Positions 1 through 37,005 of a stretch of DNA of 37,005 nt are shown here, piece after piece. This DNA is from Helicobacteraceae bacterium (lineage in GTDB: Bacteria; Campylobacterota; Campylobacteria; Campylobacterales; Sulfurimonadaceae). The stretch is from NCBI GenBank assembly GCA_027023805.1, contig JALVUF010000027.1, forward strand, positions 1 to 37,005. The letters run 5' to 3'. The position numbers and the translations under genes were made by a program. Under the pieces are notes generated by a model. It ran no database searches, was not told where the DNA came from, and saw only the letters and a list, made by a program, of their open reading frames with translations. How positions within the stretch are numbered: position 1 is the stretch's first letter; each line of letters begins with the position of its first letter.

Positions 1-179
1 CGAATGACTCATGGCAGAGCAAAATCATCACAAATAAGTTTATTAAAAATACGCTCTGGGGCAATCAAGAGATTACAGATGCTGGAATTAGGGCATTTAT
101 TAAAAGATTAAGAGCAAAAACTTCCAAAAATCTAATAAAAAATATTAAAGGAAAAGGGTATAAAATAGAGTTAAACTAA
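1..179 (+). CDS. Response regulator, OmpR family, C-terminal end (5' truncated by window)
   Basis: Only the last 58 codons are in the window. Reading from base 3 gives an open frame to TAA at 177-179. The peptide has the pattern of an OmpR/PhoB winged-helix DNA-binding domain: a TLWG turn, an IRAFIKRLR recognition helix, and the closing hairpin IKNIKGKGYKIEL. The receiver domain lies outside the window, so target genes and partner kinase cannot be read. It converges on the NrdG-like gene with 11 bp between the stop codons and no obvious terminator. Family assignment is confident; specificity is unknown. Confidence 0.8.
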   Translation, partial: NDSWQSKIITNKFIKNTLWGNQEITDAGIRAFIKRLRAKTSKNLIKNIKGKGYKIELN

Positions 180-190
180 CCATAAAATTA

Positions 191-895
191 TTATCTAAAG
201 ACAATATTTAGCCGGTCGTTTAAAAGGTTTGCTTTACTGACTGATTTTTTTGGTGCTTTTATATTGCCTATGTTGCTCTTTGTGGTTAAAAATTCCTGTA
301 TAAAATAATCTCTTTTGTATCCTCTTTTTGCTAAATCCACTATTATCTCATTGATATCTTGTTCATCTAGCAAATCTGCATGAACAGTCGTTCTTACTTC
401 AAAAGCGATACCGCTTTCAAGCAGATAATCCAGGCTTTTAGAAAACTCGCCAAATCTATTTGATAATGTAAGTGTTTGAAATTTATATTCTGGAGCTTTA
501 TAATCAAGCGCTACATAATCGATAAAACCCGATGAGCAAAGTTTAAGCAGATTATTAAAATTGGTTCCATTTGTGTCAAGTTTTATTGCAAAACCCAATT
601 CTTTTACTGTTTTAACAAAACTAGCCAGATTATAATTAGTTGCTTCTCCGCCGGATAAAACAACGCCATCTAGTAATCCTTGACGAGATTTTAAAAACTC
701 CAACACGTCATCTAAGGAAAAATCTCCTTTATCGGCATAAACTATATCATCATTATAGCAATAAGCACACCGCATGTTGCATCCGCAAAACCACACGATA
801 CATGCAAGTTTATCCGGATAATCAAGATGTGTAAATTTTGTTATATCATAAACAATTTTATTGCTCAATAAACTGTTTTCGCTGTTTATGCTCAC
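191..895 (-). CDS. nrdG: Anaerobic ribonucleotide reductase activating enzyme (radical SAM)
   Basis: A 234-aa radical-SAM protein. The iron-sulphur motif CxxxCxxC is at residues 39-46 (C39, C43, C46), followed by aromatic Tyr and Asn, and the SAM-binding SGGE is at 81-84. The family uses SAM and a reduced 4Fe-4S cluster to make the glycyl radical on class III reductase, a cytoplasmic anoxic step. The start is GTG at 893-895, inside the end of the 50-aa glycyl-radical gene (38-bp overlap), so translation is probably coupled. The order on the minus strand is nrdD, small gene, nrdG, which fixes the substrate. At 234 aa it is longer than E. coli NrdG (about 150 aa) and closer to the PflA/NrdG2-type activases. 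Function is well supported by motif and context. Confidence 0.88.
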   Translation of the reverse strand: MSINSENSLLSNKIVYDITKFTHLDYPDKLACIVWFCGCNMRCAYCYNDDIVYADKGDFSLDDVLEFLKSRQGLLDGVVLSGGEATNYNLASFVKTVKELGFAIKLDTNGTNFNNLLKLCSSGFIDYVALDYKAPEYKFQTLTLSNRFGEFSKSLDYLLESGIAFEVRTTVHADLLDEQDINEIIVDLAKRGYKRDYFIQEFLTTKSNIGNIKAPKKSVSKANLLNDRLNIVFR

Positions 896-1010
896 CAGTT
901 TTGCCTATATTAAAGCTCTCTACCGGTCTGTGATAACCCATAACTCTAGTATAAACTATACACTTCTGCCTTTTAGCATGCAATATATTTAATAAATTAC
1001 TTTTAGTCAT
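858..1010 (-). CDS. Separate glycyl-radical domain of anaerobic ribonucleotide reductase (50 aa)
   Basis: A 50-aa gene (ATG at 1010, stop at 858-860). Its core reads YTRVMGYHRPVESFNIGK, which matches the C-terminal glycyl-radical loop of class III reductases (RVxGYxxPVxxxNxGK); the radical Gly would be residue 25. In usual NrdD proteins this stretch follows the CPKC zinc site in the same chain, but here NrdD ends just after CPKC and this peptide is made separately. A good ribosome site (AGGAG, 7 nt ahead of ATG) argues for true translation and not debris. It lies 81 bp after nrdD and overlaps nrdG by 38 bp. The peptide presumably docks into NrdD to complete the active site. That docking is inference; the homology is seen directly. 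Confidence 0.85.
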   Translation of the reverse strand: MTKSNLLNILHAKRQKCIVYTRVMGYHRPVESFNIGKTGEHKQRKQFIEQ

Positions 1011-1048
1011 AACAAGTCTCCTGTAAAATTATTTTTTAGTTCTATCTG

Positions 1049-1086
1049 CTGAGAAGTCCTAGGAGGCTATTACTAAAACTTCTCAG
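1049..1086 (-). promoter_or_regulatory. Stem-loop between nrdD and its split glycyl-radical gene
   Basis: An inverted repeat (CTGAGAAG at 1049-1056, CTTCTCAG at 1079-1086) with a 22-nt loop sits in the 81-bp gap after the nrdD stop. It has no T-run, so it is unlikely to be a full terminator. It may protect the mRNA end or set the ratio of the large and small chains; that role is inferred. Confidence 0.4.
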
Positions 1087-1091
1087 TAAAT

Positions 1092-3200
1092 TTAACTTAC
1101 GTCTAAATTAGACTTAATATATTCATCTATTATCTCATCATCACATTTTGGACAGTATTCATGCTCTCCTGCAATATAGCCATGTTTTAAACACACTGAA
1201 AATAGCGGGGTTACGGTAATATATGGCAATTTAAAATTTGATATTACATTGCGTACCAGCTTCCTGCATGCCTCAGTTGAGCTCACCCGCTCTTGCATGT
1301 ATAAATGCAACACCGTACCGCCTGTATATTTGCATTGCAGATCATCTTGCAATTGCAATGCTTCAAACGGATCATTGGTCAAATCAACAGGCAACTGCGA
1401 AGAGTTAGTATAATAAATATTATCATCCATTCCCGCTTGAATAATTTCATCTTTATATCTCTTTTTATCTTCTTTGGCAAACCTGTATGTAGTCCCCTCG
1501 GCAGGCGTAGCTTCAAGATTATATAAATTACCCGTTTCTTCTTGAAATTTTATCATCTGATTTCGCATAAAATCTAACACTTCTATCGCAAAACTTGCTC
1601 CTTTTTCTATACTGATATCATATTCATCATTTGTAAAATTTCTAATCATTTCATTTATACCGTTAACGCCAATTGTTGAAAAATGGTTTTTAAAGCCCGG
1701 CAGATATCTTTTTGTATATGGAAAAAGTCCCCTGTCGTACATATCTTGTATAAAAATACGCTTTTTCTCCAGTGTAGATTTTGCGAGATTCATAAGTTCC
1801 TCAAGCCTGGCAAACAGCGCTGCTTTATCATTTTTATACAAAAACCCAAGCCTTGCCATATTAATGGTTACAACACCGATACTCCCCGTCATCTCCGCGC
1901 TGCCAAACAATCCGCCGCCTCTTTTTAGCAGTTCTCTCAAATCTAATTGCAGTCTGCAGCACATGCTTCTTACATGCCCGGGTTTATAGGCCTCATCATT
2001 TACAACAATATTGCCGTTTTCATCTTTTTTATACTGACTGCCGATAAAATTTTGAAAATATGAGGAGCCTATTTTAGCGGTATTTTCAAATAAAACATCT
2101 GTATTTTCTCCATACCAGTCAAAATCTTCTGTAATATTTACAGTAGGAATTGGAAAGGTAAAGGGTTGTCCTGTTATATCGCCTTGCGTTAAAACCTCAT
2201 AATACGCTCTATTGATTTGATTCATCTCATTTTGAAAATCTTTATATGTCATACCCTCTAGCGACTGACATCCCCTTGTAGCTGCGATATGCACAAGCTC
2301 ACTATCGCTAATACCGTAAAACAGATGTTTTTGATTGGAGGTTGGTATCTGATCTTTAAGATCATCTGGAACAGTCCAATCAATAGTAATATTTGTAAAA
2401 GGAGATTGTCCCCATCTTGCAGGCACGTTTAAATTATACACAAAGCTCCTGATTGCTTTTTTTATCTCTTTATATGACAGCTTATCTTTAAAAACATACG
2501 GTGCTAGATATGTGTCAAATGATGAAAATGCCTGAGCGCCGGCCCACTCGCTTTGAAGTATGCCTAAAAAGTTAGCCATCTGTCCAAGAGCTTCGCGAAA
2601 ATGTTTAGGAGCGCTGCTTTGTACCCTTCCTCTGACTCCGTTAAATCCCTCATCAAGTAAAACCCTAAGACTCCATCCGGCACAATATCCAGTCAGACAA
2701 TCAAGGTCATGTATGTGATAATCGCCGTTTCTGTGAGCATACCCCTCCTCTTTTGAATAAATTTTATCAAGCCAATAATTTGCTATCACTTTGCCTGCTG
2801 AGTTATTGATAAGCCCTGCGCTTGAATAGCCTGTGTTTGAGTTTGCTTTTATTCTCCAATCACTTCCATTTATATATTCTTCAATTGTTTGAGTTGAATT
2901 AATGTATGTTGTCTCATCATCTATAACTTTAATCCTTTGGAGTTTATGCAGATGTCTGTAAAGCATGAATGAGCGCATCACTTCAAAATACCCCGATTCA
3001 AACAGCTTCTTTTCAATGACATCTTGTATATCTTCAACTGCCGGTGCATTAAAATAGTACAATTCATTAATCACATAAATATAAACAGAATCATCATACT
3101 GCAAGCAAACGCTTTTAAATGCCTTTTTTATAGCATCTTGGATCTTAAAGGGAGCAAAATCTTCAAACGAACCGTCTCTTTTTATAACTTTTTCGATCAC
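1092..3200 (-). CDS. nrdD: Anaerobic (class III) ribonucleoside-triphosphate reductase, large chain
   Basis: A 702-aa protein that reduces ribonucleotides to deoxyribonucleotides without oxygen. Residues 1-90 form an ATP-cone (IEKVIKRDGSFEDF start), the allosteric nucleotide domain. The catalytic body follows, with FTNITIDW near 268-275 and the RSMCCRLQLD active-site segment at 412-421. The chain ends with the zinc region CLKHGYIAGEHEYCPKC and about a dozen further residues. The RVxGY glycyl-radical loop that normally follows is missing and is encoded by the 50-aa gene downstream. The start is GTG at 3200 with AAGGAGA upstream. No frameshift is needed to explain the early end, because the following bases hold a stem-loop and a fresh ribosome site. 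This is the first gene of a three-gene operon with the small chain and nrdG. Confidence 0.95.
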   Translation of the reverse strand: MIEKVIKRDGSFEDFAPFKIQDAIKKAFKSVCLQYDDSVYIYVINELYYFNAPAVEDIQDVIEKKLFESGYFEVMRSFMLYRHLHKLQRIKVIDDETTYINSTQTIEEYINGSDWRIKANSNTGYSSAGLINNSAGKVIANYWLDKIYSKEEGYAHRNGDYHIHDLDCLTGYCAGWSLRVLLDEGFNGVRGRVQSSAPKHFREALGQMANFLGILQSEWAGAQAFSSFDTYLAPYVFKDKLSYKEIKKAIRSFVYNLNVPARWGQSPFTNITIDWTVPDDLKDQIPTSNQKHLFYGISDSELVHIAATRGCQSLEGMTYKDFQNEMNQINRAYYEVLTQGDITGQPFTFPIPTVNITEDFDWYGENTDVLFENTAKIGSSYFQNFIGSQYKKDENGNIVVNDEAYKPGHVRSMCCRLQLDLRELLKRGGGLFGSAEMTGSIGVVTINMARLGFLYKNDKAALFARLEELMNLAKSTLEKKRIFIQDMYDRGLFPYTKRYLPGFKNHFSTIGVNGINEMIRNFTNDEYDISIEKGASFAIEVLDFMRNQMIKFQEETGNLYNLEATPAEGTTYRFAKEDKKRYKDEIIQAGMDDNIYYTNSSQLPVDLTNDPFEALQLQDDLQCKYTGGTVLHLYMQERVSSTEACRKLVRNVISNFKLPYITVTPLFSVCLKHGYIAGEHEYCPKCDDEIIDEYIKSNLDVS

Positions 3201-3394
3201 AACGTCTCCTTATAAAATCTTAGTGTCATTTTATATAAAAAAATTTTAAAAACTGCTCATACAAAATGTCACTATCTCGTCACAAAAAGAACTCATAATA
3301 AATTTAAGAAAAAACACTATAAGATATTTATATACTGATTTAAGAAAGAAATACGATATAATAATTTCTAATTTAAAAAAATAAAGGATATAAA

Positions 3395-3685
3395 ATGTTT
3401 AAAACAAGAAAAATATCATCAGCTGTAGCTGGAGTCGTACTTTTAGCAGGTATCTGCACAGCCTCGGCTATGGCAAAATGTGGAAATATGGCTGTTGCAA
3501 AACCTGCTCCTAAGTGTGGTGCCGGCAAATGTGGTGCGGCAAATACAATGATACAAGGCAATCTCCAAAAAATTAAAGCAAAGATAAATCGTCTTCAAAA
3601 GTTAAAAAAAGAGGTAATAAGAGCTGATAATATGAAATGTGGTGCAGCAAAAGAAAAAGCTGCAAAAAGCGTTAGAATCAGATAA
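3395..3685 (+). CDS. Small exported Cys peptide with four Lys-Cys-Gly motifs
   Basis: A 96-aa protein with an N-terminal signal peptide: basic start, hydrophobic core at about 8-22, likely cleavage after ASAMA at 27. The mature part has KCG at 28-30, 40-42, 45-47 and 81-83, in the pattern APKCGAGKCGAAN, then a Lys-rich helical stretch. The motif recalls copper-handling peptides with repeated KCG (HvfA / bufferin type), whose cysteines are modified by MNIO-family enzymes. No such enzyme is in the window, so that link is an inference from the motif alone. A TATAAT box lies at 3357-3362 and AAAGGA precedes ATG. It is monocistronic, facing the exonuclease gene. Function unknown. Confidence 0.7.
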   Translation: MFKTRKISSAVAGVVLLAGICTASAMAKCGNMAVAKPAPKCGAGKCGAANTMIQGNLQKIKAKINRLQKLKKEVIRADNMKCGAAKEKAAKSVRIR

Positions 3686-3702
3686 TATAAAAATATATTC
3701 TC

Positions 3703-4500
3703 TTATGTGAGCTTATCTTGCCTAAGAGGATCAAATGTGGGTCGCTTTAACCTTTTTGCTTTTTTTGCAAACTCTATTAGCTGTTCTACGGTGATGATAC
3801 TTTTATCTAAAGCATCCAAAGCTTTTATAAATAATTCGGCCGTAGTTGTTGCATCTGATAATGCGCGATGATGGGTTGCCTCTTGATTTAAACACAGCAG
3901 ATCATTTAAGTAGCCAAGCCCATAGCGATAGGCAGAGATAGTTCTCTCTGCTAAATCAATGCTGCACAAATGACGATTTAAAATTTCTTCAAAGCCGCTA
4001 CGTTTCATCATAGATGAGATAAACTTAAAATCAAATTTTGCATCATGTGCTACAATAATAGAGTCCTGCAAAAATGCCTTAAAACTTTTCATAACCTCTT
4101 TTTGTAACGGCGCATTAATGGTATCTTTAGAAGATATACCTGTGACTTTTGTGATATTTTCATTAATAGCGTCACAATGAACTAAACTCTCAAAGCTGTC
4201 AATAATCTTGCCGCCCTGAATTTTTTTAGCCCCTATCTCAATAATTTGGTGCTTATCTGTATTTGAACCGTTTGTTTCTATATCGACAACACAAAATACA
4301 GCCTCATTTATCGGCAAAAATGTCGTTGCATAAAAACAAAGATTATCTTTTTTAACAATCTCCAATCCCTGTGCCAGGTACAACTCCAAAGCCAACTCAA
4401 TAGAATCTTCTTCTATCTGCTTTAAAAGTTCATCTATAGTTGCACCGCTATGGGCTAATTTATAGCGTATTTTTTCATTAAGTGAGATATTTGTTAACAT
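3703..4500 (-). CDS. DEDDh 3'-5' exonuclease, DnaQ / PolC-epsilon type
   Basis: A 265-aa protein with the three exonuclease motifs of the DnaQ superfamily: FCVVDIETNG (Exo I, catalytic Asp and Glu), IVAHDAKFDFKF (Exo II) and HHRALSDATTTAEL (Exo III, His and Asp), the DEDDh signature. The first 60 or so residues form a helical extension outside the nuclease fold. The enzyme should remove 3' nucleotides from DNA or RNA ends; whether it proofreads for the replicase or acts in repair or turnover cannot be told. ATG at 4500 lies 23 bp inside the end of trpF, so it is the last gene of an rpe-trpF-exonuclease run and is probably coupled to trpF. Confidence 0.87.
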   Translation of the reverse strand: MLTNISLNEKIRYKLAHSGATIDELLKQIEEDSIELALELYLAQGLEIVKKDNLCFYATTFLPINEAVFCVVDIETNGSNTDKHQIIEIGAKKIQGGKIIDSFESLVHCDAINENITKVTGISSKDTINAPLQKEVMKSFKAFLQDSIIVAHDAKFDFKFISSMMKRSGFEEILNRHLCSIDLAERTISAYRYGLGYLNDLLCLNQEATHHRALSDATTTAELFIKALDALDKSIITVEQLIEFAKKAKRLKRPTFDPLRQDKLT

Positions 4501-5074
4501 TATCTATAAAGTTCCTAATTTTTTGATGATCTTTAATCCCTTTGGATTTCTCGACTCCGCTGCTTACATCAACTCCGTAAAAATTATACTTTGCCAGCCG
4601 GAAAATATTTTCCGGCGTTAAGCCTCCTGCTAATATCATTTTAGAGCAGTCTATATCATTAAACCAGTCTAGATTTAACAATTCTCCACTACCTCCGTAC
4701 TCTTTAGTGTAAGTATCTACTAATTTGTACTCATAAGGATACTGAAAAATCTCATCTCTTGTTTTTGCTCTTATCACTTTTACATGCTTGGTTCGTAGGG
4801 CATCAAACAAATCTTTATCTGCTTCAAAATGGATTTGGGCAAGTGATGCATTTACATGTAAACATACCTCATCTATAAACTTTGCTTTTTCATTAACAAA
4901 AAGAGCAACACGTTCAATAAAAGGAGGCAGTTTTTGAATAATTTTAGCAGCATCATCAGGAGAGATATACCTAGCAGAATGATTATAAAAAACAAAACCA
5001 AGAGCATCAGCACCCGCATCAATGGCAGCTACGGCATCTTTATAAGATGTAATACCACATATTTTAACTCTCAT
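4478..5074 (-). CDS. trpF: Phosphoribosylanthranilate isomerase
   Basis: A 198-aa TIM-barrel enzyme of tryptophan synthesis (N-(5-phosphoribosyl)anthranilate to the carboxyphenylamino-deoxyribulose phosphate). The start MRVKICGIT holds the catalytic Cys. GADALGFVF and the late phosphate-binding segments LAGGLTPEN and GVDVSSGVE are all present, and the length is normal. Its ATG overlaps the rpe TGA in an ATGA arrangement, and its end overlaps the exonuclease start. It is separated from the other trp genes, a common situation in Campylobacterota, so its expression is tied to rpe and not to a trp attenuator. High confidence. Confidence 0.95.
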   Translation of the reverse strand: MRVKICGITSYKDAVAAIDAGADALGFVFYNHSARYISPDDAAKIIQKLPPFIERVALFVNEKAKFIDEVCLHVNASLAQIHFEADKDLFDALRTKHVKVIRAKTRDEIFQYPYEYKLVDTYTKEYGGSGELLNLDWFNDIDCSKMILAGGLTPENIFRLAKYNFYGVDVSSGVEKSKGIKDHQKIRNFIDNVNKYLT

Positions 5075-5712
5075 ATCTTTAGATTGTCTATTGCCGTTTT
5101 AAATGAATCATGTTTAAACACATAACTTCCCGCCACACAGACATCAACACCTACATCTTTTAAAAGTTTAATGTTTTTATCACTAACCCCGCCATCAATC
5201 TCTATAAGACATTTTGGATTTATACTATCGCGTAATTTTTTTAATCTTTTAATTTTCTCTAGTACATTTGGTATAAAACTTTGTCCGCCAAATCCAGGAT
5301 TTACGCTCATAACAAGTACCATATCTAAATCTTCAAGCAGGTATTCAACAGACTCTGCCGGTGTATGAGGATTTAAAACTATGGCCGGTTTAATGCCAAG
5401 TGAGCGTATTTTTTGAATCAATCTATGGGGGTTCTTCTCCTCTTCAATATGAAAAGAGATATATTCTGGTTTAAGAGGCGCGAAAAGATCAACAAAAAAT
5501 GAGTTATTTTGCACCATCAGGTGAATATCTAAAGGCTTGGTAGCAGCCTTTTTAATAGACGTGACAACAACAGGCCCAATTGTAAGATTTGGTACAAAAT
5601 GACCATCCATGACATCAACATGCACAAAATCACATCCGGCCTCGCATATTGCCTTGACATCTGCTGCTAGATTTCCAAAATCAGCTGAAAGAATACTGGG
5701 TGCTATAAGCAT
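5071..5712 (-). CDS. rpe: Ribulose-phosphate 3-epimerase
   Basis: A 213-aa TIM-barrel enzyme that interconverts ribulose-5-phosphate and xylulose-5-phosphate in the pentose phosphate and Calvin-type pathways. Family segments are clear: LIAPSILSADFGNL at the N-terminus, FVHVDVMDGHFVPN with metal ligands, HLMVQN, VLVMSVNPGFGGQSF, and the C-terminal IDGGVSDKN and VAGSYVF. The ATG at 5712 has AAAAAGG upstream. It leads the rpe-trpF-exonuclease operon (4-bp overlap with trpF) and is divergent from motA, with about 140 bp of shared upstream DNA. Confidence 0.96.
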   Translation of the reverse strand: MLIAPSILSADFGNLAADVKAICEAGCDFVHVDVMDGHFVPNLTIGPVVVTSIKKAATKPLDIHLMVQNNSFFVDLFAPLKPEYISFHIEEEKNPHRLIQKIRSLGIKPAIVLNPHTPAESVEYLLEDLDMVLVMSVNPGFGGQSFIPNVLEKIKRLKKLRDSINPKCLIEIDGGVSDKNIKLLKDVGVDVCVAGSYVFKHDSFKTAIDNLKI

Positions 5713-5792
5713 AAATTACCTTTTTGAGTATTGTAATGCATATTTTATCAAAATTATTTACTATAAATAGTAAAACCTAAACTACATTATGT

Positions 5793-5819
5793 TAAACTTT
5801 TATAAATTTCAGCCGATAT
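5793..5819 (+). promoter_or_regulatory. Sigma-28 (FliA) promoter for motAB
   Basis: TAAACTTT (5793-5800), 11 bp, then GCCGATAT (5812-5819). This matches the FliA consensus TAAAGTTT-N11-GCCGATAA at all but two positions. Transcription would start near 5827, placing motAB in the late flagellar class and ruling out the ATG at 5823 as the motA start. Confidence 0.85.
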
Positions 5820-5855
5820 CTTATGCATCGACTAAATATTTATTGGAGTGTAATT

Positions 5856-6626
5856 TTGGATTTAACAGTTATCTTGGGTATGTTATTGTCTGTTGCAACA
5901 TTATCGATAGGAAATGTAATAGACGGTGGAAACCCGCTTCATTTAGTTCATATATCATCTATTATTATAGTAATTCCAACGGCTATGGCGGCAGCTATGA
6001 CCGGAACAGCCGGAGGTAACGTCAAAGCAGCATTTAAGGAATTAAAAACTGTTTTTAAAAAACCGCCCGTTGATTTTTCCAAGCGTATAGCCCAGATTGT
6101 GGAATTTGCTACAATCGCACGAAGGGACGGTATATTGGCACTTGAATCACATGTAGCTGAAATTGATGATGAGTTTTTTCAAAAAGGACTAAATATGACA
6201 ATTGACGGCATGGATATAGACGATATCGAAGAAACTCTTGAGGTACTGATAGAAGAAACGGAAGAGTATTATCATGGAGCCGCACATTATTGGTCATTAG
6301 CCGGTGAGACATGCCCCGTAATGGGGCTAGTTGGTGCTGTTATGGGTTTGATTTTAGCTCTTCAAAAATTAAATGACCCAGCAGCCATGGCAGAGGGTAT
6401 TGCCGGTGCCTTTACGGCAACTGTTACGGGAATATCCGGCGCATATCTTTTCATTGGACCGCTTGGAAGTAAACTAAAGGGAAAAACAAAAGTATTGATG
6501 ACTGATAAACAGATTATTTTAGCTGGAATTATCGGTATTGCGCATGGGGACAATCCTCGCACTTTAGAGGGTAAACTCTTCAATTATCTCTCACCGCTTG
6601 AAAATAAAAAAAGCCAGTTTGACTAA
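5856..6626 (+). CDS. motA: Flagellar motor stator protein MotA
   Basis: A 256-aa inner-membrane proton-channel subunit that, with MotB, drives flagellar rotation. The N-terminus MDLTVILGMLLSVATLSIG and the segment GGNPLHLVHISSIIIVIPTA are typical of Campylobacterota MotA. The last two helices contain the family motif PVMGLVGAVMGLI, and a conserved cytoplasmic loop separates the helix pairs. I choose TTG at 5856 over an in-frame ATG at 5823. TTG has GGAG seven bases upstream, gives the family length, and lies downstream of the sigma-28 start point, whereas the ATG would sit at or before the transcript start. motB follows after 14 bp. Confidence 0.93.
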   Translation: MDLTVILGMLLSVATLSIGNVIDGGNPLHLVHISSIIIVIPTAMAAAMTGTAGGNVKAAFKELKTVFKKPPVDFSKRIAQIVEFATIARRDGILALESHVAEIDDEFFQKGLNMTIDGMDIDDIEETLEVLIEETEEYYHGAAHYWSLAGETCPVMGLVGAVMGLILALQKLNDPAAMAEGIAGAFTATVTGISGAYLFIGPLGSKLKGKTKVLMTDKQIILAGIIGIAHGDNPRTLEGKLFNYLSPLENKKSQFD

Positions 6627-6640
6627 CGAGGCGGTGACAG

Positions 6641-7480
6641 ATGGCCAAAAAAAAATGTAAAAAATGTGAATGTCCTGCAGGTGAAGCGTGGGCGGTACCT
6701 TTTGCAGATTTTTTAAGCCTTTTGCTTGCGCTGTTTATTGCTTTGTATGCATTGGCATCAGTCAATAAGGCAAAACTAGCTGCCGTTAAAGCCGCATTTG
6801 TCAAAATATACAACTTTCGTCCTCCACCTGCACCCCAATCATCAACTAAGGCCAGTAAAAAGACAGGTAACTCTAAAAAAATATCTAAAAACGGTATCCT
6901 TATGGGGTCTAAAGGTATTTTAAAAAGTGGATCGAGTGCTGTTTTTAAAACACACACTCCGTCAAACAATATGCAATCAAATATCCTAAAACGTGCCGAA
7001 GTTAAAGTGAGTAAATTGCTGTTAAAACAAAAAAGCGGGGCAAATATATTTTTAAAAAATGCACAAGAGGGATTTATTATCAACCTTCCCGCCTCAATGC
7101 TGTTTAAACCCGGAAGTGCCGCGCTTGTCAATGAAGATACCTTACTGCTTTTAAAGCGCATCGTATTAATCATAGACCAAATGCCAAAAAATATAAATAT
7201 ATTGGTAAACGGATATACCGATAACACTCCTCCCGCTCGTGGGTCTGTTTATAAAAATAATTGGCAACTCTCAAGCGCCAGAGCAGTTTCTGTTGTGCAA
7301 GTCTTGCAAAAAGACGGAGTACCTGGCGGAAGATTGGCTGCTGTAGGATATGGAAAATACAATCCTATAGCAAGCAACAAAACAGCATCAGGACGTGCTA
7401 AAAATAGACGGGTAACTATTAGTTTTATAGTAAGCAAAATTCAAACAAGCACACAAACAAAAAATATTTTAGATAAATAA
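6641..7480 (+). CDS. motB: Flagellar motor stator protein MotB
   Basis: A 279-aa partner of MotA. The Cys-rich start MAKKKCKKCECP is followed by one membrane helix holding the proton-binding Asp23 in FADFLSLLLALFIALYAL. A flexible, Lys/Ser-rich plug region leads to a C-terminal OmpA-like peptidoglycan-binding domain (about 150-265), with VNGYTDN and the NWQLSSARA, GYGKYNP and NRRVTI segments. It anchors the stator to the cell wall. It is co-transcribed with motA from the sigma-28 promoter. The stop is 2 bp from the converging CheX-like gene, and a short AGATAA/TTATCT hairpin lies across the junction. Confidence 0.94.
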   Translation: MAKKKCKKCECPAGEAWAVPFADFLSLLLALFIALYALASVNKAKLAAVKAAFVKIYNFRPPPAPQSSTKASKKTGNSKKISKNGILMGSKGILKSGSSAVFKTHTPSNNMQSNILKRAEVKVSKLLLKQKSGANIFLKNAQEGFIINLPASMLFKPGSAALVNEDTLLLLKRIVLIIDQMPKNINILVNGYTDNTPPARGSVYKNNWQLSSARAVSVVQVLQKDGVPGGRLAAVGYGKYNPIASNKTASGRAKNRRVTISFIVSKIQTSTQTKNILDK

Positions 7481-7482
7481 GA

Positions 7483-8877
7483 TTATCTTGTTAAAAAGAA
7501 GATAAAATCACTGTTTTCAAAACTAAGATCTACCTGTACTCCTTTTTTGTTTTCTACTGCGCTTTTTAAATTGGTAATATTTGCATATGTTCTAGGTAGT
7601 GTAATATCAATATCTAAATCATAGTCGCGAAGTAATGTTTTAATGCGACCTCCGATAATATTTACAAATTCAGCCAAAGCGTCTAAAATATCATCAACGT
7701 TATCAGTATTCTCTCCAATAAGCAATTCACAACTTTTTTTAGCAAGATTAATAGGAAATACAAGCACCAATATACCATCAACAGCACCGTAAAATCCTAT
7801 GGAGCTTGAAAGCAATTCACCTTCATGTTTATCAATTGTAATTGGTTGTATATTTGCACTCTTTTTAACAGCTTTGATGTTTGTCATCATTTCAACGGTT
7901 GTTATAACCGCATTAATAAATTCGGGTAACCTTTGAACGACAACTCTGCTAAGTGATCTCTTTGCTGATTTTGATACCGTACTTCTGGACAATTTCACAA
8001 CTTCTTGATTTTCTTTTAAGGCTATATCTATAGAATCAAAAAATAAAATTCCTGAATCCTCCAACTCTTCTTGAAACTTAATAGGTGTTTTTTCAAATGA
8101 CATTCCCGCAAAACATATCACAGCATCATACTCTGCTGCGCTTGTGCTTAATTTCGTAAAAAAACGCAAGGCATGTATGTTTATGGATATTACTTTGTAT
8201 GCGTCAAAAATAAACAGTCTAAAACCTACATGTAATGAACTGTTGTGATATGTAATGTCAAAATTTTCAATAATTTCGGCATCTAAAAAACCGGAAATCG
8301 TGTATATAATGGCATTGCCTTTTACTTTTGTTGCTATTCTTTGTCCCAATATATTTAAGTAAGTGTCTTCTATGATAAAGTCGTACTTGGCGTCATTTTT
8401 TTGTTTTTGCTTAAAATCATCTTCGGTTTGTGAAATAATCGGATTATACCCTCGCTCAAAAAGCTCTATAGCCATGGCTGAACGCTGGGAAGGATCTTCG
8501 TGATACAATAAGACCGTTTTTGTCTTGGCATTAAACGATGAACAAAAAAGTGAAGCGATTTCAAATGTCTTAAACAGTGAAAATGTCAGCTTGTCTTGGT
8601 AAAAAGAGTTTATAGCTATGTATTTTTTATCATCATAATCACAAAAGCCTATAATAACATGATTTTTCAAACGCATTTTAAGCAAAAATTGAACAAAAGT
8701 ATCAATACCGTTTTTATTGAAAAAAATCACTTTTTTTAACGATACCAGGAGCATCTCAACTTTCAAATGCTCAGTAGCCTTTATATCATCTAATGTAAAA
8801 AAAGCCTGTGTATTATTACCGTCTAAAAATCCTTGCGGAGTAAAAATCCCAATATTATTTTTAATAACTGCTCTCAT
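7483..8877 (-). CDS. STAS-like / CheX-like chemotaxis protein
   Basis: A 464-aa cytoplasmic protein. The first 100 residues look like a STAS/anti-anti-sigma fold (NNIGIFTPQGFLDGNN start), and a second similar stretch (GNAIIYTISGFLDAEII) occurs in the middle. The last 160 residues match the CheX/CheC phosphatase fold, with the acid-amide motif ExxN in AEFVNIIGG (Glu403, Asn406). CheX dephosphorylates CheY-P; here the domain could act on CheY or a related receiver. The downstream half of the motif seen in true CheX enzymes is intact. It overlaps the HDOD gene by 4 bp, so the two are co-expressed. Domain calls are by pattern; the exact partner is unknown. Confidence 0.72.
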   Translation of the reverse strand: MRAVIKNNIGIFTPQGFLDGNNTQAFFTLDDIKATEHLKVEMLLVSLKKVIFFNKNGIDTFVQFLLKMRLKNHVIIGFCDYDDKKYIAINSFYQDKLTFSLFKTFEIASLFCSSFNAKTKTVLLYHEDPSQRSAMAIELFERGYNPIISQTEDDFKQKQKNDAKYDFIIEDTYLNILGQRIATKVKGNAIIYTISGFLDAEIIENFDITYHNSSLHVGFRLFIFDAYKVISINIHALRFFTKLSTSAAEYDAVICFAGMSFEKTPIKFQEELEDSGILFFDSIDIALKENQEVVKLSRSTVSKSAKRSLSRVVVQRLPEFINAVITTVEMMTNIKAVKKSANIQPITIDKHEGELLSSSIGFYGAVDGILVLVFPINLAKKSCELLIGENTDNVDDILDALAEFVNIIGGRIKTLLRDYDLDIDITLPRTYANITNLKSAVENKKGVQVDLSFENSDFIFFLTR

Positions 8878-9665
8878 GTGATATCCATAAGTTTGGCAAA
8901 CTCTTCATATATATCACTTACAAAATCAGGTTTAAACTCAATAAAATCATTTAAGCCGGCTTCAACAAAATCAGATTTTGAAAATTCAAAAAACAATAAA
9001 AGATACATCCATTTAGCAAGTATATTTATTTGTGGTTGCGCTGATGCTTTTTTAAAGGCAATAATAAGCTCCTGTGAAGCTTTAGACATTCCCCATATTT
9101 TGGCAATCTGAGCTGATATATCAAATAAATCTAAAGAGGTTAAACGATACAATATCTCGTTATAGCTTAAATTATGTGAACTTTTTAATAGATTTACCTC
9201 TTGGATATGATCTTGAAATAAAGACTCGCATATAATTACGCTAGCCGGTGCTAAAATGATAGCAGTTTCTATATCAGAATCATCTACATCTAAATATTGT
9301 AAAATTTTATGCCAGCCAATGCTAAGTGATGCCTGCAAATCATAAAACAAAGCCTTATTGAGGGTAAATACCCTCCATCTATCGGGTAATAGTAAAGATA
9401 ACGAATAGTTATATAAAGATTGTTTAGCCAACCCAATACCTAAAATGCTAAATGCCTGAGCAATATTGGTAATTTCGCTCTTAAACCCATATATAGGCTT
9501 ATTTACTAAGGACTTTATATAAGATGACAACGCTCTGTCTTTCTTTGCGGTCTGTGCGGCTTTGGTTAAATCATTGGTATTTAGATATAAAAGTGTTTGA
9601 TTTAAAATTTCCGGTGTCGGCGGTAGGTGCTTTATATACTCTTGTATATCATTCTTATCAACCAA
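8874..9665 (-). CDS. HDOD domain signalling protein
   Basis: A 263-aa protein with the HDOD pattern (an HD-superfamily fold lacking the catalytic metal site). The early LPPTPEILNQTL segment, the ITNIAQAFSILGIGLAKQ helix pair and a late AQIAKIWGMSKASQELI helix are the recognisable parts. HDOD proteins act as scaffolds in signalling, motility and stress pathways and have no known enzymatic activity. The start is TTG at 9665 (AAGGGA upstream). The CheX-like gene follows with a 4-bp overlap, which points to a shared role in chemotaxis or motility control, as does the adjacent motAB. It is divergent from pyrC. Confidence 0.75.
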   Translation of the reverse strand: MVDKNDIQEYIKHLPPTPEILNQTLLYLNTNDLTKAAQTAKKDRALSSYIKSLVNKPIYGFKSEITNIAQAFSILGIGLAKQSLYNYSLSLLLPDRWRVFTLNKALFYDLQASLSIGWHKILQYLDVDDSDIETAIILAPASVIICESLFQDHIQEVNLLKSSHNLSYNEILYRLTSLDLFDISAQIAKIWGMSKASQELIIAFKKASAQPQINILAKWMYLLLFFEFSKSDFVEAGLNDFIEFKPDFVSDIYEEFAKLMDIT

Positions 9666-9807
9666 AGTAATCCCTTATAAAAAGATATATAAATTTTATC
9701 TATTTTATATTTAAGAAACTTAAATATGCATTAAGCAGATAGTTCCACTATGGATTTTCTAACTTATATTTTGTTATACTTGGTATATTGCTTTTTTAAG
9801 GAGATAT

Positions 9808-10815
9808 ATGAAAACTCACACACTATTAATGCCCCTTGATATGCATCTTCATTTAAGAGATGGTGTTATGCTGGAAAATATCGCACCTCTTAGCGCGTAC
9901 AGCTTCAGCGGTGCACTCGTAATGCCAAATCTTGTGCCTCCGCTTACTACAAAACAAAATATAATAGCTTATAAAAAACGTATCTTATCATCTGTTGCCA
10001 ATGATTATTTTGAAGTTTATATGACTCTTTTTTATCAAAATTACAGCAAAGAGTTTTTAGAAGATATTCAAGATGAGATATTGGCGGTTAAACTGTATCC
10101 TGCCGGCATAACTACAAACTCAAAAGAGGGTGTAAAAAGCTTTGATATAGAAGCTATGAGACACACTTTAGAAGCTATGAGCGAGCTAAACATTCCTTTA
10201 TGCGTGCATGGAGAAAGCCATGGTTTTGTGATGGACAGAGAGGCTGAGTTTATAAGTATTTATGAACAATTAGCCAAAAACTTTCCAAATTTAAAAATTA
10301 TTATGGAGCACATTACCACCAAAGAAGCAGTACAAATGCTTGAGCGATATGAGAATCTTTATGCCACTATTACACTGCATCATCTGCTCTTAACGCTAGA
10401 TGACGTCATAGGAGGCAAAATGCAGCCCCATCTTTTTTGCAAACCCATAGCCAAGCGTCCACAAGACAGAGATGCTCTGTTACAAGCTGCGCTAAATGCT
10501 CATCCAAAAGTTATGTTTGGTTCTGATTCTGCACCCCACCCGCAACATGAAAAAGAGTCAAGCGGATGTGCCGCAGGTATTTTTACGGCACCAATTGCTA
10601 TTCAGATGCTTTGTGAACTGTTCGATAAATTTGACGCGCTTGAAAACCTGCAGGATTTTATAAGCGATAATGCCCAGCGCATATACGGGATATGTCCGGA
10701 GTTTAAAGAGGTCACACTTTCAAATACTCCTTTTACAATTCCTAAAATATACAATACCGTAGTTCCAATGTACGCAAATGAGACCATAGGATGGTCGATA
10801 GATGACATTGGCTAA
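9808..10815 (+). CDS. pyrC: Dihydroorotase (class II, PyrC type)
   Basis: A 335-aa zinc enzyme of pyrimidine synthesis that cyclises carbamoyl-aspartate to dihydroorotate. MPLDMHLHLRDG holds the metal-binding His13 and His15. AVKLYPAG contains the lysine that is carboxylated in the family, and CVHGE, IMEHITT and FGSDSAPH supply the remaining ligands. TATACT (9775-9780) and AAGGAG precede the ATG. The gene heads a plus-strand run in which every gene overlaps the next, so it may drive transcription of the downstream two-component and ExbBD genes. There is a 14-bp overlap with the response regulator. Confidence 0.95.
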   Translation: MKTHTLLMPLDMHLHLRDGVMLENIAPLSAYSFSGALVMPNLVPPLTTKQNIIAYKKRILSSVANDYFEVYMTLFYQNYSKEFLEDIQDEILAVKLYPAGITTNSKEGVKSFDIEAMRHTLEAMSELNIPLCVHGESHGFVMDREAEFISIYEQLAKNFPNLKIIMEHITTKEAVQMLERYENLYATITLHHLLLTLDDVIGGKMQPHLFCKPIAKRPQDRDALLQAALNAHPKVMFGSDSAPHPQHEKESSGCAAGIFTAPIAIQMLCELFDKFDALENLQDFISDNAQRIYGICPEFKEVTLSNTPFTIPKIYNTVVPMYANETIGWSIDDIG

Positions 10816-11467
10816 TATTTTACTACTTGAAGACAATCAACTCTTTGCACAAAGTGTAGATGATCTTCTAAGCGATAGCGGATATAGTGTTACTTGCTGC
10901 TTTAATTCAAACGATGCACTAAATCAGACATATTCCAATCAATTTGATCTATATTTGCTAGATATCAAGGTACCGCAACTAAGCGGAACCCGGCTTCTGC
11001 ACGAATTACGTGCATCAGGCGATACTACTCCGGCTGTTTTTATTACATCATACAAACAACAAGATATGCTCCAACAAGGCTTTGCCAGTGGCTGCGATGA
11101 TTATATAAGAAAACCGTTTGATAATGATGAATTGTTACTGCGTATTAAAGCACTGCTTAAAAGAACTATGGGGGAAAACACACAATATATAGAAAACTTC
11201 TGCCATGATAAAAAACACAAACAGATATATATGGACTCACAAGAACTTAGCTTAAAGCCAAAGGAGTATCTTTTACTTGCATTATTGATAAATAATAATC
11301 AAAAAATAGTCACCAACGAGATGATTGCAGATACTCTCTGGATGCATGATGAAGATATCAGCAAAGGCGCTATACGGGTATATATTAACCGTATAAAGCG
11401 TATTATAGGTCATCAAAAAATACAAAATATAAGAGGGATTGGCTACAAGCTTGTTTTATCATCTTAA
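10802..11467 (+). CDS. Two-component response regulator, OmpR family
   Basis: A 221-aa regulator. The receiver domain spans 1-120, with acidic Glu10/Asp11, the phosphorylated Asp54 in LYLLDIKVP, the Thr of FITS at 82 and Lys104 in YIRKPFD. The winged-helix DNA-binding domain (130-220) ends in QNIRGIGYKLVLS. It acts as a transcription factor in the cytoplasm. The histidine kinase follows with a 29-bp overlap, making a clear pair. Which genes it controls cannot be read; exbB-exbD immediately downstream are the nearest candidates for co-regulation. Confidence 0.92.
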   Translation: MTLANILLLEDNQLFAQSVDDLLSDSGYSVTCCFNSNDALNQTYSNQFDLYLLDIKVPQLSGTRLLHELRASGDTTPAVFITSYKQQDMLQQGFASGCDDYIRKPFDNDELLLRIKALLKRTMGENTQYIENFCHDKKHKQIYMDSQELSLKPKEYLLLALLINNNQKIVTNEMIADTLWMHDEDISKGAIRVYINRIKRIIGHQKIQNIRGIGYKLVLSS

Positions 11468-12302
11468 GAGAAATATTTTTATCTATTACATTATCACGAC
11501 ACTGCTGTTTACCGGTGGTTTTTGGTACGTGAGCAGCATTGTAAAATTTAACCATTTTTATGTATTGTCTGCTGTTGTCCTTGTTCTTATCGTAATCTCT
11601 GCTGTTGTTATCTCAAAACTCTCAACAGAGCCGCTTGAAGAGTACGCAACAAATCTCGAAGAACTCTCAACAAACATTTTACATGAGCTCAACCTGCCTG
11701 TTGCCACTATCAAAACAAACACTCAAATGTTACAAAAGGAGATAAAAACTCAAAAGGCGACGACAAGACTAAAACGAATAGAAACTGCTTCAAAGATGAT
11801 AGAGGCATATTACAATGAATTGGATTATATGATAACCAAGCAAACGAAGCATGAAGCAGTTGAAGATATTGATCTGAAAAATCTCATAATCCAGCGACTT
11901 GAATTTATGCAGGCTTTGTATCCTTACGTAAAATTTACCACACTTTTAGAAAGTTTTTGGATAAAAATAGATAAAATAGGACTACAAAAAGTAATTGATA
12001 ATCTTATAGACAACGGAATCAAATATTCAAAAGATATTTATCAAATCGATATAAAATTACAAAATGGTTTGCTTTGTATCAAAGATCGTGGAATCGGTAT
12101 GGATGAGATTGCTCTTTTGAAAGTATTTGACAGATATTATCAAAGCGATAGCAGTATGCCGGGTTTTGGAATAGGGTTATCAACGGTAAAACATTTTTGT
12201 GATGAAAATAAAATAAAAATTAATATTAAATCAAAGAAAAATAACGGTACTACGCTGTTTTTAGATTTTAAAGGTAAAAAATGCATACATCCAACTTTAT
12301 AA
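11439..12302 (+). CDS. Sensor histidine kinase, HisKA type
   Basis: A 287-aa inner-membrane kinase. Two membrane helices at about 13-33 and 40-60 enclose only a few residues, so there is almost no periplasmic sensor loop. The dimerisation/phosphoacceptor segment ILHELNLPVATIKTN carries His82. The ATP-binding domain shows the N box (VIDNLIDNGIKYS), DRGIGMD and the GFGIGLSTVKHF lid. With so little outside the membrane it may sense within the bilayer or through a partner protein. The start is TTG at 11439, inside the regulator gene; an alternative TTG at 11451 is possible. The 22-bp overlap with exbB makes coupled expression likely. Confidence 0.88.
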   Translation: MATSLFYHLKRNIFIYYIITTLLFTGGFWYVSSIVKFNHFYVLSAVVLVLIVISAVVISKLSTEPLEEYATNLEELSTNILHELNLPVATIKTNTQMLQKEIKTQKATTRLKRIETASKMIEAYYNELDYMITKQTKHEAVEDIDLKNLIIQRLEFMQALYPYVKFTTLLESFWIKIDKIGLQKVIDNLIDNGIKYSKDIYQIDIKLQNGLLCIKDRGIGMDEIALLKVFDRYYQSDSSMPGFGIGLSTVKHFCDENKIKINIKSKKNNGTTLFLDFKGKKCIHPTL

Positions 12303-12733
12303 CATATGCTGAGGGAGTATTAGATTACGGTATTGTCGGAATACTAATTATTATGAGCATTGTGACATTATGGCTATTTATCGAAAGATTGATGTTTTAT
12401 AGAAGTATCAGACTGGAAGATTATCAAGATAAAGACATATTGGAGCTGGATTTAAGTAATAATCTTGGAACCATAGGGGCAATGGGAGCAAATGCGCCGT
12501 ATGTCGGTCTTCTTGGAACGGTTTTAGGCATTATGCTTACTTTTTACAGTCTTGGAGATATCGGAACTGTTGACGCAAAAAGGATTATGATAGGATTAGC
12601 ACTTGCCCTAAAAGCAACAGCTCTTGGTTTAGTAGTAGCCATCCCTGCCATAGCTTTTTATACGATATTATTACGTAAAATGGAACGTATTTTAGTTCAG
12701 TTTGATATAGCCCAAAAAAGTAAAGAAAAATGA
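12281..12733 (+). CDS. exbB: ExbB-like proton channel of a TonB system
   Basis: A 150-aa MotA/TolQ/ExbB-family membrane protein, of the short type common in Campylobacterota. There are three membrane helices: about 14-31, then a pair including NAPYVGLLGTVLGIMLTFYSL and LALKATALGLVVAIPAIAFYT, the conserved proton-channel helices. It powers TonB-dependent uptake of iron complexes or other large nutrients with the proton motive force. It overlaps the kinase gene upstream by 22 bp and exbD by 4 bp. tonB lies convergently just beyond exbD, so all three parts of the complex are present, but no outer-membrane receptor gene is in the window. Confidence 0.9.
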   Translation: MHTSNFITYAEGVLDYGIVGILIIMSIVTLWLFIERLMFYRSIRLEDYQDKDILELDLSNNLGTIGAMGANAPYVGLLGTVLGIMLTFYSLGDIGTVDAKRIMIGLALALKATALGLVVAIPAIAFYTILLRKMERILVQFDIAQKSKEK

Positions 12734-13110
12734 AAGCCAGAAAAAAATTTGACCAGATAAATGTTATACCTTTTATCGACATCATGCTGGTACTGCTTGT
12801 TATGGTACTAACTACTGCAACATTTATAAAACAGGGCGTAATACCGGTTGCTCTGCCTCACGCTTCAGCAAATAAAAATAAAAGTGTTCACAAAACAATA
12901 AATATCTATATAGATAAACACGGCAGTATCTATATGAATAAAGGCTTAGTCACGCTAAAGCAGCTCAAAGTCGGTTTATCAAACATACCAAAAACGCAGA
13001 CAATCGTTTTAAGAAGCGACAAGGCATCAACTTTTCAAGATTTTGTAAATGTGATGAATGTCTTAAAAGAGTTAAATCTTCAACAGCTATATATCGCAAC
13101 TAAAAAATAA
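12730..13110 (+). CDS. exbD: ExbD-like subunit of a TonB system
   Basis: A 126-aa TolR/ExbD-family protein. The single membrane helix INVIPFIDIMLVLLVMVLTT carries the essential proton-carrying Asp17. The rest is a periplasmic domain with the IYIDKHGSIYMN strand pair and the RSDKASTFQDFVNVMNVLKE segment typical of the family. It starts with ATG overlapping the exbB stop (ATGA). It is the last gene of the pyrC-regulator-kinase-exbB-exbD run, and tonB faces it across 25 bp with no strong terminator. Confidence 0.92.
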   Translation: MKARKKFDQINVIPFIDIMLVLLVMVLTTATFIKQGVIPVALPHASANKNKSVHKTINIYIDKHGSIYMNKGLVTLKQLKVGLSNIPKTQTIVLRSDKASTFQDFVNVMNVLKELNLQQLYIATKK

Positions 13111-13135
13111 ACTGCTAACAAACACTCTTTTTTGA

Positions 13136-13915
13136 TTAGTATAAAGCATAGTCTATGGGTATTACAATTTGAAGCGGTTTACGTGAAAGTGCCTTGGGAA
13201 TAGGTTTGATTTTATGCAGATGCATTAATATCTCTTTTGCGGCATTATCAAGAAAAGTAAAGCCTGATGATTTAACAATCTTTACATGTAATATTTCGCC
13301 ATCATTTAAAAGTAAAAAACCAACCTTTACAACTCCTGTTTGCTCCAATTTTCTTGCAATCACAGGATACACTTTATGCGAGTTAATCATCTCATATAAA
13401 TAATCAAAATAATTATGCTTTATTCTTTGTGCCATAACAGGGTTTATAATAGATTTTCTATACACTTTGTCAGTCTTAATCATTTTTTGTTTAATATTTT
13501 TCTTTTTAATAACAGACTTTACATGTGATTTGACTAATATATGTTTTTGAGTGTATTTTGGCTTGATGGCTGTGTTTTTCTGCAAAATCTGCCCAGTGGC
13601 TCTTATATGCTTTAACACAGGTTTTATCTTATGATAGTGATGCACAACTCTTTTATGTTTATCAATATGCTTGGTTTTGTGGGATTTATATATAATCTTT
13701 TTATGCATGCTAATATGTTTGATAGCTTTATGCTTAGATATATTTTTTACATGCTGTTTATGTACGCCCTTAGATGCTCTAAACAGCCGTACAGCTATAA
13801 ATATTTCTTTTTTTTTATATTGCTTATGAATCAGTAAAGCCAATAAGACAACTAAGCAAAGAATAAACAAATGGATAAAAAATGAATAAAAAAAGCTTTT
13901 TTTATAGTTTTGCAT
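13136..13915 (-). CDS. tonB: TonB energy transducer
   Basis: A 259-aa protein with an N-terminal membrane anchor (about residues 6-28) followed by a very basic, His- and Lys-rich periplasmic linker of roughly 130 residues. Proline, the usual rigid component of TonB linkers, is scarce here. The C-terminal 90 residues form the TonB domain (YPVIARKLEQTGVVKVGF, VKSSGFTFLDNAAKEIL, and a closing IVIPIDYAL strand). It transfers energy from ExbBD to outer-membrane receptors. It lies 33 bp after pyk in the minus-strand operon and converges on exbD. The His-rich linker could bind metal, which is inference only. Confidence 0.88.
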   Translation of the reverse strand: MQNYKKSFFYSFFIHLFILCLVVLLALLIHKQYKKKEIFIAVRLFRASKGVHKQHVKNISKHKAIKHISMHKKIIYKSHKTKHIDKHKRVVHHYHKIKPVLKHIRATGQILQKNTAIKPKYTQKHILVKSHVKSVIKKKNIKQKMIKTDKVYRKSIINPVMAQRIKHNYFDYLYEMINSHKVYPVIARKLEQTGVVKVGFLLLNDGEILHVKIVKSSGFTFLDNAAKEILMHLHKIKPIPKALSRKPLQIVIPIDYALY

Positions 13916-13948
13916 TCATAATTATAGCAATTTATCTAAAGAGCACCT

Positions 13949-15385
13949 CTAAAAGTAATCATTCATCTCATCTTGAGAGATTAATCGTATCATATTTGTT
14001 GAATGTGAAACACCCGTAGGCGTACCGGCTGTTACAATGTAATGACTGTTTTGTTTTAATATTTTTCTCTCTACCCCCTCTTTTAAAATATTTACAATCA
14101 AATCATCTATATTTGTAGGCTCAATCGTAAAGGCGGGTATCACTCCCCATACTATAGTAAGCGTGCGTGCAATTTTTTCTTCATGCGTAATAGCAAAAAT
14201 CGGTTTATTTGGTCTATATCTGGCTATTTTTTTAGCAGAATTGCCTGAAGATGTTATAGTTAAAATGCTTGTGAAATTAAGTCCCTTGCTAAGAGCTGAA
14301 GCAGATTCGTTAATCTTATCTGCAAAATCATGAATCGGTAATGAAGAAATCTTATAATATGGATAATATTTTTCTGCTCCTTTGATGGTGTTTACCATAG
14401 TCTGGACTGCCAAAAGCGGATTATGTCCAATAGCACTCTCTTCTGAGAGCATTACAGCATCTGTACCGTCAAGCACCGCATTTGCCACATCGCTTATCTC
14501 TGCTCTTGTAGCTGTATCGTTTTTTGTCATAGATAAAAGCATTTGAGTTGCCGTAATAACAGGTTTACTGCAATTATTAGCTTTTTTTATAATTGTTTTT
14601 TGTACATGCGGAACTTTATAATATGGTATCTCTATGCCCAAATCTCCACGAGCTACCATAACACCGTCACTGACCTCTAATATCTCATCCAAATTCTCAA
14701 CCGCATCAAACTTCTCAATTTTTGCATAAAGCCTGACATCACCTCCATAACTCTTCACAAGCGCTCTGGCATTTTTCATGTCATCTGCACTTTGAACAAA
14801 AGATATAGCCATAAAATCAACCTGGTTGTGAACACCCCACAATATATCTTTTTTATCTTTGGGAGTTAAAATATCAATACCTATTTTAGTATTTGGAAAA
14901 TTTACCCCTTTTTTAGAGCTTAAAAGCCCATCATTTTCTAAAATCACTTTAATCCCGCCATCTGTAATCTCAGTCACTTTGGAGCGAATAATACCGTCAT
15001 AAAGATATATATATTCGCCTATTTTAACTTTTGATAAAATTTCCGGCTGATTGATAGTGAGCCTGTAATATCCGTCTTTAACCTTTACTCCTACGATATC
15101 CTTTGTTGTAAACTCTAAGATGTCGCCGCTATGGAGAGTGAAATTGTCCTCTAGCTCACCTATTCTGATCTTTGGACCACTAATATCTTGCATAATACCG
15201 ACTAGTAAACCCGTATTTTTAGAGGCTTGTCTTATGCGTTGTAAAATCTCCAGGTGTGAGCCGTGCGTACCGTGGCTAAAATTAAGACGAAAAACATTTA
15301 CACCTGCTTTAATCAATGCCTCTAGTTTTTCAAGCGTATCACATGCAGGACCTACGGTTGCAACGATTTTGGTTCTTTTTTTCAT
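13949..15385 (-). CDS. pyk: Pyruvate kinase
   Basis: A 478-aa glycolytic enzyme that makes pyruvate and ATP from phosphoenolpyruvate. It has RTKIVATVGPACD at the start, the NVFRLNFSHG nucleotide/substrate loop, the active-site MVARGDLGIEIP segment and KPVITATQML, then a C-terminal allosteric domain with TSSGNSAKKIARYRP. The length is normal. It begins 2 bp after galU in a tightly packed operon with the glucosylglycerate genes. That placement is meaningful: glycerate released from the solute re-enters glycolysis as 2-phosphoglycerate, two steps above this enzyme. Confidence 0.96.
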   Translation of the reverse strand: MKKRTKIVATVGPACDTLEKLEALIKAGVNVFRLNFSHGTHGSHLEILQRIRQASKNTGLLVGIMQDISGPKIRIGELEDNFTLHSGDILEFTTKDIVGVKVKDGYYRLTINQPEILSKVKIGEYIYLYDGIIRSKVTEITDGGIKVILENDGLLSSKKGVNFPNTKIGIDILTPKDKKDILWGVHNQVDFMAISFVQSADDMKNARALVKSYGGDVRLYAKIEKFDAVENLDEILEVSDGVMVARGDLGIEIPYYKVPHVQKTIIKKANNCSKPVITATQMLLSMTKNDTATRAEISDVANAVLDGTDAVMLSEESAIGHNPLLAVQTMVNTIKGAEKYYPYYKISSLPIHDFADKINESASALSKGLNFTSILTITSSGNSAKKIARYRPNKPIFAITHEEKIARTLTIVWGVIPAFTIEPTNIDDLIVNILKEGVERKILKQNSHYIVTAGTPTGVSHSTNMIRLISQDEMNDYF

Positions 15386-15387
15386 AA

Positions 15388-16215
15388 CTACCCCTTTGTA
15401 GATAAATTATCATAAAAATAGTTTGTAGCCTCTACAAAACCGTCTAAACTACCGCAATCAAATCTTTTACCTTTAAATTTATACCCTAGTACCATGCCAT
15501 GCTTTGCCTGTTGTAAAAGAGCATCAGTTATCTGAAGCTCTCCATTTTTACCGGACTTTGTGTTTTCAATAATCTTAAAAATATCCGGTGTGAGTATATA
15601 TCTGCCGATAATAGCTAGGTTAGAAGGCGCTTTATCTGGTTTTTCAACCATATCTTCAATCATATATATGCCGTCTTCTATCTCTTTTCCTGATATGACT
15701 CCATATTTATGAACCTGATCTAGTGGCACTTCCATAATAGCTATGATGGAGCAGCGATATTTATTATAAAGCTTTATCATCTGAGACATAACACCGTCTC
15801 CATCTGCATTAACACACAAATCATCAGCCAAAATAACGCCAAAAGGGTGCTCATCTCCTACTAAAACTTTGCCTTTATAGATTGCATCACCCAAACCTTT
15901 CATCTCATTTTGCCTGGTATATGTAAATGTGCATTTATCCATTAAAACTCTTATTTCATCCAATAAGTTTTCTTTCGGACTGCCTTGTATCTGATGTTCA
16001 AGCTCGTAACTTATATCAAAATGATCAGTAATCGCACGTTTCCCGCGTCCTGTAATAATAGCCATAATATCACATCCCGCTTCATAAGCTTCTTCTACAC
16101 CATACTGTATAAGAGGCTTTGTTAAAATCGGCAACATCTCTTTGGGCATTGCTTTTGTAGCCGGTAAAAATCTTGTTCCATACCCTGCTGCAGGAAATAA
16201 ACATTTTGTTATCAT
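15388..16215 (-). CDS. galU: UTP-glucose-1-phosphate uridylyltransferase
   Basis: A 275-aa nucleotidyltransferase that makes UDP-glucose from glucose-1-phosphate and UTP. It has the glycine-rich nucleotide loop FPAAGYGTRFLPATKAMPKEM, the metal-binding region VILADDLC, and the late GKNGELQITDAL and KGKRFDCGSLDGF segments typical of GalU. Its ATG overlaps the stop of the phosphorylase gene by 4 bp. In this operon it supplies the donor for glucosyl-3-phosphoglycerate synthase and can recycle the glucose-1-phosphate released by the phosphorylase. It also serves polysaccharide synthesis. Confidence 0.96.
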   Translation of the reverse strand: MITKCLFPAAGYGTRFLPATKAMPKEMLPILTKPLIQYGVEEAYEAGCDIMAIITGRGKRAITDHFDISYELEHQIQGSPKENLLDEIRVLMDKCTFTYTRQNEMKGLGDAIYKGKVLVGDEHPFGVILADDLCVNADGDGVMSQMIKLYNKYRCSIIAIMEVPLDQVHKYGVISGKEIEDGIYMIEDMVEKPDKAPSNLAIIGRYILTPDIFKIIENTKSGKNGELQITDALLQQAKHGMVLGYKFKGKRFDCGSLDGFVEATNYFYDNLSTKG

Positions 16216-17936
16216 ATATTATCCTTTATACTTTTTAACCACATACTTTGATATGACGCTATTGTTATATCACCCGCTTCGTATGTCTTGTTATTTGCAA
16301 GGATATCATACAAAGGGTAAACTAAATCGTTAGAAAGACGTAGCTTTATATCATTATTTGTAAAATTATGTAATGCTAAAATAGATTGTTGTTTATCTTT
16401 TGCGTGTCTTAAAATAGCAAAAATACCACTATGAATATTTAAAAATTCAAACTCTCCAAACGGATTAAATGCCGTCTCATGTATCTTAATTGAAAGGAGC
16501 TTTTTGTAGACGGTAAAGATCATTTTTTCTATATGACCATCTTGCGATAATCTTTCTTGCAGATAGTCATAATTAAATTTTTGACGATTTATAGACCTGT
16601 TATTACCGGTCAAAGTCACACCTTCTGGATAATTATGCGAACCGACAAGCGAATGAAAATAGATACCGGGCACTCCCGGCATAGCTAACATTACGGCCTG
16701 GGTTACCAGCATTCTTTTAGCACGCAAAGTGATATTATCATCAGGATGACTGAGTATGTCGATATAACTACAATTAAGTTCGTACGGCTTTTCTCCCTCA
16801 TCTGTCTGTCTGTATGATACAAGTCCCCCATGATTTAATGTCGTCTCTATTAGCATCTCTACCTCTTTAGCAGTCAAGATCCCTTGAACCGAACGCAATC
16901 CACACCCGTCATGACTGGCAGTAAAATTAAAAAAACATACCTTGTCGCTAGGCAAAGTCAAAGATTGTGCCCAATTGGTCAATTTTTTAGTATCTGCTTG
17001 CAATATGGAGTATGCTAAAAGCGGTGGAAGCGCAAAATTATAAACCATTTGAGCCTCATCATCACCGCTGCCAAAATATGAGATATTTTCCTGATGAGGG
17101 ACATTTGTCTCAGTAATTATAATAATTTCAGGAGCCACTTCATGTAAAACTTCTCTAATTAACTGAACTAATTCATGTGTTTGTGGAAGATGAACGCAAG
17201 AGGTACCTATCTCTTTATATATAAAAGCAATTGCATCTAAACGTATAAGCGTTGCTCCGTTTTGTATATAATAAAACAGCGCATCTAGAACTTTTATCAA
17301 AACTTTATAGTTTTTATAGTTTAAATCGACTTGATCTTTACTAAAAGTTGTCCATATATTGTGTATCTTACCCTCTTTATCAACAAACTCGGATAGCAGG
17401 GGAGTTGCTCTTGGTCTTACCACCTTAGAGAGATCAGTTGTCGGATCTATCTCTATAAAAAAGTCTTTATACTCCGGATCTCCCGCAAGATATGCCTTAA
17501 ACCAATCAGAATACTGCGAAACATGGTTAATTACGCCATCTAACATCAATCTATACTCTTTGCTTATATCTTGTATTTCTCTCCAAGAACCCATTTTCGG
17601 ATCTACTTTACTGTAATTGACAATAGAAAACCCATCATCTGATGAATATGGATGAAAAGGAAGTATGTGAATGGAGTTGATAACACCTTTTACATGTACA
17701 TCTAAAAAACGCTTAAGTACGGCAAGCGGTGCTTCATTTAAATATTGTACCTGGTCGCCATAAGTTATTAATACAGAATCGATTTCGCTTAGATGATACG
17801 AGGCAGATACTACTTTCTGCTTATAATGCAAAATCAGTTTCGTAATATCGTCAAGCGCTTTTTTAGCAGTCTCTTTACCATATAAAAACTGTAGTCTTTC
17901 ATGTATAGTGCGCTCTTCATACTGCAAAGTCTTCAT
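16212..17936 (-). CDS. GH13_18 phosphorylase, probably glucosylglycerate phosphorylase
   Basis: A 574-aa alpha-amylase-family enzyme of the sucrose-phosphorylase subfamily. Counting from the upstream ATG, the nucleophile is Asp236 (LIRLDAIAF), the acid/base Glu278 (ITETNVPHQ), and the third acid is Asp345 in TASHDGCGLR. Plain sucrose phosphorylases are about 490-500 aa. This length and the neighbouring synthase, phosphatase and glycerate kinase fit glucosylglycerate phosphorylase (family known from Meiothermus silvanus and E. coli YcjM), which gives glucose-1-phosphate and glycerate. I start at ATG 17936, which has AAGGAG 8 nt upstream; the ATG at 17942 is only 2 nt from it. Sucrose or glucosylglycerol specificity is not excluded. 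Confidence 0.8.
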   Translation of the reverse strand: MKTLQYEERTIHERLQFLYGKETAKKALDDITKLILHYKQKVVSASYHLSEIDSVLITYGDQVQYLNEAPLAVLKRFLDVHVKGVINSIHILPFHPYSSDDGFSIVNYSKVDPKMGSWREIQDISKEYRLMLDGVINHVSQYSDWFKAYLAGDPEYKDFFIEIDPTTDLSKVVRPRATPLLSEFVDKEGKIHNIWTTFSKDQVDLNYKNYKVLIKVLDALFYYIQNGATLIRLDAIAFIYKEIGTSCVHLPQTHELVQLIREVLHEVAPEIIIITETNVPHQENISYFGSGDDEAQMVYNFALPPLLAYSILQADTKKLTNWAQSLTLPSDKVCFFNFTASHDGCGLRSVQGILTAKEVEMLIETTLNHGGLVSYRQTDEGEKPYELNCSYIDILSHPDDNITLRAKRMLVTQAVMLAMPGVPGIYFHSLVGSHNYPEGVTLTGNNRSINRQKFNYDYLQERLSQDGHIEKMIFTVYKKLLSIKIHETAFNPFGEFEFLNIHSGIFAILRHAKDKQQSILALHNFTNNDIKLRLSNDLVYPLYDILANNKTYEAGDITIASYQSMWLKSIKDNI

Positions 17937-17952
17937 AAACATATCTCCTTAA

Positions 17953-19164
17953 TTAGCTGTTATCTAATTGAACTTGTTGATAAAACTTCTCTGAGAATTC
18001 CGGTAACACCGATCGTACAGTACTCCATGAAGATAGCAACGGAACTCCCATAGGATCATCATAAAACTCAGAAGCTGCCTGCGCAATGGCATCTTGAAAT
18101 GTCTCAACTGCCAATATTTCATCTTCACGATTATAATCCAATGCATTTAATTTACTTAAAGCATTATATTTTGTAATTTCCAATCTTGCTTCTTGATAAT
18201 ATGTTGTTAAAATAGTTTTAAATGATGCATTTGAAAATATAACACCCTCTTGTGCAAGCGCGCGAAACATGGTTTTTGCTATATCGTTTGCCATTTTATA
18301 AACACCGTTATTGTCAGCTTGTGAGCCTAAGTCTTGATGCTTGTGTTCATAACTTTGCATGATTTCGGTTTGGCATATACGACGATTGGACGTGTTTTTA
18401 TATACCTCTGATAGTGTTGAGACTTCCAGTCCCCATGCAGGGGATATTGCTATACCCCTGCTAAGGGATCTGATAAATGAAAACTCACCTGATAGGGCAT
18501 ATCGAAAACTATCCATATAGTCTATATATTTATTTCTACCGAAAGTAAGAGCGAGAGCTTTAAGTAACGGCGTATAAAAGAGTCTTGTAACTCTGCCGTG
18601 AAGCTTGTTGTTTACTCTTGAATAATACCCTTTATTAAACTCATAATCTAGTGCCGGATGCACTATAGGATAAAACAGGCGCGCAACTATCTCTCTGCTA
18701 TAATTTACGATATCACAATCATGCAGAGCAAACGCTTCATTTTCCTGGTCTATTAGCCCATATCCCATCATAGACCAGACATTACGCCCTTTTCCAGGTG
18801 TGTCTAAGCCACAAAATCCCGCTTTTGTCAATTCCTCATATACACTCTGCATTCTATCGCCGTCGTTCCACAAAATATCAACTTGACATTTTAAAATGCT
18901 CATACGTTTTTTTACTTCTAAAAACTGCTCTTTATTGGCTTTATCAAGTCCTAAAATAATTTTGTGTAGATAAGCGACATCTTTTAATTCGTTAATTATC
19001 GTATCCATAGCCGGGGTCTCAAACTCAGAATACAGAGCAGGTAGCATCAAAACCATCTTGACACGTTTGCCAAACTTCTGCAATTCAGCCTCAATACTTT
19101 GCAATGGTCTCTCACCTACGTTTTGTAATGTGCTAATTACACCGTTTTGAAAAAAATCTGCCAT
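17953..19164 (-). CDS. gpgS: Glucosyl-3-phosphoglycerate synthase-like glycosyltransferase
   Basis: A 403-aa GT-A enzyme. The metal-binding DxD is Asp149-Cys-Asp151 in ALHDCDIVNY, preceded by the donor loop GKGRNVW (124-130). A later AWGLEVSTLSEVY segment and YEHKHQDLG match the GT81 pattern (WGxExxL, then a downstream His). The reaction expected is UDP-glucose plus 3-phosphoglycerate to glucosyl-3-phosphoglycerate. It is longer than actinobacterial GpgS (about 320 aa) and nearer the Persephonella-type enzymes. A good ribosome site (AAAGGAG, 6 nt) precedes ATG. It sits between glycerate kinase and the phosphorylase with gaps of 23 and 10-16 bp. A mannosyl donor cannot be excluded by eye. Confidence 0.8.
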   Translation of the reverse strand: MADFFQNGVISTLQNVGERPLQSIEAELQKFGKRVKMVLMLPALYSEFETPAMDTIINELKDVAYLHKIILGLDKANKEQFLEVKKRMSILKCQVDILWNDGDRMQSVYEELTKAGFCGLDTPGKGRNVWSMMGYGLIDQENEAFALHDCDIVNYSREIVARLFYPIVHPALDYEFNKGYYSRVNNKLHGRVTRLFYTPLLKALALTFGRNKYIDYMDSFRYALSGEFSFIRSLSRGIAISPAWGLEVSTLSEVYKNTSNRRICQTEIMQSYEHKHQDLGSQADNNGVYKMANDIAKTMFRALAQEGVIFSNASFKTILTTYYQEARLEITKYNALSKLNALDYNREDEILAVETFQDAIAQAASEFYDDPMGVPLLSSWSTVRSVLPEFSEKFYQQVQLDNS

Positions 19165-19187
19165 CTAATCTCCTTTATTTAAATTAA

Positions 19188-20465
19188 CTATAGTACAGGC
19201 GTACAACTATTTTTAAGTAAAATTGCAATATCAGTTACATTAGTACCGCTATCTCCCGTCACAATAAGCCCGTCTATCTGTTTTAAAGCCTCATAACTGT
19301 TGAAATTCTCAAGATAAAGATTTATGCTTTTGCTGCTGATATCTAAGCAATCATGCCAATCAACAACACCTCCGGCGGCATCACTGTTGCCGTCTATGCC
19401 ATCTGTCCCCGCACTTAAAAAAGTTATATCAAGATTGTTGTTGCATATATATTTTAACATCAGTAGCGCTAAATGCTGGTTGCGACCTCCTATACCGGAT
19501 TTTTTTACAAAAATAGTGCATTCTCCACCAAAAATCAAACAATTGGCATTACAATCTGCCAGATATTTAAGCATTTTTGAGTGCACTATCTGCACATCTG
19601 TAGTCATAGACTCTGATATTATCATAGAGTCTAAGTTGTTCTTTTTTGCTTGTTCATCTGCTGCTTGTAATGCCTGTTTATTCGATGCCAATATGAAATG
19701 CGGTATCTTTGTATCGTCTAGGTTTTGTATATCATTATGACCTAAAGCATCAATAATACTTTGAGGCATAAGATGATATATACCTGCTTGCTTTAAAATT
19801 TCTACAGCATCTTTGCATGTAGAATCATCTTTATATAACGGTGCAGACCCGATAGAAGATATATCATCGCCTATAACATCTGAAAGCACAAGCACAATGC
19901 CTGTTGCTTTAGTAAAGCTAGATAATTTACCGCCTTTAATTTGTGAAAGATGTTTTCTGACGGTATTAATATCTTGTATTTTTAAACTATGCTTCAGCAT
20001 AAATTTGTTACATATCTGCAAATCTTCCAAAGCAATACCTTCTTTTGGTATCTCTATGAGTGATGAGCTTCCTCCTGAGAGCAGATAAATATAAAGATCG
20101 TTTCTACCACACTGACTTATTTTTGATATAAGTTTTTTAGCACAGTCTATACTTTGTTGTGTTAAAATCGGATGCGAAGCTTTGCAAACTTTGGTATATG
20201 AAAGTTTATCCGAATCTTGATTACTCACAACCAGTCCGCTTGCAATCCTCTTACCCAGTATCTTTTCCATCTCAAGAGCCATAGCAACAGAAGCTTTACC
20301 TGAGCCAAAGAGATAAATGTTGTCATAGTCTAAAAGGTTATAGCTAGTATCTTGAATTTTTAATATATCGTTATTTAAAACACAGTACTTAGGTATAAAA
20401 ACCTCAGGCAATGACATCTTTACCGCGTATTTATAAATATCAATCAATAACTGTTTATTTGACAT
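19188..20465 (-). CDS. Glycerate 2-kinase (GckA/TtuD, MOFRL family)
   Basis: A 425-aa kinase of the DUF4147/MOFRL family. Markers are YLFGSGKASVAMA, LLSGGSSSLIEIP, NTVRKHLSQIKGGKL and LSDVIGDD in the N-terminal domain. The C-terminal MOFRL domain has FGGECTIFVKKSGIGGRNQ and SAGTDGIDGNSDAAGG. The family phosphorylates D-glycerate, usually at C2. Here it would return the glycerate freed from glucosylglycerate to glycolysis as 2-phosphoglycerate. Its ATG at 20465 overlaps the end of the phosphatase gene by 11 bp. An alternative role in glyoxylate or serine-cycle glycerate salvage is possible, but the context favours solute recycling. Confidence 0.88.
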   Translation of the reverse strand: MSNKQLLIDIYKYAVKMSLPEVFIPKYCVLNNDILKIQDTSYNLLDYDNIYLFGSGKASVAMALEMEKILGKRIASGLVVSNQDSDKLSYTKVCKASHPILTQQSIDCAKKLISKISQCGRNDLYIYLLSGGSSSLIEIPKEGIALEDLQICNKFMLKHSLKIQDINTVRKHLSQIKGGKLSSFTKATGIVLVLSDVIGDDISSIGSAPLYKDDSTCKDAVEILKQAGIYHLMPQSIIDALGHNDIQNLDDTKIPHFILASNKQALQAADEQAKKNNLDSMIISESMTTDVQIVHSKMLKYLADCNANCLIFGGECTIFVKKSGIGGRNQHLALLMLKYICNNNLDITFLSAGTDGIDGNSDAAGGVVDWHDCLDISSKSINLYLENFNSYEALKQIDGLIVTGDSGTNVTDIAILLKNSCTPVL

Positions 20466-21258
20466 GAAATATATCCTTTATCGCCTGATTCCACCCTTTG
20501 GCTCCGGGATACTTCGCAAAAAGAACTTTTTTATTCTTTTGTATATCCAAAAAACTGCCATCATGACGAGGCATAACAACTCCTATATCGGCTTGTTGTA
20601 TCATCTTGATATCATTTTGGCTATCACCCAAAGCTACTGTTTTTATAGGCTTATTATAATGACTCCTATATATTTTAGACAATTTTTGCATTGCAACAGC
20701 TTTATTTTGATCTTTTGATATAAGATGAAAAAAACGACCGCCTTTAACAATATCAAAGCCTGCTTTTTGTGCTTCTAACCTCAATTTTGGAATTAAAGTT
20801 GTATCTTTTATGATAAACGGTTCTGTAAAATGTCGCTGCATTGCATTATTGGCAGATGTTTTATCTAAATTTGTCAAACTCATAACCTCATCATGTTTCA
20901 TATCACCAAAGCCATGAACAAGGTAGTGCTTCTTCATCTTGTTTAAAAAATCTCTTAACTGCATATAACTTGAACCACTAGAGATTTTCAGCCACCCGTT
21001 GCCGGCTTGATTTGATCCATTTAACGGATGATTGGGAGGGATAAAAATACCGCCACCGTTTTCAACTATAAACGGAGCCTCAAGCCTCATCTCCTTTTGT
21101 AGCCGTAAAACCTCAGAAAATGTTTTACTTGTAGTTAAAATTAGCGGTATATTGCTACCCTTCAAATGATCAATAGCCTCTTTTGCATCTTGAAAACTAT
21201 AATCATTATGATTTAATAAAGTCCCGTCTAAATCACTAAATACCAAATGTTTGTGCAT
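20455..21258 (-). CDS. gpgP: HAD-IIB phosphatase, glucosyl(mannosyl)-3-phosphoglycerate phosphatase type
   Basis: A 267-aa haloacid-dehalogenase phosphatase. The catalytic motif FSDLDGTLL has nucleophile Asp9 and acid/base Asp11. TTSKT supplies motif II, and ALGDSQNDIKMI supplies motif IV. A type IIB cap lies between (FIVENGGGIFIP and the RLEAQKAGFDIVKGGRFFHL cap end), as in mannosyl-3-phosphoglycerate phosphatases. It should dephosphorylate the synthase product to glucosylglycerate in the cytoplasm. It is the first gene of the minus-strand operon; GAGGTGG precedes ATG at 21258. It shares its upstream region with the divergent cold-shock gene. The sugar (glucose or mannose) is inferred from neighbours. 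Confidence 0.85.
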   Translation of the reverse strand: MHKHLVFSDLDGTLLNHNDYSFQDAKEAIDHLKGSNIPLILTTSKTFSEVLRLQKEMRLEAPFIVENGGGIFIPPNHPLNGSNQAGNGWLKISSGSSYMQLRDFLNKMKKHYLVHGFGDMKHDEVMSLTNLDKTSANNAMQRHFTEPFIIKDTTLIPKLRLEAQKAGFDIVKGGRFFHLISKDQNKAVAMQKLSKIYRSHYNKPIKTVALGDSQNDIKMIQQADIGVVMPRHDGSFLDIQKNKKVLFAKYPGAKGWNQAIKDIFHVK

Positions 21259-21335
21259 ACCACCTCTTTTTTCTTATATAATGATAACACAATCCAATTA
21301 TTTTACATGTACAATAATTAACCAATCATAAAAGC

Positions 21336-21364
21336 TTGCTTTTTGAATCTTTTTAAGCTATACT
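21336..21364 (+). promoter_or_regulatory. Promoter of the cold-shock gene
   Basis: TTGCTT (21336-21341), a 17-bp spacer and TATACT (21359-21364) form a sigma-70-type promoter. Transcription would begin near 21371, leaving a leader of about 136 nt before the csp ATG. Confidence 0.6.
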
Positions 21365-21370
21365 TCTGCT

Positions 21371-21398
21371 AATGAAAGATGGTTCGAATTTCATCTTT
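21371..21398 (+). promoter_or_regulatory. Two mutually exclusive hairpins at the 5' end of the csp leader
   Basis: ATGAAA (21372-21377) can pair with TTTCAT (21389-21394), or AAAGATG (21375-21381) can pair with CATCTTT (21392-21398). The arms overlap, so only one hairpin can form at a time. This resembles a temperature-sensing leader, but no such function is shown here. Confidence 0.4.
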
Positions 21399-21506
21399 GG
21401 TTTGTTTTATATTGCCTATAGCAGTACGATTACACCCTTAGTGAGTTTCATAATTATATTTTCAACCACTATTTAGGTAGTGTATTTTTTAAAAAAAGGT
21501 ATTGCG

Positions 21507-21725
21507 ATGGCAGAACTAATCAACGGAACGGTAAAATGGTTTAATAGTGACAAAGGTTACGGATTTATAGAGCAGGAAAATGGGGGTAAAGATGTATTTG
21601 TACATTTTCGCCAAATTAACAATCCTGGTTATGGTCGTGTTTCATTAGATGAAGGTCAAAAGGTTACTTTTGAGGTTGGTCAAGGTGAAAAAGGTCCCCA
21701 AGCAGAGAACGTAACTCCTCTATAA
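21507..21725 (+). CDS. Cold-shock domain protein
   Basis: A 72-aa CspA-family RNA chaperone. It has both RNA-binding motifs, KGYGFI (RNP1) and DVFVHF (RNP2), and the closing GPQAENV segment. Such proteins bind single-stranded RNA or DNA and melt structures in the cytoplasm. I use ATG at 21507 (AAAGG upstream) and not the in-frame GTG at 21480, because it gives the standard family length. The leader is long, about 136 nt, as in cspA of other bacteria, and a terminator hairpin follows the gene at once, so it is monocistronic. Confidence 0.95.
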
Positions 21726-21734
21726 TCAATTTGG

Positions 21735-21775
21735 CAAAAGCGGTTTAATATCGCTTTTGTTCCTATTTTCTTCTC
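21735..21775 (+). terminator. Terminator of the cold-shock gene
   Basis: CAAAAGCG (21735-21742) pairs perfectly with CGCTTTTG (21752-21759) across a 9-nt loop. A T-rich tail follows (TTCCTATTTTCTTC). It begins 10 bp after the csp stop. Confidence 0.7.
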
Positions 21776-21871
21776 TCAATTTTTTATATCTTTGCTTAAT
21801 AGCATTAATCAATATATCTTGATATATAAATTTAATTTAGTTATACTTATGCCAAAAAAGGCTATTTAGAT

Positions 21872-23131
21872 ATGTTTCTTGCCGGTTTAATCTTCTTTAT
21901 AACTCTTATTTTTATTATTTGGCAGCCAAAAGGCCTGCAAATAGGAACAACTGCCGTCATCGGTGCAATTGTTGCTCTTACTTTAGGAGTCGTAAGCATT
22001 CATGACGTTTTTACGGTTATACATATAGTGTGGGATGCCACACTTTCATTCATCGGTATTATTATCTTATCAATGACCCTTGATAAGATAGGCTTTTTTG
22101 AGTGGTGTGCTATTAAGATGGCAAAATTTAGTCGTGGCAATGGCAATCTTATGTTTATTTACTCACTCTTACTTGGCAGTTTTGTAGCAGCTATGTTTGC
22201 AAATGACGGTGCGGCACTCATACTTACTCCGATACTGCTTTCTAAGATGAAACTATTAAAATTAAATACAAAAACAGTGATTGCTTTTTTACTAGCAGGA
22301 GGTTTTATAAGCGACAGCACCTCTTTGCCATTTGTATTTTCCAATCTAACCAACATAGTAACGGTAAAATACTTCAATATCGGCTTTGCCCATTATCTTA
22401 CTCACATGTTCATACCTTATCTTATAAGCATACTGGTCTCCATTGCCTTTTTATGGTTGTTTTTACATAAGGATATTCCCGCAAAAGTAAATTTACATCT
22501 GCTAAAAGATGAAAACAGTGTTTTAAAAAGCAGAGTGCTGTTTAACTTTAGCTGGATATTTTTACTAATTTTATTTGCGGGATATTTTATTGGAGACTAT
22601 TACAATCTGCCAATTTGCATTTTCGCACTAGGTGGAGGAATTGTTTTTTTGATAATTGCCAGCCTTAGCGGTCATGTAAAAGCGTGGCTGACCATTAAAA
22701 CAGCTCCCTGGCAGATCGTATGGTTTAGTATAGGCTTATATGTAGTAGTGTATGGATTAAAAAATGCCGGTTTAACAGATTTTCTCTCCAACGTTATAGC
22801 TCATTTAGAGCAATACGGAAATTTTATAGCCATCATAGGCACCGGTTTTATCTCTGCAGTACTTAGCGCTATTATGAACAATATGCCAACTATTATGATT
22901 ATGGATATAGCTCTAAACAACATACACCACCCTGCCTTAATCTATGCAAATATCATCGGATGCAACCTTGGACCAAAAATGACACCTTTTGGCTCATTAG
23001 CAACACTCTTGTGGCTGCATGTACTCTCAAAAAAAGGTGTTAAAATTAGTTTCTGGCAATACAGTAAGTTTGGGCTATTGATAACCCCGCCTGTTTTATT
23101 TATCGTTTTACTGTCATTAATAATCAAATAA
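21872..23131 (+). CDS. arsB: ArsB-type arsenite efflux permease
   Basis: A 419-aa inner-membrane protein with about 11-12 hydrophobic helices. It resembles E. coli ArsB along its whole length: FIIWQPKGLQIG at the start, GFFEWCAIKMAKF, ALFANDGAALILTP-like FANDGAALILTPI, GFISDSTSLPFVFSNLTNIV, PWQIVWFSIGLYVVVYGL, MNNMPTIMIM and GCNLGPKMTPFGSLATLLWLHVLS. It should export arsenite or antimonite using the proton gradient. No arsR, arsC or arsA is nearby, so it stands alone and its control is unclear. ATG at 21872. A phosphate- or other anion-exporting role in the wider ion-transporter superfamily is less likely. Confidence 0.9.
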   Translation: MFLAGLIFFITLIFIIWQPKGLQIGTTAVIGAIVALTLGVVSIHDVFTVIHIVWDATLSFIGIIILSMTLDKIGFFEWCAIKMAKFSRGNGNLMFIYSLLLGSFVAAMFANDGAALILTPILLSKMKLLKLNTKTVIAFLLAGGFISDSTSLPFVFSNLTNIVTVKYFNIGFAHYLTHMFIPYLISILVSIAFLWLFLHKDIPAKVNLHLLKDENSVLKSRVLFNFSWIFLLILFAGYFIGDYYNLPICIFALGGGIVFLIIASLSGHVKAWLTIKTAPWQIVWFSIGLYVVVYGLKNAGLTDFLSNVIAHLEQYGNFIAIIGTGFISAVLSAIMNNMPTIMIMDIALNNIHHPALIYANIIGCNLGPKMTPFGSLATLLWLHVLSKKGVKISFWQYSKFGLLITPPVLFIVLLSLIIK

Positions 23132-23205
23132 AATATATTTTTGATACAATAGACCTTTTTTTGAGCTGATGTATGCTAAAATAGTAAAAAAATAGGATTA
23201 TTTTT

Positions 23206-23433
23206 ATGGAAGATATTAGTGTATTGCGGATATTAGATGAAAAGATTTCACAATTGCTTGCAAACTATAAAAAACAGCAAGAAGAGCTAGGCATGTTACA
23301 ACAAGAGATAGTTGCATTGCAGGCACAAAACTCATTAAAAGACCAAGAAATTCAAAAATTAAATGATGAAAACATGAAAAAAGATATTGAAATTGAAAAT
23401 ATTGTCAATAAAATAGAAGCGCTGTTGAGTTAA
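23206..23433 (+). CDS. Small coiled-coil protein, ZapB-like in layout
   Basis: A 75-aa acidic protein that is almost entirely a coiled coil, with heptad-spaced Leu/Ile from LRILDEKISQLL to the end. I do not recognise a named family with certainty. A short coiled-coil gene directly upstream of a ZapA-like gene is a known arrangement for division-ring accessory proteins, and the next gene starts 7 bp on. Function is therefore a guess from context: cell division. ATG at 23206, with AGGAT upstream. Confidence 0.6.
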   Translation: MEDISVLRILDEKISQLLANYKKQQEELGMLQQEIVALQAQNSLKDQEIQKLNDENMKKDIEIENIVNKIEALLS

Positions 23434-23440
23434 CCAAAAG

Positions 23441-23659
23441 ATGCTTACACAGATATCAATAACTATCAACAATAAACATTTTGCGTTATCACTAGAAAAA
23501 GATTTTGCAAATTTTCTACAAGATACTTTAACAAAAGATTTGAATATAGATGGAAATAATGATATCAAACATATACTTCAAGCATACATAAGAGCTAAAT
23601 ATGACCTATATATATACGAAACCAAGTGTGGCGAACTCATTGAAAAACTAGATACATAA
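23441..23659 (+). CDS. Small hypothetical protein, possibly ZapA-like
   Basis: A 72-aa protein. A short beta-like start (QISITINNKHFALSL) is followed by helices (DFANFLQDTLTKDL, IKHILQAYIRAKYDLYIYE), the layout of ZapA, an FtsZ-ring stabiliser. Sequence identity to ZapA is not evident by eye, so the call rests on size, layout and the preceding coiled-coil gene. It ends 52 bp before tRNA-Arg and is the last core protein gene before the accessory region. Confidence 0.5.
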   Translation: MLTQISITINNKHFALSLEKDFANFLQDTLTKDLNIDGNNDIKHILQAYIRAKYDLYIYETKCGELIEKLDT

Positions 23660-23711
23660 TCTTTTTGTAAGTTAAATTAGCTATAATTTCACCCTCTTTT
23701 ATAAAGATTAT

Positions 23712-23788
23712 GCGCTCGTAGCTCAGCTGGATAGAGCATTGGTTTGCGGTACCAAAGGTCACAGGTTCGACTCCTGTCGGGCGCACCA
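23712..23788 (+). tRNA. tRNA-Arg, anticodon GCG
   Basis: A complete 77-nt tRNA with encoded CCA. The acceptor stem GCGCTCG pairs with CGGGCGC, the D stem GCTC with GAGC, the anticodon stem TTGGT with ACCAA around the loop TTGCGGT, and the T arm CAGGTTCGACTCCTG is intact. The loop gives anticodon GCG, so it reads CGC/CGU arginine codons. TATAAT at 23682-23687 is a likely promoter element. It marks the border between core genome and accessory DNA. Confidence 0.95.
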
Positions 23789-23856
23789 TTAATAAACCCC
23801 CTAAATAACGAAGTTTCAAAGATAATTTAAAATCAAAAAACAACTTAAGAATTCTA

Positions 23857-23879
23857 TGGGACATACTCTGGGACATACT
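23857..23879. repeat. Tandem 11-bp repeat TGGGACATACT beside tRNA-Arg
   Basis: TGGGACATACT occurs at 23857-23867 and 23869-23879, a 12-bp period, 69 bp after the tRNA. Such repeats near tRNA ends can be arm-type integrase sites. No matching copy was found near the recombinase gene. Confidence 0.4.
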
Positions 23880-23906
23880 TATATTATTTCATTTACAAAA
23901 AAATGA

Positions 23907-23960
23907 TATAATACTTTTAGCGGTCTACTAGGTGCTATTAATTATCTAGTAGCCTGCAAA
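23907..23960 (+). promoter_or_regulatory. TATAAT box followed by a strong 5' hairpin: possible small RNA or leader start
   Basis: TATAAT (23907-23912) is followed after a few bases by a hairpin: CTACTAG (23925-23931) with CTAGTAG (23946-23952). The stem extends outward through GCGG/CTGC and TT/AA with two mismatches (23917-23960). A transcript starting near 23919 would begin inside this stem. No -35 box is clear and no terminator was found. Confidence 0.4.
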
Positions 23961-24290
23961 CAGCATATGATAATGTCAGAGATAAGCTTCACAAGGAGCG
24001 AAAAGTCATTATAAATTATCTCGACAAGATACAAGCAAGTAAATGACAAATTACTGTCTTGCTGAAGATAAAGTCAAAAAGTGCCGTATCGTGCAACAAG
24101 CCTTTTAATTTGTTGCAGCATTCACAGTAAATGTAAGATACTTAAGAGTTGTTAGCTATCATTGATTTATATACATTTGTTAAAATCAATATACAAAGCT
24201 TTTTACTTGATTAGGAGAAAGCAAAGACAACACACTCGGTTGTTGAGAGAAATCTTGAAGAAAATCGACAATAAGAATTAAGGAGTAACC

Positions 24291-24332
24291 ATGGTAAAAA
24301 CTACTTATAAAAAAGGGACCATGATAGCTTAG
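24291..24332 (+). pseudogene. Truncated gene start (13 codons) with strong ribosome site
   Basis: AAGGAG at a good distance precedes ATG GTA AAA, giving MVKTTYKKGTMIA and then TAG. A gene this short with such a start looks like the surviving 5' end of a longer gene. Just downstream, a palindrome (24337-24351) and CTGTTGCACAAAC, which resembles some insertion-sequence ends, may mark the break. A leader peptide is the alternative. Confidence 0.3.
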
Positions 24333-24520
24333 CGAAGGATATAATATATCCTAGATTCTGTTGCACAAACAAAATTATGAACATTGTAATAGGGTCAAAA
24401 AAGGCTTGACTAATGGTAAATAAATAAAATATCTGACTCACACCATTTGCTTATTAGTGAGACGGATTATCAAATAATTGAAATTTTTCAATACTAACAC
24501 AAGTGATTTAACATTATTTA

Positions 24521-25186
24521 TTAAAAAGAGTTCCAGATTTCTTCTGGAGTTCGTCCGTGCTCAAAATCCAAGAGTATCTCTTCTGCTATTAATTTTTTTT
24601 CTTCTTTAACATAGCTTATAAATTCGTGAGTGTTATTATAATTTTTTTCTTGAGGGCTTAAACCAGAAATTCTTAATACAATTTCTTGTCTTAGATACTT
24701 TTTTAACACTTTGGCTTTAACTTTCTTATGATCAATGTAGTTAATTATATCCTTTTCCAGTAATTTCATCATATCTGAAATAGATATTTCAATATTCATC
24801 CAATAATTCCATGTTTCAAGCTCCGAGCATTTATGATTATTAGTATATAGTTTTTTCTTATATATTGTATCAGCAGCAGCCGTAAAATCCCCTTCATCAA
24901 CTTCAGAAAGAAATAGCTCTTTTAACACTTTATCAATATTTTTTACTTTACTAAAAAGATTGTACTTGTTCTTTTTTGTCTTTTTCGCTTTTACATTGGA
25001 AAACATAATTGGATATGCTTCTAAGACTAATTCGATAAATTTATTTAGCTTTTCGTCTAGTGCATCTTCATAATCAACCAGAATATCTTTAAGTAGGTTT
25101 TCTCTAAATACTTCTTTGTCTTCTGCTGTCTCAATTAAATATTTAAAGTGTTCGTATATGTTTGTGAAATTGATATTTTTATCCAA
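24521..25186 (-). CDS. Hypothetical protein of the accessory region (221 aa)
   Basis: A 221-aa soluble, charged protein (many Lys and Glu) with no membrane helix or signal peptide. I recognise no family. It is predicted mostly helical; the notable stretches are YNLFSKVKNIDKVLKELFLSEVDEG, the CSELETWNYWMN region and the closing DFEHGRTPEEIW. The start is TTG at 25186 with GGGAGGGA upstream. It stands alone on the minus strand, divergent from the excisionase-like operon. A -10 box (TATAAT on the minus strand, 25268-25263) would start its transcript within a perfect 18-bp hairpin. Codon use is more AT-rich than in the core genes, by eye. Function unknown; a regulatory or defence role is speculative. 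Confidence 0.7.
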   Translation of the reverse strand: MDKNINFTNIYEHFKYLIETAEDKEVFRENLLKDILVDYEDALDEKLNKFIELVLEAYPIMFSNVKAKKTKKNKYNLFSKVKNIDKVLKELFLSEVDEGDFTAAADTIYKKKLYTNNHKCSELETWNYWMNIEISISDMMKLLEKDIINYIDHKKVKAKVLKKYLRQEIVLRISGLSPQEKNYNNTHEFISYVKEEKKLIAEEILLDFEHGRTPEEIWNSF

Positions 25187-25210
25187 AATTCCCTCCCCTA
25201 TTCAACGGTA

Positions 25211-25258
25211 AACCCAACTAAAGAGTAGATATTAAAATTCCTACTCTTTAGTTGGGTT
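25211..25258 (-). repeat. Perfect 18-bp inverted repeat, predicted 5'-terminal hairpin
   Basis: AACCCAACTAAAGAGTAG (25211-25228) and its exact reverse complement (25241-25258) flank a 12-nt loop. On the minus strand a TATAAT box at 25268-25263 puts the likely transcript start at or next to the outer edge of the repeat, 25-70 nt ahead of the 221-aa gene. The plus-strand T-run after it is short (TTTT). Confidence 0.85.
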
Positions 25259-25515
25259 TTGCATTATAACTCTCTGCATAAGCCATGACTAGGTTCTTAG
25301 TTTAAGAGACTACTTAGACAAGACTAAATATTTTAGAGTACTCTACCTTAAAATGCCAAATTATTATAACACATATGGATTTTTGTTGTAATTTAAATGT
25401 TTGAAATATCAAATATTTGGAAGAAGATTAGATTTTAATTTCGTATAATTTTATCACGCTGATCAGTATTCTTAGGAATTAAAAAAATCTTAAAACGGTA
25501 TATAAGGAATTTATT
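25259..25515. promoter_or_regulatory. Divergent intergenic region with promoters for both sides
   Basis: It holds the minus-strand TATAAT (25263-25268), a 12-bp palindrome TAGAGTACTCTA (25334-25345), and a plus-strand TATAAT (25444-25449) about 65 bp ahead of the excisionase-like gene. The palindrome is a plausible operator for the small DNA-binding protein encoded at 25516. No gene is seen. Confidence 0.45.
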
Positions 25516-25737
25516 ATGATTCAAAATCGTACAAGCAATATAAAACCAGGGCGTTGGCTAACTCCAACGCAACTGGAGCAAGAGTATGGATTATGTGAAA
25601 ACACAATGTCTAAATATCGAATGCAAAAAAAGGTGCCATTTTCTAAAATTGGCACGAAAATCATTCGTTACGACCGTTTGAAAATCGACAAATGGCTTGA
25701 AGATCATGAAGTTATTGGGCTTAGAAATGCAGGTTGA
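25516..25737 (+). CDS. Helix-turn-helix protein, AlpA/excisionase type
   Basis: A 73-aa protein with one MerR-like helix-turn-helix (PF12728 pattern): WLTPTQLEQEYGLCENTMSKYRMQKKVPFSKIG, then a wing with IIRYDRLKIDKWLEDH. Such proteins act as excisionases or small activators in prophages and integrated plasmids. It has a good ribosome site (AAGGAA) and ATG at 25516. It is the first gene of a four-gene plus-strand run and overlaps the next by 11 bp. It may control the divergent promoters upstream and help the recombinase at 27912; both are inference. Confidence 0.8.
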   Translation: MIQNRTSNIKPGRWLTPTQLEQEYGLCENTMSKYRMQKKVPFSKIGTKIIRYDRLKIDKWLEDHEVIGLRNAG

Positions 25738-26215
25738 AGAAATTGTAAAAATCAATGAAGATGAGCAAAATGCTCTTCTTCGAACTTTCGCAAAATTATC
25801 AACAAGTATAAGAGTCGAAATAATGGCAAATCATCGAAAACTCGTATATAAAATAAAACAATTACATAGAGAAACAAGTATCTCAGTTTTGTCTTATTCT
25901 TCTTTATTGCTAGCAATTCAAATTCACAAAACAAACCAGGATAAGGCAAATAGGCTCAATATTTCTAATCTAAGCCTAGATGAGATTCGCGATATCACAT
26001 CAAAAAAAGCAAAAGTCTTTTTAAATAAAAAGTTTCGTAAGCAAACTAAAAGAGAGCGCTTGCTGAGTTATTGGGCTATTGTTAAAACTTTAAAATACGA
26101 TGAAAAATTTAGTTTTCGTAAAATAGCAATCTACTTAAAAAAATACCATAAATGTGATGTTTCGTATAGCTTAATAGCAAAAATATGGGATAATTTAGAA
26201 AATAAAAGGATATAA
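25727..26215 (+). CDS. Hypothetical protein with C-terminal HTH-like segment
   Basis: A 162-aa basic protein. I take ATG at 25727, because the in-frame upstream starts (TTG 25697, ATG 25706) run far into the HTH gene. The middle is helical with a Lys/Arg-rich block (SKKAKVFLNKKFRKQTKRER). The last 45 residues (FSFRKIAIYLKKYHKCDVSYSLIAKIW) resemble a helix-turn-helix as found in plasmid mobilisation or replication accessory proteins. I do not assign a family. It overlaps the HTH gene before it and lies 2 bp ahead of the 161-aa gene, so it is part of one operon. Confidence 0.65.
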   Translation: MQVEEIVKINEDEQNALLRTFAKLSTSIRVEIMANHRKLVYKIKQLHRETSISVLSYSSLLLAIQIHKTNQDKANRLNISNLSLDEIRDITSKKAKVFLNKKFRKQTKRERLLSYWAIVKTLKYDEKFSFRKIAIYLKKYHKCDVSYSLIAKIWDNLENKRI

Positions 26216-26217
26216 AA

Positions 26218-26703
26218 ATGGATGACAATATAAGTAAATACAATGGAGAAATCGACATTAGCCATGTCATTTTAGACCACGGAAAAAACATAAAACTGTT
26301 GCGAGGTTTTGAAATAGTTCCAGATATAGATAAGCGATATATGCGCAATGTTGTAATAATGGTAAGTGATGAGTTCGTCACATCTAATTTAACTGACAGT
26401 ATTCGGCTTAGGGAAGAATTGATTTTATTTACTAGCGGTGATTTGCAAAATAAATTTTTGTATCCAACCACACGAAAGATTAAAAAAGAGACTGTTCATA
26501 GTTTAGTATTGACTCTACCATCAAAAAAAGAAGTCTTCATCGGGAGAGCTGAAGCAAGAACTATGGTTACAATATGGAATATGGCAATGCAAGGGTATTC
26601 ATTTTCTAGACTTTCAGAATTTGAAACAAGTCAATCTTTGGAAACTTGGACAAGAGCTTTGGAGCGTAACGGGTATCTTGAAATAGATTCAATGGAGTAT
26701 TAG
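26218..26703 (+). CDS. Hypothetical protein (161 aa) of the accessory operon
   Basis: A 161-aa soluble protein with no recognised domain, membrane helix or signal peptide. The first half is beta-rich (ISHVILDHGKNIKLLRGFEIV, NVVIMVSDEFV). The second half ends in helices with conserved-looking aromatic residues (RTMVTIWNMAMQGYSFSRLSEF, TWTRALERNGYLE). AAAGGAT precedes ATG. The stop codon is directly followed by the ATG of the membrane-anchored gene with no gap, which suggests that the two proteins are made together and may interact. Function unknown. Confidence 0.7.
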   Translation: MDDNISKYNGEIDISHVILDHGKNIKLLRGFEIVPDIDKRYMRNVVIMVSDEFVTSNLTDSIRLREELILFTSGDLQNKFLYPTTRKIKKETVHSLVLTLPSKKEVFIGRAEARTMVTIWNMAMQGYSFSRLSEFETSQSLETWTRALERNGYLEIDSMEY

Positions 26704-27537
26704 ATGTTGCTCATATCCATATTAATTATACCACTTATTGCTTATGTTATATTTGTTAGCATAGGTAATAAAAAAAGAGAACATATAGAAGAAGAAAAGA
26801 AAGAAATTGAAGAGGAAGTCAAGCCAAAAGAGATTGAAAAATCAAAAGAAATTATGCTATATTTTCAAACAGATTCAATTAAAATTTCTGCATATTCTTC
26901 ATATGCTTTTCGTGGCTTTAAAGCTAGTAATTTTTATAAAAAGATAGTAGCTAATAGATTATTTATTGATGAGCCATTTCATACCACTTTTTTTCAGTTA
27001 TTACAGATATATGATCAAACAGAGTCGTGGGTTAAAAGTTTTAAAACGAAAGAAATTAAACTAAAAATTAGAATGAAAAATGGAAAGTTTGCGGAGGGAA
27101 CTTCTTTTAAAGTCTATTCAGTTTCTAAAATAATTTTTGATTTTCTTGGTAATATTTTAGAATATTTTGATAATCGCAGATATTCAAAAAATGATCAAAA
27201 AAATGTCATACTAACTGCTTTAATTTGGAAACTTGATCTTGTAATAGAACTAAAATATCTTTGTCAAAAGAATCTAAACAACATAGATCAAAGAGAATGT
27301 TTGGCTAAAAAGCTATTAATACATTATGAGAAAAATCATGAAGTGTTTCAAATTCTACATATGCTAGAGGTAAAACATGAAAATTTACTTTTTGTATTCG
27401 AATCATATAATAAAGCATTGAAGTGGCAGCGAGAATATCCCTATGTCCAAAAAGAGGGGGAGCAATATTCAGCCATACGATTAGAAGACTTAGCGTCAAT
27501 AAATTCAAAAAAACTAATTTCATTAGATGCTTTTTAG
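26704..27537 (+). CDS. Hypothetical membrane-anchored protein (277 aa)
   Basis: A 277-aa protein with a single N-terminal membrane helix (LLISILIIPLIAYVIFVSIG, residues 2-21). A highly charged Lys/Glu linker follows (about 23-50), then a soluble domain of about 220 residues facing the cytoplasm, as judged from the basic residues after the helix. No known domain is recognised. The segment IILTALIWKLDLVIELKYLC-like near 160-180 is hydrophobic but looks like a buried helix. It is the last gene of the operon, followed 62 bp on by a terminator. It could be a membrane-tethered effector or part of a transfer complex; neither is shown. Confidence 0.68.
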   Translation: MLLISILIIPLIAYVIFVSIGNKKREHIEEEKKEIEEEVKPKEIEKSKEIMLYFQTDSIKISAYSSYAFRGFKASNFYKKIVANRLFIDEPFHTTFFQLLQIYDQTESWVKSFKTKEIKLKIRMKNGKFAEGTSFKVYSVSKIIFDFLGNILEYFDNRRYSKNDQKNVILTALIWKLDLVIELKYLCQKNLNNIDQRECLAKKLLIHYEKNHEVFQILHMLEVKHENLLFVFESYNKALKWQREYPYVQKEGEQYSAIRLEDLASINSKKLISLDAF

Positions 27538-27599
27538 CGTGTATCACTGTGTGGACAACTTGTGTATTTTGTTGTTTACGCATAAAAATTCTTCTGGCA

Positions 27600-27640
27600 T
27601 TGCAAAAGCCTATTATGAAGGCTCTTGCAACAATTTTTTT
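27600..27640 (+). terminator. Terminator of the four-gene accessory operon
   Basis: TTGCAAAAGCC (27600-27610) pairs with GGCTCTTGCAA (27620-27630), with one A-C mismatch, around a 9-nt loop. AACAA and a run of seven T follow. Confidence 0.8.
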
Positions 27641-27911
27641 CTAGAATAGAAACTTAAAAAAACATTTATAACATACTCAAAAAAAACTTTATCTAAATTA
27701 CACAATAAATCGTGTTATAGTTTGATATTAAATTTTTAAGACAACAATGAAATTTATAGGTGGAGCCCAGATAATTTACGAGTTATCGTACCATCTTAAT
27801 CAAAAGAGCCGAGTTTCAGCATCTTGAAAAAATAGCAGATTGACTTAACACCTTTGCCGAGAATGGCGGCTTAAACCATTTGAAATTTAAAGAAGGAAAT
27901 TATATCGAACC
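27641..27911. other. Region between operon terminator and recombinase
   Basis: It is AT-rich, with no intact gene. From about 27747 it holds the decayed coding-like sequence described separately. AAGGAA at 27893-27898 is 13 nt ahead of the recombinase ATG, a rather long spacing. Confidence 0.5.
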
Positions 27912-27948
27912 ATGCGAGGCAGCGTATATTATCAAACAGCAGAATTGA
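27775..27948 (+). pseudogene. Decayed small ORF with in-frame TGA upstream of the recombinase
   Basis: One frame reads YRTILIKRAEFQHLEKIAD, TGA (27841-27843), then LNTFAENGGLNHLKFKEG and EPCEAAYIIKQQN to TGA at 27946-27948. It looks protein-like but has no start codon and one internal stop. A second frame from ATG 27747 (26 aa) joins the first if one base is shifted near 27805. I read it as a broken small gene whose end overlaps the recombinase start by 37 nt. A chance open frame is possible. Confidence 0.3.
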
Positions 27949-28832
27949 CAAAAACAATCTTTCAAAAATGTGCAAAAAAAGAGGATAAGATTAATCCACA
28001 ACACTTGCATTATCAAAAAATTTCAAGCTACAACACAATGAAGAGTTATCGTGACATCTGGAATAATCTTTTTAACTATTTAAGAGAACATTTGAACATA
28101 AAAGATTGTGAACAGATTACTTCAGAACATATCATGGCTTACATTGATTATAAAATTGAGTACTATCCGTCAAAGCAATATTTACAAAAAATAATTTCTG
28201 CACTTGGCAAATTAGAGATAGCATTAAATAAGTATTCAAAAGCAAAATATAGCCTCCCAATTATATATGACTTTAGCATAAGAACTTCGCTACTAAGTGA
28301 AGCTGTAAATCTAAAATTAGTTGCAGATTATTATCATAATCGAACATATGTTAATCCTAAAGAATTAATTAAAAATTTATCAAATTCAAAACACCAGATT
28401 GCTGCAAAAATGGAACTAGAAGGAGGCGCGAGAATTGAAGCTTGTACATTAATAAAAGAAGAGCAGTTGTTGGGAACAACAATAGATGAAATAACAAAAA
28501 TCAAAAAGGGAAAAATTCATACTAAAGAAAAAGGTGGAAAAGTTGGGGATGTGCTTATTTCAACAACAACTTATGAATCTTTACTTCAAGAGATAAAAAA
28601 AAATAATATTTTCAAAATCAATCGAGCCAAATATATGACAGATATTCGTGAAACTGCAAAAAAATTAAATATAACCCCAGAGGGTAGTCATGGGCTACGC
28701 TGGAATTTTGCAAAAAATAGATTGTTTGAGTATGCTAATGCTGGCTATACATATGAACAATCATTGCTTTTAGTAAGCAAAGAAATGAAGCATAATCGCG
28801 CATCAATTACAGAACACTATATTGGCGGTTGA
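27912..28832 (+). CDS. Tyrosine recombinase / integrase
   Basis: A 306-aa site-specific recombinase. The catalytic set is complete: Arg174 (GGARIEACTL), Lys210 in the beta-hairpin (KEKGGK), His260 and Arg263 (SHGLRW), His294 (MKHNRAS) and the nucleophile Tyr303, only three residues from the C-terminus. Residues 35-115 form the helical core-binding (SAM-like) domain. It should cut and join DNA at short attachment sites to move the surrounding element. It lies 4.1 kb from tRNA-Arg, so that tRNA need not be its target. A decayed ORF overlaps its start. Its true start could differ, because the nearest ribosome site is 13 nt from ATG. Confidence 0.88.
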   Translation: MRGSVYYQTAELTKTIFQKCAKKEDKINPQHLHYQKISSYNTMKSYRDIWNNLFNYLREHLNIKDCEQITSEHIMAYIDYKIEYYPSKQYLQKIISALGKLEIALNKYSKAKYSLPIIYDFSIRTSLLSEAVNLKLVADYYHNRTYVNPKELIKNLSNSKHQIAAKMELEGGARIEACTLIKEEQLLGTTIDEITKIKKGKIHTKEKGGKVGDVLISTTTYESLLQEIKKNNIFKINRAKYMTDIRETAKKLNITPEGSHGLRWNFAKNRLFEYANAGYTYEQSLLLVSKEMKHNRASITEHYIGG

Positions 28833-29142
28833 TTAAATTGATTACAAAAATTAATGAAAACTAGTTCAAGGATTTAAGTTTCGAACCTCCTTTTTTCTAA
28901 CAGATCTCTTCTATCAGAACTCATAAGAATCTAAGAATATCCTATTAGAATTAAAAAATTAAGTCTAAAAAATCAGGCATAGAAATTGCCAAAAATCATA
29001 TAATATCTGCATACAAATTGCTGTGTGCAGGGAGCCGAAACTTGCATGTACAGGATTCTTTTGAATCCTTGCACAGAGTAATTTAATGGCTAAGGTTTGG
29101 CTCCCGCTAGCTTTTTATTCTTAATAAATTCGCTAAAAAGAT
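28833..29142 (+). promoter_or_regulatory. Rep leader region with nested hairpins
   Basis: No gene is visible. TATAAT lies at 28999-29004 or nearby. A long-range pair GGGAGCC (29030-29036) / GGCTCCC (29099-29105) encloses a perfect hairpin AGGATTC-TTTT-GAATCCT (29052-29069). CTGTGTGCAGG before it can also pair with CCTTGCACAG after it, so alternative folds are possible. A structured, possibly antisense-controlled leader is usual for plasmid rep genes of the ColE2 class. The part 28833-28990 shows nothing notable. Confidence 0.5.
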
Positions 29143-30273
29143 GTGTACGATTTCTTACAGAAAAACCAGCTCAAAAAAACTCTTAATCGATTCAATAAAA
29201 TAAGACTTTACCATAATTATGGATTTATGCATATTTTGCCAATTAAGTATCTCATAAAACATCCTAAGAAATATAGACAAATACAACTTAATACTGATAC
29301 GCATTTTAACGCCATTATAATGGATATAGATGATGAAGATCTACTGACAGAATGGAATGCAGTAGGTTTGCCAACTCCAAGTATCCAAACATTAAATCAA
29401 AATAATAATAAAGCACACCTGATTTGGTTACTAAACATTCCAGTATCTAAAAAAAACAAAAAAGCTGTGAAATATTATAGAGCAATTGTCAATAGCATAA
29501 AACTACTCATCAATGCAGATAACGCATACCAAAACCATCAAACAAAAAACTTTCTTAACACAAAGCTTTATAGAGTGACATACAATGATCTTGCATACGA
29601 CTTAGATGATTTTAAAGAGTTCATTATAAAGGATGCACCTTATAAAAAAATTTATAGCAATACGCTGGCAGAGCATGAAAGTACAGGAAGTAGACATATA
29701 GATTTATTTAATCAGCTTAGAGCGTATGGCTACCAAATTGCAAAGCATGGAGATTTACAAGGAAAATTAGAAAATCGTGCTGAATTAATAAATCAACAAT
29801 TTGATACACCCATCAAACCAAAAGCAATTGTTAAATCAGTTTTAGGTTTTTGTGAAGAAAATAAAAATAATTTTAAAATATCTAATATTGAAAGAACGGG
29901 GGCAATGAAATTTAAAAAAATCAACAATCTTTCTTCAGAAGATTATAAACAAGAAGTAAAAAAACGTCAAAAGGAATCAGCAGCGAGAACAAAAGATATA
30001 AAACGGATTAAAACTGCGGTTAAAATTAAAGTAGCCATCAGTATATTGTTACGTAATAAAATAAAGTTAACTTATTTCAACCTTGCAAAACAAGCCAAAG
30101 TCTCACTCTCTACAGTAAAAAGATATTCTAAAATCGTCAAAATTTTAGGTCAAAAAGCAAACAGTGTCACTAGCTCTATAAGGGTCATAGTGCTTTATGT
30201 TGAGGAACGAAACATTTATCCTCTAAAGCACTGCAGCAAAATACCATGGTTTATTACAAAAGCTCCGACATAA
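29143..30273 (+). CDS. Plasmid replication protein, Replicase + PriCT-1 type
   Basis: A 376-aa Rep protein. Residues about 25-170 match the Replicase family (PF03090-like pattern): AIIMDIDDED acidic motif near 57-66, NKAHLIWLLNIPV, and FLNTKLYRVTYND. About 180-250 is a PriCT-1-like helical domain (GSRHIDLFNQLRAYGYQIA). The end carries a helix-turn-helix (FNLAKQAKVSLSTVKRYSKIV). Such proteins are origin-specific primases of ColE2-type plasmids. The start is GTG at 29143, with only a weak ribosome site. Together with parA-RHH at 34-35 kb it marks an integrated or relic plasmid backbone. Family call good; activity unknown. Confidence 0.8.
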   Translation: MYDFLQKNQLKKTLNRFNKIRLYHNYGFMHILPIKYLIKHPKKYRQIQLNTDTHFNAIIMDIDDEDLLTEWNAVGLPTPSIQTLNQNNNKAHLIWLLNIPVSKKNKKAVKYYRAIVNSIKLLINADNAYQNHQTKNFLNTKLYRVTYNDLAYDLDDFKEFIIKDAPYKKIYSNTLAEHESTGSRHIDLFNQLRAYGYQIAKHGDLQGKLENRAELINQQFDTPIKPKAIVKSVLGFCEENKNNFKISNIERTGAMKFKKINNLSSEDYKQEVKKRQKESAARTKDIKRIKTAVKIKVAISILLRNKIKLTYFNLAKQAKVSLSTVKRYSKIVKILGQKANSVTSSIRVIVLYVEERNIYPLKHCSKIPWFITKAPT

Positions 30274-30312
30274 GACTATAGCATATTACTTTTTTGGGAA
30301 AGAGTACCTTTA

Positions 30313-31138
30313 TCAATATAAGAATCCAAACAACCAAAGTGGTATTACGTTATCATAGCCGCTTTCAATATCATCTATTGCTAAGTAAGCATCATTAAGA
30401 CCAACTATTTGTTTGCCATCTTTAGACTTGCCACCAACTTCTAAAATAATCTTATCATCTACCAAAAAGTCACACTGATGATGGTAATGTACCTGATGAT
30501 CTGTTAAGAGCTGAGAGACCATAAAACTCTCACGCACAGCCCCTACATCTGCCTTGGCACAAAGCACCGCAAAGAGGTTTGGGTTATTGAGAAGTACTTT
30601 ATTTGGAATTTGTATGGTTTTATACCCTTTAGAACTTCTGACAATATTAAGGAGTGAACCTTTTTGCATGTAGTCCAGGTATTTAGAGAGTGTACTCCAT
30701 GAGACACCTGCACTAGCAGATAGCTTAGACTTGTTTACTTCATAGGGGGTAGTACTGCAAAGCATATAGAGTACCTTTTTAAGCGCGTTTTTCATAGCTT
30801 ATGTAAAAATAGAAGCTAAGTCACTCTCTATCGTAGTATTGACTACCTCTAGCAGTCTATCACTGTAGGAACTTATACTCTCTTTAAAAAATGGATATAC
30901 TCCATACTCCAAATAGTTAGCAAAATGCTCCAGTGGTTTTATTTCACTCAAAATATCTACTACGATATCTTCGTGTAAAGTGATTATTTCTTCAAGTGTG
31001 TAGGCTCTAAGATGGGCGATATTTTTAAGCGATAAATATTCTCTAAATGGAAAGTACCGGCATATTGTATATCAATGCCCTCCTAGAGAGATCACCTATG
31101 TCGTATCTAGTATTTATTGCAGAAGAGCCAGAAAAAAC
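30313..31138 (-). pseudogene. AAA ATPase with DUF4143 domain, C-terminal part (broken)
   Basis: Read on the minus strand from the IS edge: VVFSGSSAINTRYDIGDLSRRA, then a frameshift near 31047, then PFREYLSLKNIAHLRAY and the DUF4143 segment PLEHFANYLEYGVYPFF. TAA at 30799-30801 interrupts the frame, after which the rest continues in the same frame from 30795 to 30313 (KKVLYMLCSTTPYEVNKSKL, DFLVDDKIILEVGG). The last part is the nuclease-like C-terminal domain. The family is a P-loop ATPase of unclear cellular role, common in mobile and defence-rich DNA. Two lesions plus an insertion show that it is dead. 30313-30795 alone is not a real gene. Confidence 0.8.
31131..31138. repeat. Left target-site duplication of the IS21 element
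   Basis: GAAAAAAC, identical to 33816-33823 at the other end of the element. Confidence 0.85.
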
Positions 31139-31144
31139 TGCAAA

Positions 31145-31234
31145 TTTCACAAACATTCTTCCACTCCTTTCACTTTTAACCTTCCACCGATTTCACAAAC
31201 ATTCTTCCACCCTTTTCACTTTTTGCCTTCCACT
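31145..31234 (+). repeat. Duplicated transposase-binding repeat in the left IS21 end
   Basis: TTTCACAAACATTCTTCCAC starts at 31145 and again at 31191, a 46-bp period. The flanking CCTTTCACTTTT...CCTTCCAC is also repeated. A related inverted copy lies in the right end (about 33755-33813). This is the multiple L/R repeat layout of IS21 ends. Confidence 0.85.
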
Positions 31235-31360
31235 TTTTGAGTGTTTTGTGAAAAGATTTTGGAATTTGAGTTGGCGAAATATTTGACCTTTCAAACAAGC
31301 TAAATCTACCATTTTATTATGGTGCTAAACTTTGTCTATCTCAATAGAGATGGAGAAAAT

Positions 31361-32908
31361 ATGAAAGGATTAAGCATGTTGAAGATCAAAGAGATTTTAC
31401 GACTAAAATGTGAAGCTAAACTATCCAACAGAAAGATAGCGAGAGCTTTAAATATCAGCCATAGTGTAGTAAACCAATACACTAAAGAGTTCAAACTCAC
31501 AAACAAAAAGTATAAGGATATCATCTCCCTTGGAGACAAGGAGATTCTTGCACTTTTTAAATCGACCCGCACTACAGAGAGTAAGTACCCAGTTCCAGAC
31601 TTTGCGAAAGTACATGTAGAACTTAGAAACAAGATAGTAACACTGACACTCTTACATGAAGAGTACATTGAAAAGTGTCCTAACAAACAAGGCTACGGCT
31701 TTACATGGTTCTGTAACCGCTATAAATCTTACTCTAAAAAAATAAATCCCTCCATGCACCTTACCCACAAAGCTGGCGAAAAAACATTTATAGACTTTAG
31801 TGGTAAAACAGTAAATATAGTAAACCATACCAATGGTGTCATAACTAAAGCAGAACTCTTTATAGCAGTTCTTCCTGCATCAGGCTTTGCATTTGTAAAA
31901 GCAATAGCCTCACAGAAGAAAAGAGATTTCATTGATGCACATGCAGACATGTTTACATACTTTGGTGGCGTCACTGAACTACTTGTCCCTGACAACCTCA
32001 AGAGTGCTGTTACAAGAGCTGACAACTATGACCCAGATGTCAATCCTGATTATGCAGCAATGGCAAGACATTGTGGAAGTGCTGTTATGCCTACTCGTGG
32101 ATATAAACCTAAGGACAAGGCTCATGTAGAACTTGCAGTAAAACTTGTACAGAGATGGATACTAGCACGACTCAGAAACTTTACCTTCTTCTCTATAGCA
32201 GAGCTCAACAAAGAGATAGAGAGACTTATGCCTCTTTACCATGACAAGATTATGAAACATCTAGATTGTAGCAGAAGAGAGCTCTTTCTTAAGCTAGATA
32301 AACCAGCACTGATGCCACTGCCTGCGACAAGATATGAGTACAAAGAGTTTAAGCTACTCAAGGTGAGTAAGGATTATCATATACAGTTAGAACATAACTT
32401 CTACTCAGTCCCTTACCAACTTATAGGCAAAAAAGTAGAGGTGTGGTTTGGAGCAAAGATTGTAACTATTACCTATGAGGGAAAAACAGTAGCCACACAT
32501 CCTAAACTACTTCATAAAGGTGCCTACTCAACCAATAAAGAGCATATGGCATCTTCTCATCAGAAGTATCTTGAGTGGTCCCCTGGCAGAATTATGAACT
32601 GGGGACTTACTATCGGTACAGAGACAGCAAAGCTTTTTAAAAATATTATGGATTCTCGTCCCCATCCAGAGATGGGATACAGGAGCTGTTTAGGAATCAT
32701 CAGAGAGTATAAAAAGTATCAAGAAAAAGAGTACACAGAGGAGCATTTAGAGATTATCTCTACTATGGCTATCTCTAAACATTACTACAAAGTAGGTCAG
32801 GTAAAAGATTTACTCAAATCTTACACACCAAAAGATAGTGATGAGAGTGCATCACTTATCGCTCTTACAACACACAAGAATATCAGAGGTGCTGAGTATT
32901 ACAGCTAA
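31361..32908 (+). CDS. istA: IS21 family transposase IstA
   Basis: A 515-aa DDE transposase. It has an N-terminal helix-turn-helix (LSNRKIARALNISHSVVNQYTK), the integrase core with Asp in FIDFSGKTVNI, Asp in LVPDNLKSAV and Glu in HVELAVKLVQRW, and a C-terminal Mu-type beta domain (HNFYSVPYQLIGKKVEVWF). It cuts and joins IS ends. I use ATG at 31361 (GGAG upstream); in-frame starts extend to 31319 without a ribosome site. istB follows after 47 bp. The gene looks intact, so the element may be active. Confidence 0.95.
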   Translation: MKGLSMLKIKEILRLKCEAKLSNRKIARALNISHSVVNQYTKEFKLTNKKYKDIISLGDKEILALFKSTRTTESKYPVPDFAKVHVELRNKIVTLTLLHEEYIEKCPNKQGYGFTWFCNRYKSYSKKINPSMHLTHKAGEKTFIDFSGKTVNIVNHTNGVITKAELFIAVLPASGFAFVKAIASQKKRDFIDAHADMFTYFGGVTELLVPDNLKSAVTRADNYDPDVNPDYAAMARHCGSAVMPTRGYKPKDKAHVELAVKLVQRWILARLRNFTFFSIAELNKEIERLMPLYHDKIMKHLDCSRRELFLKLDKPALMPLPATRYEYKEFKLLKVSKDYHIQLEHNFYSVPYQLIGKKVEVWFGAKIVTITYEGKTVATHPKLLHKGAYSTNKEHMASSHQKYLEWSPGRIMNWGLTIGTETAKLFKNIMDSRPHPEMGYRSCLGIIREYKKYQEKEYTEEHLEIISTMAISKHYYKVGQVKDLLKSYTPKDSDESASLIALTTHKNIRGAEYYS

Positions 32909-32955
32909 ATCACTATATAGTCAACTATATAACAATCCAAAGATAAGGACAAATT

Positions 32956-33699
32956 ATGCCATTACAAGAACTTACAGAGAAACTTAAATTAGGCGCTTTT
33001 TACACAGCTTACATAGAACAAGAGACACAACCTGCTTACAGTGAACTCCCATTCCAGAAGAGAGTGCAGATGCTTCTTGAAGCAGAGGAGTTAGACAGAG
33101 ACAATAAGAAGCTCCAGAGACTTATCAAGCAGGCTAAACTTCACGAGAGAGGGGCTAGTATCAGTGAGATAAATTTTACACCTGATAGGAATTTAGATAA
33201 AAGTGTTCTACTTGATTTAGCAGGCGGGAACTATCTGAAATACTTTAGGAATATTATTCTCACGGGTCCGACTGGATCAGGAAAATCATATATCGCTCAA
33301 GCATATGCAAACAAAGCAATGAGTATGGGTTATAGTGCTCTGTATCTGAGAGTACCAAGACTCATGCAACACTTACAAGCGATAAGAGGAGATGAAGAGT
33401 ATCTCAAATACTTAGCAAGACTCAAACGAATCAACCTGCTGATACTTGATGATTTCGGAGTGAGTCCACTTAAAGCTGCAGAAGCCAGAGACCTTCTAGA
33501 GATTGTTGAGGACAGAGTGAATCAATCATCTGTTATTGTGACATCTCAACTTGCCATACAAGATTGGCATGGGTATCTGCACAATGCAACTATAGCAGAT
33601 GCCATCTTAGATAGGATTGTACATAATGCTTACAAAATAGAATTTCAAGCTGATGGAGATTCCCAACGCAAGATAAATGCTAAGAAAATGATGAAATAG
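32956..33699 (+). CDS. istB: IS21 helper ATPase IstB
   Basis: A 247-aa AAA+ ATPase related to DnaC. Walker A GPTGSGKS is at 104-111, Walker B ILDDFGVS at about 160-167, and the sensor segment VIVTSQLAIQDWHGYL follows. The C-terminus IVHNAYKIEFQADGDSQR is standard. It selects and remodels target DNA for IstA. AAGGAC precedes ATG. The protein is intact and full length. The right IS end begins about 55 bp after the stop. Confidence 0.95.
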   Translation: MPLQELTEKLKLGAFYTAYIEQETQPAYSELPFQKRVQMLLEAEELDRDNKKLQRLIKQAKLHERGASISEINFTPDRNLDKSVLLDLAGGNYLKYFRNIILTGPTGSGKSYIAQAYANKAMSMGYSALYLRVPRLMQHLQAIRGDEEYLKYLARLKRINLLILDDFGVSPLKAAEARDLLEIVEDRVNQSSVIVTSQLAIQDWHGYLHNATIADAILDRIVHNAYKIEFQADGDSQRKINAKKMMK

Positions 33700-33815
33700 G
33701 AGAAACCATTCTTCCACTCACTCTCATTTATGCTACAATTTTACATGCTTGTTTGAGACTCAAAAAAGTGGAAGGCTTGGAGTGAAACGGGTGGAAGAAT
33801 AAAGTGAAATATGCA

Positions 33816-33823
33816 GAAAAAAC
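33816..33823. repeat. Right target-site duplication of the IS21 element
   Basis: GAAAAAAC, identical to 31131-31138. Confidence 0.85.
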
Positions 33824-33965
33824 CACTTGTAGATCTGTAAAGTCATAAATAGCTTTAATGTGTGCTGAAAAATCTTTGACCTTATGTATCTCATCAAGAA
33901 TGAGTAGCTTTCCTCCATGTGCATAAAAATCATCAGCTATTTCGTAAATGTTTGCATTGACAACA
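33816..33965 (-). pseudogene. AAA ATPase with DUF4143 domain, Walker-B part (broken)
   Basis: The minus strand reads NANIYEIADDFYAHGGK, LLILDEIHKVKDFSAHIK and AIYDFTDLQVVFS, ending at the IS junction. LLILDEIHK is the Walker B motif. Coding-like sequence stops near 33965, so the N-terminal 60 or so residues with the P-loop are gone. The loss is separate from the IS insertion and may mark an older recombination point in the plasmid backbone. It continues the pseudogene at 30313-31138. Confidence 0.8.
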
Positions 33966-34063
33966 ATGAAATGTATTTAATAGTTTAAATATTATAGTAT
34001 AAAATAAATTTAATAACAAATGGGTTAGAGTTTTTATCTAGGTGTTTTATTTTCATAAAATTA

Positions 34064-34315
34064 CTAAATAAATTTTACCAAACTAATCTTGCACAAAGCA
34101 CTAACACTAATTCCAAACTCTTTAGCAACTGATTCTATTTTAACTTTTTCATCTTTCGTTACATTTATAAAAATTTGCTCACTTGCTTTCTCACTGGCAT
34201 CCTTTTTAGGTCTGCCACCCTTGTTTTTTTTAGCCTTGCTCATATCTGCTGATTTGATAAAACTTGTCTCTTTTTCAGTAATATCTAAATCGTCTAATTC
34301 TTTAATCTTTGCCAT
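34064..34315 (-). CDS. Ribbon-helix-helix partition/regulator protein
   Basis: An 83-aa protein. A charged N-terminal tail (1-45, with KNKGGRPKKDA) precedes a ribbon-helix-helix fold (about 48-83: a QIFINVT strand, then KDEKVKIESVAKEF and VSALCKISLVKF helices). RHH proteins next to ParA serve as the centromere-binding partner (ParG/Arc type) and as repressor of the operon. It starts 29 bp after the parA stop, with a 12-bp palindrome in the gap. The tail could stimulate ParA ATPase, as in ParG. Good family confidence; the exact role is inferred from context. Confidence 0.82.
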   Translation of the reverse strand: MAKIKELDDLDITEKETSFIKSADMSKAKKNKGGRPKKDASEKASEQIFINVTKDEKVKIESVAKEFGISVSALCKISLVKFI

Positions 34316-34329
34316 ATTAATCCTTGTAA

Positions 34330-34341
34330 AATACTAGTATT
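34330..34341. promoter_or_regulatory. Palindrome AATACTAGTATT between parA and the RHH gene
   Basis: A perfect 12-bp palindrome containing AGTATT. The same half-site occurs in the inverted repeat upstream of parA (35017-35049). It is a likely extra RHH binding site. Confidence 0.5.
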
Positions 34342-34344
34342 AAA

Positions 34345-34998
34345 CTAATTATTTAATAGTTTATAAATCTCTTTTGTAAACTCTTTTATCTCTTCTTGAG
34401 CTTGACCTTTTTTATTGTACTCTTTCACTGTAAGTCCATCACCATAGCTATTTTTATAGTCTGCTCTTGAGTACAATGTAGTATTTAAAAGATTAAAGTA
34501 GTTAGGTTTTTCTTTAATGTACTCTTTTAGATCTTTGAGCTTTGATTTGGATCTGCTGTCAACATTATTAAGTAGGACATTTGTTTTTATTTTTATGTCC
34601 AATGCTTCACTTGCGTCTTTGAGTATTTTTCTAAATTTTTGCAGTCCAAATATCTCTATTTGAGAGATACCTACAGGAGTAATAATTATATCTGCTTTAA
34701 TGAGTGCTGTTCTATTAATATCACTATCATAACCACCACTATCGATAATGAGAAGATTGCTTTTATCAGCTTTATAATGACTCAAAAACTCACCTAAATT
34801 TATATCGTTTTGAGTGACACATTTAATTGTCGGAAGGCTTTCACCCTTTCGGAGTTGATTAAAAAGAATAGCAGAGTGTTGAGAATCAAGATCAAGTATA
34901 GCTGTGTCTTTATATTTCTTTTGAATCTGGTATGCAAAATTAATGGCGACGGTACTTTTACCAACTCCACCTTTTTGATGGGAGAATAAAACTATCAT
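34345..34998 (-). CDS. parA: ParA partition ATPase
   Basis: A 217-aa ParA/MinD-family ATPase. The deviant Walker A KGGVGKST is at residues 9-16, followed by AILDLDSQHSA (A') and LLIIDSGGYDSD (Walker B region). It lacks the N-terminal DNA-binding extension of P1-type ParA, so it belongs to the short type Ib class, which pairs with small RHH proteins like the one downstream. It moves plasmid copies over the nucleoid. TATAAT and AAAGGAG precede the ATG at 34998, and the promoter overlaps an inverted repeat. With rep at 29-30 kb it completes a plasmid maintenance set. Confidence 0.9.
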   Translation of the reverse strand: MIVLFSHQKGGVGKSTVAINFAYQIQKKYKDTAILDLDSQHSAILFNQLRKGESLPTIKCVTQNDINLGEFLSHYKADKSNLLIIDSGGYDSDINRTALIKADIIITPVGISQIEIFGLQKFRKILKDASEALDIKIKTNVLLNNVDSRSKSKLKDLKEYIKEKPNYFNLLNTTLYSRADYKNSYGDGLTVKEYNKKGQAQEEIKEFTKEIYKLLNN

Positions 34999-35016
34999 AA
35001 AAACTCCTTTAATTAG

Positions 35017-35049
35017 AGTATTATAATAGTTTTATACTTGTATAATACT
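35017..35049 (-). promoter_or_regulatory. Operator / candidate centromere repeats at the parA promoter
   Basis: AGTATTATA (35017-35025) and TATAATACT (35041-35049) form a perfect 9-bp inverted repeat. A second one, TTATAC (35032-35037) / GTATAA (35040-35045), is nested inside. The minus-strand -10 box TATAAT lies within the repeat, so binding of the RHH protein should repress the operon. Confidence 0.6.
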
Positions 35050-35212
35050 TATTATTATGCAATAACTATTTAAAATTCTTAATCTTTCAAAGTACGCTAA
35101 TCGCAAAATAACTAAAAAATAATGATACTTGCATTTAAAGTAAAATATATATCTGATGCTCAAATAATACAGTCAGCTAATATCTATTTACCTTCGTTTT
35201 TAAATAAATTTT

Positions 35213-36532
35213 TTATTTTGCCCCTACTTTTGCAAGTACCACTTTGATGGTTTTTATCAGTATCACAAAATCAGCCCACAGTGACCAGTTTTTTATGTAC
35301 CAAACCTCTAGCTCATTTCTTTCTTTGAAAGTAAGATTGTTTCTGCCACTCACTTGCCACAGTCCCGTTATACCTGGTCTTACTTTAAGTATAAAGTATT
35401 TATTGTCACCTAGTTTTTCAGATTCACTTAGCATGTATGGTCTTGGACCGACTAAGCTCATATCTGCTTTGAGAACATTAATGACTTGAGCTAATTCATC
35501 TAAAGAGGTGGTTCGTAGAAATTTACCTACTTTTGTGATGCGGGGATCATTTTTGTATTTATGAAACTTTTTGTAATATTCTATCTCTTGAGGGTGGGTT
35601 TTGAGGTATTGGCTTAGCAGTTTTTGAGAATCTTCAAACATTGTTCTGTATTTGTAGCATAAAAAAATTTCTTCATCCTTCCCGAGTCTCTCTTGTCTAA
35701 AAAAGACACTCCCCTTAGAGTCCAATTTGATAGAAATAGCTATAAAAGTATGGATGATTAAAAAGAAAGGTGAAATCATCAGTGCAACAAAAAAATCAAA
35801 TCCATTTTTAATCCAAATATTCTTTTTTATCAAAAGCTTATTTTGTATCTGGATTGTATTGTACCTGATGTTAGAGTACTCCATAATATTTGAGCTTGTG
35901 AAGTTGACACTTGTTGCATATGGCACGACATAAACCTCGTCATTGTCATTTAGATATTTTTCTATCTTTGCATTCATTTTTTCAGGCTCAAGAGATTTTG
36001 ACGAGATTATGACCATACTATAGTTTGTTCGAGAGGGTTGTATCCCAAGATACCAATTTTTCTCAAACTCGTTTTTTAAGGTAACAACTTGACTTGCATC
36101 CCCGATGATAAGTACTCGCTTTTTAAAAAATGAAAAACTATAAAGAACTCTTTTTATCAGCCTTTTAGCAGCAGGAAGCAGCAGCATAGCAAATGAAAAA
36201 TAGAGCGTGATAAAAAGACGAGAATATTCTAAAGAGGTTTTTTGTAAAGTCAACAGTGCCAGCACTATAAAATAAGCTAAAAAAAGTGACTTTATCATCT
36301 TATATGTCTCTTGCCAAAAATCATATCGCAGAGTATATATCTTTTCATAAAACATAATGGCAATAGCAATGATAATGACAAATGAAAATCTTTGCAACGA
36401 AAGCTCATTAAACACAGGGACACGTGTATTACTGAGTTCAACTCTTACATATTGGGTAAGATAAAAAGTACCAATAAGTACAAGAATATCAATAATAATA
36501 ATAGCAAAGTTTAAAAAATATTTTTTTATCAT
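35213..36532 (-). CDS. Undecaprenyl-phosphate sugar phosphotransferase (exopolysaccharide initiation)
   Basis: A 439-aa polyprenol-phosphate hexose-1-phosphate transferase of the WbaP/WcaJ type. About four N-terminal membrane helices lie within 1-130. A CoA-binding-like middle domain (RVLIIGDASQV) follows, then another hydrophobic segment near 245-270. The C-terminal catalytic domain has SVFFRQERLGKDEEIFLCYKYRTM, then LRTTSLDELAQVINVLKADMSLVGPRP and RPGITGLWQVSGRNNL. It transfers sugar-1-phosphate to the lipid carrier, the first step of exopolysaccharide or O-antigen assembly. It lies just beyond the par genes and probably starts a surface-polysaccharide locus. GalU in the core may supply precursors. 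Confidence 0.92.
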   Translation of the reverse strand: MIKKYFLNFAIIIIDILVLIGTFYLTQYVRVELSNTRVPVFNELSLQRFSFVIIIAIAIMFYEKIYTLRYDFWQETYKMIKSLFLAYFIVLALLTLQKTSLEYSRLFITLYFSFAMLLLPAAKRLIKRVLYSFSFFKKRVLIIGDASQVVTLKNEFEKNWYLGIQPSRTNYSMVIISSKSLEPEKMNAKIEKYLNDNDEVYVVPYATSVNFTSSNIMEYSNIRYNTIQIQNKLLIKKNIWIKNGFDFFVALMISPFFLIIHTFIAISIKLDSKGSVFFRQERLGKDEEIFLCYKYRTMFEDSQKLLSQYLKTHPQEIEYYKKFHKYKNDPRITKVGKFLRTTSLDELAQVINVLKADMSLVGPRPYMLSESEKLGDNKYFILKVRPGITGLWQVSGRNNLTFKERNELEVWYIKNWSLWADFVILIKTIKVVLAKVGAK

Positions 36533-36550
36533 TTATATCTAAAAGTATTT

Positions 36551-36676
36551 TTAAGCTGTAATCTTGTTGTATTTTTCATCATTAGTGTTGAAATTATCAT
36601 CCAACACTCCAATAAATTGGTTAAATACACCTTCTTGTACTTCATCTTTCGATATTCCTAATTCTAATATCGCCAA
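36551..36676 (-). CDS. Small hypothetical ORF, doubtful
   Basis: 41 codons from TTG at 36676 (AAAGGAG directly adjacent, closer than usual) to TAA. The peptide LAILELGISKDEVQEGVFNQFIGVLDD is protein-like. It is in the same frame as the HEPN-like gene and separated from it only by TGA (36698-36700) and a few codons, so it may be the tail of a once longer protein or a separate small gene. No family recognised. Confidence 0.25.
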   Translation of the reverse strand: MAILELGISKDEVQEGVFNQFIGVLDDNFNTNDEKYNKITA

Positions 36677-36697
36677 CTCCTTTGTTCTTCTCTTTAC

Positions 36698-37005
36698 TCA
36701 TAGTTGAGTCTTTGATTTTATTGTTTGATATATATCTATTAATATATCTTTTTTATAATACAATTTATTTATAACTTCAGATGTTTCTTCTGGGTCATCG
36801 TCATAATTATGCGCTAAATCATTCCTATCATTTCTTAATTCTCTCCATACATTAACATCAACCAACAATTCTAGTTTCTCTAATCTATTTAATATATCAA
36901 TAAAAGGTTTATTTTCAATTTTTTCTTCCAAATACAACAAAATGGTTTTAAATAGTTTTTCTCCAATAGCATCTTGAAGTTTAGAAAATCTAAACAAAAA
37001 CTGAT
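36698..37005 (-). CDS. HEPN-like protein, N-terminus beyond the window
   Basis: The frame is open to the window edge; a TTG at 36997 is unlikely to be the true start. The visible 100 residues have the helical HEPN pattern: LFRFSKLQDAIGEKLFKTIL, then WRELRNDRNDLAHNYDDD, in which R-x(4-6)-H is the RNase-type motif. Such proteins often pair with a small nucleotidyltransferase (MNT) as toxin and antitoxin. If a partner exists it would be upstream, outside the window. Nothing like an MNT gene is seen downstream. Confidence 0.65.
   Translation of the reverse strand, partial: QFLFRFSKLQDAIGEKLFKTILLYLEEKIENKPFIDILNRLEKLELLVDVNVWRELRNDRNDLAHNYDDDPEETSEVINKLYYKKDILIDIYQTIKSKTQL

Follow-up and report, generated by a model that had tools for sequence, protein, structure and literature searches.

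The window analyzed here, a stretch of 37,005 nucleotides that is the entire contig C27 from the genome of a member of the Sulfurimonas family, probably contains the left part of an integrative element, which is inserted at tRNA-Arg(GCG) and carries a plasmid-type maintenance module. The genes of this module recur together elsewhere. In a relative with a single-contig genome (G150), an island of 36.7 kb delimited by a duplicated tRNA-Leu end carries the Rep (73% identity), ParA (77%), and ribbon-helix-helix (RHH; 78%) proteins of the window together, and its DNA is 74–76% identical to the window in three blocks, which include part of the rep leader. In another locus (L096), the four-gene recombinase cassette C-D-E-F is followed directly by RHH (93%) and ParA (92%), and there is no rep. 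C, F, ParA, and RHH each have a distant homologue on the free circular plasmid pCORI-2 (7.8 kb; the HMM E-values refer to a search of nine proteins), the rep of which belongs to another family (Rep_3). A sequence-only reading had described positions 29143–34998 as the backbone of an integrative plasmid and not of a phage. These recurrences, together with full-length genes that appear to be under purifying selection, support that interpretation.

Borders and Gene Content of the Island

The left attachment site, attL, is the tRNA-Arg(GCG) gene identified with ARAGORN (23712–23788, forward strand); the island starts at the 3' end of this gene and its other end lies beyond the contig. The assembly of the source genome comprises 73 contigs, and C27 breaks off within the island. 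The attR copy, 64 bp of the tRNA end, was found on C3, another contig of this genome (L025:3067–3130), with 95% identity to window positions 23744–23806 over 64 alignment columns. A tyrosine integrase adjoins this copy and is likely to be the integrase of the island. Both features of a tRNA-type integrative element, an integrase and a tRNA 3' end duplicated as att sites, are present, on two contigs that the assembly leaves unjoined. The block proposed earlier is part of a larger island whose borders lie outside it, and the recombinase next to the block is not the likely integrase, which adjoins attR instead. The mapping of the outer borders, which had been proposed as a check, succeeded for attL on C27 and yielded attR, but on the unjoined contig C3.

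A direct repeat, gggacatactctgggacatactt, read directly from the sequence, adjoins attL (23857–23880, forward strand) and is a possible arm site of the integrase. A similar repeat lies close to attR (approximately L025:2939–2962 on C3), and related repeats also occur 3' of tRNA-Arg in L027 and L037. A short stretch up to and including tRNA-Arg is kept at the same tRNA in relatives; window positions 23532–23800 are 72% identical to the 2.03-Mb contig of one of them (L032 of genome G008). When 134 bases around attR were used as an empty-site query, 18 of 40 relatives matched, the matches spanning the tRNA end plus at most a few bases past it. The end of C27 was unique when searched in its own genome for an adjoining contig. 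For the start of C3, a copy with 94% identity was found on C18 and a match of 30 bases on C46; a contig join could therefore not be inferred. With C27 and C3 unjoined, the island's right half is out of view, and the two contigs could also represent two islands in tandem.

Near the left border, a 221-aa protein (24521–25186, reverse strand) had no match in Pfam, PHROG, PADLOC, or NCBIfam. It is followed by an excisionase/AlpA-like HTH_17 protein (25516–25737, forward strand; Pfam 29.8 bits, cut-off 27), which also matched a PHROG of excisionases and regulators (3.7e-6). Toward the contig end lies a bacterial sugar transferase (35213–36532, reverse strand; Pfam Bac_transf, 210.5 bits), which is probably cargo. 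Pfam scans of 20 ORFs of 20455–37003 detected no capsid or packaging gene and no relaxase, except for a sub-threshold NikA-like match of the RHH protein. Of the features that mark an ICE or IME (a relaxase/oriT and, in an ICE, a mating apparatus), these scans thus recognized none in the visible part of the island. The PHROG matches of the C3 integrase and of nine proteins encoded in the window were of integration/excision, DNA-binding, DNA-invertase, ParA-like, or unknown types.

Replication Gene and Its Leader

The rep gene (29143–30273, forward strand) encodes a ColE2-type Rep that scores above the curated cut-off of Pfam Replicase (PF03090; 66.8 bits, cut-off 26). In tblastn, 1,704 plasmid records matched, with 24–30% identity among the 30 matches listed, and the earlier identification of a plasmid-type Rep is confirmed. 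Three pattern matches to Rep were obtained in viral contigs, none of which was confirmed, and the PDB match, to a PrimPol AEP domain, was weak (E 0.19). The gene is rare: at E 1e-6 it was found in 7 of 397 genomes of the class, its own genome counted, and it occurs within the available flanks of 3 of 80 loci containing gene F (the best 80 of 98).

Upstream of Rep is a structured 5' region (28973–29142, forward strand), as in ColE2-type replicons, which was recognized from its folding stability and its identity to G150 and is a possible copy-control region. The fold of 28985–29142 had a z-score of −3.50, with none of 200 shuffles equally stable, and 111 bases of the leader (28973–29083) are 76% identical to the G150 island. 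An Rfam match to SAM_alpha touching the leader (17.3 bits, gathering threshold 36) was taken as chance.

Probable Partition Module

The ParA protein (34345–34998, reverse strand) is a small ParF-like protein of 217 aa without an N-terminal HTH, and its P-loop starts at residue 9. It matched AAA_31 (53.3 bits, cut-off 27) and, under the cut-off of 180, NCBIfam ParA_partition (111 bits); its best solved relatives were ParF (4dzz) and a chain named ParA (5u1g), each at E 1.7e-10. The neighboring 83-aa protein (34064–34315, reverse strand) is its probable RHH-type partner, with homologues in L096, G150, and the plasmid pATS2. Its best solved match was the RHH protein CopG, at a weak E of 0.12, and its Pfam matches (NikA-like, 21.5 bits; RHH_7, 15.7 bits) were both under the cut-off of 27. 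Of the pair proposed earlier, parA and an RHH partner, ParA is confirmed and the RHH call is weak. A small partner gene lies 3' of parA in four homologous loci. In pATS2, the pair adjoins rep and is 57% (ParA) and 51% (RHH) identical to the window pair; no plasmid matched in a megablast search with 23600–37005.

Operator-like repeats, four overlapping matches to AGTATWATACWAGT, lie between parA and the RHH gene (34322–34349, no strand assigned), and four more overlapping matches form operator/centromere-like repeats upstream of parA (35017–35049, no strand assigned). Counted with a pattern that was derived from these very par sequences, AGTATWATACWAGT with ≤ 2 mismatches has nine matches in the window, eight of them at the par locus. 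The same proportion was found in L096, with the same four upstream of parA. In the G150 stretch, three of four matches are at the par locus, two of them upstream of parA, a number no higher than chance, since 50 of 200 shuffles reached four matches.

Type Ib partition loci are exemplified by ParF-ParG of TP228. The window locus resembles this system in its small Walker-type ParA, nearest to ParF in PDB, its small downstream partner, and its candidate centromere repeats upstream, but its partner is only weakly similar to known RHH proteins. The assignment to type Ib in the sequence-only reading agrees with the ParA size, the ParF-like best matches, the gene order, and the repeated sites, with the RHH call remaining weak. 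Comparison with homologues showed conserved motifs in ParA and RHH. In four comparisons, dN/dS (NG86) was about 0.06–0.17 for Rep, ParA, and RHH (for Rep and its G150 counterpart, dN was 0.18 and dS 2.28), and these sequence comparisons indicate that the three genes have evolved under purifying selection.

IS21 Element and Interrupted ATPase Gene

Between rep and the partition genes lies an IS21-family element (31139–33815, forward strand), with istA (31319–32908, forward strand; NCBIfam NF033546, 248.2 bits, cut-off 160), istB (32956–33699, forward strand; IstB_IS21, 191.7 bits), the terminal inverted repeat I1, and an 8-bp target duplication, GAAAAAAC. Left of it are C-terminal remnants of an AAA/DUF4143-type ATPase gene (30313–31138, reverse strand; DUF4143, 22.2 bits, the cut-off of 28.1 not being reached), and a further remnant was read by eye on its right (33816–33985, right end approximate, reverse strand). 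Counting the window, 8 of 99 loci had homologues of the fragments. The ATPase gene is cargo split by the IS21 insertion; the earlier description of it as broken was correct, but it does not belong to the backbone.

Recombinase F and Its Cassette

The recombinase noted earlier beside the block is gene F (27912–28832, forward strand), a tyrosine recombinase with the catalytic residues R-K-H-R-H-Y: among 14 homologues, R174, H260, R263, H294, and Y303 are invariant and K207 is nearly so. No PDB match was obtained at E 0.01, and matches to XerC/XerD were weak. Gene F was found in 39 of 397 genomes of the class. Upstream of it, gene C (25697–26215, forward strand) encodes an HTH-like protein that recurs close to F, with iterated HMM matches in 71 of 99 loci. 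The 99 loci of the HMM tallies are the window, L028, L074, L076–L091, and the best 80 of 98; some regions are represented twice (e.g., L077/L099), and the flanks are ≤ 10 kb and often truncated. Gene D (26218–26703, forward strand) has a predicted PUR/Whirly-like fold and is tentatively a single-strand nucleic-acid binder. Its AlphaFold2 model (pLDDT 87.7) gave PUR-alpha (Z 7.6) and Whirly proteins as the top rows in VIA-align, and the best Foldseek E was 0.0069; both values are below the safe level for a fold match. Gene E (26704–27537, forward strand; model pLDDT 76.7) has an N-terminal membrane-anchor-like helix, read by eye, and no Foldseek match to its model was found at E 0.001.

Pseudoknotted Motif Upstream of F

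Upstream of F is a conserved, covarying pseudoknotted leader motif (27755–27882, forward strand). The motif occurs singly, at times with a spacer dividing it, and in nearly all cases directly upstream of F. In a pattern search it was missing from 22 of 79 upstream regions of F, including those of the more distant homologues and of some close ones (L056, L060, L097, L109, L114, and L122). A second, slightly different pattern, which includes L106 and omits L138, was used for the 57 regions tested for structure. By hand count, 27 of these have a common pseudoknot geometry, and for the others the program used gave a different structure or none of this kind; in the 27, zero to two of 40 shuffles scored equally high. 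The leader alignment contained 14 of the 16 contiguous sequences, with L100 (misplaced start) and L115 (long spacer) omitted. Helix 1 is invariant in it. Cells paired, double-change cells, and the covariation score exceeded those of shuffles (0/500 each), but two pair-count/pair-type measures did not (186/500 and 490/500). A GGTGG/CCATC-type pairing was dropped by eye, its columns hardly varying or not pairing.

An Rfam scan of 27755–27882 gave no match, and none of the sub-threshold Rfam matches in 27400–29200 overlaps the motif. Among the matches listed for recombinase-linked RNA motifs, the available text of PMC2864571 and PMC11109978 does not contain it. The STAXI motif, as far as it is described in the available text (PMC2864571), is likewise pseudoknotted and found near integrase genes; it comes in two to three copies, near several kinds of DNA-handling genes, whereas the F leader motif is single and tied to recombinase F. 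No Rfam match to STAXI was found in the stretches scanned. These results suggest that the F leader is a new regulatory or recombination motif, which is testable.

Discussion

Judged by analogy, the element is best read as comparable to SXT/R391 and SGI1. According to the accessible portion of PMC4489591, SXT/R391 ICEs have a functional partition system, and other ICEs also have ParA/ParB homologues. The likeness is a plasmid-like partition locus, predicted here, in a chromosomally integrated element. SXT/R391 has an actin-type ParM-like system and oriT-initiated replication (PMC4489591), in contrast to the ParF-type ParA-RHH pair and ColE2-type Rep of the window, where no conjugation genes were seen. 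SGI1, as presented in the available text of PMC7826253, replicates via its own rep and resembles our element in its int/xis genes, a rep with a structured translation-control region, and a resolvase. However, its RepA is related to IncN2/N3 and uses an iteron oriV (PMC7826253), the window Rep is of another family, and no tra genes were seen in the window, so the comparison is functional only. In the related G150 island, TraG_N and, below threshold, a TraN-like protein were recognized in addition. Homologues of this TraN occurred in 6 of 298 genomes of the class and not in the genome of the window; therefore, an SGI1-like nature is not established for the window element. Among the loci, TraG, TraN, and a pair of G147 proteins of 795 and 235 aa matched nothing further beyond their own regions. 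The element shares the Rep class and the upstream structured control region with ColE2-type replicons, as far as described in PMC5304414, but its Rep sits inside a tRNA island.

Most likely, the tyrosine integrase on C3 inserts the island into the 3' end of tRNA-Arg(GCG), and the gene content suggests that the island may excise as a circle and replicate. Rep, under its structured leader for copy control, would copy the excised circle and would be kept silent during the integrated state. ParA and RHH would stabilize the extrachromosomal circle, with the repeats around parA serving partition and autoregulation. Recombinase F, with C as an accessory protein, probably resolves circle multimers or aids recombination.

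Other explanations were weighed against this integrative element. That the block is a once-integrated plasmid now decaying, with rep and par out of use, would fit the IS21 element, the broken ATPase gene, and the rarity of rep among relatives; we consider it unlikely, since Rep, ParA, RHH, and F are all full length, motifs are conserved in F, ParA, and RHH, dN/dS is low for Rep, ParA, and RHH, and the rep leader is partly kept in G150 and the par repeats in L096. It is similarly improbable that rep/F and par come from two different elements joined by chance. In many loci F is accompanied by neither rep nor par, L096 has par beside C-D-E-F without rep, and the G150 island has rep and par without C-D-E, its F being distant (28%); yet rep and par are again combined in G150, and F and par are together in L087, L096, L105, L110, and L120 (L087 and L105 being similar).

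With its integrase, AlpA-like protein, and primase-type Rep at a tRNA, the element resembles phage-inducible islands. An origin as a prophage remnant or phage satellite would account for the tRNA site, the integrase, the HTH_17/excisionase-like protein, and the weak PrimPol match of Rep. We regard this as very unlikely given the plasmid-type partition pair, the TraG_N protein in the G150 relative, the PHROG types, a Rep without a confirmed relative in viral contigs, and the lack of capsid and packaging genes among the 20 ORFs scanned, with the proviso that the unseen right half could hold some. The contig end inside the island and an assembly in 73 contigs might also suggest that C27 as a whole is a plasmid, or that it was misassembled, an outcome that the sequence-only reading had named as refuting it; the stretch at tRNA-Arg is kept in relatives, including in the 2.03-Mb contig of G008, which makes this extremely improbable.

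Beyond this single integrative element, a broader and rather doubtful proposal is that it represents an unnamed family of Campylobacterota tRNA islands living as integrated plasmids. These would have their own replicon, a ParF-type partition system, and the C-D-E-F cassette, with F under a new pseudoknotted RNA (or the folded strand being a recombination site), perhaps read by the PUR/Whirly-like D. By analogy with SGI1, some such islands, e.g., that of G150 with its TraG/TraN-like genes, may parasitize conjugative plasmids. No description of such Campylobacterota islands was found in the titles and abstract openings among the literature matches listed. Our results suggest that selection maintains plasmid-type genes for replication and partition within Campylobacterota chromosomal islands, and that the element may exit the chromosome and exist temporarily as a plasmid. 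SXT/R391 and SGI1 are known to blur the boundary between plasmids and integrative elements; islands of this kind would extend that overlap to a further phylum, in which the types of Rep and Par differ.

Borders and contents of the island

The genome containing the window comprises 1.64 Mb in 73 contigs, and the window is one complete contig, C27 (37,005 bp). To the left of tRNA-Arg(GCG) (window 23712-23788), relatives share a short conserved stretch at the same tRNA, in one case on a 2.03-Mb contig, and this side was therefore taken as chromosome. The tRNA end (window 23744-23806) was 95% identical over 64 columns to positions 3067-3130 of C3, another contig of the same genome (3,193 bp), and there the copy adjoins the gene for a tyrosine integrase (Phage_integrase, 50.4 bits; L025:1803-2912). 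Direct reading of the sequence also revealed a similar doubled gggacatact repeat at both ends. From these sequence matches, the two regions were interpreted as the attL and attR ends of a single island, the right half of which would lie outside the window. Because C27 and C3 are not joined in the assembly, two islands in tandem are a possible alternative. Under the one-island reading, which we use below, the far end includes the O-antigen ligase gene also encoded by C3 (Wzy_C, 72.2 bits), whose paralogue on contig C18 is 61% identical, and judging from sequence this polysaccharide gene reads as mosaic or duplicated. The start of C3 (L025:1-118) and a C18 segment (G000:C18:18423-18540) were 94% identical, although the ligase proteins share just 61%.

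From left to right, the island begins with a 221-aa gene and an excisionase-like HTH gene, followed by genes C (25697-26215), D (26218-26703) and E (26704-27537), a structured leader, and the tyrosine recombinase gene F (27912-28832). A second structured leader (28973-29142) and the Rep gene (29143-30273) lie 3' of F. Next, an IS21 element (31139-33815) with an 8-bp target duplication and intact-looking istA and istB interrupts what remains of an AAA/DUF4143-type ATPase gene; the host gene is also truncated in other ways. To the right of the remnants are the probable ribbon-helix-helix (RHH) gene (34064-34315), the ParA gene (34345-34998), a sugar transferase and, at the contig end, a weakly HEPN-like gene (HEPN/nucleotidyltransferase-substrate-like; 36540-37005; Pfam matches below threshold), possibly part of a toxin-antitoxin pair. 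Gene D was tentatively assigned a predicted PUR/Whirly/MRP-like fold (Z 7.6), which is typical of single-strand nucleic-acid binders.

Replication and partition genes

The ColE2-type Rep matched Pfam Replicase with 66.8 bits. In tblastn searches, it matched proteins in 1,704 plasmid records, and the 30 matches listed had 24–30% identity and were mostly annotated as replication initiation protein. Among the 397 class genomes, seven, including its own, contained Rep matches at E 1e-6. The region upstream of rep folded more stably than 200 of 200 shuffles (z −3.50) and is partly conserved in G150, a related genome. The region upstream of rep is where an antisense RNA exerts control over ColE2 replicons (PMC5304414).

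ParA (217 aa) has no N-terminal HTH because its P-loop begins at residue 9. Its nearest PDB relative was ParF, tied with a chain named ParA, and it scored 111 against the NCBIfam partition model (cut-off, 180). The RHH gene comes after parA, and the identities of ParA/RHH were 57%/51% to the pair adjoining rep on plasmid pATS2, 77%/78% to the G150 island, and 92%/93% to the related locus L096. Matches to a repeat pattern lay mostly at the par locus: eight of nine in the window (upstream of parA or between parA and the RHH gene), eight of nine in L096, and three of four in the G150 stretch, where four were reached by 50 of 200 shuffles; since the pattern was drawn from these very sequences, its rarity is no independent test.

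Against G150, dN and dS were 0.18 and 2.28 for Rep and 0.16 and 1.42 for ParA, and against L096 they were 0.038 and 0.228 for ParA and 0.030 and 0.504 for RHH (all NG86). For RHH against G150, the NG86 dS was not computable and YN00 gave 0.18 and 1.87. The ratios are rough because the large dS values are near saturation, but all agree and point to purifying selection on Rep, ParA and RHH.

A structured leader upstream of the recombinase

Directly upstream of F, at 27755-27882, lies a conserved, covarying, pseudoknotted motif. Of 79 distinct regions upstream of F, 57 contained the motif around GATTGACTTAACA. An H-type pseudoknot of common geometry was counted by hand in 27 of 57 regions picked by a slightly different pattern, these sequences not being independent. 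When 14 leaders (13 distinct) were aligned, 97.1% of cells were paired, versus 88.8% in shuffles, and both sides had changed in 14 cells; neither value was reached in 500 shuffles, and slid controls lowered pairing to 50% or less. Helix 1 was invariant in these leaders, and the counts of pairs and pair types showed no excess over shuffles. A model built from the 14 leaders, which holds only the 5-bp second helix, matched 18 of 397 class genomes, some of which supplied training sequences; all 18 contained F. Of 29 motif places, 26 were within ~350 nt upstream of F and one was 1.7 kb upstream (G395). The remaining two are in G146, with no F found nearby; one copy is at G146:C47 15585-15865. In the stretches compared with Rfam, the motif had no match to any family. 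The motif may act as RNA or as folded DNA.

Related islands and plasmids

G150, a single 2.15-Mb contig, carries a 36.7-kb island bounded by tRNA-Leu(UAG) on one side and by a duplicate of the tRNA 3' end on the other, with Rep at the near end, the integrase at the far end and ParA-RHH also inside. Judging from its sequences, the island further carries a type I restriction system and a serine recombinase. Its F homologue is distant (28%). In L074:7500-14222, this island encodes TraG_N (97.2 bits) together with a protein whose TraN match falls below the cut-off (18.5; cut-off, 23), which are reminiscent of SGI1. A 20.9-kb island in G376, at the same tRNA type as in G150, has C, D, F and ParA (37%), and Rep had no match in it. 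An extra match to the tRNA end at G376:C1 137267, ~2.9 kb past attR, has a context resembling another tRNA gene.

The gene order in L096 is C-D-E-F-RHH-ParA. Across 80 F loci from named records, with flanks of ≤ 10 kb each, we found C near F in 60, the C3-type integrase in 22, D in 18, E in 11, ParA in 9, RHH in 4 and Rep in 3. The free plasmid pCORI-2 (7,822 bp) combines an F homologue (27%), a C-like gene, and ParA and RHH homologues with a rep of the Rep_3 type. F homologues with 60–64% identity to the window's F were also found in MAGs that bear the labels Woesearchaeota, Gracilibacteria, Lutibacter and Rhodobacterales (L092, L100, L114, L118); these labels are likely binning errors.

Proposed maintenance of the island

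We propose that the integrase and the excisionase-like protein would free the island from the chromosome, that Rep, under leader control, would copy the circle, and that ParA-RHH and F would keep it stable until reintegration. SGI1 is a well-studied parallel to such copying: in the presence of a helper plasmid, its RepA makes it replicate like a plasmid, and the authors of that work hypothesised that active RepA together with the oriV in the chromosome is severely harmful (PMC7826253). SXT/R391 demonstrates that an integrative element can be stabilised by partition (PMC4489591). By analogy with these two elements, the concern in the sequence-only reading that the block could interfere with chromosome replication appears reasonable. 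No prior description of such an arrangement in Campylobacterota was found among the papers listed in the literature searches. The window contains a real and probably functional plasmid-type maintenance module within a tRNA island; the arrangement is of a known kind, with Rep, Par and recombinase types combined differently.
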